From positions 1 to 45,211 of the IMG/VR virus record IMGVR_UViG_3300027852_000067: a DNA stretch of 45,211 nt; one strand, written 5' to 3'. Source of the DNA: a virus. How positions within the stretch are numbered: the stretch's first letter is position 1; each line of letters starts with the position of its first letter. The position numbers were made by a program, and so were the translations under genes. This document shows, in pieces, positions 1 through 45,211 of the stretch. Below the pieces are notes generated by a model. It did no database searches, was not told where the DNA came from, and saw nothing but the letters and a program-made list of their open reading frames with translations.

Positions 1-624
1 TTATGATCTTCGCTCCGCCTTGATGATCATAAATTGGCTTGGTGATTGCCCGTAATTCATGGCTAATTCAACTGCCAACAGCCATTTGAATGGAGAATGA
101 TAGTTCCTTGCAAGCCCTACGTCATTAAGCAAATTTTCTGTAAGCTTAGTGGGTTCAGGCAGCGACTTTATAGATGAAAGATAGAGAGAATCTGCGCTTA
201 CAGGCGTAGGGTAAACATATATCGTGCCGTTCGGGATAGTTGCATTATACCAAAGCACAACAGGCCTGCCACCGCTTGTTTTGTAGGATATTTTTCTATA
301 CCCTCGCTCGCTTATTATCTGGACAGGGTAATCAAAATTGCCAGACCTTACCCATGCCCCTGTGATCTGCTCAGGCCGTTGCGTGTCAAGATCCGGTGTG
401 CCATTTTCTCCTATGGTGTAACTATTCTGCGCCGAAACAAGCGTCAAAGATTCCTGCACAACTATAGGGACCGATAACCCCCCTGCATGTTCAGCAAGAA
501 GGTCCTGCAATACAGATAGTGCGTCAGCAGTATCTTCATAGGGCAACGACTCAGATGGGTCACGGACCTGGATAATCGATAATGATTGTTTTATAAGGTC
601 CAGCACTGTTCTCTGCGTAGCCAT
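1..624 (-). CDS. P22 gp4-like tail accessory / head-completion protein (N-terminal part, continues at 45085)
   Basis: This is the N-terminal 205 or so residues of a head-to-tail connector protein. In P22, gp4 binds the underside of the portal dodecamer and carries the needle and gp10. The sequence begins with a helical segment followed by beta-rich sequence, as in the P22 gp4 family, and it sits directly before a gp10-like gene, the same order as in P22. The apparent stop at bases 1-3 is created by the 7 anomalous bases at the contig end. Through the terminal repeat the frame joins 45085-44935 to give a 255-residue protein, longer than P22 gp4 (166 aa) and with an acidic, Gly/Ser-rich C-terminal tail. 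The start at 624 overlaps the stop of the upstream gene. Family assignment rests on sequence feel plus gene order. Confidence 0.75.
   Translation of the reverse strand: MATQRTVLDLIKQSLSIIQVRDPSESLPYEDTADALSVLQDLLAEHAGGLSVPIVVQESLTLVSAQNSYTIGENGTPDLDTQRPEQITGAWVRSGNFDYPVQIISERGYRKISYKTSGGRPVVLWYNATIPNGTIYVYPTPVSADSLYLSSIKSLPEPTKLTENLLNDVGLARNYHSPFKWLLAVELAMNYGQSPSQFMIIKAERRS
8..133. repeat. Terminal direct repeat, left copy
   Basis: These 126 bases are identical to the last 126 bases of the window (45086-45211). The reading frame crossing this block is continued in frame on the other end, so the repeat is most simply an assembly overlap of a circular or circularly permuted molecule. Bases 1-7 do not match 45079-45085. 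Bases 1-8 (TTATGATC) are instead the reverse complement of 25-32, which looks like a fold-back artefact at the contig end. Confidence 0.9.
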
Positions 625-950
625 TATTTACCCTTTTTTTTGCCTTTGGCCCTACCTTTTAAAGATTTCGGGAACTGTGGCGAAACGAATGGGCGGGGAG
701 AGTCATTTAGCCATCCCGTGGTGACCAAAATCTCTTTTTCCTCTGACTCTTTTTCCTCTGACTCTTTTTCCTCTGGCTCTATTGGCTCTGGCTCATCAAT
801 AGGCATTTCCTTCAGTAATTCAATTGTTTCTGGGTCATTCACTAAACACGGAGCCGTTTTCCATTCATTTTTCAAGGCCTTTACAAATTCATGCTCATCC
901 GTAAATAAATTCCCATACGGAACGTCCTTATGGTATAAAATTGATCTCAT
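624..950 (-). CDS. Hypothetical protein with acidic EEKES repeats and basic tail
   Basis: This 108-residue protein is not recognised. Its middle is strongly acidic, with a PEPIEPEE stretch and two copies of EEKES plus a partial third. Its last 12 residues are almost all Lys, Gly, Arg or Ala. It overlaps the end of the upstream glycosyltransferase-methyltransferase gene (ATGA overlap at 947-950) and abuts the gp4-like gene, so it is co-translated with structural genes. The charge segregation suggests a small binding or assembly protein, but no function can be assigned. Confidence 0.75.
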   Translation of the reverse strand: MRSILYHKDVPYGNLFTDEHEFVKALKNEWKTAPCLVNDPETIELLKEMPIDEPEPIEPEEKESEEKESEEKEILVTTGWLNDSPRPFVSPQFPKSLKGRAKGKKKGK

Positions 951-2260
951 GATTTCTCCTTTCTAAATCGTCCTGCAACAAACGGGCGGGTATCCGTACC
1001 ACATCGTACCCATTGTCCTGGGACACTCAAATCTGAAATGTCATCAATTAAAAATACTCCATTATCAGCCAATACGTTATTCGCAAGTGGCCACATCCTA
1101 GAAACACCATGCCTACGTCTTGGACCATCAATTACTAGGAAATCCACTTCCATATTTTTTATCTTATCTTTTGGAGAATACCAGTCATTCTTTACCGGTG
1201 CCACATTAATTTCCACGTCCAAACCACATTCATCTAGCAAGGCTTGTGTTTTTTCAGCCCATTCAATATGTTCTTCAATAACAACTACTTTCCTTCCTGT
1301 TGCTGCAAGAACAATTGTAGACAAGCCGCACCCGCATTCAAAAATATTTGCATTTTCTGGAAGGTTCATTGCCATTTGATATGCACTATATTGAAAATCA
1401 GCCGTTGCAGCCCAAGGCTTATTGCCGTAAGCATTTGTCAGGAATTCAAATACTTCAAGCGAAACGTTCCCTTTTTTTATTCGATCAATCCAATACGGGA
1501 CTGTTCGTGTATCGCTTTGGGTATCAAAAACTCTTGGTTTATCAATTAATGGATCTTTGCTTTCATCAAAATGTTTTGCCCGGTTTTCATCTGTTGAAAG
1601 ATAGTCGATAAATCTACCTGCCCATCGTGTTCTTCCAATGTGTGAAAGAAGAAGATGTGGATCAACAACAACCTTGCCACCATACGCAATCCATTTACGA
1701 CAAAAAGTTACATCCCCGCCATCCCGTGTTTTCCCATTAAATTTGCGTTCAAAAAATACAGCAGTTGGCCTTTCTTTTCCATGCCTGGATTGCAAAGGCA
1801 AAAGTTCTTCAAAAACACTTCTCTTTATTCTCATGAAACCAGTTGGCGCATAAGATACTTCCAACATCCCGTTTGGTCTTGTGTGAAAAATTCTTCCAAT
1901 CGGATAAGCGCTTGGTGTACATTTTTTAGGGTATGCCCCGCACACAATACCATCTTCATGAGTAAGCATTTTTATTACATCTTCAGCAGACCACATTAAA
2001 TCAGAGTCAATAAAAAGCATATCAGTGCAACTACCCTCTAAAAATTGCCGCACTAAAGCATTCCGCCCATCATCCACATGGCAGTTTTCTTCCATAATCC
2101 CTAATTCAAACGGAATACCGTGTCGCACTAAATTGGCTGTAGTTAAGGCAAGAGAGTAAGAATACCCCGGCGCAGTCCCCTCGTACGCCGGGGTCGCAAT
2201 GAATAATGACTGCCCCGCTCTGAAAGTGTGGGGAGTAGAATACGTTGTAGCCATTAACAT
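947..2260 (-). CDS. Glycosyltransferase-like / SAM-methyltransferase-like fusion protein
   Basis: A 437-residue two-domain protein. Residues about 18-210 resemble a GT2/GT-A-like nucleotide-sugar transferase: a beta-strand start, a DxD-type DSD at about 85-87 within LFIDSDLMW, and a downstream region typical of phage GT-A folds. Residues about 275-420 resemble a class I SAM-dependent methyltransferase: motif I ECGCG at about 308-312, an acidic strand end at 329-330 and a DGP motif at about 378-380. The start at 2260 follows GGAGATC. It lies between small structural genes and the gp4-like tail gene, so it is expressed late. A role in decorating virion proteins or host surface sugars is inferred from this position. 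The exact substrates are unknown. Confidence 0.7.
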   Translation of the reverse strand: MLMATTYSTPHTFRAGQSLFIATPAYEGTAPGYSYSLALTTANLVRHGIPFELGIMEENCHVDDGRNALVRQFLEGSCTDMLFIDSDLMWSAEDVIKMLTHEDGIVCGAYPKKCTPSAYPIGRIFHTRPNGMLEVSYAPTGFMRIKRSVFEELLPLQSRHGKERPTAVFFERKFNGKTRDGGDVTFCRKWIAYGGKVVVDPHLLLSHIGRTRWAGRFIDYLSTDENRAKHFDESKDPLIDKPRVFDTQSDTRTVPYWIDRIKKGNVSLEVFEFLTNAYGNKPWAATADFQYSAYQMAMNLPENANIFECGCGLSTIVLAATGRKVVVIEEHIEWAEKTQALLDECGLDVEINVAPVKNDWYSPKDKIKNMEVDFLVIDGPRRRHGVSRMWPLANNVLADNGVFLIDDISDLSVPGQWVRCGTDTRPFVAGRFRKEKS

Positions 2261-2268
2261 GATCTCCT

Positions 2269-2616
2269 TTATGTCGCTATTAAGTTAAGCGATTGCAATC
2301 TGGAAATCAAAGTGTTAATAGCTACAGCTTGCGCCCTAGAATCGGCCACCAATTTATTGATAGTTTCAGCCTGAAGCTGCGAATCAGTAATCAATATATT
2401 TGCTGCTCCGATAAGGTCCGTAGTTGTAGCTGTTGCCACTTCTACCGCCGTGATTGTAGTGGTATCAACCGTTGTAACAGTTGTAGTATCAACCGTTGTA
2501 ATGGTGCTAGGCTGAACAATCGGGGTAGTAATGCCATAAAACCCTATCTTATCGGCTGCAGCCCTGCCCAAACACTGTCCGTCAGCGCTGTAGTCCCCTA
2601 AATATCTAACTGCCAT
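2269..2616 (-). CDS. Thr-rich repeat protein, likely minor structural
   Basis: The protein has 115 residues from the ATG at 2616, chosen because GGAGGTGAATAAA precedes it; an upstream ATG at 2634 is in frame but poorly placed. The N-terminus is ordinary, then residues about 40-70 are a low-complexity run of VDTTT-type repeats, followed by a helical segment with Leu/Ile/Ala heptad character. Such a repeat plus coiled coil is common in small trimeric fibrous phage proteins. The gene follows the probable decoration protein by 1 base. Function is inferred only from position and composition. Confidence 0.7.
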   Translation of the reverse strand: MAVRYLGDYSADGQCLGRAAADKIGFYGITTPIVQPSTITTVDTTTVTTVDTTTITAVEVATATTTDLIGAANILITDSQLQAETINKLVADSRAQAVAINTLISRLQSLNLIAT

Positions 2617-2617
2617 T

Positions 2618-3088
2618 TTATTCACCTCCTTCAATAATAACCATTTCGCAAGTTACAGTATCGCTTGCATTCCCTGATTCGATTTGGCAAACCATCGCCA
2701 CACCAGCGGAACAATCTACAGTGCCCGCTGCGTAGTTGATTTCCATATCGCCAGTGTCTTCCGCCAATGTACCAATAATCCTCTGATTCTTGGAATCCTT
2801 AAAAGCGATAATGAACGTTGCCGCCCAATCAACAGCTGCGCCTGCGTCTTGAGTCAAGGAGCAAACTTGAGTAGCCCCTAGTTTCAAATGAATCACAGCT
2901 GCAGCATTAGCTCCTGTTTTTGTTCCGGCAAGATTAATTCGGTACGTCAAAGGCGGACCTGGTTTAGCCTTGATATTCACCAAGGAGCCAGAAACATTCG
3001 ACGTCCCGGCGCCTGCCTGAGAAGTCTGGACTGTGCCAGCCGAAACACCAAAAATCCCCCTCTTAAACCTCGCATTTAACATTGACAT
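2618..3088 (-). CDS. Probable capsid decoration / structural protein
   Basis: A 156-residue, Gly/Ala/Thr-rich, beta-strand-rich protein immediately downstream of the coat gene, where many phages encode a head decoration protein. A GGGGGGTGAAG ribosome site precedes the ATG at 3088. The sequence has alternating hydrophobic strands and no catalytic motifs. I do not recognise the family, so the decoration role is an inference from position and fold propensity. Confidence 0.65.
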   Translation of the reverse strand: MSMLNARFKRGIFGVSAGTVQTSQAGAGTSNVSGSLVNIKAKPGPPLTYRINLAGTKTGANAAAVIHLKLGATQVCSLTQDAGAAVDWAATFIIAFKDSKNQRIIGTLAEDTGDMEINYAAGTVDCSAGVAMVCQIESGNASDTVTCEMVIIEGGE

Positions 3089-3104
3089 GACTTCACCCCC
3101 CTTT

Positions 3105-4340
3105 TTATCCAGCGATTCTACATGCCAAGAATGGATTAATCGCCTTCACCCCGTACAGGATGTCAAAGCGAATATAGGACACATAATTGATTATGTCCCC
3201 GCCAATTGTCACCGTAATAGTAAACCCGTTACCGCTTTTACGGTATGACTTCAATTCACTCGGGGCGTGAACTGGCACCATGAACAATGCCAGAGCATCC
3301 TTGTGAAAAGCAAGATTCACCTTATGCTGAAGGGAAGCGGACCCTGCAATGCTCACAGCGGCGTTATTGACTGGCAAAGCATCAACTGTTTGATACGGCA
3401 ATGTCTTTTCGGTTGCGCTCGCGGAATAAATATTCCATGGTGCGGTTCCCGGCGTACACTCTATGGCATCGTCATTGCCAGTAGACGAACTTGCAGCCTC
3501 ACAAACGAACTGACGTAGCCTGCCCGTGCTGTTGCCGTTTATGGTATTGACTCCATACACATTGGCAACCGTAAAAATGTCGCCTTGAGTGAAAACTTTA
3601 GTAAGAGTCCCATTCTGGTCAACCGTTATGGTTGTATCTCCTTCACCGACTCCGGTATCATCAACAAGCACATCCGTAACTCCTGCTATGGTTCCGCAGG
3701 TATGAGTGTTAATGTCCTGGGTATCATACATATTAAACCCAAGTAGGTTCCCAAAGCTACCCTTAGTTACTGCTTTCCCTGACTGAGCGTTCAGGAGCCC
3801 TTTCATCTGGTCGGCAATTTTGATGGTCGCCCATGGATCAAGATAGCAATATCTATTTTCCTTGGGCACTGAATGATCCGTCATAACCGCGCTTGCCTCT
3901 CCGAGTGTATATAGCTCGCTCGGCGTGGTCCCTGGTGTCCCTACTTGGTTCGGGATATACTTATACAATCCCAACAGGGTAGTTGTAATGTGATCATTAA
4001 AGGTCGTTACAACAGGCTTAATGAACCTGTCCGAAAATTCCTCGATGGTCAAGGACATCTCGGTTCCGGTAAATTTATAAGCAATATGCTTCCTGTTCTC
4101 AACGACAAGAGAAATGTCCTCTTCCCGAAGATCAACAGTGTCTATCGTTTCACCGTCTTTCACCCGAAAATAAATAGGTGCTTTGGCCGTGATGGTGGCC
4201 CCTTTCTTCCAACCGTTTGATTTCTCCATCCACTCTTTTTCATACCCACGAAACACATTCTGAGTCATATTGTACTCATTGTCCAACTGCATCAGTGTTT
4301 CCTGGGCTATAATGGACGGATTTAAAATAGTGTTTGACAT
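3105..4340 (-). CDS. Major capsid protein, P22 coat (gp5) family
   Basis: A 411-residue coat protein. The N-terminal segment (N-P-S-I-I-A-Q-E-T-L-M-Q-L, then an FRGYEKEW region) and the following KAPIYFRVKDGETID, EFSDRFIKPV and YCYLDPWATIKIADQMKGL stretches are characteristic of the P22 gp5 coat family (HK97 fold). Length is close to the 430 aa of P22 gp5. It follows the scaffold gene by 19 bases, as in P22 (portal, scaffold, coat). It forms the procapsid shell with scaffold and portal. Confidence is high for the family and moderate for any finer relationship. Confidence 0.9.
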   Translation of the reverse strand: MSNTILNPSIIAQETLMQLDNEYNMTQNVFRGYEKEWMEKSNGWKKGATITAKAPIYFRVKDGETIDTVDLREEDISLVVENRKHIAYKFTGTEMSLTIEEFSDRFIKPVVTTFNDHITTTLLGLYKYIPNQVGTPGTTPSELYTLGEASAVMTDHSVPKENRYCYLDPWATIKIADQMKGLLNAQSGKAVTKGSFGNLLGFNMYDTQDINTHTCGTIAGVTDVLVDDTGVGEGDTTITVDQNGTLTKVFTQGDIFTVANVYGVNTINGNSTGRLRQFVCEAASSSTGNDDAIECTPGTAPWNIYSASATEKTLPYQTVDALPVNNAAVSIAGSASLQHKVNLAFHKDALALFMVPVHAPSELKSYRKSGNGFTITVTIGGDIINYVSYIRFDILYGVKAINPFLACRIAG

Positions 4341-4359
4341 AATTTAAAAATCCTCCGTT

Positions 4360-5133
4360 TTAGCGGCCGCCACCGTTGTTCCTCCATGCCCGATATTCTT
4401 TGTTGCTCATGTCCGAAGGGTCCTTCTCTAGTGTTTCCACCCCATCAATCGGTTTAGTTGCGGCGACTTTGCTAGTTCTTGTTTTTTGTTGGGGCCCATT
4501 GAATCCGGCCTCCAATGCTCCGAGCTCTCTTGCGGCCTGTGTGGCAGGCAAAGATAAGATGCGTCGTGCCTCTCCAGGGTTTGCCCCAAAATGATAAGCG
4601 AACTCAACCAGCTTCTTAGTGCCAGTTAGAAATGGCACAATTCCTTCCGGTATATACCCATTGTCCCTGAACTGCGGGTCTTTAGCCTCTGCAACAGAAA
4701 TTTGATCGTCAAAATCTCGCTGCACGGCCCGCTGGTCTATCTGCTCCTGCTCTGCCCGCTTTTGTGCATCCCTTTCGTCAAGCTTATAGTCGGTCAATGC
4801 TTCCTGGAAATCTTCATAGTTCTCAAAATCATTGACCTTCGGCTTGACGGAATCACTTACGGGCTTCACTGGCGCTACTTTGGGCTGAACCTCATGGTGC
4901 TTTGACTCTTCCAGCTCTCTTTCTGCCTGCTTATAGCTCGCGTACACCTCCTTGAATCGTGCATATGGCACCGTTTCCGGATCTTGCGATTCCACTTTGG
5001 TGTCTGCGCCTTCTTCTGTGGCTTCGGCGGTTTCCTGTTCGGAAGTAGCGGCTTCCGTTTCTTCTGCGCTTTGTGGATCGCCCTCTTCAGGCGTTTGGCT
5101 AGTGGTTTCTAACTCTTCTGCTTTTTCTACCAT
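4360..5133 (-). CDS. Scaffolding protein (P22 gp8-like role)
   Basis: A 257-residue, mostly helical, highly charged protein between portal and coat, exactly where phage scaffold genes lie. The first 60 residues are Glu/Thr/Ala-rich and very acidic. The middle (about 120-190) is a charged coiled-coil-like segment with DERDAQKRAEQEQ. The C-terminus is basic and Asn/Gly/Arg-rich, as expected for the coat-binding end of a scaffold. The ATG at 5133 is preferred because GGAGG is 9 bases upstream; an in-frame ATG at 5142 touches the ribosome site. It directs procapsid assembly and is then lost. Confidence 0.85.
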   Translation of the reverse strand: MVEKAEELETTSQTPEEGDPQSAEETEAATSEQETAEATEEGADTKVESQDPETVPYARFKEVYASYKQAERELEESKHHEVQPKVAPVKPVSDSVKPKVNDFENYEDFQEALTDYKLDERDAQKRAEQEQIDQRAVQRDFDDQISVAEAKDPQFRDNGYIPEGIVPFLTGTKKLVEFAYHFGANPGEARRILSLPATQAARELGALEAGFNGPQQKTRTSKVAATKPIDGVETLEKDPSDMSNKEYRAWRNNGGGR

Positions 5134-5190
5134 TGTCGGCATCCTCCTTTTAGGATGAAATGTTTTGCGCCCAATAGGGCGGGAAATCTA

Positions 5191-5892
5191 CTACATGGCA
5201 GACCCCAAATGCAAAATTGGCGCTGTCTCATGCTTAATCGGCTCCCAAAACGATTGGTAAAATTTATCTCTATCATATCGTTCTAAATGATCTGCCTTAA
5301 ACTCTTCGGTTGTTTTGTGTCTGTTCTTTGCGCTTTGATCAATTCCAAGGCTTATGCCCTTACGATTCTTGAGCGTGATCTTGAGGTTGTTCATGTGGCG
5401 AATATAGCTCCAATCTGGGTCATAAGCAGGTACGCAATGCTTGAAAATCCTCATTACAACCTGGTCATCTTCCATTTCTCTGAAATTTTTCACTACCATC
5501 ACATTAGGTTCTTTTTCTTTGTACCAGTCTAGGATAATGGTGAACATCTCAGTTATGTTTACTAGGTACTGGTGCCATTCGTCATCGCTAAACGCCTCAT
5601 GTTTATCAAAAGCATTGTGTAAAGACTGAACAACTTCATTTTCCGGCCGGTAAATAAGCACCATAGAACCCGCTTTACGCTTCACTCTTGCAAAACTGAT
5701 TGGGTTAGTGTCCGCGCTGCCTACATACGGCCTTGGGAAGTCCTGCATCTGGTTCCTGAAAGCATCATCATTATTCCCGGACAATGCCTCATGAAAACAA
5801 TGGCTTACGTTAGTGCTTAGAAACTGCCCAAACCATGTACTCCGGCATCTTGGGTAGCTCAGAATGTAAAAAAATTGCTTTTCATTTAACAT
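5191..5892 (-). CDS. Sulfotransferase-like protein
   Basis: A 233-residue protein with the 5'-phosphosulfate-binding loop of PAPS-dependent sulfotransferases near the N-terminus (SYPRCRSTW at residues 12-20, compare the family pattern YPKSGTTW). A 3'-phosphate-binding-like segment follows at about 85-100 (strand MVLIYRP then ..VVQSL). The family moves sulfate from PAPS to hydroxyls of sugars, lipids or tyrosines in the cytoplasm. It overlaps the upstream gene at 5892 and precedes the scaffold gene, interrupting the usual portal-scaffold-coat order. It is therefore expressed late and could modify virion glycans or host surface material. Stf0-like or bacterial sulfotransferase relatives are the closest guess. 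Confidence 0.7.
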   Translation of the reverse strand: MLNEKQFFYILSYPRCRSTWFGQFLSTNVSHCFHEALSGNNDDAFRNQMQDFPRPYVGSADTNPISFARVKRKAGSMVLIYRPENEVVQSLHNAFDKHEAFSDDEWHQYLVNITEMFTIILDWYKEKEPNVMVVKNFREMEDDQVVMRIFKHCVPAYDPDWSYIRHMNNLKITLKNRKGISLGIDQSAKNRHKTTEEFKADHLERYDRDKFYQSFWEPIKHETAPILHLGSAM

Positions 5893-6287
5893 TACCGCAA
5901 TACTCCTATAATTACCCTGTGCCCTGTCGATACAGTAGACTCACTGAAATCAATAAACGGCTTGATATGCTTGCCATCTAAAAAATAAAGGACTATTGCA
6001 TCGTCAGCGCCAGTAGCTGGTACAAGAGGCAATATCTCTGCACCGCTGGCATCCTCCTCCGTGATCTTTAGCTCATCACTTGCAGCTCCGGGAACAAATA
6101 TGATATAATCACATTTAATGCCATCCTTAGACGTAATATAAGGGCTCCCCGTTTGGTTCCACACCCAATCAGCATCTATCGCAGTAATTAATATGGACGT
6201 TTTCCCCCATATGACAGTAGCTGCTCCAAACGCCGTAGATGCCTCGAAAATCAAACAAAAAACGATTAATAACAATAGCTTTTTCAT
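5892..6287 (-). CDS. Small protein with Sec signal peptide between portal and sulfotransferase
   Basis: 131 residues. Residues 1-22 form a classical signal peptide: two lysines, a Leu/Ile-rich core, then an A-F-G-A cleavage region. The mature part is beta-strand rich with no catalytic motif. It overlaps both neighbours by a few bases (portal end at 6284, sulfotransferase start at 5892), so it is translationally coupled to the late operon. Function unknown. A secreted protein at this place in a head operon is unusual. Confidence 0.75.
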   Translation of the reverse strand: MKKLLLLIVFCLIFEASTAFGAATVIWGKTSILITAIDADWVWNQTGSPYITSKDGIKCDYIIFVPGAASDELKITEEDASGAEILPLVPATGADDAIVLYFLDGKHIKPFIDFSESTVSTGHRVIIGVLR

Positions 6288-8281
6288 TGCATTCCTTCTC
6301 CTTGTGCTACTTGTAATTGACTTACAAAAGCCGCAATAGCCTTTGTTTGCTCCCCTTGCTCTTTTGCCTCTGCCGTCATTAGTTTAGCAATTGCGTCTAC
6401 TTTAGAATCAAACAATTCTTTCATGTGGTTAGCAACTTCCAACTGCATTTTCTGCATGCTTATTTGCTCATCGATTGTCGGTTCAGGTGGATCAGGCGGT
6501 TGTTCTCCCGGCTCAAGCTCTCTAATCCCGATAGGCACAAGTTTCTTTGCCCTCTTGACCAACTCGTCAACTCCAGGAATATCAATATTTTGCACTATCA
6601 AGTCTACCGCAGCAGGGCCTAATTGTGGGATCGAACCCACTAAATCAAGCATCATCGTCAGGGCTTCTTGTCTCTGCGTATCGTAGCTTGGGCCGATACT
6701 CACAACAACATCATACTTTCCGACGGTCAGGTCGTTTATGTAGTCTGTAATGCCGGGCCTTGGCATTGAAATCATATCCTGAGAGAACTCCTGTTCCTGG
6801 AACATGGAAGCATTCGGCCTCGCATTAATGGGAACGCTCTTCTCCATGCCATCGTCCCCCCTTATTCTTTGCACCGCCTCGCTATCAAATACATGAGGGA
6901 TTAAGTCAATTATGACTTTCATACTGTACACAAGCGCTACCTGAAAATTGTCAGTGAAAGTAAAGGCACCCATGCTGCCTTGTTTTTGCCTAGCGACAAT
7001 AGCTTTCCCGCTCTTTTCCTGCCCTTCTTCGCCTAATTGCGCTTGATAAACACCCATTGCGCTCATGATGTCATGCTCCATACTCATACGCTCATTGGCA
7101 ATAGCACTTGATAATTGTGGGGGGGGCTCCCTCACGGGGCGAGATCCAGGGGACAATGGGTCTAAATCATACAGCAAGTAGGGGTAGTTTTTAGTGTTGG
7201 CTTTGTCCCACTGTGCTTGATACGGCCCAATCATGCTGCCTGTCACAAGATATGGACTTTTGGGAGTTAGCGCAATTTGCTCAGTCGCAGCACTCGACCA
7301 ATAATTATACATTGTTTGGGGAGTCTTGGCATGACGCACCATGCCGCGATACTTAGCATGCCCCTTTAAATTTATCTCTTTTCCTGTCTCGATAACAATA
7401 GGAATGTACTTGCTCGGCCAGTCGTGTGGGCCGTCAATGATTTGGTTGTGGATCATCTGGCACCATTTAACCTTGGGCACCTTGACTGTTTTCTCTTCTA
7501 GGATCTGGTCTGATTCTTGCAACCCTTCTTTTTCAACGGTTATTTCTGTGGCAATACCATCCTGCCCATACCTTATGACCTTTAAATATGTCTTACTGAC
7601 CTTTTCTTTCCACCAATATTCGCACACCCTGACCATTTTATCTGTCCGCCAATCCTCAACAATCTCGCTATCTGCGGCCCAACTCTCGAACTTTACCCCG
7701 GGGTGCTTTGCCTTAAACTCCTTTTCAGATAGTTCTTCAGTAATAAAAATATAATTGGCATCCGATTTATCTGCTTGCTTTGCACTCAAATCCCAGTAAA
7801 CCGTGAGGACATTGGGGATGCGGTTAATAACAATATCTTGCGAAAATGGATCGATATCTGAATCCACAATATCTAACCGCCATGCTCCCCGGCCACAATG
7901 CAAAGAAGACGAATGGCTGGTATTATACGCAGTTTGAGCTGTGGATTGATATTCGATATGGCGAATAATGCCACTGAATATCTCGGCTGTCTTGGGATCT
8001 GCTTGGCTGTCAACACCACGAACCTTAAATGACGGCCTCAGCTGCCGGAACTCTCCTTCTATTTGATCTATTTTCTCTGGAATCTTATTGAGCGATAAAC
8101 ACGGCCTTGGAGGGTCGTCACCCTCTCGTTGCTTTCGTACAGAGTCAGGCCATTGACAATTGTCCTCATTATGCGCAAACTTAAGATCATGCAACGCCAG
8201 CAACCGCTCTTTTTTGTCGCTGTCTTTGGTATGGTTGAATCTCTCAACAGCTAACTCTAATATTGCCTTATCAGTCGGCAT
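6284..8281 (-). CDS. Portal protein, P22 gp1 family
   Basis: A 665-residue portal, close to the 725 aa of P22 gp1. The N-terminal region with WPDSVRKQRE and DDPPRPCLSLNKIPEKIDQIEGEFRQ is typical of the P22_portal family. The C-terminal third (from about 570) is Glu/Gln-rich and helical and would make the barrel or crown. The dodecamer forms the DNA entry vertex, docks the terminase and binds the gp4-like adaptor. It starts one base after the terminase stop, and its end overlaps the next gene. Confidence 0.9.
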   Translation of the reverse strand: MPTDKAILELAVERFNHTKDSDKKERLLALHDLKFAHNEDNCQWPDSVRKQREGDDPPRPCLSLNKIPEKIDQIEGEFRQLRPSFKVRGVDSQADPKTAEIFSGIIRHIEYQSTAQTAYNTSHSSSLHCGRGAWRLDIVDSDIDPFSQDIVINRIPNVLTVYWDLSAKQADKSDANYIFITEELSEKEFKAKHPGVKFESWAADSEIVEDWRTDKMVRVCEYWWKEKVSKTYLKVIRYGQDGIATEITVEKEGLQESDQILEEKTVKVPKVKWCQMIHNQIIDGPHDWPSKYIPIVIETGKEINLKGHAKYRGMVRHAKTPQTMYNYWSSAATEQIALTPKSPYLVTGSMIGPYQAQWDKANTKNYPYLLYDLDPLSPGSRPVREPPPQLSSAIANERMSMEHDIMSAMGVYQAQLGEEGQEKSGKAIVARQKQGSMGAFTFTDNFQVALVYSMKVIIDLIPHVFDSEAVQRIRGDDGMEKSVPINARPNASMFQEQEFSQDMISMPRPGITDYINDLTVGKYDVVVSIGPSYDTQRQEALTMMLDLVGSIPQLGPAAVDLIVQNIDIPGVDELVKRAKKLVPIGIRELEPGEQPPDPPEPTIDEQISMQKMQLEVANHMKELFDSKVDAIAKLMTAEAKEQGEQTKAIAAFVSQLQVAQGEGMQ

Positions 8282-9646
8282 CTACACCCCCAACCATGCT
8301 GAACCACTGTCCGCATGTGGCATAATCGGCCTATTTGCGCCTGGAATCCTGATCTGGAGCCTGCTCTCATTACTCATATCGTCAGCATTGCATCCTATAT
8401 ATCTTAAAACATCCGCTGCGTGAGCGTATACATTATGTATTGGACCCCCAACAACCTCCGTCCTCGGGTTGATTGCCCTCCGGTATCTCTTGAGCGCCTC
8501 AACCATACGACCATTGAGATCCGTAGCATTAAAATCAGGAACGGACGCCTTGATCGGGTTGGTTGCTGCCGTATGGGTTTTATCAAAATAAAATTGTGGA
8601 AACTTGAGACGGGCATTGCGTATGCCGTCCTCTATGCCTAACTGTGCTATCTCAGCTAATGGCACAACATCCCAGCCTAATGACTCCATGATATCGCATG
8701 AGCTTCGGCCTCCTGACTCAATCCGCTTTGCAAACGCATCATGAGGCAACCAGACCTTGCCCCAATTATAATTACGAGTGCGCAGCTCTGCGTTATATAC
8801 GCCCCAGTCTGTCCTGTTAGACTCTAAATACTCGATAACACGTATAGATGATTGCAGTTTTTGGACTAGCGCACACCCTAAAGCGTCACCATACCCCACA
8901 TCGAATATCCCATGAACCTTGAGCATTGGGTCATACGGAACATTGCATATCCGGTTTTGAGCCTCAGCCTCTGCTATCTGTTTATAATAGATGGCGCCCT
9001 CAACCGCTGGCCTGCACTTGCCCTCCCAAATATTATCATAGTCATCTGGGTTATATTGTTGACAGTGCAATCGCTCCTTTTCCAGCACCTCGTTAAACCA
9101 TGGATTATCTCGCCAATTAATTAGGACATTAATACAATCAACGGGGGAATTAATCGTAAATCGCTGATGAGTATCGTCGGTCTCTAAGTCCGGATTGTAG
9201 CTGATCCATATCTCTGATTCATCTGCCCTGATAGTCGGGATCAGTATCTCCCAAGACCGCTTAGTAATAGCTTGGCCTTCCTCTACCCAACAGATGTCAA
9301 TCCCCTCGAATGATTTAATTGTGTCAACAGTTAGGGTAGACAGCCCGGTAAAGGCAATCTCTGTGCCATTTTTGCCCCTGATCTCAGACTCATATACAGT
9401 ATAGTTGCTCTCTAAACCCAATAGTGCAATCTGATCCTTGAGCAGCTTATGGACTGATTGCTTGATAGACAGCTGCACCTCACGCGCGCACAGTATCCTA
9501 AGCCTATTTTGCATGCCAAGTATCAGCAATGCTCTGGCAAATGACCAAGATTTCGCTGACCCCCGTCCTCCCCTTGCCACCTTGTACCTGCAAGGACGAA
9601 ATAAGAACCGGAGTTTGTCAGGAAACTCAGCCTTTATGCTTGCCAC
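8282..9646 (-). CDS. Terminase large subunit (ATPase-nuclease)
   Basis: 454 residues of the Terminase_3/PBSX type. The Walker A loop is GGRGSAKS at about 26-33 and Walker B with the catalytic Glu is DICWVEEGQ at about 117-125. A coupling-motif-like region ISYNP lies at about 148-152. The RNase H-like nuclease domain starts near 245 (FDVGYGD, acidic residues about 249 and 254) with further acidic residues in LPHDAF near 302. It translocates DNA into the procapsid and cuts it. The start is a GTG at 9646, overlapping the small-terminase reading frame by 20 bases, which suggests coupled translation. Confidence 0.92.
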   Translation of the reverse strand: MASIKAEFPDKLRFLFRPCRYKVARGGRGSAKSWSFARALLILGMQNRLRILCAREVQLSIKQSVHKLLKDQIALLGLESNYTVYESEIRGKNGTEIAFTGLSTLTVDTIKSFEGIDICWVEEGQAITKRSWEILIPTIRADESEIWISYNPDLETDDTHQRFTINSPVDCINVLINWRDNPWFNEVLEKERLHCQQYNPDDYDNIWEGKCRPAVEGAIYYKQIAEAEAQNRICNVPYDPMLKVHGIFDVGYGDALGCALVQKLQSSIRVIEYLESNRTDWGVYNAELRTRNYNWGKVWLPHDAFAKRIESGGRSSCDIMESLGWDVVPLAEIAQLGIEDGIRNARLKFPQFYFDKTHTAATNPIKASVPDFNATDLNGRMVEALKRYRRAINPRTEVVGGPIHNVYAHAADVLRYIGCNADDMSNESRLQIRIPGANRPIMPHADSGSAWLGV

Positions 9647-9967
9647 CTGGACCGCCTATTTGCTTGGGTGATTTAAAAGAGATGAGTGGCTTGTCAGCGC
9701 CACTCACTTGAGCAACAAAACTAATCTCTATATTGGATATTAGGTCCACGCTGCCCTCATGTTTGCTGATCTGCTTATCAGATATAAACTTTTTTAACAG
9801 TGCAATCAGGACGGCATCGTTTTTATAAGCCCTCTCGACAAAATGGGACAGGAGTTTTTTGCCTTTTTTTTTTCGACTCTCTTGATTGCATCGTGCAACT
9901 GGGTAATGTGGTCCTTACCCTTTGGCCTGCCTCCTGGGTTACCTGATTGTCCTTTTTTCCAAGTCAC
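9627..9967 (-). CDS. Terminase small subunit-like protein, split by a -1 frameshift at an A10 run
   Basis: Translation from the GTG at 9967 (AGGA 8 bases upstream) gives a basic protein with the GNPGGRPKGKD motif common at the start of phage small-terminase and DUF5681-like proteins. Near codon 30 the message has ten A residues (about 9864-9873). Frame 0 runs to an early stop. A -1 slip gives KKLLSHFVERAYKNDAVLIALLKKF and on to the TGA at 9627-9629, overlapping the terminase start. The run contains A-AAA-AAG, the dnaX-type slippery heptamer. Total product would be about 114 residues. This is either programmed frameshifting or polymerase slippage, or a one-base homopolymer error. The small subunit would bind pac DNA and regulate the large terminase. 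Confidence 0.6.
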
Positions 9968-9989
9968 TTGTATTTTCCTGATGTTCAGA

Positions 9990-10025
9990 TGTAAAGAAAC
10001 TTTACAGTTGTAAAGAAATTTAACA
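9990..10025. repeat. Two tandem palindromes upstream of the small terminase gene
   Basis: 9990-10006 is a perfect 17-bp palindrome (TGTAAAG-AAA-CTTTACA). A second, imperfect copy (TGTAAAG-AAA-TTTAACA) starts 19 bp later at 10009. They lie just upstream of the small-terminase start at 9967. The 19-bp phase and dyad symmetry fit binding sites for a dimeric protein: an operator, or terminase binding at a pac or cos region. The choice between these is inference. Confidence 0.6.
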
Positions 10026-10101
10026 GTTGCCTATCGCCTATCACAGTCCGAATTGAATGTCAAGGATTATTTTTATGGTGGGAGATTTGATATGATGCTG
10101 G

Positions 10102-10668
10102 TTAGTATGGCTTTGGGTTGGCATGTAAATCACGGGGGCACAGGTAATGCTTAATCTTGCCACCTCTAGCAAGATAGCCTTCAATGGTTTCCGTGTTGCA
10201 ATATTGAGAAGCCTTGTCTATCACCACCTTCTTTTTAGGGGTGCACTTCCCCATTTCCAGCGCCTTAAGTCTTTGTTTTACTATGTTTAACACTATTTTA
10301 TGAATGTTATATTTCCCAAGAGACTGGTAGTCGAACCTGCAAACTTTGATGCCTGACTGGTTAAGAATATATGTTCGTTTTTTGTCGTAGTGTATTTGTT
10401 TTTTGAAGAGGTGACTAATCCCGTCTATTTCGAATGCTAAACGTATTTTTGGCAAAAAGAAATCTAAGATATAATACTCGCCGGTAGCGTTGCTGTGGTA
10501 AATAGATTGAAATTCAAAACCAAGGTCAACATCTCTTTTAAGGTCAAAAGCAAACCAACCTGAATACAGCTCGGTGAGAATAGACATGAATTTCTTTTCA
10601 GATGAAGTCGGATGTTTTCGCATCTGAACTGCATATTTCAAAATACGTTGTGGGGGATTGCTTGGCAT
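10102..10668 (-). CDS. DUF559 / Vsr-like endonuclease
   Basis: 188 residues from the ATG at 10668. The core (about 25-130) matches the Vsr-like/DUF559 restriction-endonuclease fold: TSSEKKFM helix, strand YYILDFFLPKIRLAFEIDG with the D..E-x-D metal site, then ..QIHYDKKRTYILNQSGIKVCRF. Such enzymes nick or cut DNA and are often linked with methylases or are free-standing phage nucleases. It is the first gene after the late leader and terminator and precedes small terminase, a place often taken by HNH nucleases that assist packaging. A longer TTG-started form (10704) is possible, but the -35/-10 of a promoter overlies that stretch. Confidence 0.75.
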   Translation of the reverse strand: MPSNPPQRILKYAVQMRKHPTSSEKKFMSILTELYSGWFAFDLKRDVDLGFEFQSIYHSNATGEYYILDFFLPKIRLAFEIDGISHLFKKQIHYDKKRTYILNQSGIKVCRFDYQSLGKYNIHKIVLNIVKQRLKALEMGKCTPKKKVVIDKASQYCNTETIEGYLARGGKIKHYLCPRDLHANPKPY

Positions 10669-10675
10669 AGCGTTT

Positions 10676-10704
10676 ATCATAGGCCAGATCGAAAAATAAT
10701 GCAA
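10676..10704 (-). promoter_or_regulatory. Candidate sigma-70 promoter for the DUF559 nuclease gene
   Basis: On the minus strand TTGCAT (10704-10699) is followed after 17 bases by TATGAT (10681-10676). The ATG at 10668 lies 8 bases beyond, so the transcript would be nearly leaderless. Confidence 0.5.
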
Positions 10705-10780
10705 TGCTTTTCACCCACATTTATTCCGATAGCTCCTATAGGGAAACCCAATACACATTCAGAATGAGTGATAGTATGTA

Positions 10781-10821
10781 AGCAAAAAGAAGGGGAAACG
10801 TCAGTTTTATTAACGTTCCCC
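10781..10821 (-). terminator. Rho-independent terminator of the late leader RNA
   Basis: On the minus strand a GGGGAACGT / ACGTTTCCCC stem (10821-10792, one bulged base) is followed by TTCTTTTT (10791-10784). It lies between the late promoter and the late genes, the position of lambda tR'. Late expression would need antitermination. Confidence 0.7.
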
Positions 10822-10921
10822 CTTTGATCGTAGGCGCCGATCCCATCTCTGCCTACTAAGTAATGCCACCTGTAGTCGAAGTTGTCGAGGCCTCTAACCA
10901 GCAGGCGGCTTTAAGAAGTAC
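10783..10921 (-). ncRNA. Late-promoter leader RNA (6S/put-like), about 140 nt
   Basis: The transcript predicted from the promoter at 10928-10956 would run from about 10921 to the terminator at 10781-10821. It contains no plausible gene but folds into two further hairpins: GCCGCCTG (10909-10902) with CAGGTGGC (10872-10865, one mismatch), and GTAGGC with GCCTAC (10856-10851 with 10835-10830). The layout of promoter, short structured RNA and terminator before the late genes is that of lambda pR'-6S RNA-tR' and of HK022-type put leaders. The role is inferred from this layout. Confidence 0.55.
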
Positions 10922-10927
10922 GATTAA

Positions 10928-10956
10928 AATATATGCACTGGTGCCCGGTTTGTCAA
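10928..10956 (-). promoter_or_regulatory. Probable late promoter (leftward)
   Basis: Near-consensus sigma-70 promoter on the minus strand: TTGACA (10956-10951), 17-base spacer, TATATT (10933-10928). It reads towards the leader RNA and the late genes. Its -35 overlaps the -35 of the opposite rightward promoter, so the two are back to back and may compete or share a regulator. Confidence 0.75.
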
Positions 10957-10978
10957 GACTTTATTTCAGGTGTATGAT
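10950..10978 (+). promoter_or_regulatory. Rightward promoter of the 11.1-12.75 kb operon
   Basis: TTGTCA (10950-10955), 17-base spacer, TATGAT (10973-10978). It faces the small-gene operon that begins at 11094. It overlaps the divergent late promoter on the other strand. Confidence 0.65.
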
Positions 10979-11011
10979 TAAGTGCACACCCTGTCTACTT
11001 TTGCATACACC
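10969..11011. promoter_or_regulatory. Inverted repeat, candidate operator
   Basis: GGTGTATG (10969-10976) recurs inverted as CATACACC (11004-11011), with a related GTGCACACC between them. The left arm overlaps the -10 of the rightward promoter. This suggests a repressor site; the protein is unknown. Confidence 0.45.
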
Positions 11012-11093
11012 CTAACCTAGCGATATCATTACAGGTATCACCAGGCGTCTTATTAAGTTGACCATGTGGAGGCATAATGTAGCATAGCTGGCA

Positions 11094-11204
11094 ATGAGTG
11101 ATAAATGTAAGTGGTTGATATTGTTGCTGGTTGCGGCATTGGGGTGTTTGGCCCCGGTATTGCAATACCACAATATGACATTAACACTTAAACAGGAGGC
11201 ATGA
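11094..11204 (+). CDS. Tiny membrane or lipoprotein-like peptide
   Basis: 36 residues: a charged start (MSDKCKW), a hydrophobic stretch LILLLVAALGCLAPVL, then a polar tail ending KQEA. LGC could serve as a lipobox. The ribosome site is weak. The stop codon lies inside the ATGA of the next gene's AGGAGGCATGACCATGA leader, so its last codons form the next gene's ribosome binding site. Translation is plausible but unproven. Confidence 0.45.
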   Translation: MSDKCKWLILLLVAALGCLAPVLQYHNMTLTLKQEA

Positions 11205-11206
11205 CC

Positions 11207-11536
11207 ATGATGGAAAAACTGCACGACGCAATAAAGGAACATTCGGACCTGGAAGACGCGAACATTATTGACGCTGGTGTTCACGGAGCGGACGCTGGGT
11301 TCGGCGGGTTTACCTATGACATAGACTGTATAGAGTTCTGGGACAACAATTCTGCCTTGATTCAAGAGTTCTCTCAGGAAGAGGCGGAAGAGTTTGGCCA
11401 CGCTAACTGGCTTGAGTTATACTCAACCTTCGGGCGTAAAGACATGTTAGATTCAGAAGACGGTTACAAGGTATTGGGAGCATGGTTTGTGCTTGAAGCT
11501 GTCGGGCGCTGGTTAGAAGACAAACAGGAGGCATGA
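11207..11536 (+). CDS. Conserved-looking acidic phage protein
   Basis: 109 residues from the ATG at 11207, 7 bases after GGAGG; an in-frame ATG at 11201 is too close to it. Acidic, with GADAGFGGFTYD in the middle and ALIQEFSQEEAEEFG and WFVLEAVGRWLED helices at the end. This type is seen as small hypothetical proteins in phage early regions; no function is known to me. It ends in KQEA-stop, whose codons form the next ribosome site. Confidence 0.75.
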   Translation: MMEKLHDAIKEHSDLEDANIIDAGVHGADAGFGGFTYDIDCIEFWDNNSALIQEFSQEEAEEFGHANWLELYSTFGRKDMLDSEDGYKVLGAWFVLEAVGRWLEDKQEA

Positions 11537-11538
11537 CC

Positions 11539-11700
11539 ATGAACAATGACAAATTTATTGCAGAAAACAAAGAGTTGATAGGCAATAGAATCCTGGCAGA
11601 GATCCCGGAGCCTGTGATCAAGGCGCCCGCACCCATTAACTATGACCTGCTCAGAGCACGGTTGCTGTTGCTCACGGCTGGGATTAAGGAAGAGGCATGA
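11539..11700 (+). CDS. Small hypothetical protein
   Basis: 53 residues, helical, ending EEA. The start follows the same AGGAGGCATGACCATGA leader that precedes the upstream gene, an exact 17-bp direct repeat. An alternative in-frame ATG at 11533 overlaps the preceding stop. It shares an ATGA overlap with the next gene. Function unknown. Confidence 0.65.
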   Translation: MNNDKFIAENKELIGNRILAEIPEPVIKAPAPINYDLLRARLLLLTAGIKEEA

Positions 11701-11840
11701 AAACATATCTCTATATTTTCAAAGCTTTTGAATCAACATTCGAAGTGGAAGCCAAGGATATAGAATCTGCAAAGCGAAAAATATGCAAATTATGGGGAAT
11801 TCGTAACTTTCCCTATACGGCAACAATCGTAGAAAAATAG
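11697..11840 (+). CDS. Small hypothetical protein
   Basis: 47 residues. Pattern YLYIFKAFESTFEVEAKDIESAKRKI, a beta-beta-alpha arrangement with a basic tail. The ATGA overlap with the preceding gene and the GGAAGAGGC ribosome site support translation. Function unknown. Confidence 0.7.
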   Translation: MKTYLYIFKAFESTFEVEAKDIESAKRKICKLWGIRNFPYTATIVEK

Positions 11841-11851
11841 GAGATGCAAAT

Positions 11852-12013
11852 ATGTTTGACGCAATATTACACAGGCAGTTGAAAGCTGCATATAAGAAAA
11901 AAGTTATACATATTTATCAGGAGCGGCTAGATAGAGAGAAAAAGAAAAGGGCAGCCGCAATTAAAAGGCTCATAGCTTACGCTAAGACGCTGAATATATT
12001 GCCTAAAGACTAA
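11852..12013 (+). CDS. Small basic helical protein ending in an attC-like site
   Basis: 53 residues, Lys/Arg-rich helix (REKKKRAAAIKRLIAYAK). The ATG at 11852 follows AGGAG with slightly long spacing. Its TAA stop is part of the TAAC box of the attC-like element at 12008-12058, so gene and site are joined as in an integron cassette. Function unknown; nucleic-acid binding is possible from charge alone. Confidence 0.6.
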   Translation: MFDAILHRQLKAAYKKKVIHIYQERLDREKKKRAAAIKRLIAYAKTLNILPKD

Positions 12014-12058
12014 CAAAAGCGCCGGGCACAAAAACGTGCCGGTAATTAAAACATTATC
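12008..12058 (+). other. attC-like site 1
   Basis: R''-like GACTAAC (12008-12014), hairpin CCGG[G]CAC (12022-12029) against GTGCCGG (12036-12042) with one unpaired G, then AATTAAAA and R'-like CATTATC (12052-12058). The next gene starts 16 bases later. There is no U-tract, which argues against a terminator. Confidence 0.65.
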
Positions 12059-12073
12059 TATACAGGAGGGACT

Positions 12074-12484
12074 ATGAAAATTGAAATATCATGTTGTATT
12101 TGCAGTAATAACTATGAGCAGGAAATTGATTTACCAGATGGGTGGTGTGTTAGATACAATAGTATTTTTAGTGATGCTGGTTTTTGTCCAGATCATTCCA
12201 TAATATCAAAGTTTGCTATATCCCAATGCCCCGGCTGCGTTGGTGGGTGGGGCGATTGTGATTTGTGGCGAAAGTTTGCCTATTCAAAGCGCAATTTAAC
12301 AGATCAGGATTTTGAAACATTATCAAAGGGGTTCTGCCCTAAAAGGACAAATGGAACAATGGTTTTTAACACTGTAAGCGATGAAATGTATAAGCTTGAT
12401 TTAAGAGATCCTGAAAATGTTGAAGCAGGAAAAGCGTTTGCAAAGGCAATTAAAGAATTTTGGGAAATGTACCCGGAAAGATAG
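12074..12484 (+). CDS. Cys-rich hypothetical protein (cassette gene)
   Basis: 136 residues with paired cysteines suggesting a zinc site: CCIC near the N-terminus, then CPDH, CPGC and FCP. The C-terminus is helical (EAGKAFAKAIKEFWEM). It starts with ACAGGAGGGACT-ATG 16 bases downstream of attC-like site 1, a spacing typical of cassette genes. Family not recognised. Confidence 0.75.
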   Translation: MKIEISCCICSNNYEQEIDLPDGWCVRYNSIFSDAGFCPDHSIISKFAISQCPGCVGGWGDCDLWRKFAYSKRNLTDQDFETLSKGFCPKRTNGTMVFNTVSDEMYKLDLRDPENVEAGKAFAKAIKEFWEMYPER

Positions 12485-12506
12485 TACGGGGGGAAAATGA
12501 GGAATA

Positions 12507-12584
12507 ATGGAAAACATAGTAATTAAACTAATCTGCGTACTGGTGGTCCTGATCGCAATCTGGATACCACCATGGGAGGAATAA
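12507..12584 (+). CDS. 25-residue membrane peptide
   Basis: MENIVIKLICVL.. is a single transmembrane helix (IKLICVLVVLIAIWI) with an acidic end. Its TAA overlaps the ATG of the next gene (TAATG), indicating coupled translation. The ribosome site GAGGAATA is adequate. Small phage membrane peptides often act in lysis control or exclusion; nothing specific can be claimed. Confidence 0.5.
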   Translation: MENIVIKLICVLVVLIAIWIPPWEE

Positions 12585-12751
12585 TGTATCTGACAAAAAC
12601 AATAGAGATGCCTGAAGCGAACTACTGGGACATGGACGTAAAAACAGAAATGGCGGAGCTTGGCTGGACGTGTATGTCGGCCACCTTTTTCCAGGGCCGG
12701 GTTACCGTGGAGCTGGTTTATTTGAACCCTATGAAATCGGTTAATTGGTAG
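12584..12751 (+). CDS. Small hypothetical protein
   Basis: 55 residues, beta-rich (TKTIEMPE .. GRVTVELVYLNP). Start preceded by GGGAGGA and overlapping the previous stop. It is the last gene of the rightward left operon. The operon meets the leftward operon head-on 23 bases further at attC-like site 2. Function unknown. Confidence 0.65.
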   Translation: MYLTKTIEMPEANYWDMDVKTEMAELGWTCMSATFFQGRVTVELVYLNPMKSVNW

Positions 12752-12773
12752 GTATTATATTAAATATGGAAAA

Positions 12774-12833
12774 TATAACGTATTAGTTCACCCGTGGCGG
12801 CTTTTTGCGCTCGGGTGCGACGGCTTGTTATCT
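12774..12833 (-). other. attC-like site 2 (minus strand)
   Basis: Read on the minus strand: R''-like GATAAC (12832-12827), whose TAA is the stop of the preceding gene, then AAGCCG, a hairpin CACCCG/CGGGTG with inner GCG/CGC and an A/CA asymmetry, then AACTAATA and R' CGTTATA (12780-12774). It lies at the junction of two convergent operons. Confidence 0.6.
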
Positions 12834-13172
12834 GCTTTCAATTTTTATAGATGAGTATGTAACTTCAATTTCCCGAGTATGCTTATATTCGTTCCCGCAA
12901 AATCCGCACTCGTTATCATCCTCATCACTGGCTTCCCAGCTATCCATTTTTTCATGCCCACACCACGGGCAAGTAATCTCGCTTTTATAATCAGTGTCAC
13001 CGGTAAACGCTTCAACTTGCTTTCTGGCAATCTCAGCATGACAACCCTCGCAGGTCAACCCGTCATTACGGTAGCATAGGCTTTCTTTTGTGCCGCAAAT
13101 ATCACAACGATAATGTTCTTCACACCTACAAAAATGTTCAGTCAACGCCTTCCCGCATATTTTACAAGACAT
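12828..13172 (-). CDS. Zinc-ribbon protein (cassette gene, minus strand)
   Basis: 114 residues with CxxC knuckles throughout: CKIC (3-6), CRC, CDIC, CEGC, then CPWC and CGFC with the sequence EYKHTREIEVTYSS after the last, a zinc-ribbon arrangement common in small phage proteins. It starts with AAAGGAG 7 bases upstream, about 17 bases after attC-like site 3, and ends inside site 2. The gene is therefore flanked on both sides by attC-like sites in its own orientation. Likely nucleic-acid or protein binding. Confidence 0.8.
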   Translation of the reverse strand: MSCKICGKALTEHFCRCEEHYRCDICGTKESLCYRNDGLTCEGCHAEIARKQVEAFTGDTDYKSEITCPWCGHEKMDSWEASDEDDNECGFCGNEYKHTREIEVTYSSIKIESR

Positions 13173-13188
13173 CTAATTTCTCCTTTCA

Positions 13189-13244
13189 AGATAACGTTTT
13201 AATCAGCCGTGCGGTTTTTGCATCGGCTTGATTTTTGGGTTATG
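13189..13244 (-). other. attC-like site 3 (minus strand)
   Basis: Read on the minus strand: CATAACCC, AAAAATCA, then AGCCG[A]TGC paired with GCACGGCT leaving one unpaired A, then GATTAAAA and R' CGTTATCT. It is nearly the same as plus-strand sites 4-6 in its flanking AAATC and TGATTAAAAC boxes, so orientation follows the gene. Confidence 0.75.
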
Positions 13245-13255
13245 TGCCATACCTG

Positions 13256-13465
13256 TTAAGGCTCACAAGCCAAGCAAACACTTGGGACAAGTTCATCAGG
13301 GTCAAGCCCATAGTGTTTGCAAAGCTCATAAGCCATTGTACTGCCAGTAGCAAAAGTATCCATAACTGCAACCCACCTGGGAGAGCCACCGGCTGTGCCT
13401 GATTTCGCGTTCCTCATAGCCCTTTTTACTAGATTTTCGTGTGTGTATGCTCCTTCAAATTCCAT
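13256..13465 (-). CDS. Small hypothetical protein
   Basis: 69 residues from the ATG at 13465, 5 bases after GGAGGGAAAA; an upstream ATG at 13477 is inside the ribosome site region. Contains SPRWVAVMDTFATGSTMAYELCKHYGLDPDELV and ends CLACEP. The helix after residue 30 could be regulatory, but no family is recognised. It is the last gene before attC-like site 3. Confidence 0.7.
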   Translation of the reverse strand: MEFEGAYTHENLVKRAMRNAKSGTAGGSPRWVAVMDTFATGSTMAYELCKHYGLDPDELVPSVCLACEP

Positions 13466-13493
13466 TTTTCCCTCCATGCTATTTCATTTATTC
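13461..13493. repeat. 33-bp duplicated leader, copy 1
   Basis: Identical to 13774-13806. On the minus strand each copy supplies the GGAGGGAAAA ribosome site and start codon of a gene (13465 and 13778), so a leader-gene unit has been duplicated. A third, diverged copy lies around 13948-13982. Confidence 0.85.
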
Positions 13494-13508
13494 AACTATG
13501 CGGAATGA

Positions 13509-13661
13509 TCAGCAAAGTGTTACAATACATGTAGATATTATGCCGGTAAAAGCGCCAAGGCCCCAATAGAAAACAGGCATATCGAAACCTCTTACATCTA
13601 AAAAACAACCAAGCCCTCCAGACAATACTGCAAGTAAAACCGCTAAGAACGCATTCTCCAT
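13509..13661 (-). CDS. 50-aa membrane protein, paralogue A
   Basis: Two hydrophobic segments separated by a short loop (FLAVLLAVLSGGLGCFL and YWGLGAFTGIISTCIVTL). It resembles the 50-aa product of 13801-13953 in length, spacing and residues (G-x-GCFL / G-x-GCWLLGG, FTGIIS / VTGIVVS). Starts 3 bases after the stop of the next upstream gene, so translation is coupled. A holin-like or small ion-channel fold is possible, but the location is an early operon. Function unknown. Confidence 0.65.
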   Translation of the reverse strand: MENAFLAVLLAVLSGGLGCFLDVRGFDMPVFYWGLGAFTGIISTCIVTLC

Positions 13662-13664
13662 TTC

Positions 13665-13778
13665 CTATCTCCCAATCACTTTAATTAGCAGGGTCACAAG
13701 GCTATACGTAACAACGCTCCACCCACCACATACAATAAATATAATAATGTTCCGGACAATCTCAAACTTCATATCCAT
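13665..13778 (-). CDS. 37-aa single-span membrane protein
   Basis: MDMKFEIVRN then a transmembrane helix (IIIFIVCGGWSVVTYSLVTLLI) and a basic end. Preceded by GGAGGGAAAA within the duplicated leader. It lies between the two 50-aa paralogues, suggesting a tandem-duplicated membrane module. Confidence 0.65.
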   Translation of the reverse strand: MDMKFEIVRNIIIFIVCGGWSVVTYSLVTLLIKVIGR

Positions 13779-13806
13779 TTTTCCCTCCATGCTATTTCAT
13801 TTATTC
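13774..13806. repeat. 33-bp duplicated leader, copy 2
   Basis: Exact copy of 13461-13493; it covers the end of the gene at 13801 and the ribosome site and start of the gene at 13778. Confidence 0.85.
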
Positions 13807-13953
13807 GACATGGGAAATAAAACATGACACGACGATACCGGTAACACCGCCCAGCAACCAACAGCCTGGACCGCTAAAACCAGCCTCATTTAAAAAAGAA
13901 CCGGCAATGCAAGACAGAAATATTGTCAGCCATGCTAAAAATACATACCACAT
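13801..13953 (-). CDS. 50-aa membrane protein, paralogue B
   Basis: Two hydrophobic segments (WYVFLAWLTIFLSCIAGSFL and CWLLGGVTGIVVSCFI) around a short polar loop, matching paralogue A in size and layout. Start preceded by GGGTGGAAAA. Function unknown; the pair plus the single-span protein between them may form one membrane complex. Confidence 0.65.
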   Translation of the reverse strand: MWYVFLAWLTIFLSCIAGSFLNEAGFSGPGCWLLGGVTGIVVSCFISHVE

Positions 13954-13973
13954 TTTTCCACCCCAACTCCATT

Positions 13974-14252
13974 CTATTTATTCAACCGTTTCAGTATATT
14001 GTGCGCCTTTGCCATGTTGCCTATCGCCTCCGGAACATTATGTGCCACTAAAAACGACATAGACTTAACATCGTCAACCAGCTCCAAACGTCCGTCTTTC
14101 CACTCCATTCTCTTTATTGGCTCTGTGTAAAAAACGTCATGAGGCCCCTTGTGCACCTCAGCAAGATACACCTTGCCATTGTATACGTTCACAGCAAATC
14201 CCTTGTAGTAATCAACATTTATAACGAATTCAGGTTTTATTATCGCCATCAT
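13974..14252 (-). CDS. Hypothetical protein downstream of the helicase
   Basis: 92 residues: beta-rich N-terminus (YYKGFAVNVYNGKVYLAEVHKG), then a charged segment and a C-terminal helix (AIGNMAKAHNILKRL). The start (ATG at 14252, or the adjacent ATG at 14249) overlaps the helicase stop, so the two are coupled. No family recognised. Perhaps a replication accessory factor, by position only. Confidence 0.7.
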   Translation of the reverse strand: MMAIIKPEFVINVDYYKGFAVNVYNGKVYLAEVHKGPHDVFYTEPIKRMEWKDGRLELVDDVKSMSFLVAHNVPEAIGNMAKAHNILKRLNK

Positions 14253-15604
14253 TTCTCCAATCCCGGCATTAAAAAGCCGTCTGCCATAATGTTTATACCG
14301 TTCACAATCTTGTAATTAACCTCAAATCCGCCAGGGTTCGTTTCTTCTTCGCGCCATGCCTTGCAGTTGTCTATGATTAGCTTTTGCCCTGGATAATCAG
14401 GTTGCAGGACGCAATAAAGGTTCGCTTTTTGCCGCGTTTTTTCCCCTCCATCAGCGTAGGGCTTGAAAGTATCTTTCTGGAGGCATATAATAGCAACCCC
14501 AGACTTTAGCGCATGGTGTATCTTAGCAATGTACCCCGGAATTTTGTAATAACTACCATCATCTGATTCAATATAGTCAAATATATTTAATGAATTAGGC
14601 TGAACTCTATCCATGGCAGAATCCGCCACCAGAGACCCAACAAACTTAACATTTCGCCATTCATCTATCCTGAAATTGTTTTGCCTTGACAGCCGCCTCT
14701 TAAACGTCTGCTTGTTTAGCTCTGAAGAATGGTAGATACATTCCCATTCCCGCTTGTTCAATCGTATCGTTTCCAGGGCCAGCGCGGTCTTTCCGGTACT
14801 CTTGCTACCAGCGAATATAACGATGTCCCCTGGGTAGATCTCGCAATACCGAGTCAGGCCAAGGGGAAGATTAATATCTACCGGGCTCTCATCTGAGGTT
14901 GTCCAGTCCTCGAACTCAAAGTCAGAATCTATCTTCCTGTATTGTCCGGGGCTTTGGCCTGTAGCTTCGATGACTTTCTTTTTTTTCATCCTGTTTAGAA
15001 TTTGGTTTACATTCTTTTTGTCTTTCCTCGAAGACAATTGGAGGCAGTTAAAAACAAATGACGCAGTTATTATGCCAGTTGTGTTTTCTATCAATTCCTC
15101 AACCTGCTGTGTCAAATTCTTGGCCTTTGGGCCACTTGATGCATATTCGCTTAAAACTGTAAAGTCGCTTATTAGTTCCCCTATCTCTGAGGTGAAATCA
15201 CTTGCACAGCAATTAAATATGTTTTCACAGTTTGCCATTATCTGCCTTCGGGTAGCATAGTCCTTCAATTGGTCGAGCGCGTTTTGCCAGCCAGCACTGA
15301 TATCAATATCCCGTAACTCACACAATACGTCAGGGCCACCACACTTTTTAAATTCTCGTAGGTTCTTACCCAAACTGTCAGCGAATACTGTGTAGGGGTA
15401 TGGACTAGCGCCATTTCCAGGCGCCATTGTTTTAAATTTTTGGGTTTTTATATATATAATGATAGAATTGTAGTTTTCATTCAAAAACAGGTCTGGGGCA
15501 AGATCTTTATCCATCTTCTCTTGAAGGGCAGGAAAGTTAAGGTAAACGCCTAATATCATTAGCTCTAATCCATCTGAAGAGGGTGCTTTTGTATGCTTTT
15601 CCAT
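14249..15604 (-). CDS. DnaB-like replicative helicase / RecA-fold ATPase
   Basis: 451 residues. The N-terminus (about 10-130) looks like a DnaB N-terminal helical domain (LELMILGVYLNFPALQEKMDKDLAPDLF). A winged-helix-like segment lies at about 180-225 (VNQILNRMKKKKVIEATGQ). The C-terminal RecA-like ATPase starts near 250 with Walker A GSKSTGKT at about 266-273 and a CLQKDT sensor-like stretch near 375. The winged helix between the two is unusual for DnaB and suggests a combined origin-binding and helicase-loading or unwinding protein. It probably drives phage DNA replication. It heads the distal part of the leftward early operon. Confidence 0.75.
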   Translation of the reverse strand: MEKHTKAPSSDGLELMILGVYLNFPALQEKMDKDLAPDLFLNENYNSIIIYIKTQKFKTMAPGNGASPYPYTVFADSLGKNLREFKKCGGPDVLCELRDIDISAGWQNALDQLKDYATRRQIMANCENIFNCCASDFTSEIGELISDFTVLSEYASSGPKAKNLTQQVEELIENTTGIITASFVFNCLQLSSRKDKKNVNQILNRMKKKKVIEATGQSPGQYRKIDSDFEFEDWTTSDESPVDINLPLGLTRYCEIYPGDIVIFAGSKSTGKTALALETIRLNKREWECIYHSSELNKQTFKRRLSRQNNFRIDEWRNVKFVGSLVADSAMDRVQPNSLNIFDYIESDDGSYYKIPGYIAKIHHALKSGVAIICLQKDTFKPYADGGEKTRQKANLYCVLQPDYPGQKLIIDNCKAWREEETNPGGFEVNYKIVNGINIMADGFLMPGLEK

Positions 15605-15692
15605 AAAGCCTATGATTTTCTAAGTTGCTGATATCTCTATGTTTATGTTTTTTTTAAAGACAATTGAAGCACAAAAACGGAAATTGAGGTTT

Positions 15693-15992
15693 TTATGAAG
15701 CAAGCATTGAAGCACATTTAGAAATAGCAGCTTGCGCTCTCTTATTCGCATCAGGCTCAAGTACGCAGGATAATGCAACAGCATGCTGGTATAGCAAGTA
15801 TAGTTCCTCAAATGGGTCTGACCCAACTATATGGCACCCTACTTTTCGAGAACGTTCAGCTGTAAAGGCTGCAGTTTTTTCAATGTCAGCTATTGATTTC
15901 GTGCTTTTCTTTATTTCGGCTAGAAGCAAAAGAAAGTCAACTGGGTCCATGCCTAGCTTCTCTGCTTTTAACAACGCTGTTTTCTTATCCAT
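15693..15992 (-). CDS. Hypothetical protein with MDPVDFLL motif
   Basis: 99 residues from the ATG at 15992 (GGGGG 5 bases upstream; an in-frame GTG at 15998 is less likely). The N-terminus (KKTALLKAEKLGMDPVDFLLLLAEI) is clearly related to that of the 59-aa gene at 16176-16355 (KETILAQAKIANMDPIDFLLRRLEL). The rest is helical with two cysteines. Similar short proteins occur in phage early regions. Function unknown. Confidence 0.7.
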   Translation of the reverse strand: MDKKTALLKAEKLGMDPVDFLLLLAEIKKSTKSIADIEKTAAFTAERSRKVGCHIVGSDPFEELYLLYQHAVALSCVLEPDANKRAQAAISKCASMLAS

Positions 15993-16011
15993 AATCACCC
16001 CCTAAACAAAA

Positions 16012-16086
16012 AAAGAGATATTGGGAGAGAATAGGCGGAACACGCGCCTTCCGGTCCTTGCGGGTACCGGCTCCCAATATCTCTTT
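16012..16086 (-). terminator. Long-stem terminator or attenuator in an mRNA leader
   Basis: A perfect 16-bp inverted repeat (AAAGAGATATTGGGAG at 16012-16027 with its complement at 16071-16086) encloses two smaller stems (CCGG..CCGG and GGCG..CGCC). On the minus strand it is followed by a T-run, so it can terminate. It lies between the promoter at 16137-16165 and the gene at 15992, so it would act as an attenuator that must be passed to express the helicase operon. Confidence 0.65.
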
Positions 16087-16136
16087 AATTGGTTAAAGTT
16101 TATTGCCATTGCGTATTCCTAATTTATTCTGACACA

Positions 16137-16165
16137 GTTCTACCTGAAGCCGATCGCCTTGTCAA
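16137..16165 (-). promoter_or_regulatory. Candidate promoter of the leftward replication operon
   Basis: Minus-strand TTGACA (16165-16160), 17-base spacer, TAGAAC (16142-16137). The -10 is only partly consensus. It sits just downstream of the gene ending at 16176 and upstream of the long-stem terminator. Confidence 0.55.
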
Positions 16166-16175
16166 GCATTATTCT

Positions 16176-16355
16176 TTAATCAAACCCAGCCAATTTTCGC
16201 TTAGCCTGCCAGATAGACCTTTCAAGAAAACTCTGAGCTCTGGCCTGGAATATTTCCTTAGCCTGAGTTTCCAACTCCAGCCGCCTAAGCAAAAAATCGA
16301 TCGGGTCCATGTTCGCTATCTTTGCCTGAGCTAGTATCGTTTCTTTATTAAGCAT
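16176..16355 (-). CDS. Small hypothetical protein with MDPIDFLL motif
   Basis: 59 residues from the ATG at 16355, which follows AAAGGAGG by 5 bases; the longer frame back to 16376 has no ribosome site. The first 28 residues are paralogous to those of the gene at 15693-15992. The remainder is a charged helix. The 3' end of the preceding gene overlaps this start. Function unknown. Confidence 0.65.
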   Translation of the reverse strand: MLNKETILAQAKIANMDPIDFLLRRLELETQAKEIFQARAQSFLERSIWQAKRKLAGFD

Positions 16356-16510
16356 AATGCCTCCTTTGATGAACACACAGCCGCCGCCCAGTCATCAAGC
16401 GCTTTGCCCAGCCCCTCCCGCATTCGTTGAGCCTGCTCTTCCTTAGCCTTCCTTATGTCTGGGTCCGGGCCTGTCATCAGCTCTGGGTCATAATCTGTTA
16501 TGGTTTTCAC
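16331..16510 (-). CDS. Small hypothetical protein, GTG start
   Basis: 59 residues. Sequence starts with KTITDYDPELMTGPDPDIRKAKEEQAQ and continues as a helix with a DDWAA segment. GTG start at 16510 with GAGG 8 bases upstream. The frame overlaps the next gene by 25 bases. Coding is plausible from composition and position. Confidence 0.5.
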   Translation of the reverse strand: MKTITDYDPELMTGPDPDIRKAKEEQAQRMREGLGKALDDWAAAVCSSKEALCLIKKRY

Positions 16511-16528
16511 TTTTCAGCCTCAAGGTGA

Positions 16529-16867
16529 TCAGATATATTTAAACTCTATCCGGTTTACAATTTCACTTCTAGAACACTTCATTTCTCTCACAAACATTGT
16601 CGTAAATTCAAAAGACATTAATTGAGGGAAGCCTTCCCTGTTGCAATCCGTCTGACTAATGCTGTCTAGCGGCTCAGGGGAAGTAGATACGACTTGGATT
16701 TGGCATATCCGCTTTATCTTTTCACCTTTCTTGAGCCCTTGGCATTTCTCGCAAGCGTTCAGGACATCTCCGGGTTTCAAGAACCACCAGCCAAGACGCC
16801 TTGTGACGTCTTTTGTTCTAGCCCGTATTTGATTAGTTGTCAGCATAAAGCTCATGTTTCTTGGCAT
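16529..16867 (-). CDS. ASCH-domain-like protein
   Basis: 112 residues. The pattern MLTTNQIRARTKDVTRRLGWWFLKPGDVLNACEKCQGLKK, then KRICQIQVVS, EPLDSI and EGFPQLMSFEFTTMF is that of small phage ASCH-superfamily proteins, a PUA-like RNA-binding fold. The ATG at 16867 is preceded by GGGGGAGG. It lies between the repressor and the replication genes. Likely RNA binding in translation or anti-defence; exact role unknown. Confidence 0.75.
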   Translation of the reverse strand: MPRNMSFMLTTNQIRARTKDVTRRLGWWFLKPGDVLNACEKCQGLKKGEKIKRICQIQVVSTSPEPLDSISQTDCNREGFPQLMSFEFTTMFVREMKCSRSEIVNRIEFKYI

Positions 16868-16899
16868 AATTTAACACCTCCCCCGCTAACGCTGCGATT

Positions 16900-17103
16900 T
16901 CATAGGTTTCGCTCAGGCCCAAGGTCCCACATATCTTCGAAGCGCACCTGGCCACCAGACCACCTTATAATCTTAAGTGCTAATTTTCGTCCAGTAGGAT
17001 GACCATTAGTTATGTTCCATAAATGTTGTCGAGTAATATCCAGTGCTTCTAAGACCTCTGGCGTCGACAGCCTTTTCCATTTTATATATTCTTTGAGTTC
17101 CAT
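16900..17103 (-). CDS. Cro/CI-like helix-turn-helix regulator
   Basis: 67 residues. The segment LSTPEVLEALDITRQHLWNITNG is a helix-turn-helix of the Cro/XRE type, followed by a helix and RWSGGQVRFEDMWDL, a motif common in Cro-like or YdaS-like phage regulators. The ATG at 17103 is chosen because the promoter at 17111-17139 would start the mRNA at or within a base of it. A longer frame back to 17307 crosses the promoter region. It probably binds the 17-bp palindrome in the divergent early promoter. A leaderless message is known for lambda cI. Confidence 0.75.
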   Translation of the reverse strand: MELKEYIKWKRLSTPEVLEALDITRQHLWNITNGHPTGRKLALKIIRWSGGQVRFEDMWDLGPERNL

Positions 17104-17110
17104 GCCAAAC

Positions 17111-17139
17111 AATATATACATAGGAGATCCATGTGTCAA
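17111..17139 (-). promoter_or_regulatory. Repressor promoter, leaderless transcript
   Basis: Minus-strand TTGACA (17139-17134), exactly 17 bases, TATATT (17116-17111). The regulator's ATG lies 8 bases further, at the expected start point, so the message is predicted to be leaderless. Confidence 0.75.
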
Positions 17140-17179
17140 CGTTTTTTTTACATTTATCGAGGTTAGCGTAAAATATTTC

Positions 17180-17207
17180 TTGACAACGCAAAAATAGTGC
17201 GTACAAT
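17180..17207 (+). promoter_or_regulatory. Rightward early promoter with internal 17-bp operator
   Basis: TTGACA (17180-17185), 16-base spacer, TACAAT (17202-17207). The spacer holds the palindrome ACGCA-N7-TGCGT (17186-17202), the size of a lambda-type operator. Repressor there would block this promoter. The first downstream element is attC-like site 4, so this promoter also drives the cassette array. Confidence 0.7.
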
Positions 17208-17249
17208 AGAAAATACACATAGAGAAAAGCCGGACAACCAACATCAAGT

Positions 17250-17301
17250 AGCAACCAAATCCACCGGACGCGAAAAGCGCGCCGGTGATTAAAACATTAT
17301 A
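17250..17301 (+). other. attC-like site 4
   Basis: AGCAACC (R''-like), AAATC, then CACCGG[A]CGCG against CGCGCCGGTG with one unpaired A and loop AAAAG, then TGATTAAAA and R'-like CATTATA (17295-17301). It sits about 43 bases after the early promoter, where an integron would have its attI or first site. Confidence 0.8.
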
Positions 17302-17317
17302 ATGCAAAGAGGTCGAA

Positions 17318-17518
17318 ATGGTAAAATGTAAAAAATGCGGTACTGATTACAAAGTGAGTTGTCATGTCTGTTACCCTGATCCGCCGACAGAAAACGAAAA
17401 AAGAATACTTCAGCTTGAAGAAATATTTAGGCATCCCCACGTAAGCGATGGTGTCGGTAGCTCATGCAAAAGATGTGGCTTAGATTTAAGAGATAAACTC
17501 CATCTGACAGCATTATAA
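17318..17518 (+). CDS. Small zinc-ribbon protein (cassette gene)
   Basis: 66 residues with CKKC (4-7), CHVC (15-18) and CKRC (50-53), a treble-clef or zinc-ribbon arrangement. Starts 17 bases after site 4 with an AGAGG ribosome site. Its TAA stop is part of the TAAC box of site 5. So the unit site 4 - gene - site 5 is a classic single-gene cassette. Function unknown; likely nucleic-acid binding. Confidence 0.75.
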   Translation: MVKCKKCGTDYKVSCHVCYPDPPTENEKRILQLEEIFRHPHVSDGVGSSCKRCGLDLRDKLHLTAL

Positions 17519-17571
17519 CCAGCAAATCCACGGGGCGCCAAAAAGCGGCGCCCGTGATTAAAAACGTTATC
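17514..17571 (+). other. attC-like site 5
   Basis: TATAACC (R'', includes the gene's stop), AGCAAATC, CACGGG[G]CGCC against GGCGCCCGTG with one unpaired G, then TGATTAAAAA and R' CGTTATC (17565-17571). Confidence 0.82.
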
Positions 17572-17769
17572 GCTCGTGGCGGAATAGGTAGACGCTAAGG
17601 ACAGTTAAGGGAGGGCAGCTTGAAGAGGGTGGATAAAGAGAATCAACGTAAACACGCCGGGCCACCACTGCCCAGAAATAACGCATTAATAATAAAAACT
17701 GTTTGTCCCCGTAAAGGGTGGTTGATAAGCGTTAATAATCCCATGTTGGGTGCAAATCCCAACCGAGCA
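17572..17769 (+). ncRNA. tRNA-Leu-like non-coding cassette (insert in the anticodon region)
   Basis: Starts 1 base after R' of site 5 and ends in the AAC box of site 6. The 5' end (GCTCG, then TGGCGGAATAGGTAGACGC) is a good class II, Leu-type acceptor and D-arm. The 3' end has a T-arm TTGGG-TGCAAAT-CCCAA and acceptor CGAGC pairing with GCTCG. Between them about 145 bases form other hairpins (GGGCAG with CTGCCC, GGTGG with CCACC, TAACGC with GCGTTA) and no clear anticodon arm. The T-loop has TG where TT is expected, and the acceptor pairs for only 5 bp. It is a decayed or structured tRNA-like RNA, not a normal tRNA. Confidence 0.5.
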
Positions 17770-17823
17770 TAACCCAAAAATCCACCGGACGTAAACCAAA
17801 CGCCGGTGATTAGGACGTTATAA
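17768..17823 (+). other. attC-like site 6
   Basis: CATAACC, CAAAAATC, CACCGG[A]CGT against ACGCCGGTG with one unpaired A, then TGATTAGGA and R' CGTTATAA (17816-17823). The flanking boxes match sites 3, 4 and 5. Confidence 0.82.
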
Positions 17824-17837
17824 AGAAAGGAGAAAAA

Positions 17838-17981
17838 ATGGGAATTCCAATTTTCAAACAATTTGTGTGGCATATATTTTTTGCTAGGTTAGTTTCTTTA
17901 GGAGTGTGGTGTTCGTTAATATATTTTATTTTTTATTGTTTAGAAAAATTTAAGCTTCTTAATTGGCTGTTTTCTTTATAA
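17838..17981 (+). CDS. 47-aa membrane protein (cassette gene)
   Basis: A single hydrophobic span (HIFFARLVSLGVWCSLIYFIFYCL) between short basic ends. AAAGGAG precedes the ATG by 6 bases, about 20 bases after the R' box of site 6. The TAA stop lies in the TAAC of site 7. A cassette with one tiny membrane protein. Function unknown. Confidence 0.65.
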   Translation: MGIPIFKQFVWHIFFARLVSLGVWCSLIYFIFYCLEKFKLLNWLFSL

Positions 17982-18076
17982 CAAGCCGTTTCACTCTGAC
18001 CGGAAAAGCCGGTCTGCTGTGGAGTAGGTTGAAACTGCTTGTCGGCTTTTCCGGCAGGTGAACTTTAATGTTAGCC
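17976..18076 (+). other. attC-like site 7 (long form)
   Basis: TATAACAAGCCG at the left end, outer stem TTCAC/GTGAA, inner stem CCGGAAAAGCCG with CGGCTTTTCCGG separated by about 30 bases, then AACTTTAAT and R' GTTAGCC (18070-18076). It is about 100 bp, the size of the long attC class, and has the best R' match to GTTRRRY in the window. Confidence 0.78.
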
Positions 18077-18115
18077 CCTTATACAACAAGGCTGATAAGT
18101 GATGGAGGGGGCGGT

Positions 18116-18448
18116 GTGAAATCATTAATATTGATAATAGGCTGGATTGAAAACAAAATGGATATCAAACTGTCGAGAACATCAAATCAAACTATAGCGG
18201 CCTTTGTTATTATCAACATAATCCTTGGTATAATAGTTGTTTATGTAAAATTAATGGAATGGGATACGCTGGTTTTGATAGTATTTTTTGCTTGTTTAAT
18301 AACCCTTGTATTTTCAGGGGTAATAATATTTAGAGAAGAAGTCTATAAACATAGCGCCAAGTATTTAAGCAAGGCCCCATATGAGGAATACAAGCGGATA
18401 CGAGGAGAGCAGATAAGACGAAAAAAGAAATCAAGGCAGGATGTATAG
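18116..18448 (+). CDS. Two-span membrane protein (cassette gene)
   Basis: 110 residues from a GTG preceded by GGAGGGGGCG; an ATG frame from 18068 overlaps the site and an internal ATG at 18158 is also possible. Two transmembrane helices lie at about FVIINIILGIIVVYV and LVLIVFFACLITLVF, and the cytoplasmic C-terminus is basic (IRRKKKSR). It lies between sites 7 and 8. Function unknown; perhaps a superinfection or lysis modulator. Confidence 0.65.
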   Translation: MKSLILIIGWIENKMDIKLSRTSNQTIAAFVIINIILGIIVVYVKLMEWDTLVLIVFFACLITLVFSGVIIFREEVYKHSAKYLSKAPYEEYKRIRGEQIRRKKKSRQDV

Positions 18449-18457
18449 CAGACTCCT

Positions 18458-18506
18458 GCTAACCAAAAGATGCACCCGATAAAGACGGGTGATCTTGGCG
18501 TTATAC
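18458..18506 (+). other. attC-like site 8
   Basis: GCTAACC, AAAAGATG, CACCCG[A]T against ACGGGTG with an asymmetrical A, then ATCTTGG and R' CGTTATAC (18499-18506). Ten bases after the stop of the two-span membrane protein. Confidence 0.72.
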
Positions 18507-18651
18507 GTAACCAAGCAACCAACAACCAAACCCTGTAGCCAACCTAAAACGCGCCTTGCCCCGGACCAGCGTAAAAAACCGCGCATTTGGAGTGAAAAAT
18601 AGTCGGGATTGGCTCGGCTATGCCGGGGTGGGGCGCATAACTAACATGGAG
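18507..18651 (+). other. Possible degenerate attC-like element / empty cassette
   Basis: The region starts GTAACC directly after site 8 and has no gene. It holds a long imperfect hairpin: GCGCC (18551-18555) with GGCGC (18632-18636) and CCCCGG (18559-18564) with CCGGGG (18623-18628). The right end reads GGCGCATAACTAACATGG, like an attC right half, but the R' box is not intact. This could be a decayed site with an empty cassette. Confidence 0.4.
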
Positions 18652-18659
18652 GCAAAATC

Positions 18660-19019
18660 ATGAATGAAGCATTGGGATTGATAGAACAGTTAGCAGTTAA
18701 GCTTGGGACCACCGCAGACCAAATGTGGGCCGTATTGCTCGGCCAAGCACCCATTAACGGCATAATAAATATTTTTCAATACGTGCTTATCTGCATTGGG
18801 TGCTTCTGTTGGTATCGTGTTACCCTAAATGTCCATGCCAAGATACAAGATTCTTGGGCTGAAGAAAATTATATGTGGGTTGGCGCTGTTTGGATTATTC
18901 TTTGTGTCCTCGTTATTTGTATGTTTTTTTGTTTACACGACACTATTACGGCCCTTATAAATCCTGAGTATTGGGCACTCGATAAAATATTGGGCACATT
19001 GAAGCCAAGCCAACCTTAA
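18660..19019 (+). CDS. Phage membrane protein
   Basis: 119 residues with hydrophobic spans at about IINIFQYVLICIGCFCWYR and YMWVGAVWIILCVLVICMFFCL, separated by a charged loop. The N-terminal 30 residues form an amphipathic helix. Start follows CATGGAGG. It begins the larger phage-core part of the operon after the cassette block. Similar small membrane proteins occur in phages next to replication genes; function unknown. Confidence 0.75.
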   Translation: MNEALGLIEQLAVKLGTTADQMWAVLLGQAPINGIINIFQYVLICIGCFCWYRVTLNVHAKIQDSWAEENYMWVGAVWIILCVLVICMFFCLHDTITALINPEYWALDKILGTLKPSQP

Positions 19020-19053
19020 AGATGAGCATAACTATTTAAAGGAGAACGAAATT

Positions 19054-19323
19054 ATGGACAAAGACGCGAATGCAAAGAAAAGCACACAGGTCGATGAGCA
19101 GATGATGCTAATGGAGGAAAGACTTAGCTTACTTAATGACGCGGTTATGAAATTAGATACACAGTTGCAAAAAGTTTGCAGGGAGCTGGAACCTCCTCAA
19201 CCGGAAACGCAAAGCTCCGGACCGGAGCTTGTAAGCTTGGCATGGAATCTCTACGAAAACAACTGCGAGATTGAAAAAAATACAGAGAGAATCCTTTCTA
19301 TTATCAATAGGCTTGAGGTATGA
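19054..19323 (+). CDS. Coiled-coil hypothetical protein
   Basis: 89 residues. A heptad helix at about 12-48 (VDEQMMLMEERLSLLNDAVMKLDTQLQKVCRELE) is followed by a Pro/Gln linker and a second helix (LVSLAWNLYENNCEIEKNTERILSIINRL). AAAGGAG precedes the ATG. Helical dimeric protein of unknown function. Confidence 0.75.
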   Translation: MDKDANAKKSTQVDEQMMLMEERLSLLNDAVMKLDTQLQKVCRELEPPQPETQSSGPELVSLAWNLYENNCEIEKNTERILSIINRLEV

Positions 19324-19339
19324 CAAACGGAGGTGAGCA

Positions 19340-19612
19340 ATGAGATATTTATTAGTTATGTTTGTTTTTATCGCTTTTGCTTACGGGTGTACATCTGATA
19401 CCGCCGACCTAGTGCTGCCGGAAGGGTACACACTGGTTTGCTCTGATTCAGGAAAATACTCACTAAAATCCGATTCGTTTGGCGATGGCATAAGCGCAAA
19501 TGTCTGGAGTAGTGAACGTGCTGCGAAAGAGTACGCTTGGTTGTGGGAAAAATGCAAAGACAAAACATTTGTGCTTGAATCATCAAAATACGATTGGCAC
19601 GCCTGCGAATAA
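19340..19612 (+). CDS. Predicted lipoprotein
   Basis: 90 residues. An N-terminal signal peptide (RYLLVMFVFIAFAYGC) ends in a lipobox with Cys at position 17, so it would be lipidated and placed in the envelope. The mature part has four aromatic or charged strands and no enzyme motif. GGAGGTGAGCA precedes the ATG. Phage early lipoproteins often block superinfection; that role is inference. Confidence 0.7.
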   Translation: MRYLLVMFVFIAFAYGCTSDTADLVLPEGYTLVCSDSGKYSLKSDSFGDGISANVWSSERAAKEYAWLWEKCKDKTFVLESSKYDWHACE

Positions 19613-19634
19613 ATATAACCAACGGAGGTGAACA

Positions 19635-19922
19635 ATGTATAATTACGAAAAAATACCTGAGCATATTCGGGAAAGCGTCAAGGGGTACGTTGAAAAAGGC
19701 ATCCCGGTAGGCAGTTTTTTGACAGCAGTTATTTGCAACGATTTAAGAGAATCATTCGCAATGGCAGATGATATTAACCGTGATAGAATGTTCGATATTG
19801 TTTCATTTTTCTATAATGAACCCCCGATCACTTGCTGGGGATCAAGAGAAAATATGGATAAATGGATTTCTGGATTTAGGGAAAAGGAGAAGGATTATGC
19901 TTTTAACAAAAACGGGGACTAA
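19635..19922 (+). CDS. Hypothetical protein
   Basis: 95 residues of mixed helix and strand (IPEHIRESVKGYVEKGIPVGSFLTAVICNDLRESFAMADDINR). GGAGGTGAACA precedes the ATG. The family of short phage proteins of this kind has no known function. Confidence 0.75.
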   Translation: MYNYEKIPEHIRESVKGYVEKGIPVGSFLTAVICNDLRESFAMADDINRDRMFDIVSFFYNEPPITCWGSRENMDKWISGFREKEKDYAFNKNGD

Positions 19923-20013
19923 AATTTGCCTTTTGCTGTGCAGTCCATTGCTAGTCTGGGTAAGCATTTCGTATTTGAAACAGGTGGTGGCGCGGTCCTG
20001 GCCGTATTCATAA
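19897..20013 (+). CDS. 38-aa membrane peptide overlapping its neighbours
   Basis: An ATG with AAAGGAGAAGGAT upstream. One membrane segment (ICLLLCSPLLVWVSISYL) and a basic end. It overlaps the 3' end of the previous gene and, in another frame, the TTG-started candidate at 19926. Confidence 0.45.
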   Translation: MLLTKTGTKICLLLCSPLLVWVSISYLKQVVARSWPYS

Positions 20014-20084
20014 TAAGCCTAGCTGTCGGACTCATGGTGGGGCCGCTCCTGAAAAAGAGAAGCCGTGATTTTGATGGATATTAA
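19926..20084 (+). CDS. 52-aa membrane protein candidate, TTG start
   Basis: PFAVQSIASLGKHFV, then a membrane segment GGAVLAVFIISLAVGLMVGPLL and a basic end. GGGGA lies 9 bases before the TTG. It lies in a different frame from the 38-aa candidate at 19897. A two-gene overlap of membrane peptides is seen in i-spanin/o-spanin or lysis modules, but these are early genes. Only one of the two may be real. Confidence 0.4.
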   Translation: MPFAVQSIASLGKHFVFETGGGAVLAVFIISLAVGLMVGPLLKKRSRDFDGY

Positions 20085-20112
20085 ACAACAACTTACTTAA
20101 TGGAGATAAGCG

Positions 20113-20373
20113 ATGAACATAGAAGACATCAGGAAAGCGAACATCTCAGAAAGCAACCTAAAAAATGCAGAGGCGCATCTTTCTGCCATGAAGAACAATG
20201 CAAAAGAGGGAAGACGCATTAGCGCATCAATCAGTTACGTAAGCAAGGAATGCAACATCATGAACGTCTCCATAACTCTCAACAAGGTCGAGAGCAGCGT
20301 GCTGATTCACATGTTAATCGATAGAGTTAGCAGCGAAGTCCAGGGCCTGAAGGATGAAATAGCAAGTTATTAG
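20113..20373 (+). CDS. Hypothetical protein
   Basis: 86 residues, mainly helix at the start (ISESNLKNAEAHLSAMKNNAKEGRRI) then strands and a helix (SVLIHMLIDRVSSEVQGLKDE). Ribosome site GGAGATAAGCG. The fold could be a small DNA- or protein-binding domain. Function unknown. Confidence 0.7.
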   Translation: MNIEDIRKANISESNLKNAEAHLSAMKNNAKEGRRISASISYVSKECNIMNVSITLNKVESSVLIHMLIDRVSSEVQGLKDEIASY

Positions 20374-20385
20374 CGGGGGTGCACA

Positions 20386-20805
20386 ATGTTAAAAAAATGG
20401 ACAGAAACACAAAATAATAGAATGGAAAATGTCTCTTTTCATTCGCAAGCCGTTTGCGATAGGTGCAATGAGGTAAAACCGATAGGAAGGGATGGATTAG
20501 ACTGGCTTTTTATAGCGAGGGTTATCGGAAGTAAAAACCAAATAGATGTTTGCCCAGCCTGCCAAACCAAAAAAGACAATGAGGATGTTGTTCGGCAACT
20601 CGGCCAATATGTCCATCATAGCATCTGGCGTGACGGTTCCCTTATTGGCAGGAAACTAAGGTCAATCAAGGCAGAGCAAGACGCGCTTGAAAAGGACTGC
20701 CGCAAAGCCAGGGAATTACTAGAGAAACTTAACCCGGTCAACAAGCAAAGCCACTTGAACAAGATAGGCAGGGCGCTTGCGAGTGCCGGGATAAAATGTG
20801 TATAA
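20386..20805 (+). CDS. Zinc-binding coiled-coil protein
   Basis: 139 residues. CDRC at about 25-28 and CPAC at about 57-60 form a zinc-ribbon. The C-terminal part is helical and basic (RKLRSIKAEQDALEKDCRKARELLEKLN). It precedes the Sak4-like ATPase by 9 bases, so it may take part in recombination. Confidence 0.7.
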   Translation: MLKKWTETQNNRMENVSFHSQAVCDRCNEVKPIGRDGLDWLFIARVIGSKNQIDVCPACQTKKDNEDVVRQLGQYVHHSIWRDGSLIGRKLRSIKAEQDALEKDCRKARELLEKLNPVNKQSHLNKIGRALASAGIKCV

Positions 20806-20814
20806 GGGGGGATT

Positions 20815-21978
20815 ATGTTCACGAAAGCAACGAGGAAAAAAGCAAAATTACGGTTGGGGCTTATAGGCCCATCGGGGTCAGGCAAGACCTACTCAGCTCT
20901 CCAGATTGCAATGGGGCTTGGGGGCCGCATAGCCATGATTGATACGGAGAGGGGCAGCGGGGAGCTTTACTCAGATATGGCGGACTACGATGTGGATCAA
21001 ATATCTGAGCCATTTAAACCACAGAAATATACGGAATTAATCAAGATGGCAGGGAAAGACTATGATGTCATTATCATTGATAGCTTGTCCCATGCTTGGG
21101 CCGGTGAAGGTGGCATGCTAGATATGCACGACAACGCGACAAAAGCTTCAAAATCAAAGAACAGTTACATGGCATGGAGAGAAGTTACCCCGCACCACAA
21201 CCGGCTTGTAGACGCGATTCTCAACAGCCCTGCTCATATTATCGTTACTATTCGAAGCAAAGTTGCCTATGAAATAATTGAAAACGACAAAGGCAAAAAA
21301 GCGCCTCAAAAGATAGGCATGGCCCCGGTGTTTAGGGAAGGCATAGATTATGAATTCACGGTTGCCCTTGACTTATCCATTGAGGGGCATATCGCTACAG
21401 CTTCAAAGGATCGTACAGGGCTTTATGATAGCGAGTTTTTCACGCCTTCTGTCGAAACAGGAAAGCAATTAATAGAATGGTTGAACCAGGGCGAAGATGC
21501 GCCGGCACCAAAAAAAGAGGAACCAACAATATCCCTCGCCGATAAGTTAAGGCAAGAGCTGAACTCTTTAATGGTTGCCGCCGGGCTGAACTCAAGCGAA
21601 GTCAAAGACTTTTTTGAGTGGCTAAACCTGAAAAACGTAGCTGAGGCGAAGAAGGCAATTAAAGATTTCCCGGCGCTCAAGGCTAGATGGGCAAAGGCAC
21701 CATTCGGCCAGAACCCGGGGGCCACAAACAACTTCGATTTTCTCAAGCAGATGGCAGAAGTCAAGAAACGTATAGAGGCTGCTGACGGTAACGATAAGAT
21801 TTATTATGCGAAAATAGGTGCGCTTGGCTTCGAGAAGTCCAACCAGATATTCGGAGTTCCCGTGCAAAAACAAGCGCTTTTCGAGCTTACGAGATACGCC
21901 GAAGAACAAGAAGCCGCGTTGAGACCGGAAGAGCTAGAAGAACCACCATTGCAAGATGGTCCACATATGGGGGAATAA
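20815..21978 (+). CDS. Sak4-like RecA-fold recombination ATPase
   Basis: 387 residues. The N-terminal RecA-fold ATPase (about 10-220) has Walker A GPSGSGKT at 18-25, the MIDTERGSGEL pattern at about 41-51 and Walker B DVIIIDS at about 84-90 followed by LSHAW, all typical of AAA_24/Sak4 phage ATPases. These act in single-strand annealing with an SSB partner. The C-terminal 130 residues carry a helical extension absent in minimal Sak4. It sits beside a coiled-coil protein and zinc proteins, as recombination genes do in many phages. No separate exonuclease was seen in the operon. Confidence 0.8.
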   Translation: MFTKATRKKAKLRLGLIGPSGSGKTYSALQIAMGLGGRIAMIDTERGSGELYSDMADYDVDQISEPFKPQKYTELIKMAGKDYDVIIIDSLSHAWAGEGGMLDMHDNATKASKSKNSYMAWREVTPHHNRLVDAILNSPAHIIVTIRSKVAYEIIENDKGKKAPQKIGMAPVFREGIDYEFTVALDLSIEGHIATASKDRTGLYDSEFFTPSVETGKQLIEWLNQGEDAPAPKKEEPTISLADKLRQELNSLMVAAGLNSSEVKDFFEWLNLKNVAEAKKAIKDFPALKARWAKAPFGQNPGATNNFDFLKQMAEVKKRIEAADGNDKIYYAKIGALGFEKSNQIFGVPVQKQALFELTRYAEEQEAALRPEELEEPPLQDGPHMGE

Positions 21979-22002
21979 AAACATATTTAAGGAGGCAAAA
22001 CT

Positions 22003-23145
22003 ATGCAAGAAGTACAGGCAATAGACAGATCGGAAAAAGCAATCGCATTATATCAGATTACGCCCGCAGAAATAGCTGAGAGGCTAAAAGCATACGATAC
22101 GCTAAAGGTGGTTGAGGGCGATACGGAATCATATAAAAAGGTTCGTACCGCACTTACAGCCCTTGTGCACACAAGGGTTGAGGCCGATAAGCGCAGAAAG
22201 AAACTAGGTGAGGATGCCCGTAAGCAAGTGTCTTATATCAATGGGGCCGCAAAGCTGCTTATTGGTCCTATGGCGCCCTATGAGGAAAGATTTAAGGCTG
22301 AGTTGAAAGCCGAAGATGATCGTAAGTTGGCTATAAAAGCTGAAAAGGAACGCCAAGAGAAAGCCCGAGTCAATGGAATACTCGAAAGCATCCAGGCGAT
22401 TAGAAACCATGCCGCTGACGCTGGTTTCCTGTCAGTCGCTGAATTGGTGAAAAGACTTGATATCATTTCTGCGACTACTACAGATAAGAGTGTTTACATG
22501 GAGTTTGCGGATCAAGGGTTGCTGGCTCTTGCTGAAACGGGTGAGATTATAGAAACAGCCCTTGTTGAACGCAAACGCCTCGATAAAGAGGACGCCGAAC
22601 GCAAAGCAGAGGCATTGCGACTTGAGAAGGTTCGCAAGGAACAGGCCATTGAGCAATCCAGATTAGATGATGAACGCCAGAAGGCAGAAGCGCAAGCCAA
22701 AGCGGAACGAGACCGTATTGCTAAAGAAAAAAAGGACCAAGAAGAATTAATACAGGCCGAGAAAGACCGCCTTGCTGAAGAACAACGTAAAATTGATGCG
22801 GCAAAAGCCAAGATCGAAGCAGATAAAAAAGCCGAAAAGGACCGTTTGGAACGTGAAGGATTCGAGCGTAAAGCCAAGGAAGATGCGAAAGTCCAAGCTG
22901 AAAAAGATGCTATTGCAAAAGCGAAAGAAGAGGAAGAGGCCAAGGTTGAAGCCGAGAGGCAAGCAAAGGAAGAAACGGACCGCATAGAGGCTATGAAGCC
23001 TGACAAAGAGAAGCTTATCCAGTTTGCAGAAGAACTCCGTAGCATCGAAGGTCCGGCAATGACACAAAATGAGACCTCTAACCTTTTAGTCACGGCGATT
23101 TTGGGCATTCGAGAAATAGCTGACAAGTTGGAAAATTCACTCTAG
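22003..23145 (+). CDS. Long coiled-coil protein (DUF1351-like)
   Basis: 380 residues. The N-terminus (about 15-100) with ITPAEIAERLKAYDTLKVVEGDTESYKKVRTALTAL resembles the start of DUF1351-like phage proteins that sit near recombinases. From about 185 to 330 it is a nearly continuous coiled coil of Lys/Glu/Ala, with repeated AEKDR-type units. It ends in a short globular helix pair (ETSNLLVTAILGIREIAD). Gene follows the Sak4-like ATPase by 24 bases with GGAGG. It may be an accessory recombination factor. Confidence 0.7.
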   Translation: MQEVQAIDRSEKAIALYQITPAEIAERLKAYDTLKVVEGDTESYKKVRTALTALVHTRVEADKRRKKLGEDARKQVSYINGAAKLLIGPMAPYEERFKAELKAEDDRKLAIKAEKERQEKARVNGILESIQAIRNHAADAGFLSVAELVKRLDIISATTTDKSVYMEFADQGLLALAETGEIIETALVERKRLDKEDAERKAEALRLEKVRKEQAIEQSRLDDERQKAEAQAKAERDRIAKEKKDQEELIQAEKDRLAEEQRKIDAAKAKIEADKKAEKDRLEREGFERKAKEDAKVQAEKDAIAKAKEEEEAKVEAERQAKEETDRIEAMKPDKEKLIQFAEELRSIEGPAMTQNETSNLLVTAILGIREIADKLENSL

Positions 23146-23161
23146 CCTGAGGGGATATCCC

Positions 23162-23398
23162 ATGGCACTATCTTACCTGCAAGAAGCAAGCATAAGAGAC
23201 AGAAAAGGGAACTGTCGGTGCCCGTACTGCGGGAAATACCGTAAGCGGTCAGAGTTTCAAGACCAGGCCTATAACATCCCCTTTGGGAAAAAGGGCATGG
23301 GCGGGCATATCTCCGTGCCTCCTGCTTGTGTTTATTGCTTGGAACTATCTGACGATCAACCAACAAAACATGAGCCGGAATGCCAGAAGAAACAATAA
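23162..23398 (+). CDS. Small zinc-finger protein
   Basis: 78 residues. CRCPYC near residues 18-23 and CVYC near 57-60 form a zinc site, preceded by NCRCPYCGKYRKRSEF. It overlaps the next gene by 19 bases. Common phage type with unknown role; DNA or protein binding is likely. Confidence 0.7.
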   Translation: MALSYLQEASIRDRKGNCRCPYCGKYRKRSEFQDQAYNIPFGKKGMGGHISVPPACVYCLELSDDQPTKHEPECQKKQ

Positions 23399-23694
23399 CT
23401 GCACAAAGACCTTACATGCCATCAAACGGCACAGAGGGCGCGGCGTTTACAGAGAAGTGGTGCGACCAATGTTCGCGCAGGGCACTGGACCCTAATGCTA
23501 AAACCCAATGCGTTTATGAGTTGCGCGCTCTAATGGGCGAAGATAATGAGAAGTGGTATTATGTTGACGGCGTCCCCACGTGCCTGTCTTTTCGTGACCG
23601 GAAATTAAAAAAACGGTATCCTAAGAAACAGGACAAACGGCAGGGTTCATTGTGGGATCAACCAACCAATGCAGCGGACGCTAAACGCCGCTGA
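23380..23694 (+). CDS. Phage Cys-containing protein ending inside an attC-like site
   Basis: 104 residues with WCDQCSRRALDP, a form often seen in phage proteins of unknown function (W-C-x-x-C), then CVYELRAL and a basic linker. Its last 12 codons are part of attC-like site 9, so the final residues (TNAADAKRR) are encoded by the hairpin. That is a common property of cassette genes that end in attC. Confidence 0.72.
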   Translation: MPEETITAQRPYMPSNGTEGAAFTEKWCDQCSRRALDPNAKTQCVYELRALMGEDNEKWYYVDGVPTCLSFRDRKLKKRYPKKQDKRQGSLWDQPTNAADAKRR

Positions 23695-23708
23695 TTTAAC
23701 CGTTATCC
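23658..23708 (+). other. attC-like site 9
   Basis: ATCAACC/CCAACC at the left, then CAGCGG[A]CG (23672-23680) against CGCCGCTG (23687-23694) with one unpaired A, then ATTTAAC and R' CGTTATCC (23701-23708). The GCGGACGC core is the form seen in many classical attC sites. It overlaps the end of the upstream gene. Confidence 0.82.
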
Positions 23709-23720
23709 TTTAGGAGGCAG

Positions 23721-24056
23721 ATGGAACTATCAAGAGTGATTCCTGCAAGAAGAAAAACAGTTAAATTTGAGTGGGCCTATAAATTTTTTATGCAAGCTAC
23801 CAACAAGTATTTAAAAATTAGGGATGGACTACATAAATCAAGAAGGGGAACTATGACTTTTTGCGATTGGTGTAAAAAGCCATTTGAAAAAGATGAGTGG
23901 TTTGCTATTGCTAAACCAAAGATTAATCAAGAGGGGCCAAAAAGAAATTGGGCATTGTGTCATGGTTGTGCAGATTTAATGGGTGCGCCATGCAGAAAGG
24001 ATAACCCTGCGCTAAACTCTGATTCAAGCCAAAGGGCCGTTGCTCCGGTCAGCTAA
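23721..24056 (+). CDS. Zinc-binding hypothetical protein (cassette gene)
   Basis: 111 residues. TFCDWCKKPF and ALCHGCADLMGAPC give two CxxC pairs of a zinc ribbon. It starts 13 bases after R' of site 9 (AGGAGGCAG-ATG) and its TAA is just before R' of site 10, so its end is encoded in the site. A complete cassette. Base composition is more AT-rich than neighbouring core genes by eye, as if from another source. Confidence 0.72.
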   Translation: MELSRVIPARRKTVKFEWAYKFFMQATNKYLKIRDGLHKSRRGTMTFCDWCKKPFEKDEWFAIAKPKINQEGPKRNWALCHGCADLMGAPCRKDNPALNSDSSQRAVAPVS

Positions 24057-24065
24057 CCGTTATGC
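24011..24065 (+). other. Weak attC-like site 10
   Basis: GCTAAAC at the left and CAGCTAACCGTTATGC at the right with a good R' box (24059-24065). The middle makes only a weak hairpin (CTGA with TCAG; CC with GG). Orientation, distance to the next gene and position after a cassette gene support it. It may be a degraded site. Confidence 0.5.
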
Positions 24066-24082
24066 TCAAGGACTGAAGCCAA

Positions 24083-24454
24083 ATGAGATGGACAAAAGAC
24101 GACATGCTGGCATACATGGCAAAGAGGGAGCGGTTCGTTCAGGGCGCTGACGTTCCCGATGAGGGCAGAGAAAGCAAGCTGCAAGGCCGGATTATGGATC
24201 ATTGCAGACGGGAGGGGTGGCCTTGCCAATGCTTCCGCCAATCCAAAAAAGCTAAAGGATTTCTTGTCCCTGGATTGCCAGATTGAATTATCGCTATCCC
24301 GAAGGGCGTGACCCTTTGGCTGGAATTAAAATCAGAAAAAGGGGTTTTGAAGAAAAAGCAAAAATCTATTGCATTGCAATTAATGTATTTGGGACATCAA
24401 TGGCATATCGTGAAAAGCTACAAGAAATTTCTGGAAATAGTTGCGAACATTTAA
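24083..24454 (+). pseudogene. VRR-NUC-like nuclease interrupted by an in-frame TGA
   Basis: From the ATG at 24083 the frame reads 67 residues to the TGA at 24284-24286, then continues in the same frame to the TAA at 24452. Across the stop the sequence is FLVPGLPD-stop-IIAIPKGVTLWLELKSEKG, which is the VRR-NUC core (G-x-P-D ... E-x-K) with one codon replaced, then a C-terminal helix. Full length would be 123 codons. It is the first gene after site 10. A nonsense mutation, sequencing error or recoding are all possible; the domain is too well preserved for an old pseudogene. Confidence 0.7.
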
Positions 24455-24470
24455 CCAAAAGGAGGGAGCC

Positions 24471-25013
24471 ATGAAACTATTAGTTGTGTTATTTGCAGTA
24501 TTTATGTTGTTTGGTTGTGAGCAACATGAAGAGATAATCGAAGAAGAGAAAACAGTCAAGGTTGAAAAGGTCTGGGAGCCGGACGGATATGTTTTCAATA
24601 GATATGTTGGCGTGGTTGGTGTTAAAATAGTTGAGAGGTTAAGCGAGTGTGGAAAAATAAAAGTAGAGCACCAAAATTGTGATGATAGGTGGTATCCTCC
24701 CATCGAAGATGAGAACGGTGTTGTAAGTTTCGTCAGTATGCCCTCGACCGAGTGGATAGACGAAAACGAATACTTCCCACTACTCAGCAATAAGCAATTG
24801 CATCAAAAGATATACGCGCTCGAAAAACGTCTTAACGCCATGGAACCTAAAGATAAGCCAGCGGTGGCAAGCGAAGATGTATCGATCGAAACACTGTGGG
24901 TGAATGGACATAAATATGATAGCAAGGGGGAGTTAGTAAATGGAAGAAATAGCAATGAAAACGTGCAGCACATGCAACAATCTGAAGCCGCTGACAGAGT
25001 TTTACCGGAATAA
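24471..25013 (+). CDS. Predicted lipoprotein
   Basis: 180 residues from the ATG at 24471 (AAAGGAGGGAGCC). The signal peptide KLLVVLFAVFMLFGC ends with a lipobox Cys at position 16. The mature part is acidic at first (EEIIEEEKTVKVEKV) and then has a beta-rich domain with two more cysteines and a helix near the end. The last 70 bases overlap the next gene. A phage lipoprotein of unknown role; superinfection exclusion or lysis are possibilities. Confidence 0.68.
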   Translation: MKLLVVLFAVFMLFGCEQHEEIIEEEKTVKVEKVWEPDGYVFNRYVGVVGVKIVERLSECGKIKVEHQNCDDRWYPPIEDENGVVSFVSMPSTEWIDENEYFPLLSNKQLHQKIYALEKRLNAMEPKDKPAVASEDVSIETLWVNGHKYDSKGELVNGRNSNENVQHMQQSEAADRVLPE

Positions 25014-25560
25014 GGCGACCAATGACGGCCTACAGTATGACTGCAAGGCATGCCGTAAAATAGAAAGTAAATTGTATAAGCGTAGGATGGCAGCCAAGAA
25101 AAAAAAGGAAGACCAAGCCGCAGTCATGCTTGAACCGGTTACTCCTGACCAGCACGCGGATATCAGGCCCCGGTCATACCGGGATTGCCTCCCGGGCGGG
25201 ATAAATGAGCAGCGACCATGTCCGTGGTGGGCATGCCCTCATCATTTGGCCGTTGAGCACTCAAGAACCATCAAGGCCAATTGGAGCAGGATGAAAAGAT
25301 CAAACAAGTTCTTGGATGGAAACGGGGATGCGTTCGTTGAGGCCTTGTCTTGCATGCCAGACACTTGTGAGCTTGACATAGAGGCTAGGGGTAGGGTAAC
25401 ATTGGAAGAGATAGGAGGCACCTTTGGTTGTGTTCGCGAGAGAGTCCGGCAGATCGAGGTGTTGGCATTGCGTAAGGCCAGGCGGAACAGCGGGGAAGGG
25501 AGCCTTGCGCTTTTTACTGAGGAAGAGGTCGGGTATTATGAGCCGCTGAGGGGAAGGTAA
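24940..25560 (+). CDS. Zinc-finger and sigma-region-4-like transcription regulator
   Basis: 206 residues. N-terminal zinc ribbon: CSTCNNLKPLTEFYRNKATNDGL and CKAC (about 8-36). The C-terminal part contains LEEIGGTFGCVRERVRQIE and a following helix (about 153-178), which is the helix-turn-helix of sigma-70 region 4 that reads the -35 element. A basic linker and a CPWWACPHH segment lie between. No region 2 is present, so it cannot be a full sigma factor. It may act as an anti-sigma, activator or late-promoter switch for the phage. Start at 24940 follows AGGGGGAG; an alternative ATG at 24955 is in frame. Confidence 0.72.
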   Translation: MEEIAMKTCSTCNNLKPLTEFYRNKATNDGLQYDCKACRKIESKLYKRRMAAKKKKEDQAAVMLEPVTPDQHADIRPRSYRDCLPGGINEQRPCPWWACPHHLAVEHSRTIKANWSRMKRSNKFLDGNGDAFVEALSCMPDTCELDIEARGRVTLEEIGGTFGCVRERVRQIEVLALRKARRNSGEGSLALFTEEEVGYYEPLRGR

Positions 25561-25572
25561 ACTATAAGCCAA

Positions 25573-25770
25573 ATGGAGAATTCAGTTATCGAAGCGTTAT
25601 GGCAGAAATGGGAACGAGATAGCGAAGCACCTGAAGCCCAAAATGGCGCACCAGAAGCCCAAAATGGCGCACCAGAAGCCGAGATAGGGAACGCCAGGGC
25701 GGACGGTTTCAGAAGTGGGACAAAGGAATGTGCAAAGCAATTAAGGGAACTGCTTTATTTATTAGGGTAG
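25573..25770 (+). CDS. Small protein with APEAQNG repeats
   Basis: 65 residues. After an N-terminal helix (VIEALWQKWERD) comes a run of three near-identical APEAQNG units encoded by a 21-bp DNA repeat, then a helix with CAKQLRELLYLL. The repeat number may vary between isolates. No function known. It ends 17 bases before attC-like site 11. Confidence 0.65.
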   Translation: MENSVIEALWQKWERDSEAPEAQNGAPEAQNGAPEAEIGNARADGFRSGTKECAKQLRELLYLLG

Positions 25771-25786
25771 TTTCCACTTGACCAGT

Positions 25787-25842
25787 GCATCAACTCCGAC
25801 ACCAACAAAGGACCGTTGGTGCGGGTTACGCTAACATTATAC
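25787..25842 (+). other. attC-like site 11
   Basis: ATCAAC at the left, then CCG[A]CACCAAC (25796-25806) against GTTGGTGCGG (25815-25824) with one unpaired A, then GTTACGCTAA and R'-like CATTATAC (25835-25842). A 7-bp plus 3-bp stem split by the extra A is the same design as the other sites. Confidence 0.8.
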
Positions 25843-25845
25843 TCT

Positions 25846-26433
25846 ATGAAAAAATATCGAACCATATTAGCAGACCCACCGTGGCAATATCGGAATAATG
25901 GCGTGAAGGGTGCAGCAGAAAAAGTCTATCCGACTATGTCAACGGAAGACATTTGCAAATTAAATATAGGCGATGTTGCAGAGAAAGACGCTGTTTTAAT
26001 CTTGTGGTGTACGTGGCCCCTATTGGAGGATGGATTTCAGGTTATAAACTCATGGGGGTTTGAATACAAAAGTGGAATGCCGTGGATAAAAATACGTGGC
26101 ACACAACGGAGCTTGTTTAATTCAGAAATATCGTTTCAGCTTAAAACATCCGTCGGTTTTTGGGTTTTTGGATGTTCTGAACCGATCTTAATATGTAAAC
26201 GTGGCAATGCAAAACCACCAGAGTTGAAACATTGTGGGTTGCTTTCTAAAAACATCGAACACAGTAGAAAACCAGACGATATATACGCCTATGCAGAGTC
26301 TTTCCCTGGGCCATACTTGGAATTGTTTTGCAGAAGACCAAGGCCAGGATGGGACGTGTTTGGGAATGAAGTAGAATCAACGACGAGTATAACCAGTCGC
26401 TTAACTGGACGGCAAAAAACCGCCGCCGGTTAG
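25846..26433 (+). CDS. MT-A70 family N6-adenine methyltransferase (cassette gene)
   Basis: 195 residues from the ATG at 25846, only 3 bases after the R' box of site 11. Motif ILADPPW (about 7-13) is the catalytic DPPW of MT-A70 adenine methylases. The following TMSTEDICKL and LILWCTWPLLEDGFQVINSWGFEYKSGMPWIK patterns and SFPGPYLELFCRRPRPGWDVFGNE at the end also fit. It methylates adenine in DNA and could protect phage DNA from host restriction. The last codons and the TAG stop lie inside site 12, so the gene is bounded on both sides by attC-like sites. Confidence 0.88.
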   Translation: MKKYRTILADPPWQYRNNGVKGAAEKVYPTMSTEDICKLNIGDVAEKDAVLILWCTWPLLEDGFQVINSWGFEYKSGMPWIKIRGTQRSLFNSEISFQLKTSVGFWVFGCSEPILICKRGNAKPPELKHCGLLSKNIEHSRKPDDIYAYAESFPGPYLELFCRRPRPGWDVFGNEVESTTSITSRLTGRQKTAAG

Positions 26434-26446
26434 CCGCCCGTTATGT
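26387..26446 (+). other. attC-like site 12
   Basis: TATAACC at the left, then TAACTGG[A]CGGC (26402-26413) against GCCGCCGGTTA (26422-26432) with one unpaired A and one T-G pair, then GCCGCC and R' CGTTATGT (26439-26446). Confidence 0.82.
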
Positions 26447-26574
26447 GCCTTATATGCTACTGGTGAAAGCATGCTTGCGGAAAAAGTATTGAGTGGGGCT
26501 GTTCGAACCAGCATCGTGAAAATAGCCGTATGGTGAAACACTTGATAGTGGTCGGTTCGATTCCGGCAGGCACA
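26444..26574 (+). ncRNA. tRNA-like non-coding cassette
   Basis: Starts at the R' box of site 12 and ends in the R'' box of site 13. The ends pair perfectly for 7 bp (TGTGCCT with AGGCACA), directly after a T-arm GTCGG-TTCGATT-CCGGC with the consensus T-loop. The 5' side has a D-arm-like hairpin (ATGCT..AGCAT, loop with GG). Between them is a 75-nt region holding a second T-arm-like hairpin, GCTG-TTCGAAC-CAGC (26498-26512). No normal anticodon arm can be placed. It may be a tRNA with an insertion, two fused tRNA fragments or a mimic. No CCA is encoded. Confidence 0.55.
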
Positions 26575-26627
26575 TAACCAATAAATAAACCAAACGTAAA
26601 AACAACGCTGGTTATTTTAACATTACC
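26572..26627 (+). other. attC-like site 13 (right end of the array)
   Basis: CATAACC, then AAATAAACCA..ACG against CGCTGGTTATTT with unpaired As, then TTAACATTACC. R'-like CATTACC (26621-26627) overlaps the stop codon of the minus-strand gene at 26623. It is the boundary between the early array and the late operon. Confidence 0.65.
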
Positions 26628-27024
26628 CAGCGTCAACCACACTCTGCAAAAACGATATAAGCTGCTGCAAAAGCACTCTCATATTGAGCGGTTGTGGTGG
26701 TGCTTTAGCGCATGCAGCCTCTGAGAACTCGGATTCGGAAAACTGGTTGAACGCCGTAGCGAAAAAGCAGATGTTATCCAGTGAGTCATGTGGCAATGCA
26801 AAAGAAGGCGTCAAAGAGTCTGTATCTCCAAGGAGCGTCTTTGTGGTGCCCTCGTCCATGGACTCATACCAGCGATAGCCACTGTATGCCGGGTCTGAGT
26901 TTGCTTCTGCAAAATCTACCGGGTCACATTCCAAGTGGAAATCACCTGCCAATGCCTGCCCTGCCAATGCCTGCCCTGCCAATAACAAAAAACTAATCAA
27001 TAAAAAACTTGTTAACTTTCTCAT
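26623..27024 (-). CDS. Secreted protein with Fn3-like domain
   Basis: 133 residues. Residues 1-27 are a signal peptide with a duplicated AGQAL unit before the cleavage site. The rest looks like one fibronectin type III-like domain (GYRWYES .. LDNICFFATAFNQFSESEFSEAACA). A C-terminal helix ends it. Last gene of the lysis cluster on the late strand. Perhaps an envelope protein acting in lysis or adsorption. Not a recognised spanin. Confidence 0.65.
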   Translation of the reverse strand: MRKLTSFLLISFLLLAGQALAGQALAGDFHLECDPVDFAEANSDPAYSGYRWYESMDEGTTKTLLGDTDSLTPSFALPHDSLDNICFFATAFNQFSESEFSEAACAKAPPQPLNMRVLLQQLISFLQSVVDAG

Positions 27025-27538
27025 AATGCAATCTCCCTTCTATGGTTTTCCAGCCTTGCCACCTTCGCCATTCGTCAGCCAAAATATCAGGCGTGGTTCC
27101 GGTGTATTTATTGTGCCGCAATCCCATTAGTGCCAATAGCTCTGCTACCAATTCGCTGCACACAACGTTCCGACCGCGCCATGTTCCAAATTTAGCCAAA
27201 GGTGGCACCAAAAACATGGGCATCCGCCACCAGGGATACCACTGCTTGTGGTGACGGTTTTTTAACTCAATCATGGCTTCCCTGAAATGCTGGATATCAA
27301 GATCCATGTATTGAGCAACGATGATCTTCTGGCCGTCATAGGCTTTCAGATGTCCTTGCTTAATGCTCCACAATGCCTCGTATGTATTACCACGTGAGCT
27401 TTCAATTATTCCGGAATGGCTGTACGTGCTTTCACCGTCACGGCTCCAAAACCACTGGTTGGCATTTATTAGCCTGCCAAGTAACATTGGGTTCCGCGTT
27501 CCGAACATCATGCCTGGCTTTAATTTTATAGGTTCCAT
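26993..27538 (-). CDS. Permuted papain-fold (NlpC/P60-type) cysteine peptidase
   Basis: 181 residues. The order of catalytic residues is His first (YSHSGIIES, about His41) and Cys later (NVVCSELVAELL, about Cys127), as in circularly permuted NlpC/P60 enzymes such as YiiX-type amidases. No signal peptide is seen. It lies in the lysis region next to an M23-like protein. Probably hydrolyses peptidoglycan stem peptides, as an endolysin or virion lysin. It overlaps the preceding secreted-protein gene. Confidence 0.7.
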   Translation of the reverse strand: MEPIKLKPGMMFGTRNPMLLGRLINANQWFWSRDGESTYSHSGIIESSRGNTYEALWSIKQGHLKAYDGQKIIVAQYMDLDIQHFREAMIELKNRHHKQWYPWWRMPMFLVPPLAKFGTWRGRNVVCSELVAELLALMGLRHNKYTGTTPDILADEWRRWQGWKTIEGRLHYEKVNKFFID

Positions 27539-27555
27539 TAAAGCGCCTCATTGAA

Positions 27556-27699
27556 CTAAAATGTTTTGTCGTATCTGCGCCTAGCACGTGTAATTTGGTT
27601 TTTAATCCATTTAATAGTTCTATTTTTATTCCTAGTCCGTAGACTCTCTTTTCGCCAGAAAAACCAATTTGCTTCACTTTTGCACATAGGCTTAGACAT
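27556..27699 (-). CDS. Small basic protein
   Basis: 47 residues rich in Arg/Lys/Asn with a WFFWRKES patch. ATG at 27699 overlaps the stop of the M23-like gene (TAATG) with GGAGG upstream. Small basic proteins in lysis clusters sometimes bind the envelope; no specific role can be claimed. Confidence 0.6.
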   Translation of the reverse strand: MSKPMCKSEANWFFWRKESLRTRNKNRTIKWIKNQITRARRRYDKTF

Positions 27700-28192
27700 T
27701 ATTGCCTCCAAATATTAATGGATTAATCATGATACGGAAATCCAAGTGCGCCTTCATCTTGTGGCTGTACCGCTCCCGGATATCATCAAGGGAGCCAATA
27801 AGCTGCCCTTGAGAAAGATCCGGCGCCAGCCCCTCGAATGGCAAAACATACCTGAGCTGGATAATTAACCTTCCGCTGTTTGCCAATAACTCCATTCCAG
27901 TATATTTGGGGTTATTTTCGTACACATTGAAATATCGCAATATTTTTGCATCACACGGGCTTACTAGTTCCGCCCCGGGCTTGTCTTCAATATCTATCGC
28001 AAGGTGATAGCTTCCGGCCCGCTTCGCTCCAAACTTTCCCGAGCCCTCAGTATCCATCCTCAAGCGCCAATGGCCTAGGGGAGATATGATTTCAGAGCTA
28101 TCCGGCCTTATGGCTTTCTCAATATGCTTCATGCCAGATTGTATTATCGCAAAGCCGTTCCTTATTTCATGTTGTGTTTTAGGCGGTATCAT
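27692..28192 (-). CDS. M23-like peptidase fold, candidate endolysin
   Basis: 166 residues. The pattern SYHLAIDIEDKPGAELVSPCDAKI has H-x3-D (about His63, Asp67) and the end has AHLDFRI (about His149, Asp151), matching the two M23 metal-site motifs H-x(3)-D and H-x-H. The second histidine is replaced by Asp. Beta-strand spacing fits the LytM/M23 barrel. Enzyme activity is uncertain because of the changed residue. It lies between a membrane protein and a papain-fold lysin. Confidence 0.6.
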   Translation of the reverse strand: MIPPKTQHEIRNGFAIIQSGMKHIEKAIRPDSSEIISPLGHWRLRMDTEGSGKFGAKRAGSYHLAIDIEDKPGAELVSPCDAKILRYFNVYENNPKYTGMELLANSGRLIIQLRYVLPFEGLAPDLSQGQLIGSLDDIRERYSHKMKAHLDFRIMINPLIFGGNNV

Positions 28193-28291
28193 AATTATCC
28201 CCCATCTACCGTTTTCGGCCTATAGCAATGTACCTATTTTGGCTTTAAAGCCCGTGTCGTGGCGCTCAGGGCTTCGCGTCCTATCGTGCTG

Positions 28292-28531
28292 CTATGTAAG
28301 CACTTTCCGAACTACCACTCCCAAAACGATGAGGCCCACTGCCCACATCCCCCCGAATATCAGATATATTCGCTTAATGGCATTGTCTGAAAGCGCCTGC
28401 TTCGTAACAAGGCCATTTTTCCCGTTCCCCATGACGCAGGTCACGAGTTTTTTAACATCCACTTTTATTTCAGCCGTATCTTTCTGTAAAAGAGCCAAGT
28501 CAACTTCGTGCCTGCATGTATGCTCAGTCAT
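28292..28531 (-). CDS. Membrane-anchored XhlA-like protein
   Basis: 79 residues. Residues 8-40 form a heptad helix (LALLQKDTAEIKVDVKKLV); residues 55-78 are one transmembrane helix (IYLIFGGMWAVGLIVLGVVVRKVL). This is the design of haemolysin XhlA-like phage proteins that help lysis. GGCGGGATAAA lies before the ATG. Suggested holin partner or antiholin. Confidence 0.65.
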   Translation of the reverse strand: MTEHTCRHEVDLALLQKDTAEIKVDVKKLVTCVMGNGKNGLVTKQALSDNAIKRIYLIFGGMWAVGLIVLGVVVRKVLT

Positions 28532-28558
28532 TTTTTATCCCGCCAAAATTGTGATTGT

Positions 28559-30676
28559 TTATTGTGCCTCTACCGCAATTCCGCCTGCTTTATGCTCCCA
28601 ATCGGGAGCGCCTACTTGGTGTAACACATTACATCCTGGTGTAGCTGGTGCCTGGCCACAGTCAGATGAATCATCCTCAATATCTATTGAGTCAGATGCC
28701 GCACCGATAGAACACCCCGTAGAGGCATTTAATATAAAAACAACGGCCTCTGGTGCTTCGCAATATCCATCGCCACTTACTGGTGTAACAATTAGGTTTT
28801 TTGGCAACTCCGCAAATGCCCAAGTACCGTCCCCGGAATCCGTGTAGTCTGTTGTGAATGTGGCAGTTCCCCCGCGAATATACGTACCGCTCTCCCCTCC
28901 GGTGCATTCGGGACACGTAATTTGGAATGTTCCCGTATCTGGGCCGGTCTCACTTGCACTGGCATCTGTGGCAGTGATATTGACCAAAACAACATATTCT
29001 TCGGCTCCAATGTCAGGCGCAGAACCATAAAGAACTCTGGTTCCGTCTGAATCCTTATAAAGCCAAACATCGTCAGCATCGTTCCTGTTGATTGATCCGG
29101 CTAGTGTAATCGTGTTTGTGTCATAATTAATAGATGAGATTTGGACGGAATTAGTTACTGTATTAACAGCCAGATAGTCCGCATCCACATTATCAACTCC
29201 GTTTCCATCCTGAAAATATAGTGCATTGTCAACGATTAAGGATGTGCCCGTTCCAGTATCGGAACTGTCCACAAATGTTAGGCTCGATCCGACATCTATG
29301 CAAGTAGATGAGCTTTGCAATCCGAAATCGTTTGCCTGCCTATCGACAAATAATGGATCAACTATAAGCCCGTGTTCCTCGTGAGTCGTAGCCGCATAAA
29401 GTGATGCCCTCGTGTAACCAGTGGACCCATAAAGAATACTCCCACCTGCCGTAACGTAATTATTATAGTCATACACGAGATTCGGGTTTGGCAGGTTGTA
29501 GTCAGTGAAATCATAATCAGTATTCGCGTCAAAAATACTGTTCACGACTCCCACTTGACCGTCAGGCCACCACATGAAATAAATGCCGTATGTGTTTTCA
29601 ATATAAACATTATTGTACGCGGATAAATTCGTGAATCCCGGCGGGTCCGGAGAGTATCTGCTGGGCCTCAAACCTCTTTGATTATCACGGAAAATGCAAT
29701 ATCTGACAATTACATCTTCGGCGGAGCTACCTGAACCCGCAATGGCAACACCGTCTTTATTGCCCGAAATAGTGCAGTTTTCGACCGTCACCCCGCTGCT
29801 TCCCATATGGATAACGACACCAGCTCCGCCTCCTGTGACACTGGCAGCATGCCCTGAGATTGTGCTGTTCCTTACTACACCATCGACAACTTGCTTTATG
29901 TCGAGACCGTCCTCTTTATTGTCGTAAATATTGCAATCATCGACTAGGAATCCTGTGCATGCAACATTGTCCCCTATTTGTATTCCATCCTCGGTATAAG
30001 ATTCGTATATGCTGCAACCAACAAATGAGATATAATTGTTGTTTCCCGGAGTTACACCATCACCTTTTCTGATATTCACATTCCCGCCAGCCTGACTAGA
30101 TGGGTTGCTTAACGATCCGCAATGGTAAATGTCAGTGTCCTCGATTAAGAAATAGTGGCAATTTCCGTCAAGCCAAAGCCCAACTCCTCCTGCAGGATCA
30201 GCTTCGGGGGAACTTTTGTATTGAAAATCCTTGATAACGCAATCACTGATCGTAATATGTTCTGAATTCCTAAACCTAAAAGCACCGTGAACTAGAAAAT
30301 CACCATCAAAAATTATATTTTCTATCGAAATATAGTCAACTCCGTCTTGCAGCCAAAGCATTGCGGAGTACCAAGTGTACGAAATAGTGGCCTGTTCGCC
30401 GGTATATGATTTGTAAGTAATTACATTTCCGGATGTTCCGGAATTTGCAGGAGCGATACTGTTTTCCAGATATGTCCCCTGCCTTATATGGACAGTATCA
30501 CCAGCCGATGCGGTATCTGCTGCTTTTTGTATGGTACACCAAGGAGTTGCCAATGCCGTGCCGTTATTGCTATCATTACATGCGCCCCCGATGGAATCTT
30601 TATCGACATAATAATCCGTAGCGAACACAAGCACCGGAAGCCCTAAGAATATAAATACAAATATTAGATATTTCAT
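28559..30676 (-). CDS. Secreted right-handed beta-helix protein (tail spike-like)
   Basis: 705 residues from the ATG at 30676, 4 bases after the stop of the previous gene; an in-frame ATG at 30727 precedes the signal-peptide start. Residues 1-20 are a signal peptide (KYLIFVFIFLGLPVLVFA). TDYYVDKDS and PWCTIQKAADTASAGDTVHI follow, as in DUF1565 and NosD-like beta-helices. Repeated strands with N/D/G turns run to about 480; then a Calx-beta-like or Ig-like end. Presumably a depolymerase or adhesin of the virion or of the host surface. It overlaps nothing and is followed by the XhlA-like gene. Confidence 0.75.
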   Translation of the reverse strand: MKYLIFVFIFLGLPVLVFATDYYVDKDSIGGACNDSNNGTALATPWCTIQKAADTASAGDTVHIRQGTYLENSIAPANSGTSGNVITYKSYTGEQATISYTWYSAMLWLQDGVDYISIENIIFDGDFLVHGAFRFRNSEHITISDCVIKDFQYKSSPEADPAGGVGLWLDGNCHYFLIEDTDIYHCGSLSNPSSQAGGNVNIRKGDGVTPGNNNYISFVGCSIYESYTEDGIQIGDNVACTGFLVDDCNIYDNKEDGLDIKQVVDGVVRNSTISGHAASVTGGGAGVVIHMGSSGVTVENCTISGNKDGVAIAGSGSSAEDVIVRYCIFRDNQRGLRPSRYSPDPPGFTNLSAYNNVYIENTYGIYFMWWPDGQVGVVNSIFDANTDYDFTDYNLPNPNLVYDYNNYVTAGGSILYGSTGYTRASLYAATTHEEHGLIVDPLFVDRQANDFGLQSSSTCIDVGSSLTFVDSSDTGTGTSLIVDNALYFQDGNGVDNVDADYLAVNTVTNSVQISSINYDTNTITLAGSINRNDADDVWLYKDSDGTRVLYGSAPDIGAEEYVVLVNITATDASASETGPDTGTFQITCPECTGGESGTYIRGGTATFTTDYTDSGDGTWAFAELPKNLIVTPVSGDGYCEAPEAVVFILNASTGCSIGAASDSIDIEDDSSDCGQAPATPGCNVLHQVGAPDWEHKAGGIAVEAQ

Positions 30677-30680
30677 CACA

Positions 30681-31253
30681 TCACTCACACACGACCACAT
30701 AGCGGTCCACATCGTTTTGCTCTCCACTATCAGCTACAACAAATGTAGCCGGCCATGACCCATACGTTTCAGTATCCCATTTATGGCCACCACCAGAACC
30801 TGCTGATCTGAATTGGTTATTGCCGGTGCCGCACCACACCGCAATCCAATAATCTGTGCTACCGGATAATGTTGGTTTTGTCCCCGAATAAGTGAACGTA
30901 TTCACGGCGCTATCTGTCGGGTCTGCGATTTCATCCGTAGCACTATTTGCGACTAAGGAATCCGGACTCCCCCCGCTTTCTGTGTATATCGCGCACTTTG
31001 TCTCGTTGTCAGACGTGCCCATATTTACATTAATGCTCTGAACTTCACCCCCGGCACCAGATATCGTTACCTGATAAGCGTATATGTAATTAGCGTACAT
31101 GGTTGCGTCAGGTGTGCCAAGCGATGTGTCGCCATAATCATTATTGACGCATGTTCCGCCGCCAAGTATGGTGACATGCAAGCCGGCAGGGGCATAAGGC
31201 ACACCAACCGATGTCAAGCAAAGCAAAAACAATATGCCAAGATATGTTTTCAT
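30681..31253 (-). CDS. Secreted beta-sandwich protein
   Basis: 190 residues from the ATG at 31253 (GGAGGATTA). Residues 1-22 are a signal peptide (KTYLGILFLLCLTSVG). The mature part has Ser/Thr/Gly-rich strands (VQSINVNMGTSDNETKCAIYTESGGSPDSLV), a carbohydrate-binding-like or choice-of-anchor pattern. It is placed between two large fibre proteins. Role likely binding. Confidence 0.68.
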   Translation of the reverse strand: MKTYLGILFLLCLTSVGVPYAPAGLHVTILGGGTCVNNDYGDTSLGTPDATMYANYIYAYQVTISGAGGEVQSINVNMGTSDNETKCAIYTESGGSPDSLVANSATDEIADPTDSAVNTFTYSGTKPTLSGSTDYWIAVWCGTGNNQFRSAGSGGGHKWDTETYGSWPATFVVADSGEQNDVDRYVVVCE

Positions 31254-31254
31254 A

Positions 31255-34200
31255 TTAATCCTCCTCAGCATGGAAAATAAGAGAAAATGTGCATATTACG
31301 TTTGAATCTGTTGGATCTGCACCGAAGCCGATATAAACAAATTGCCCCGCCGCAACCGCAGCACCTGCATTAATATTTGCGTCGGTATCCTCTGAAGCAA
31401 CCCCGCTTGTGGTATCAATCACATCCATTACGGCGGCATTGGCAAGCCCTATCTGCGCATCTGCACGCTTTAGGTCTGCATCAAGCTCCGTGGTTGGATC
31501 TTTATTGTAACTTATATTCCACTCATCAATAATGATTCCGTTTGGGTAAAGGTCTGCTTCAACAGTAAAAAGTGGTACAGTCCTATTAGTGCTTTCCTGG
31601 TCATACATATAGGCAGGGTCAAAGGTAATTGTCACCATGTCAAGAACACTTTTCGTTACTTCCCCTGCAACTTCACCACCAGCACCCATATCATAGGATA
31701 TTCTGTCTTCATCCCCTCGGATATGTACTTGTCCGTCCGTTGCTAGAGTTCCATCTGCGCTTTCATCGAATGGCAAAACAAGTGAGCCAATGGCAAGTGT
31801 GGTCGGATCACTCATGCCAACATTCAGGCTTTCACATATCCAACGTGTGCCATCCCAGGTAAAAAGCAAGAGAGTTATTTGGCTTGCGCTACCTGTGAAA
31901 TCAACATTTGCATTTCCTTCGATGTTTGCGTTTGAACTGAAATCTATAGTTGTATCTGCGTCATCAACCCGAAGGATGAACCAGTCCCCGGCTGTAAACT
32001 CTGAGTGGTCGTCTGTGTCATCAAAATCCGTGATAGTAGTTGCCCCGGTATTCGCAGTCTGCCAGAACCGGGCAACGCTTGTTCCACCATTGGTCACGTC
32101 TGGCGTAGCGTCTGCGTCCCCGAATGACTGCATGGTCTCTCCTTCGGTTAGCCGTGCTACATCTGCCAAGGCTTGGTCAATACCATACAAGTGTGCCGTC
32201 AAATCATCCACGCTGTCTGCTTGTGCTGGCGTTGTTGCAGGCGTAGAATTAGATGGCGTCCAAGTAATTTCCACTTTGTCACCGTCTATAGCATCATCCC
32301 CTCCGTCTATATGCTCTGAGGCGTGTGTTTCTTCTTCAAGATCTGCCGTAACGTCTGTCCCGGCGTTCTGATCAGTAATCTGTTCGGCAAGTATCATGCC
32401 TGCATACGTATTCCATGAAACCCCATCCCATCTTAGGCTGGAACTCTGCCCTAACGTATTAAACACAATATCAGGACAATTCGCGCAAGTAGTATCTGTC
32501 ATGGCAACCGTCACTGTATCGTCACTGTCTATGTCTGCATAGGCTATCAGGTGGACTATTTGCCCTGCGTATTCACCATCCTGGAGGTCTATGGTGTCAT
32601 TATCACTGTCGTTGTCGCCGTCAAGCAGAATGGTTTGCATAGTCAATGGGTCTGTAATATCGGCCTCTGTCGTGAATGCAAAGGTTATCGTTTCGTCTAG
32701 CCCGATATTTCCGGAACAGTAAGCGCCTGTTGGGGATACAAGGCTGATATCCGTATCGTTATTGTCCCAACAATGGTTGTTTCTAAGCAATATGTCCGTG
32801 ACCGCCGTGTTGTTCCCTATATAAATTCCATAATCCTGATCGGCCCCTGAACACTGGTTGCCTTCAATAATAACATTGTCAATTAAAGATGAACTATGCG
32901 GTAAAGTTATACCTGATTTTGTTCCTCCTGCGCCACCGTTGTCTTTGCATTGATTATTTGAAATTATAATATCTTCTGCGTAATATAGCGCAATTCCATT
33001 AGTCACAGAATCGTGGATATTATTATATATTACCGAAACGTCTTTTACAGGATAACTTGAAGTTCCGGATAGCTGTATCGCGTTTGATCCAGCAGTATCA
33101 ACTTCAACATTTGCTATTGTTCCGTTTCTAGCACTAAACCTGACATGAGAAGCCGCTGTGTCATCTAACACAATTCCTTGGCCTACTGAGTCAACAATTT
33201 TGCCATTCGATATTCCAAATCCATCTAATGTTTCCAGATGGATAGCATCATCACCATTTGTATCAAAGTAAAAATCATCTAAATAAACAGCTTCAGCGTT
33301 AGAAGAACATGCAAAACCAAAACTTGTCGTATTGTCAGCCTGAACATTCACATAATGAACATCGCGCAATCTGTTGGTATCACTCGTGGCGTCAAGTCGA
33401 TTAGCATTATTGCTGACACCAGTTGCATCAACATTTGATATTTCTAACCCGTCAACATAGATATGCTGGATTATTCCACCACCAACTGTGCTATTATTGT
33501 TGATCGTAAAAGCAGCAGAAGAACACCCAGTCTCAATTTTCATCCGGTCAATATAGATAAATTCACAAGTGCTATTCTCCCCCGGCCTGACCCTGAATGC
33601 ATGCACATCGCCATCATGCAACCATATATCATGAATTCTGATATCATCCGAATCTCCTGTAACTTCGAGACATAATGAGCTTGCACGCGCTGCGGATTGA
33701 CCGTCTATTTTATATCCGCCAGTTTCAAAATTAGTGCAATCGTTTATGAGAACAGCCTTGCCATCGGCCTGCAAATCAAGAATGGTTGTCCAGTCGTCAG
33801 CAAGCAGGAAACCATTATCCACTCCGGTTATCGCATCGGCAATATCATAGGTAACGCCTGATAATAGCTTGACTTTCCCACAAGCATCTAAGCCAGATTG
33901 AATCTGGACGTTGTCAGCCGTCCCGTCCACATTAAACCATTCCGCGCAAGCTACTGTTTCTTCAGGTAAAGTTAAGGTGCCCGTGTCAGTGTCGTCTATC
34001 CAGTAAAAAGGGGCTGTTGGAGCAAGGGAGTTAATGGCGAGGTTATATGTCACCCGGTCTATCACATTCCCCGGCGTAGGCAGGATCGTCACCTCAGCAT
34101 CGAAAGAGACTGATTCATCCATTGTGACGGCTTCATCAATTTTCAATAGAACGTCAGTTCCTAAAGCATTTAAGATAGTTGCAGCAGCAGCTAAATCAGC

Positions 34201-34410
34201 AAAAGCATCATCTGACAACTTATACTTATCAGACGCCATAAGATTAGAAACGGTTATCTTCTTACTTGTTCCGCCGTCATTGATATACATCTCATCCGTG
34301 CTGGCAGGCGCTTCATCAAGCTCAGTTAGATCACTCAACTTAGTGCTGGCAGCGTACCCGTCAGATGCAACCATAAAAAAAGCAATCAGCATAAATAATA
34401 ATTTTCTCAT
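31255..34410 (-). CDS. Giant secreted tail fibre / spike with beta-helix
   Basis: 1051 residues. Residues 1-21 are a signal peptide (RKLLFMLIAFFMVASDGYAAS). The segment KLSDLTELDEAPASTDEMYINDGGTSKKITVSNL is the usual start of phage fibre repeat regions. From about 170 to 560 there is a right-handed beta-helix with turn pattern VENCTIS-like units (SDDIRIHDIWLHDGD, ISNNQCKDNGG, IIEGNQCSGADQDYG). A C-terminal region of about 300 residues carries trimer-like beta domains and an end domain. Likely a receptor-binding protein or polysaccharide lyase. Start has a ribosome site GGGGAAGAA. Confidence 0.75.
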   Translation of the reverse strand: MRKLLFMLIAFFMVASDGYAASTKLSDLTELDEAPASTDEMYINDGGTSKKITVSNLMASDKYKLSDDAFADLAAAATILNALGTDVLLKIDEAVTMDESVSFDAEVTILPTPGNVIDRVTYNLAINSLAPTAPFYWIDDTDTGTLTLPEETVACAEWFNVDGTADNVQIQSGLDACGKVKLLSGVTYDIADAITGVDNGFLLADDWTTILDLQADGKAVLINDCTNFETGGYKIDGQSAARASSLCLEVTGDSDDIRIHDIWLHDGDVHAFRVRPGENSTCEFIYIDRMKIETGCSSAAFTINNNSTVGGGIIQHIYVDGLEISNVDATGVSNNANRLDATSDTNRLRDVHYVNVQADNTTSFGFACSSNAEAVYLDDFYFDTNGDDAIHLETLDGFGISNGKIVDSVGQGIVLDDTAASHVRFSARNGTIANVEVDTAGSNAIQLSGTSSYPVKDVSVIYNNIHDSVTNGIALYYAEDIIISNNQCKDNGGAGGTKSGITLPHSSSLIDNVIIEGNQCSGADQDYGIYIGNNTAVTDILLRNNHCWDNNDTDISLVSPTGAYCSGNIGLDETITFAFTTEADITDPLTMQTILLDGDNDSDNDTIDLQDGEYAGQIVHLIAYADIDSDDTVTVAMTDTTCANCPDIVFNTLGQSSSLRWDGVSWNTYAGMILAEQITDQNAGTDVTADLEEETHASEHIDGGDDAIDGDKVEITWTPSNSTPATTPAQADSVDDLTAHLYGIDQALADVARLTEGETMQSFGDADATPDVTNGGTSVARFWQTANTGATTITDFDDTDDHSEFTAGDWFILRVDDADTTIDFSSNANIEGNANVDFTGSASQITLLLFTWDGTRWICESLNVGMSDPTTLAIGSLVLPFDESADGTLATDGQVHIRGDEDRISYDMGAGGEVAGEVTKSVLDMVTITFDPAYMYDQESTNRTVPLFTVEADLYPNGIIIDEWNISYNKDPTTELDADLKRADAQIGLANAAVMDVIDTTSGVASEDTDANINAGAAVAAGQFVYIGFGADPTDSNVICTFSLIFHAEED

Positions 34411-34655
34411 TTCTTCCCCTTATCGTCATAATCAGGTGGTAGTTCGCCTTTCCCCTTTAAGCTATCAATAGCCAATTTCCTTATTTCCTTCTGGATACTA
34501 AGCTCTTCTGTAGACGCCCCAATTATGTCCCGGCCCTGGTAGGCTTTTACCTTGGCATGGTCGGAATTGATCATGTGCTGGGTAGGATATTGCATCGCCT
34601 TAAACAGGCCTATGATATTCTTTTCCTGGTCGTAGTCCACATATAGCGTTCCCAT
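34407..34655 (-). CDS. Small helical protein between fibre genes
   Basis: 82 residues. A YVDYDQEKNIIGLFKAMQYPTQ start, a middle with a basic patch, and an EELSIQKEIRKLAIDSLKGKGELPPDYDDKGKK end. Overlaps the next gene by 4 bases. Function unknown; it may be a chaperone or an adaptor for the fibre proteins. Confidence 0.65.
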   Translation of the reverse strand: MGTLYVDYDQEKNIIGLFKAMQYPTQHMINSDHAKVKAYQGRDIIGASTEELSIQKEIRKLAIDSLKGKGELPPDYDDKGKK

Positions 34656-36316
34656 TAGTTCTTGCCCCTATCCCAAATATAGCCCTGTGTCGATATTTTG
34701 AGCGTGGTTGATCCAGTATTCGAGCGTGTCCTGACTTGAGCACTGGTATCCGTAAGAACGCGAAGCCTCGAAGCATTCCTAGTAAGAAACGCCCCCGTTA
34801 TACTGCATGATACGAGTTCTTGCAGAGGGGCGGCAGATATAGATGGCGATTCATCACTAATATTAGGGCTTGATATTCTAACTATTGCCCCTGTAGCGTG
34901 ATAGATATAAACGTTCAGGATTGCCTCAACCTCGGCTCCCGTTGGCACACCCGATAACACCCTAAGATCGGCTGTGGCGTCTTCAGTAACCTCGATGTCG
35001 AGTGCAGGATCATCCCACAAGAGAATGTCCCCTGAATGATAAAACGGAAGAATATCAGCGGTTCCATCAGTTAATACGGACCCTATCCACCTAAATTCTG
35101 TGTATCCAGTTGGTATGTTGGCCGCCGAAGTTGATGTGTCGAACCCCGCGTCTATTGTGCCGTCTGAGTCAAGCCGGATCAGGAAAAGATGATACCAAGT
35201 TGAATTTCCAACTGTCCCCGTGAACATCCCTCCCGCGTCATCACCAGATGCGAACGTGGCGTCTATCCGCTTGGTAAGTACCGAAGATAACGCAAGATTA
35301 ACCGCGTCTGTACTATCCCGTGCCCCACCTACCGCAATAGCCACATCTGCGTCAGCGTCAGTATCGTTAGACATTTGAAGTCCGGAGATCCAGCCAATAG
35401 GGAAGGGAGTTCGCCCCTGATCAGTTAGCTGAACTTCATCACCGTCTGATTCTTCCACGGCGTACAGTTCGCTTGCGCCGTCTTTGGCCTGGACAAACAC
35501 CCCCATCTGGTTAGCATCTGTGGTAGGCGCAGTGGTTTCATCCATTGTCAATAACGGGACTTCCGGCTCGTCATTATCATTAACCTTAATCATATCTACG
35601 GAGCCAGTCCCGGCCGCATTGACTGACTGCCAATATGTGTTATTGGCCCAAGACGCATTATGGCTATAGGCGAATTGTAGGTTTGTGCCATCCGAATAGA
35701 GGGTTACCGCCTCTCCGGTAGTGGTTAGAACGATAGTGGAAGATCCCCCGATGGTCTCTGCCCCGTTCGGGTCAAGAGTTAGTTGGTTCGATGCTTCAAC
35801 GAGAGTAAAAGTGATATGCCGGCCGGCACCAAGGGTAGCCGCCGCTACAAGGTCAATTTCGACATCACCCGCTGTCGTGTCCACCTCTATCAAGTCGTCA
35901 GTGGAAAGCATGGTGTATGGGGTGTCTGAATTGTCTATGGCCGTCCTGTTCCATTTGAATGCCACACCGTACCCGGTAACATTATCTATGGTCCAGTAGG
36001 TTGTGCTGGGCGGGTGTGACTCCCCCGATGGAGCGAAGACAACCGTGTAAACACCATCCAGGTATATATCCACATCGGCTACTCCATCACTTCCAAGCAC
36101 AACAGGGTTAGTATTGGCTGTGCTGAGAGCATAGTTCGAGTAAGTATCCTTCTTTGTGGTTGTGCCGTTCTCGTAAAAGAACAGTTTGTCCCCTGCCCGG
36201 GGATCTCCATTGCCGTCAAAGGCTGAAAACCGTGGGTAATTGAAGCTCTGCACGGCGTAGAGTGGTGCTGTGAATAGTAATATCGCGGTAATTATGGTAA
36301 TTATTAGTCTTTTCAT
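34655..36316 (-). CDS. Secreted tail-fibre-like protein
   Basis: 553 residues from the ATG at 36316 (AAAGGAG 7 bases upstream; the longer frame to 36394 overlaps the previous gene). Residues 1-22 are a signal peptide (KRLIITIITAILLFTAPLYA). The next domain (FNYPRFSAFDGNGDPRAGDKLFFYENGTTTKKDTYSN..) matches the N-terminal virion-binding domain of phage tail spikes. The rest is strand-rich. A signal peptide before a head-binding-type domain is odd; see the findings. Confidence 0.72.
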   Translation of the reverse strand: MKRLIITIITAILLFTAPLYAVQSFNYPRFSAFDGNGDPRAGDKLFFYENGTTTKKDTYSNYALSTANTNPVVLGSDGVADVDIYLDGVYTVVFAPSGESHPPSTTYWTIDNVTGYGVAFKWNRTAIDNSDTPYTMLSTDDLIEVDTTAGDVEIDLVAAATLGAGRHITFTLVEASNQLTLDPNGAETIGGSSTIVLTTTGEAVTLYSDGTNLQFAYSHNASWANNTYWQSVNAAGTGSVDMIKVNDNDEPEVPLLTMDETTAPTTDANQMGVFVQAKDGASELYAVEESDGDEVQLTDQGRTPFPIGWISGLQMSNDTDADADVAIAVGGARDSTDAVNLALSSVLTKRIDATFASGDDAGGMFTGTVGNSTWYHLFLIRLDSDGTIDAGFDTSTSAANIPTGYTEFRWIGSVLTDGTADILPFYHSGDILLWDDPALDIEVTEDATADLRVLSGVPTGAEVEAILNVYIYHATGAIVRISSPNISDESPSISAAPLQELVSCSITGAFLTRNASRLRVLTDTSAQVRTRSNTGSTTLKISTQGYIWDRGKN

Positions 36317-36329
36317 TGTTGCCGCTCCT

Positions 36330-38987
36330 TTATAACGCTGATAATTCCGGGCTCGGTTTTGATTCACGGTCTTCTCTTGTGTATGGCACCCCAAGTGAAA
36401 AAAGGCGTGCCCCTAATCTTTTAGCCTTCTTTTCTGGGAAAGAACCAAATCTAATACTTTCAGCCATTTCTTTTGCCACTTTTGGGTCATAAAGCGCTTC
36501 CCTCATTAGCATGTCAAAATGTCGTTGCGCTTTTTTATATAATGATGATTTAATAATATCAAAAGCCAGGTAATATTTCGGAACTCTACCTGACATAAAT
36601 GCCCAATATCTAGTAGCTGCCTGCGGAACTGCCATCCCAGTTATATCTTCAAAGCCTTTAAGCGGCATTTCAGTGTGGGCCTTTCCTTTTGGCGCTGGGA
36701 GCCGTTCCATCATTGCTTTCATAGCAGACACATCTTCTATGTTTTTTAAGTGTACAGGGCCAAAAAGCTTCTTGAGGGGCTTCCTATTGTTATTAATCGA
36801 AGTCAGAATATCTTCAGATGAACCCTGCGTGATATTTTCCCATACCACCCTTTTCAATGAACCGATTGCCTTTCTATCCGTATTTACTAAATCAACTAGG
36901 TCTCCCATCAATCTTTCGTCTGTCATTGCGCTTGTTAAAACCTTATCAGCGGCTATAGAGCCTTTCTTGTACCGTGTAAGGATCTTCACCAAAGCGTTGT
37001 CTTCTATATATTTTTGCCGCCCTGCTAATTGGGCCTGTCTATCCCAAAGGATATTTTGCGCATCCTCAAGTTTATTAATAGATTTAGATATATGAGGGAA
37101 TTCTTTTAAAACGTCCTTGTTTTTTGCTTTCCATGCTGTTAATTTCTTGCTATCGATTAAGCCGTCCACCGTCACCTTGCCGACCAGGCTATCCAATGCT
37201 GAATCATGTATGGCCTTCATCATAGAAGCATCTTTGCCAAAAACTTCCCTGAACTGCTTTGCCGAAGATTGATTCTTTAGAAACTCGCCCGCTATGCTTT
37301 CGTCAGATGTTCTGTAGAACCCAGTGCCATCTTTCCTCCTTATCTTGAATACCGCACCTTGCTCGAACGGTTTTATGAAATTATCAAGATATTCTTTTCT
37401 GAACTGTGCATAATTTTTGCCAAGTTGCTCGTCTAATGAATTAACTAAGCCGTCGACATCTTTCTTCAACCTGGTTAGCATTCTTATCTTTGGCCTATCT
37501 TTATTAACTGGAGATAGTGCCTTTATCATTTCATCAGTTATTTTCTCTCGAATAGCCTTGATGTCTACAAATGTAGTTGGTTTTGTTTCCCCTGCCTTCG
37601 TTGGTGCATAAATAAATCCAGCTACTGTTTTTTTCTTTTTTGGCTTATCAGCTATAATCTTTCTTAATATTTTAGGATAGTCCGATTTGTCCTGGAATCT
37701 ACTGACAAGTTTATATTTTTTTGTTACTTTCTTGCGCCACTCATTAAATGGGATTGTCAAATCAGCATCATTTATGCCAAGTTCTTCAGCCCTTATAGAC
37801 ATTTTCAAACTAGCATCTGTTCTTGCCCTGTCTACTCCATCCCTAATAAGCTGCCCTGTTTCCATCTTATCAATTTCAGGGACTTTCCCAACAAGCTTTT
37901 TTTGGGACTGAATGTTTTTTGAAACAAGGCGGTCTATAGTTTCTCCAACCACCTCCATCCTTTCATTTGCCGAATGCACGACAAGCCCTGGGTTAACATC
38001 GGCATCAGGAGCAGCATTATTTGTAAATCGACTAATGGCTTGCTTGTTAGTCCTTCTTTTCGCTATTATTTCCTCTAAAAACTTTCCTTGCGCCTCAGAT
38101 TCTATAGCCCTTTGCTGTGCCAATAATGCCGGGCTACCAGACGCTTCAGCAGTAGACGGTTCAAGCCCTGGAGCCTTTTTTCTAAGTCGTTCTGATTTTG
38201 CAATATTTTTCAGTGATTCTTCAGACATAGCACCACTCATCACTTTATTAATCGCATCTTGCGCGGCTGCTGTTTGCGCTTTGGATGAAAAACGACTTGT
38301 TAGTTTTCTCCCAAGCCTAAAAGCTAAAGAAGAAGGCGAGCCTGCGAGTGCTGTTGGCGCAATACCGCCTGCTAACTGGCCGAATGTCTCTGCCGTAGTG
38401 TTGTTAGGTGAAATTTCTCTAGCAATGCCAGCACCAGCGCCTGCACCCATGGCAGCGACTGTTTCCCCTATGGTTGCTTTCCCTGGTGTCCTCGCGATAG
38501 GGGCAAGGATCTGTTCCTTGATTAAGCCTTTCGCGCCAATGTCAACCGCTGCTTTTGCAGCCCCCGCAGCTTTCAACATCCCCCCTGCCGGCAATGCTGT
38601 TGCCCCCAATTCTTCCCCTACACGGTGCGCAACACGCCCTAATGTTGTATCTGGGCCTTCTGAATACATCTCGCCCATTACTGGTTCTGTTTTTTCTACT
38701 TGTTTTCTGAGCCATTGCGAACCGCCAACGGGTTTTTCCTCCGCACTAGGGCCGACCTCCAACCCTAATTCAGCCCGGAACTTGGAGGCCTGCTCTAAAA
38801 TAGCATTAGTAATGTCAACTGGCATTCCTGCCATCTCAGTTAGCCCAAGATTGAACCCGCCTGCAAAACCTTCTCCGTATTTCGTTATTTCAGGGTTCAC
38901 GTTCACGACTGTTGATTCGTTTTCCCATCGCGATTTCTGTTCAGGCGGAGGCTTAACGCCTACTATTGATTCATCTTCCCATCTCAT
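36330..38987 (-). CDS. Internal virion / DNA ejection protein (gp16-like)
   Basis: 885 residues. A Gly/Ala-rich, membrane-active segment at about 155-215 (IGETVAAMGAGAGAGIAREISPNNTTAETFGQLAGGI), then long helices up to the C-terminus. This is typical of ejection proteins such as P22 gp16. It overlaps the gp20-like gene by 4 bases. The three genes 41.0 to 36.3 kb follow P22 order gp7-gp20-gp16. Ejected with DNA to build a trans-envelope channel. Confidence 0.72.
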   Translation of the reverse strand: MRWEDESIVGVKPPPEQKSRWENESTVVNVNPEITKYGEGFAGGFNLGLTEMAGMPVDITNAILEQASKFRAELGLEVGPSAEEKPVGGSQWLRKQVEKTEPVMGEMYSEGPDTTLGRVAHRVGEELGATALPAGGMLKAAGAAKAAVDIGAKGLIKEQILAPIARTPGKATIGETVAAMGAGAGAGIAREISPNNTTAETFGQLAGGIAPTALAGSPSSLAFRLGRKLTSRFSSKAQTAAAQDAINKVMSGAMSEESLKNIAKSERLRKKAPGLEPSTAEASGSPALLAQQRAIESEAQGKFLEEIIAKRRTNKQAISRFTNNAAPDADVNPGLVVHSANERMEVVGETIDRLVSKNIQSQKKLVGKVPEIDKMETGQLIRDGVDRARTDASLKMSIRAEELGINDADLTIPFNEWRKKVTKKYKLVSRFQDKSDYPKILRKIIADKPKKKKTVAGFIYAPTKAGETKPTTFVDIKAIREKITDEMIKALSPVNKDRPKIRMLTRLKKDVDGLVNSLDEQLGKNYAQFRKEYLDNFIKPFEQGAVFKIRRKDGTGFYRTSDESIAGEFLKNQSSAKQFREVFGKDASMMKAIHDSALDSLVGKVTVDGLIDSKKLTAWKAKNKDVLKEFPHISKSINKLEDAQNILWDRQAQLAGRQKYIEDNALVKILTRYKKGSIAADKVLTSAMTDERLMGDLVDLVNTDRKAIGSLKRVVWENITQGSSEDILTSINNNRKPLKKLFGPVHLKNIEDVSAMKAMMERLPAPKGKAHTEMPLKGFEDITGMAVPQAATRYWAFMSGRVPKYYLAFDIIKSSLYKKAQRHFDMLMREALYDPKVAKEMAESIRFGSFPEKKAKRLGARLFSLGVPYTREDRESKPSPELSAL

Positions 38988-40249
38988 TTTTTAGTCCTTA
39001 AAGTACCTTTGGGATCAATAAATTGCTGACCTGATTTTAGCCCATCAAAGTCTTCATCATTTTTTATTCTAGTCGGAACACCTAGAAGGCCAAGGAAATG
39101 TTCGATATCGTTAGCTGATTGAATAGCAGCTTGCCGTTGTTTTGATGGTATCATTCTATTTTGTGCTGTTTTAAGTTCTTTTTCTATTCTGCCTTTGAGG
39201 TACTCGTCTATCGCTACAGCCCTATGTTGCATTTGCTTCGGGTTATCAAAAATAGTAGGTGAAATATTGATCTCCTCCCTTATCCTATTTATTTCACCAA
39301 CTGGGAATCTAGGGTTGATAGATAAAGCTCTTATGAGGTCATTTTGGGCACTTTTTATGTATTGCCTTGCCTCTACTGTCTTTTCAGCTATAGGACCACC
39401 TACCATTCCAGACACGGCAGATGCACCTGACTTTAACGCAGACAATGGGCCTGTCCCCAGTGCTGTCATGTCCCATATTGTTCTTCTTGGCTCCCCATTA
39501 TCTTTTGCTTCCGCAGGTGCAGCTTGATCAGCAACGCTCAACCTGGAAACTGTGTTGTCTGTCAAATCAACCAAGGAAATCTCTTGGGTAACAGGGTCCT
39601 GCTGAACCTTTATTCCTCCTGTTACTATTTTTGTTGCTTGCCCCCGTGAAACACCGGGGATTGCTTTCAGTATTGCCTCAATTTTTTGCTTGAATACTGG
39701 CTGGCCATCGCCTTCCTCCTCCGCAGCCATTGTTATGTTCACATTTTCCATTAAAGCAGCGTTATAAATAGCGTCAAACTTGTCTCTTTTTTCATCCGCA
39801 GACCCTGGTTCGGCCTGGAGATTAGCAAGCGCCATCTTATGTTTTACAACAGCCTTACTTGGACCTTCACTAATATTGCCGTTGTTGTCAGTGAATTTTA
39901 CGTCATCGCCATCTCGTTCTATCTCAAAATCACCATATTTCTCTTTATATTCAGGCCCGAACTCCGCCTCCATATTTGGATCTGAAATCATCGCAGCCAT
40001 GACCTTATGTTGCAAAACAAAACTTTTTTGCCGCATATCCATCTCATGCGTTTCACCAGCCCGTTGCTCTCCGGCCACGGCTCTCTGTTCTCCGCGCACA
40101 TCAAGAGCATTCTGCATGTCCAAGCGGCCCATACGCTTTCTAGCCAACTGGTTGGCTAATGCGTCACCTTGTGGATTCTGGTTCCCCCTGAGAGTTGAAA
40201 GGAAATTAGGTGCAGAAGGAACTTGCGGCCTTGCGATATTCAATGGCAT
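38984..40249 (-). CDS. Internal virion protein (gp20-like)
   Basis: 421 residues, mostly helical, with a long charged N-terminal helix (RMGRLDMQNALDVRGEQRAVAGEQRAGETHEMDMRQKSF). It lies between the gp7-like and gp16-like genes. In P22 gp20 is ejected with DNA. Family by position and helical content. Confidence 0.65.
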   Translation of the reverse strand: MPLNIARPQVPSAPNFLSTLRGNQNPQGDALANQLARKRMGRLDMQNALDVRGEQRAVAGEQRAGETHEMDMRQKSFVLQHKVMAAMISDPNMEAEFGPEYKEKYGDFEIERDGDDVKFTDNNGNISEGPSKAVVKHKMALANLQAEPGSADEKRDKFDAIYNAALMENVNITMAAEEEGDGQPVFKQKIEAILKAIPGVSRGQATKIVTGGIKVQQDPVTQEISLVDLTDNTVSRLSVADQAAPAEAKDNGEPRRTIWDMTALGTGPLSALKSGASAVSGMVGGPIAEKTVEARQYIKSAQNDLIRALSINPRFPVGEINRIREEINISPTIFDNPKQMQHRAVAIDEYLKGRIEKELKTAQNRMIPSKQRQAAIQSANDIEHFLGLLGVPTRIKNDEDFDGLKSGQQFIDPKGTLRTKK

Positions 40250-40260
40250 GGTATGTCTCC

Positions 40261-41022
40261 TTATCTATTCAGGCTTATTTGCCTGGTCAGTGCGTTACCC
40301 CAGTTAGGTTGATCCGTCAAGTTCCTGCCTTTCATGGAACTTAATATATTCGACGAATACGGCGACGATGGGGACATTGAACCTCCGCTTGACAGCACGT
40401 TTGGAGTGCTGCCCATTCCACTGACTATCGCGCCACCAATTGAGCCCAAGCCCTGAACTCCAGCGGAGATAGCCTGCCCTTTTAGGTCAGCCACCCTGAA
40501 GCCGCCCATTGCCGCCCCTGCGTAACCTGCTGCTTTCATTCCCGCTTGGTTTTCCTTATACGCTTGGCGTAATGACTCACGGTCGCTCAGGGCGTTCATG
40601 CCTTGCGCCGTTGTTATGTCCAGGTTGTCAATGGCGTTCTGGAAATCCTGGTCGGCCAACCCGCCAGCAAACTCAATAAGAGCCTTACTTCTTGCGCCGC
40701 CATAGCGTCCCTTTGCAAGCGCGTTCCGGCTAATGGCCTTCTCCCCCTCGTCCATTTGGAACTGATACCCGGGGCTTTCACGATATAGGGAATAATCATC
40801 CCCGGTAAGCAACTGGAACTTGCGCTCGAAGGCTTCCAGGCCCCTTTCGACATATGGGTCATAATATTGCGAAATGCCGTCCCCCTCCCCTGTTCCTGTG
40901 AAGGTCTGCCACAAGTCGTCAGCCGCCCTCGACATGCGCTTTCTGTAATGCCTGGCAGATCTGCTGCTTCCAGATGCCGCTGACGCCGCGCCCAAAGCGG
41001 CTCCTATTGCTTCAAATGGCAT
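40261..41022 (-). CDS. Internal virion / DNA transfer protein (gp7-like)
   Basis: 253 residues. An Ala/Gly-rich start (AIGAALGAASAASGSSRSARHYRKRM), then YYDPYVERGLEAFERKFQLLTGDDYSLYRESPGYQFQMDEGEKAISRNALAKGRYGGARSKALIEFA. That run is highly typical of phage DNA-transfer proteins of short-tailed phages. Ribosome site GGAGGTATGAG. Acts at genome ejection. Confidence 0.75.
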   Translation of the reverse strand: MPFEAIGAALGAASAASGSSRSARHYRKRMSRAADDLWQTFTGTGEGDGISQYYDPYVERGLEAFERKFQLLTGDDYSLYRESPGYQFQMDEGEKAISRNALAKGRYGGARSKALIEFAGGLADQDFQNAIDNLDITTAQGMNALSDRESLRQAYKENQAGMKAAGYAGAAMGGFRVADLKGQAISAGVQGLGSIGGAIVSGMGSTPNVLSSGGSMSPSSPYSSNILSSMKGRNLTDQPNWGNALTRQISLNR

Positions 41023-41038
41023 TGCTCATACCTCCGTT

Positions 41039-42058
41039 CTATAATTTAATGTCTAACCGAGTCCTTGTGCTACCGCCGCCGCCGCTGTAGCCGTATGCCC
41101 CTATTTCTACGCCGCTAATCCATGCCCCAACAGGCGTGTCGGTCGTGTCGCTCCACACTTGATGGTTCCACAAATCGTACTTATCACCGTCCCCGTCAGA
41201 GAACGGATCAGTCCCGGTGTTTATACAAGGAGATCCGCCTTTCAAAGTCCCATCAGAATTAATGCTCGGATCAGCCGCGCTATTATTCCCACCATCCGTG
41301 TAATTACTCGCAGCGGGGATATAGGAATAGCTGACATTCGCTGTTCCAAACTCATCCGAATTTCCTGCATCAGAAGTATTTCCATAAACTATGCAGTTCT
41401 TAAAAATAACATCGGCATCAGAACAATTAATTCCTCCAAATGACACAGAAGTACTGTTTATTATTGTGCAGTTTGTTACTTCTGGAGAATCTGCATTACC
41501 AAACCATCGCATGGCTCCCCCGGAAGAGGCAGCAGAGCAATTAGCAGCTAGAATGAAACTAAGTTTTGGATCGCAACCAGCGTCTCTTCCATATATAGCG
41601 CCACCGTAATCAGCTGAACAATTTGTAATTTTACCTCTACAAATAGTTGGGCTAGCACCCTCCATTAAGATTCCGCCGCCATTGGATATAGAATTGCCAT
41701 CAGTAATAATGAACCCCTCCAGAACAGCGGCGTTAGTTTCCCCATTATGAAAATAAAACCCCCTCGTAGCCCCAGGAGGATCAACAGTAAAGTAATCAGC
41801 CTGATACGGCTTAACAGTGAACCCGTTAGGTGCTGCGCCCCAGTCTATGCTCTCGGTGTAGGTGCCTGTGTCTGCTACCCAGACCGTGTCGCCATTAGCA
41901 GCTAAGTTAATCCCTGCTTGGAGCGTCTTCTTAGCTGTGGCAGGGCTTTCACCGTTTCCGGAGTCATCTGCCATTGTCGCATCCACATAGTAATCTGTAG
42001 CAGCAACAGGAGACGCGATGAATAGCAGCGCAAAGAATATTACTATTAGCTTTTTCAT
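41039..42058 (-). CDS. Secreted beta-helix protein
   Basis: 339 residues. Residues 1-20 are a signal peptide (KKLIVIFFALLFIASPVAA). TDYYVDATMADDSGNGESPATAKKTLQAGINLAANGDTVWVADTGTY matches the start of the 705-aa protein at 30676 (TDYYVD, then a DUF1565-like segment). The rest is a short parallel beta-helix. Possibly a depolymerase or fibre. Starts one base before the end of the previous gene. Confidence 0.7.
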   Translation of the reverse strand: MKKLIVIFFALLFIASPVAATDYYVDATMADDSGNGESPATAKKTLQAGINLAANGDTVWVADTGTYTESIDWGAAPNGFTVKPYQADYFTVDPPGATRGFYFHNGETNAAVLEGFIITDGNSISNGGGILMEGASPTICRGKITNCSADYGGAIYGRDAGCDPKLSFILAANCSAASSGGAMRWFGNADSPEVTNCTIINSTSVSFGGINCSDADVIFKNCIVYGNTSDAGNSDEFGTANVSYSYIPAASNYTDGGNNSAADPSINSDGTLKGGSPCINTGTDPFSDGDGDKYDLWNHQVWSDTTDTPVGAWISGVEIGAYGYSGGGGSTRTRLDIKL

Positions 42059-42696
42059 TATTGCCTCCCCCGAATCGTCACGTCAGGCATAGAATCCTTG
42101 ACCACTCCGATATTCAGCTTTAGCTTGGCATTCACCTTGTCGTGCCTATACCCTTGTGCTAAAGCAGAGACGGAAACCTGTTTAACTAATTCCACCTTTG
42201 TATCCTCCCGGACCAACCAGTAATTGCCAAGCGTAGCCTTCGGATGAAGCACAACCTCCAGGTTCCCGCCAACTTCTTTCCAGGCCTCTTTGTGGATAGT
42301 TCTCATGCCATTGTAAAATATAACCTTTCCTTTACTCTCGTCGTGCTTGATAATGCACTCCCCGAAACGCCACCAAGCAAGGGAATACCCCTGAAAGCCA
42401 CCCCGGTAAGTCACATTGGTCCCTTTAATATTGATCGTGTCACCTGCTTTGACGGCAGAGGCCTGTAGGTTAGCCACTGACACAAACGGTGCATCCTTCG
42501 CCCCTGTCTGCTTTTCCTTTGGCGGATTCTCAATCAGCGTATTATCTAGCCAGTACTCGGCTGCTTGCGCGTTCCCGCATAAGAAGAATATAGCCAGTAT
42601 GATCATTAATATCTGCATGCGTTCCCTCATTAAGTTGCTAATTAAAGTTTGCTTCAGGATAAATATAGAAAGAAAAAGGGTTAATGGTTTTCTCAT
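42058..42696 (-). CDS. Secreted structural-like protein
   Basis: 212 residues as given. An internal start at 42618 (AGGGAAC 3-8 bases upstream) is equally likely and gives a clean signal peptide (QILMIILAIFFLCGNAQA) and 186 residues. The upstream start at 42696 also has a ribosome site (GGGAGACGGC). The mature part is AEYWLDNTLIENPPKEKQTGAKDAPFVSV.. with strands. Similar in layout to the TDYYVD proteins (AEYWLDN). Function unknown. Confidence 0.65.
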   Translation of the reverse strand: MRKPLTLFLSIFILKQTLISNLMRERMQILMIILAIFFLCGNAQAAEYWLDNTLIENPPKEKQTGAKDAPFVSVANLQASAVKAGDTINIKGTNVTYRGGFQGYSLAWWRFGECIIKHDESKGKVIFYNGMRTIHKEAWKEVGGNLEVVLHPKATLGNYWLVREDTKVELVKQVSVSALAQGYRHDKVNAKLKLNIGVVKDSMPDVTIRGRQ

Positions 42697-43049
42697 GCCG
42701 TCTCCCTATTGACATAACCGGCCATTGTCAAAATATTAGCCGCTGCCCCAAAGGCCCTGACGACTAGGCCATTCTGGAGTGGCAAGCCGTCTACTATTTT
42801 CACCATGCCGGTTAATGCCGGAATCTCAATAGTCGCAATATGATCATCCGGGCTCGATACTCCGCCAAATTCTATTGTAAGTTTCCTGGTGCTTGAGTCC
42901 GTATTGTTGGCCCACAAGTAGAGCATGTCTTTATCGCTTTCCCCAGCAATAGCCGTATGAATGAGCGTCCCGGGTGTTGCTGTCTGAACGACCTTTATAG
43001 GCCTGCCATTGGTGGATTCGCTCAAGAATATCCTTGACCAAGTACTCAT
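42693..43049 (-). CDS. Small beta-rich virion protein
   Basis: 118 residues, strands with DSSTRKLTIEFGGVSSPDDHIATIEIPALTGMVKIVDGLPLQNGLVVRAFG. It starts in the stop of the upstream protein (ATGA overlap). It probably belongs to the tail or head surface; the family is known in phage genomes as hypothetical. Confidence 0.68.
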   Translation of the reverse strand: MSTWSRIFLSESTNGRPIKVVQTATPGTLIHTAIAGESDKDMLYLWANNTDSSTRKLTIEFGGVSSPDDHIATIEIPALTGMVKIVDGLPLQNGLVVRAFGAAANILTMAGYVNRETA

Positions 43050-43516
43050 CTATTGAACTCCTGCATTACAAGGATGTTGGCACCTACAAAATATCGTTCA
43101 TCGCCACGGTTGTCTGTATGATAATTGGTATGATCATCGTCTGATCGTCCGCTTAACCCTCCATGGTCTATTTGAGCGCCGCCCCCTCCTGTGTGGTTAT
43201 GAGAATCGCCACCTGTTACGCCCTCGCTTGATGATGCCTTGCCATTGAGTTGCGTCTGGATTGCCGATGACACACCGTTCAACGTCTGAAATTCAGCATT
43301 GCTGATATCGGCGGCGTCAAGCCCTGAATCTTTGAATATTCCTGTCGCAGTGTATGACGCAAGATGGTCTTCCGAGCCAACACCAACAGGAGCCAAGGCA
43401 TCGTTTGTGGCGCTTATGATATCTACCATTTTACGATGGAAGAACCTGCCAAATACAGGCCCGAACGCCTTAATGAATGATACAGATGCTTGCTTTGGTA
43501 AATCCTGAACAGCCAT
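43046..43516 (-). CDS. Tail needle / fibre base-like protein
   Basis: 156 residues. A helical N-terminus, then GVSSAIQTQLNGKASSSEGVTGGDSHNHTGGGGAQIDHGGLSGRSDDDHTNY: the S-x-x-I-Q-T-Q-L-N-G-K motif of phage fibres and a His/Gly-rich loop as in long tail-fibre trimers (metal-binding HNHT/DHTNY pattern). Placed after gp10 like the gp26 needle in P22. Which part it plays is not certain. Confidence 0.65.
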   Translation of the reverse strand: MAVQDLPKQASVSFIKAFGPVFGRFFHRKMVDIISATNDALAPVGVGSEDHLASYTATGIFKDSGLDAADISNAEFQTLNGVSSAIQTQLNGKASSSEGVTGGDSHNHTGGGGAQIDHGGLSGRSDDDHTNYHTDNRGDERYFVGANILVMQEFNR

Positions 43517-44925
43517 TACCCGCCCCTAGCCTCGTATATAGTCCGCTCAACAGGGCTTGATATAACTGCCCTGAATATACGGCCTTTCCTGCGCGTCATG
43601 CCAAGCCTACGCCACACCATACGCTTTTCGTATTCGCCTTTTTCGCCTATCTCCCGATACCCCTTCACGGTCCAAGTCTTGCCGTTATCGTCGCTATATT
43701 CCAAACGAGCTGACGGGGTGGACCCAGCGGCAGGTGACACTAAATCATTGGTTAGCCCTACCCCTGGCTGCATATCAAGTTCAAAAAAGCTCCATGGTTG
43801 CCGCTGGCCTTTATCCGGAATATGAGGGCTTGTCCATTCTGATATGATTTCATGCCCATTATCGTGATACAAAGATCCGTCCAGTTTCCAGATGATGCCG
43901 TTGTCCCGGTCCCCTATTAAATGCTCCCGGTTAAAGTACCCAAGATACTGGTTAATTCTGTGAGCCGCCTGATCCGGGTAGCTGGTCCATCGATACCAGA
44001 CGCTTGATTCTAATTTAGCACTTGCGGAAATGTCATAGATGAAAGTCTTGTTGCCAGTCGGAAAAGTGATCACGTACCACCATGAGCCGTACCAGTTTAT
44101 AGTAAAACCCTTAGCATCCGAAACGGTAGACATATCGGCTATTTCCTGCTCTATTTTCTCCGTGCTTATCTGCTTTGTGGCATACCCGATGCTCCGCCGT
44201 ATCCTGTCCATGTTGTCCAAGAAAAATATGCTTGTATCTCCAACCGCCAAACTATCCGCTGCTCCAAGGCCGATACTATGATCAACCGCCTGAACTTTCT
44301 TAAACGGGAATGCCGCCGTGCCATCATGAATGTAAAGCTCAATACTATCGGTCCCGAACTCCCATAATTCACCATCAAGGGATTCTGAACCAACTAGATT
44401 GTCAGGCTGACGATTGGCCTCTTCATAGTCTAGCGGGTCCCATGCCGTGTAGTCTCCCGCCGTACATACATAAAAGTCCGCCGTGTCTTCACTGACAACA
44501 AGTGCATAAGTGTCCTGCGCCGTAATAGATTGAATGGCCGGCAAGTCAGTGTCAGATATAATCGTCAGTGTTTCCGCTGATATATCATATACATAGGCGT
44601 TCACACCATAGATTGCTACCATTATCTGCGTGCCGTTGCAGATCATCTTGGCCCGGCCTGAAAGAGTAGAAACGCTACCTATCAGGCTATAGGTTACCTT
44701 GTTTGTTGTTTTATAAAAGCCACTGCCGATGAGGACATAGAGTATCCCGGCCTGAATAAAACCGGCTCTGACAGGCTGCGGATGGGTGGAGCTCAAGTCC
44801 AGCCATGGAGAAGGTACGGCAGGCGTACATTTCAGACATGGGCCTCCGCGCGGGCCTTCATGAAGATAATACAGGTTACGCGGTAGCGCTACCTGGTTGC
44901 CTGGTATGATGAGAGGGATGTCCAT
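43516..44925 (-). CDS. P22 gp10-like tail hub / DNA stabilisation protein
   Basis: 469 residues, close to the 472 aa of P22 gp10. N-terminus DIPLIIPGNQVALPRNLYYLHEGPRG, repeats of strands with WxxD and TxxI, and a middle with SLAVGDTSIFFLDNMDRIRRSIGYATKQISTEKIEQEI, all typical of the gp10 beta-propeller family. It comes after the gp4-like gene. It closes the portal channel and anchors the spikes. Family confidence is high. Confidence 0.82.
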   Translation of the reverse strand: MDIPLIIPGNQVALPRNLYYLHEGPRGGPCLKCTPAVPSPWLDLSSTHPQPVRAGFIQAGILYVLIGSGFYKTTNKVTYSLIGSVSTLSGRAKMICNGTQIMVAIYGVNAYVYDISAETLTIISDTDLPAIQSITAQDTYALVVSEDTADFYVCTAGDYTAWDPLDYEEANRQPDNLVGSESLDGELWEFGTDSIELYIHDGTAAFPFKKVQAVDHSIGLGAADSLAVGDTSIFFLDNMDRIRRSIGYATKQISTEKIEQEIADMSTVSDAKGFTINWYGSWWYVITFPTGNKTFIYDISASAKLESSVWYRWTSYPDQAAHRINQYLGYFNREHLIGDRDNGIIWKLDGSLYHDNGHEIISEWTSPHIPDKGQRQPWSFFELDMQPGVGLTNDLVSPAAGSTPSARLEYSDDNGKTWTVKGYREIGEKGEYEKRMVWRRLGMTRRKGRIFRAVISSPVERTIYEARGG

Positions 44926-44934
44926 TTTTTCGCC

Positions 44935-45211
44935 TTATTCAAGGAGCAATGACCCGCCTTCTTCAACCATAAGTGAGTCTTCTTCTCCAACGCCTACCTG
45001 GCATGACGATCCGCCACTGGATGCAATCTCGATAATAGCTGGCTGGACCTTTCTGGCAGCGTTAAGAGACACAAGCCTTTGGCTACTTCGCTCCGCCTTG
45101 ATGATCATAAATTGGCTTGGTGATTGCCCGTAATTCATGGCTAATTCAACTGCCAACAGCCATTTGAATGGAGAATGATAGTTCCTTGCAAGCCCTACGT
45201 CATTAAGCAAA
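44935..45211 (-). CDS. P22 gp4-like protein, C-terminal part (continues at 624-8)
   Basis: The last part of the protein that starts at 624. Through the direct repeat it gives a continuous 255-residue frame (256 codons with the stop at 44935). The tail here is SSQRLVSLNAARKVQPAIIEIASSGGSS followed by an acidic end, which the left-end copy lacks because of the bad contig end. Confidence 0.75.
   Translation of the reverse strand, partial: LLNDVGLARNYHSPFKWLLAVELAMNYGQSPSQFMIIKAERSSQRLVSLNAARKVQPAIIEIASSGGSSCQVGVGEEDSLMVEEGGSLLLE
45086..45211. repeat. Terminal direct repeat, right copy
   Basis: Identical to 8-133. Assembly overlap of a circular or permuted genome; the unique length is about 45,078 bp. 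Confidence 0.9.

Follow-up and report, generated by a model that had tools for sequence, protein, structure and literature searches.

Among described molecules, the one nearest to the RNA reported here is stable RNA C of bacteriophage T4 (species 1 RNA, rnaC), which is phage-encoded, about 139 nt long, bears a consensus T arm (CCGGGTTCGAATCCCGG) near its 3′ end as our RNA does, and has no known decoding role. Unlike our RNA, rnaC has no standard D arm or perfect acceptor, lies within a tRNA cluster and is without attC; no sequence similarity between the two was noted, and the likeness is one of size and T arm only. In rnaC (L161:1409-1547; T4 70908-71046, minus strand) the T arm is followed by CGTTTCG, which forms 5 of 7 pairs with CGATTCG near the 5′ end. 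The T4 stable RNAs give Northern blot signals and have been referred to as 'RNAs of yet unknown functions' (PMC9697503).

On the side of mobile DNA, attC arrays lacking an integrase (CALINs) have already been described in phages (PMC9892861), in a paper whose main text does not contain the term 'tRNA'. Non-coding RNA is known as cassette cargo from sRNA-Xcc1 of Xanthomonas integrons (PMC12444791), which differs from our case in being bacterial, in being paired with symE and in not being described as tRNA-like, and ORF-less integron cassettes are known as well (PMC6557892). HDV-like theta ribozymes are structured RNAs associated with phage tRNAs (PMC10879173); when topologies were compared by eye, our RNA differed in having its pseudoknot inside a tRNA frame, and neither an Rfam match to an HDV-like or theta ribozyme nor a cleavage motif was identified in it.

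The locus studied here belongs to an IMG/VR virus record of 45,211 bases, the whole of which was analysed and is called the window below. PHROG matches identify it as a tailed phage (Table 1), in which a run of small plus-strand genes at about 17.3-26.4 kb is flanked by two minus-strand blocks and punctuated by attC-like sites. Since a PF00589 search found no tyrosine recombinase in the window, nor in a close relative, the window holds an attC array without integrase; it resembles the CALINs in being such an array in a tailed phage and in having attC hairpins with an extrahelical base. IMG/VR contig 3300027852_000021, a relative whose head protein is 78% identical, has an array in the equivalent position, with copies of one of the window's attC sites that are 91-93% identical. 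A search of 85k genomes for a host integron by attC pattern gave five matches, all due to chance.

Some further features of these arrays are recorded here. The array is bidirectional, with two minus-strand attC sites that lie beyond the main plus-strand array and of which one or both follow a minus-strand gene. In three attC-like sites (about 12056, 17295 and 26621) the R′ core reads ATTA where GTTA would be usual (CATTA), a change at the crossover G. At 17976-18075, attC-like ends surround a 12-bp perfect hairpin (CCGGAAAAGCCG/CGGCTTTTCCGG; fold -37 kcal/mol), and a protein of the cassette region (24940-25560) joins an endonuclease VII/HNH-like zinc N-terminus to a sigma-70 region 4 match. 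An ORF-less cassette of the relative phage (L031:1586-1733), which starts with GTTATGTGCC and contains repeated TTGTGATATCACAA palindromes, is possibly an operator array carried as cargo.

The cassette at 26440-26578, the target of this study, is with a probability of about 0.8 a structured tRNA-like non-coding RNA and an attC cassette in one, the figure referring to its structural and cassette identity. On both sides it is bounded by R″, L″, L′ and R′ boxes with an extrahelical base, the downstream site being degenerate. Its plus strand holds no ORF above 21 aa, and Pfam matches none of the three ORFs of 46-61 aa on the minus strand. A first-pass annotation made from the sequence alone had described a tRNA-like non-coding cassette with a 7-bp acceptor, a T arm and a second T-loop hairpin; all the base pairs that it named are present, and the description is strengthened by the covariation reported below and by a D arm, which it had overlooked, with GG in the loop and U8, A14, G18G19 and A21 in register. 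The T arm has a TTCRANN loop on a 5-bp stem beside the acceptor. An anticodon arm, with its stem of 5 bp and its 7-nt loop bearing T33, is absent, the annotation having seen no clear one; in its position two crossing helices, S1 and S2, which had likewise been overlooked, form an H-type pseudoknot that abuts the T arm. We read the whole as one structured non-coding RNA, probably tRNA-shaped at the D/T elbow and on the acceptor side, in which a pseudoknot enclosing a second T-arm-like hairpin would replace the anticodon arm.

Table 1. Features of the window discussed in the text (positions in the 45,211-base record).
Feature	Position	Strand	Remarks
Major head protein	3105-4340	-	PHROG match
Scaffold			PHROG match
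Portal	6284-8281	-	PHROG match
Terminase	8282-9646	-	PHROG match
Head closure	43516-44925	-	PHROG match
attC hairpin	about 12772-12833	-	Clear, reverse orientation
attC hairpin	13189-13242	-	Clear, reverse orientation
Promoter-like TTGACA-16-TACAAT	17180-17207	+	Upstream of plus-strand array; consensus match only
attC hairpin	17516-17572	+	Clear, typical extrahelical base
First tRNA-like cassette	17566-17774	+	Directly between two clear attC sites
attC hairpin	17770-17823	+	Clear, typical extrahelical base
More degenerate attC-like sites	about 12014, 17250, 18459, 23660, 24005, 26572		
attC upstream of target	26388-26446	+	Clear, hairpin with typical extrahelical base at 26390-26446; its R′ supplies the cassette 5′ end
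Target cassette and tRNA-like RNA gene	26440-26578	+	139 nt, from R′ GTTAT to end of own R″ ATAAC; R1 model match spans same coordinates
Putative acceptor, 5′ strand TGTGCCT	26444-26450	+	Same sequence in homologues; attributed mainly to attC core
D arm TATGCT-ACTGGTGAA-AGCATG	26453-26473	+	6 bp, GG in loop
Pseudoknot helix S1, 5′ strand TGCGG	26476-26480	+	
Pseudoknot helix S2, 5′ strand TATTGAGTG	26487-26495	+	
Inner T-arm-like hairpin GCTG-TTCGAAC-CAGC	26498-26512	+	
Pseudoknot helix S1, 3′ strand CCGTA	26526-26530	+	
Pseudoknot helix S2, 3′ strand CACTTGATA	26539-26547	+	3 nt before T stem
T arm GTCGG-TTCGATT-CCGGC	26551-26567	+	Beside acceptor
Putative acceptor, 3′ strand AGGCACA	26568-26574	+	Pairs with TGTGCCT
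attC-like site downstream of target	26572-26625	+	R′ degenerate (ATTA, not GTTA); weak fold

When the best crossing pair with its 3′ strand no more than 4 nt from the T stem was scored, 17 of 1000 shuffles did as well as the target; the pseudoknot taken alone, without homologues, has a p of only about 0.02 here and of 0.08 in the homologue L169b described below. Of 143 comparable interiors, about 0.4 would be expected to hold a TTCRA hairpin of 4 bp or more. A scan of 1.43 Mb for the geometry of acceptor, D arm and T arm over at least 98 nt had the target cassette as its sole match in the window and gave 0 in the reversed-sequence control. Plain folding of the target was unremarkable (z -1.5), and ARAGORN and Rfam gave no match on the cassette.

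The acceptor, on which the first-pass annotation had leaned most, pairs as described but has little value as evidence specific to tRNA. It forms the inner portion of a perfect inverted repeat of 11 bp (GTTATGTGCCT/AGGCACATAAC, 26440-26450/26568-26578). Complementary cassette ends are usually explained by the fact that each cassette begins with the R′ half of its own site, with which its R″ pairs. Since other cassettes of the array have complementary ends without any tRNA features (17817-17982, over 13 bp; 23702-24005, over 10 bp), the 7-bp acceptor is weak and non-independent evidence. Across the three members of the family it is the sole helix without both-sided change, all 7 bp being paired and part of the attC core, and such invariance is as expected if the attC core fixes the sequence. 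In the homologue L169a the attC core and the T stem are separated by only 6 bp, a spacing at odds with the 7+5 geometry of tRNA. The sequences compared are consistent with a helix explained by attC, and its role as an acceptor is a putative one. The RNA gene takes up the whole cassette and, because the ends of the closing helix are attC core boxes, the RNA and the mobile element are one unit, just as the annotation had equated the RNA frame with the unit of recombination.

A second virus contig carries two more copies of the same kind and, on this comparison of sequences, the RNA family is real and not chance sequence. The contig, IMG/VR 3300022682_000033 (G007, 67.9 kb), was found by a pattern scan of IMG/VR for a tRNA 3′ end joined to CACATAAC; it is a phage with a minus-strand attC array, and both copies are cassettes within it, so that the recurrence of such RNAs as cassette cargo, suggested by the first-pass annotation, extends to another phage. 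One copy, L169a (G007:51794-51659), aligns with the target over its full length; it starts with GTTATGTGCC and ends with GGCACATAAC, and TGCGGAAAA and GCATCGTGAAA(A)TAGCCGTANGGTGAAA are common to both. S1 is invariant between the two, whereas S2 reads AACCAGGG/CCCTGGTT in L169a and TATTGAGT/ACTTGATA in the target, the D stem GCCAG/CTGGC and ATGCT/AGCAT, the inner T stem GCCG/CGGC and GCTG/CAGC, and the T stem GTCAG/CTGAC and GTCGG/CCGGC. Automatic alignment kept 98% of the pair cells and showed both-sided change in 6 pairs, where slid controls had 0-1; alignment by hand adds the D stem, where 5 of the 5 compared pairs changed on both sides, and brings the count to 11.

A covariance model built on these two sequences (R1) found the third cassette, L169b (L169:1107-1233, minus strand), which is attC-flanked, with 44.5 bits and an E of 3.9e-7 in 426 kb, part of the bits being supplied by the shared attC core. 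Although its helix sequences are unrelated (TCATGAAC/GTTCGTGA and CGGGA/TCCCG, inner T arm GGCGG-TTCGACT-CCGCC, T arm CTTGG-TTCAATT-CCAGG), L169b independently shows the order S1, S2, inner T arm, S1′, S2′, T arm of the target. In a three-member alignment fitted to the structure, and therefore leaning to model R1, 96% of the cells pair and 11 pairs are changed on both sides (7/9 pairs of S2 and 3/5 of the T arm among those helices), against 0/500 shuffles and 2-4 in slid controls. The stems put forward at first pass were thereby supported by covariance, the acceptor excepted, and none of the three members has an anticodon arm.

The family comprises these three members, all on uncultivated contigs and two on one contig. 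No homologue of the target was found in 50,697 phage records or 72,556 plasmids, the scans of the viral collection using exact patterns; a motif search of 749 bacterial genomes gave no match, which shows little since there was no positive control among them. L165/L170 (GTTATGTGGT...ACCACATAAC) may be a distant member, with a score of only E 2.4. Other matches to a tRNA 3′ end plus attC pattern were chance, and the Blast matches of L029 in GenBank phages were ordinary tRNAs. Another ORF-less cassette in the array of G007 (L169:4547-4406, minus strand), which may likewise encode a structured RNA, has the long helix GCGTCTCCGT/ACGGAGACGC.

Several other readings of the target have to be weighed. 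Complementary ends derived from attC could by chance have met a random T-arm-like hairpin, and such ends are common in the array while the folding score is unexceptional; however, the reversed-sequence controls gave 0 matches and a clear homologue with compensatory changes refutes this reading, whose probability we regard as negligible. It is unlikely, too, that the cassette is passively filled by a decayed or chimeric tRNA gene, whether formed by the collapse of two tandem tRNAs or by an insertion into a single one. Such an origin would account for the two T arms and for a second GGTGAAA stretch, a relaxed ARAGORN search reads a tRNA-Arg with a 46-nt intron, and L053, one of the Leu-type RNAs treated below, has an interior T-arm hairpin as well; but anticodon stem halves and an Rfam intron match are lacking, and both T arms, the D stem and S2 are kept by compensatory changes in the other phage's homologue, which argues that the present form of the RNA is under selection. 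Passive decay is thus largely refuted, and a chimeric origin followed by selection is possible. As for introns, the tRNA-Arg reading had a low score, a group I or II intron in a tRNA was rejected on the same two absences in an interior of 77 nt, and a likeness of TAGCCGTATGG..GAAA to group II domain V found no Rfam match and loses its pairing in L169a.

It is also unlikely, in our view, that the structure, as DNA or RNA, works for the cassette itself, by folding the excised circle or single strand for the integrase or as a processing or termination signal between cassettes, and is no free-standing RNA. The closing helix is indeed the attC core, several cassettes have complementary ends, and in both phage contigs the unit stands where the array ends, ahead of a convergent gene block. 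Against this, most cassettes of these arrays lack the element, the conserved loop sequences of the D and T arms are signatures of the tRNA elbow for which recombination has no use, and tandem Leu-type relatives occur in phages outside attC arrays. The first-pass annotation had itself proposed a source of rare tRNAs or a means of countering anticodon nucleases. The elbow features and the phage context would suit a working tRNA whose anticodon domain is unusual, or a nuclease decoy, and several of the contigs do carry phage tRNAs; yet crossing helices stand in place of the anticodon arm in all three members, there is no anticodon loop to offer to a nuclease, and we consider either role very unlikely. 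The supply of rare tRNAs is made unlikely by the replacement of the anticodon domain both in the target's family and in the Leu-type RNAs.

If the target is a tRNA-like RNA carried as a cassette, it would be co-transcribed with the plus-strand array, and host tRNA-processing enzymes might release it by way of the stacked T arm and acceptor. Since a molecule without an anticodon arm can neither decode nor bait an anticodon nuclease, proteins that recognise tRNA by its elbow or acceptor are its likely partners; it could be a stable mimic of tRNA by which a host or defence protein of this kind is kept occupied, a role that we favour, though only tentatively. Antisense action, a protein scaffold and punctuation of RNA processing are possible alternative functions. 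An integron integrase acting in trans, from the host or a co-resident element, would move the cassette between phage arrays. The target would then be a structured RNA gene whose ends are recombination sites, and it points towards tRNA mimics of phages in an arms race where defence is aimed at tRNAs. A comparable plan is found in tmRNA, which has tRNA-like ends, no anticodon arm and internal pseudoknots, and lacks a full D stem. The target shares the tRNA-like ends without anticodon arm and an internal pseudoknot and differs in its full D stem; an ARAGORN tmRNA search was negative, and no tag reading frame was recognised in it.

The first tRNA-like cassette of the window combines a Leu-type 5′ frame (GCTCGTGGCGGAATAGGTAGACGC) and a T arm, TTGGG-TGCAAAT-CCCAA, with an interior of about 150 nt; it resembles by reading a class that we call Leu-type and fails a strict scan for a 7-bp acceptor. 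The class was scanned for by a tRNA-Leu frame, then by the same frame set well apart from the T arm, and at least 120 virus contigs match the latter pattern, with 0 matches in reversed-sequence controls. These RNAs consist of acceptor, Leu-type D arm, T arm and acceptor, with about 60-150 nt between the arms and no recognisable anticodon arm. Among the matches listed, they measure 93-249 nt (median 125; the longest may span two neighbours) and their 3′ flank is tRNA-like, with an NCNA end (A73 in 78%, C74 in 86%, A76 in 73%), unlike the TAACCA that follows the acceptor of the target. The acceptors differ in sequence and nearly all pair 7/7, although pairing was not required by the scan.

Compensatory changes keep interior helices in several homologous Leu-type pairs, as crossing helices in L052/L084 and L142/L146 and as nested hairpins in L125/L136, and 32% of 137 interiors have a crossing pair beside the T arm at p<=0.05. 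ARAGORN missed every such RNA tested; Rfam tRNA reached threshold only on the shortest, and relatives gave only tRNA-family matches. The target family and the Leu type share an architecture, and we claim no homology between them. In kind, rnaC of T4 also looks like a degenerate member, to judge by its sequence. On balance we favour the view that tRNA-shaped RNAs with a variable pseudoknotted domain in place of the anticodon domain form a widespread class in phages, on at least 100 virus contigs and with several per phage in some, which has gone unrecognised as far as the open part of PubMed Central goes, and that integron attC recombination moves members between phages, gene and cassette as one unit. 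The T4 stable RNAs have been orphans for decades, and the question can be put to the test through a family that shows covariation, has defined ends and is represented on several contigs.

Several phage contigs have more than one tRNA-framed RNA among small ORFs (L141:1002-4720, L112:6246-8330, L093, L084 and L109), the frames being near-constant (AGTCAGG...CCTGACT) and the interiors different; in L141 about ten such RNAs stand as tandem Leu-type relatives outside attC arrays. Two adjacent phage tRNAs of L088 (1505-1777) have in common, in the region of the anticodon, a conserved insertion of about 60-70 nt (GACTCTCTCC-hairpin-GTCATGAGCCTAC) that shows compensatory changes and is possibly a very small tRNA intron or an inserted domain.

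Follow-up and report, generated by a model that had tools for sequence, protein, structure and literature searches.

Predicted Sec signal peptides precede attachment modules and beta-helix proteins in the late operon of a P22-like phage

Virions of tailed phages are assumed to be completed in the cytoplasm. In phage P22, the tailspike is the final part to be added and can be attached in vitro to particles that lack it. Known tailspikes of the P22, Sf6, Pam1, and Pan3 type (PDB 1lkt, 7eeq, and 9vyg) begin at their head-binding domain and are not preproteins. Export through the host Sec system is described for other phage late proteins, namely Sec-exported and SAR endolysins (PMC6116005), and the gp40 esterase of Xanthomonas phage PBR31 carries a signal peptide (PMC10975493). 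Unlike the proteins described here, these have lysis functions and no tail attachment modules. In Pantoea, WceF is a tailspike-like beta-helix trimer with an export signal, but it is bacterial, uses a Tat signal, and belongs to an exopolysaccharide cluster (PMC7949094). Secreted bacterial DUF1565/beta-helix proteins combine a signal peptide, an xYYVD motif, and a right-handed beta-helix. The literature we searched held no earlier description of phage tailspikes with signal peptides.

The sequence analyzed here (the window, 45,211 nt) is the near-complete genome of an uncultured, short-tailed, P22-like phage. No near-identical DNA was found among 50,697 phage records. Scans of viral contigs with the single ejection or head-closure protein returned no relatives, whereas alignment queries for the same two proteins succeeded. 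The late genes run in the order head closure, needle-like, signal peptide genes, ejection, large ejection-like, and the tailspike-like gene 34655, which thus follows the DNA ejection genes as P22-type tailspike genes do. Genes are named below by their lower coordinate and starts by their higher one; Shine-Dalgarno (SD) energies are in kcal/mol, and a caret marks the predicted signal peptidase I site.

5892 to 6287, minus strand: signal peptide-bearing protein adjoining the portal gene, 131 aa; SD −8.5; matches the strict signal peptide rule; MKKLLLLIVFCLIFEASTA^FGA
26623 to 27024, minus strand: signal peptide-bearing protein at the lysis end, 133 aa; SD −8.4; internal TTGs; matches the strict rule; MRKLTSFLLISFLLLAGQALA^GQA
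28559 to 30676, minus strand: signal peptide, ATDYYVD N-terminus, and right-handed beta-helix; Pfam Beta_helix 7e-17, DUF1565 1e-5; 17 Cys; MKYLIFVFIFLGLPVLVFA^TDY
30681 to 31253, minus strand: signal peptide-bearing protein, 190 aa; SD −12.0; 4 Cys in the mature part; MKTYLGILFLLCLTSVGVPYAPA^GLH
31255 to 34410, minus strand: tail protein, 1051 aa; SD −8.4; Pfam Beta_helix 2e-6; MRKLLFMLIAFFMVASDGYA^AST
34407 to 34655, minus strand: 82-aa protein following the tailspike, no signal peptide; 33% to positions 10050-10298 of contig L178
34655 to 36316, minus strand: tailspike-like protein, 553 aa; SD −8.0; head-binding domain matched by sequence and fold; MKRLIITIITAILLFTAPLYA^VQS
40261 to 41022, minus strand: DNA ejection protein, phrog_598; no signal peptide, 0 Cys
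41039 to 42058, minus strand: signal peptide and ATDYYVD, beta-helix-like protein; SD −11.3; 8 Cys; similar to 28559; MKKLIVIFFALLFIASPVAA^TDY
42058 to 42696, minus strand: short DUF1565-like signal peptide protein; SD −9.0 at 42696, −6.1 at 42618; MQILMIILAIFFLCGNAQA^AEY from start 42618
43516 to 44925, minus strand: gp10-like head closure protein, phrog_578, E 6e-77; anchors the P22-like tail module

A sequence-only reading of the window had proposed eight proteins with signal peptides, and seven of these begin at the ATG of a predicted Sec/signal peptidase I signal peptide. The call at 42618 is weaker, as its n-region lacks K/R and the gene has two candidate starts. Our calls used a rule of our own, not SignalP, based on a charged n-region, an uncharged hydrophobic core, and small residues at −3/−1. 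Applied to a control region of E. coli K-12, the rule flagged 8 of 8 exported proteins, and its one hit among the 36 others was PdeC, a membrane protein. It accepts every proposed start in the window except 42618. A looser early rule matched many shadow ORFs and was replaced by this stricter one plus an SD requirement, which gave seven matches on real window genes, none on shadow ORFs, and none in the relatives BA3 and Vibrio 1.183. Signal peptides are therefore more frequent in the window genes than expected by chance. A stricter census of late-strand ORFs of relatives yielded 0 of 642 at head-closure loci, and 5 of 380 and 3 of 209; the first count rules out that all tail proteins in the family have signal peptides.

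By sequence, the proteins have the n-region charge, core, AXA-like site, and initiation at the signal peptide start that are expected of Sec/signal peptidase I preproteins, again less clearly at 42618. The sequence-only reading had also allowed that the signal helices serve as membrane anchors or ejection parts. Ejection proteins of P22-like phages do enter the envelope, and the hydrophobic N-termini could be uncleaved anchors for the virion or for DNA ejection. However, an AXA-like cleavage site lies behind every core, and the known ejection genes in the window have no signal peptide, which makes anchoring highly improbable.

We then considered where translation begins. SD energies at the signal peptide starts 36316, 34410, 31253, 42058, 6287, and 27024 range from −8.0 to −12.0 kcal/mol, compared with 0 to −3.4 at the in-frame starts right after the signal peptides of genes 34655, 31255, 30681, 28559, and 41039 (background mean, −2.6). 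At 36316, the SD of −8.0 belongs to the ATG, and the GTG after the signal peptide has none. The best SD of gene 28559 (−6.4) precedes the ATG at 30712, which would add 12 residues. In the main tail genes, the sequence around the start sites speaks against initiation downstream of the signal peptide-coding stretch, which the sequence-only reading had named as the refuting outcome. In-frame GTG or TTG codons do follow some signal peptides, and SD-like sites (−6.0 to −6.8) accompany internal TTGs of gene 26623. Set against the strong SDs at the signal peptide starts, their lack at the later starts of the five genes above, and the recurrence of the signal peptide-domain arrangement in other phages, wrong starts are extremely improbable. 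The SDs and this recurrence also rule out an annotation artifact as the source of the signal peptides.

The suggestion that one protein has a head-binding-like domain right after its signal was borne out. In protein 34655, the signal peptide (residues 1-21) leads into a P22/Pam1-type head-binding domain (about 22-115), which is followed by a second beta domain and a variable C-terminal part. The head-binding domain matches 7eeq_A with an E value of 3e-6 in a single-sequence phmmer search and 1.7e-20 with a profile. The full-length fold was poor (pLDDT 42.5), and a model of the domain alone was used instead; in Foldseek, it matches the head-binding domains of the Pam1, Pan3, P22, and Sf6 tailspikes. 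The protein thus has the fold and sequence family of these tailspikes but departs from them in that a signal peptide precedes a domain that serves to dock the tailspike on the tail and typically starts at or near the initiator Met. The tailspikes of BA3 (Thalassomonas), X14 (Shewanella), 1.183 (Vibrio), and PBR31 (Xanthomonas) share the N-terminal domain of 34655. They, and the full-length ortholog on contig L090/L178 (IMGVR 3300021512_000031; 48% identity in the alignment, 39% by blastp), have Met 1-15 residues ahead of the domain and no signal peptide. On L090/L178, the ortholog is followed by the same 82-aa neighbor as in the window.

Of 142 distinct head-binding domains found across viral contigs, 135 have Met directly at their start and 7 are preceded by a signal peptide. 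The distance from Met to a fixed anchor in the domain has a median of 22 residues (IQR, 22-23) in the former, and predicted cleavage falls 20-25 residues ahead of the anchor in the latter. Cleavage of 34655 at its predicted site would restore the N-terminus at the canonical position. The isolate relatives inspected have no signal peptide, and export is therefore dispensable for the usual job of the domain.

Protein 31255 shows the same kind of join: a signal peptide (1-20), a fibre N-terminal module (ASTKLSDLTELDEAPASTDEMYINDGGTSKKITVSNL), and a beta-helix region (Beta_helix/NosD). The module is fused to a signal peptide in the window and, with a different one, in L197, and starts directly at Met in L199-L202. 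Counting 34655, 31255, L107, L095, L229, L244, L272, L279, and L197, the join of a signal peptide to a phage attachment module recurs in other phages with unrelated signal peptide sequences. Further tail proteins with signal peptides occur in L169, L171, L179, L189, L191, L226, L229, L232, and L268; in other phages they often sit directly after a tailspike without one, and runs of them can follow the tailspike. A close-relative search with the 548-aa protein of L169 returned only that protein, the 630-aa protein of L171 has no homologs among isolate records, and isolate records match the L191 fibre in its C-terminal part only.

The signal peptide-bearing proteins fall into two main classes, one with a virion-attachment module (34655 and 31255) and one with a beta-helix (28559, 41039, and 42058). 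Members of the second class resemble secreted bacterial proteins, and 28559 and 41039 share with these the signal peptide, xYYVD, and right-handed beta-helix but sit in a phage tail operon. Gene 41039, between the needle-like and DNA ejection genes, is assigned to the beta-helix/DUF1565 group solely via its N-terminal paralogy to 28559 (32% identity over 137 aa, E 2e-8). Gene 42058 aligns to both, and its likeness to DUF1565 is weak. Aligned beta-helix N-termini contained no stretch conserved enough for scanning. Protein 30681 has no Pfam or PHROG match. An endolysin-like function was ruled out for the ten tail-region proteins scanned (28559-42696), which have no muralytic domain.

Homologs of 28559 occur in 24 of 79 Planctomycetota genomes, with a signal peptide at the same boundary in 9 of 10 inspected; a phage relative (L005) has none and begins MTTYYIAPS. 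Capture of secreted bacterial genes, one option of the sequence-only reading, thus fits the beta-helix genes and accounts well for the origin of 28559, 41039, and 42058. It does not fit 34655 and 31255, because their signal peptides are fused to phage-specific modules that other phages start at Met. That the proteins are relics of such capture, with signal peptides that have little effect today or merely persist, is quite unlikely, since it leaves unexplained the differing signal peptides on attachment modules.

Alternatively, the proteins could lie outside the virion, as exported depolymerases or adhesins that lysis sets free in soluble form and that remove exopolysaccharide from the cell's surroundings. 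Beta-helix folds are typical of polysaccharide enzymes, a match to xylosidase 3vst was found, secreted bacterial homologs exist, and in bacteria a tailspike-like glycanase, WceF, carries an export signal (PMC7949094). However, 34655 retains the only head-binding domain in the genome, at the exact canonical distance, and any virion spike of this type would therefore stem from a signal peptide-bearing gene. Its C-terminal part has no Pfam match at the cut-off, no enzyme match among Pfam, PHROG, or structure sequences, and no recognized relative among solved structures. We consider free enzymes unlikely, though a serious contender.

Receptor-binding proteins would also make natural masks, and small exported phage proteins such as T5 Llp and phi80 Cor act in receptor masking or superinfection exclusion. 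Spike-derived proteins might similarly coat the producer's receptors, protecting progeny and blocking superinfection. The window proteins are large, multi-domain, and encoded in a late tail operon, and a mask would not need a head-binding domain; we regard masking as very unlikely.

Our preferred reading, to which we give a little short of an even chance, is that the late-operon tail proteins are genuine Sec preproteins. Their cleavage would bring back the canonical N-terminus, and they would be added to the virion at a late stage, near the time of lysis. SecA/SecYEG would export the nascent chains, signal peptidase I would cleave them, and the processed proteins would fold and trimerize in the periplasm, the spikes joining the tail once holin and endolysin have let the contents of the compartments mix. 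A fuller version, possible but doubtful, is assembly in two compartments: a capsid and tail stump would form in the cytoplasm, and exported, processed, periplasm-matured spikes would dock at or after lysis, an arrangement that would have arisen repeatedly through signal peptides joined directly to virion-attachment modules. Assembly after lysis would depend on dilution, which we counted against the preprotein reading, and we found no described precedent for it in the literature searched.

Possible gains from export include disulfides and periplasmic folding, spikes that bind or cleave polysaccharide being held outside the cytoplasm, and additional spikes drawn from captured secreted beta-helix proteins. 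Cys makes up 1.37% of mature signal peptide-bearing tail proteins versus 0.71% of tailspikes without signal peptides (one-sided P = 0.005), a comparison confounded by family and phylogeny. Disulfides cannot account for any export of 34655, because its mature part has a single Cys.

The sequence-only reading had found export surprising on the premise that virion parts assemble in the cytoplasm; the finding puts this very premise in question, so that the premise does not count against the signal peptides. On our reading, a signal peptide would be no ground for excluding a protein as virion material, and natural ortholog pairs with and without one make the idea directly testable. Signal peptide-bearing tail proteins would offer phages a route for recruiting secreted host proteins as new spikes. 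If the receptor-binding apparatus partly matures in the periplasm, views of tail assembly, spike folding (disulfides and trimerization), and lysis timing would change, and some phage tails may be completed outside the cytoplasm.

By gene content, the window phage is P22-like. Window bases 21-120 are found again at 45099-45198, as exact 20-base pieces; because of this repeat, the two ends of the IMG/VR record overlap, and the genome is probably circular and near-complete. The first bases differ from this overlap, and a gp4-like gene seems truncated at position 1, with its true C-terminus near 44935. We found no near DNA match among 50,697 phage records, and the head-closure protein shares only 23-34% identity with the nearest annotated phages. 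Landmark genes are as follows:

3105-4340, coat
6284-8281, portal
8282-9646, terminase
40261-41022, DNA ejection protein
43516-44925, head closure, gp10-like

A glycosyltransferase-like and methyltransferase-like fusion (947-2260) is sited between the coat and gp4 genes; a related 251-aa protein lies at 4081-4836 of viral contig L172. The head operon also encodes a sulfotransferase-like protein (5191-5892; LSYPRCRSTWFGQFL...) with homologs among virion genes of contigs L178 (10744, 32%) and L173 (12973, there by similar motif).

Sec-type signal peptides (SPs) had been proposed for eight proteins by the sequence-only reading. SPs were called here by our own sequence rule, not SignalP; on an E. 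coli K-12 control region, the rule flagged 8/8 exported proteins and 1/36 others (PdeC, a membrane protein). The proposal held for seven proteins, in which a charged n-region leads into a hydrophobic core without charges, closed by a cleavage site of the small-X-Ala type. The eighth, starting at 42618 (gene 42058), is weaker, with an n-region free of K/R. With a Shine-Dalgarno (SD) requirement added, the rule matched seven real genes and no shadow ORFs in the window, and nothing in phages BA3 and Vibrio 1.183. Translation beginning past the signals, which would undo the proposal, is disfavored by SD energies of -8.0 to -12.0 kcal/mol at six SP starts versus 0 to -3.4 kcal/mol at in-frame starts beyond the SP of 34655, 31255, 30681, 28559, and 41039. 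Exceptions are 28559, where the best SD precedes ATG 30712; 42058, with two candidate starts; and 26623, where SD-like sites precede internal TTGs. Two early-strand proteins (19340-19612 and 24441-25013, +) carry lipoprotein-type signals (...AYGC, ...LFGC) distinct from the tail set.

We refer to SPs fused to a virion-attachment module as class A. The head-binding-like domain noticed directly behind one signal, in 34655-36316, is indeed a tailspike head-binding domain by sequence and fold. It matched the tailspike structure 7eeq_A as a single sequence (E 3e-6) and as a 51-sequence profile (E 1.7e-20), and its model (core pLDDT 93-97) matches the head-binding domains of Pam1, Pan3, P22, and Sf6. 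The window genome holds this single copy. Together with the window, two viral-contig scans brought the number of distinct copies to 142, of which 135 are SP-less, with a median of 22 residues (IQR 22-23) from Met to a fixed anchor. The domain likewise begins at the initiator Met in Thalassomonas BA3, Shewanella X14, Vibrio 1.183, PBR31, and VvAW1, and contig L090/L178 encodes a full-length SP-less ortholog of 34655 followed by the same 82-aa neighbor. In the seven SP-bearing copies (window, L095, L107, L229, L244, L272, and L279), predicted cleavage falls 20-25 residues upstream of the same anchor; the L272 SP start has no SD pattern. Since SP sequences differ among copies, the SP-domain join probably arose more than once. 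At the sequence level, the signals are encoded, in most genes well initiated, and precisely placed.

A second attachment module shows the same pattern of SP-fused and Met-start copies: the N-terminal module of fiber-like 31255 (TKLSDLTEL...STDEMYINDGGTSKKIT) lies behind an SP in the window and L197 and at Met in L199-L202. L197, a phage fragment with no match to the window's head-closure protein, encodes a second SP-bearing fiber-like protein (2511-3980).

Class B combines an SP with a beta-helix. The 28559 protein matches Beta_helix and DUF1565; 41039 is related to it over the first 130 residues, and 42058 resembles a shorter related protein. Bacterial homologs of 28559 occur in 24/79 Planctomycetota genomes, with an SP at the same boundary in 9/10 inspected. 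Capture of secreted host genes is therefore a good account of class B origin. A phage relative in L005 begins MTTYYIAPS, without an SP.

SP-bearing genes recur in other viral contigs. In two uncultured P22-like phages (L169, within 1-4811; L268, 7592-11190), four to five follow in succession directly behind an SP-less head-binding tailspike, and in L171, L191, L226, and L232, one large SP-bearing gene stands immediately behind the tailspike. The L191 gene (16931-18736) encodes a fiber; this P22-like contig is binned in a Bdellovibrionaceae MAG and might point the way to a host that can be cultured. L179 encodes a pectate-lyase-like protein with an SP and an HNNDGTHD-type motif, between head closure and ejection genes, the position that 41039 and 42058 occupy in the window; L189 encodes a 1002-aa SP-bearing protein. 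Their MAG bins (Planctomycetota and Sulfotelmatobacter, respectively) are weak host clues, since bins may misplace phage contigs. A strict census found SPs in 0/642, 5/380, and 3/209 late-strand ORFs, figures that undercount because its thresholds would miss MalE and LamB.

The phage Sec uses that we found in the literature are lytic, namely secreted and SAR endolysins (PMC6116005) and, counted among them, a signal-bearing esterase of PBR31 (PMC10975493), apart from scattered SignalP calls on phage proteins (PMC5723332, PMC10194101). One study reported that phage DGR target proteins carry no signals (PMC6199706). WceF is also a tailspike-like enzyme with an export signal, but it is bacterial and uses Tat (PMC7949094). 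The literature searched, with most subscription journals outside it, gave no earlier account of an SP fused to a tailspike head-binding domain.

Mature SP-bearing tail proteins contain 1.37% Cys versus 0.71% in SP-less tailspikes (p = 0.005), a comparison confounded by family and phylogeny; only one Cys occurs in 34655. The chief alternative is that these proteins are free secreted enzymes instead of virion parts. Against it, for 34655, stands the head-binding domain, kept exactly in its sole genome copy; the same argument is weaker for class B. As virion parts, the SP-bearing tail proteins would be exported, cleaved, and folded in the periplasm before docking late on the virion. P22 tailspikes join the particle last, and their addition works in vitro; by analogy, docking at lysis would be feasible.
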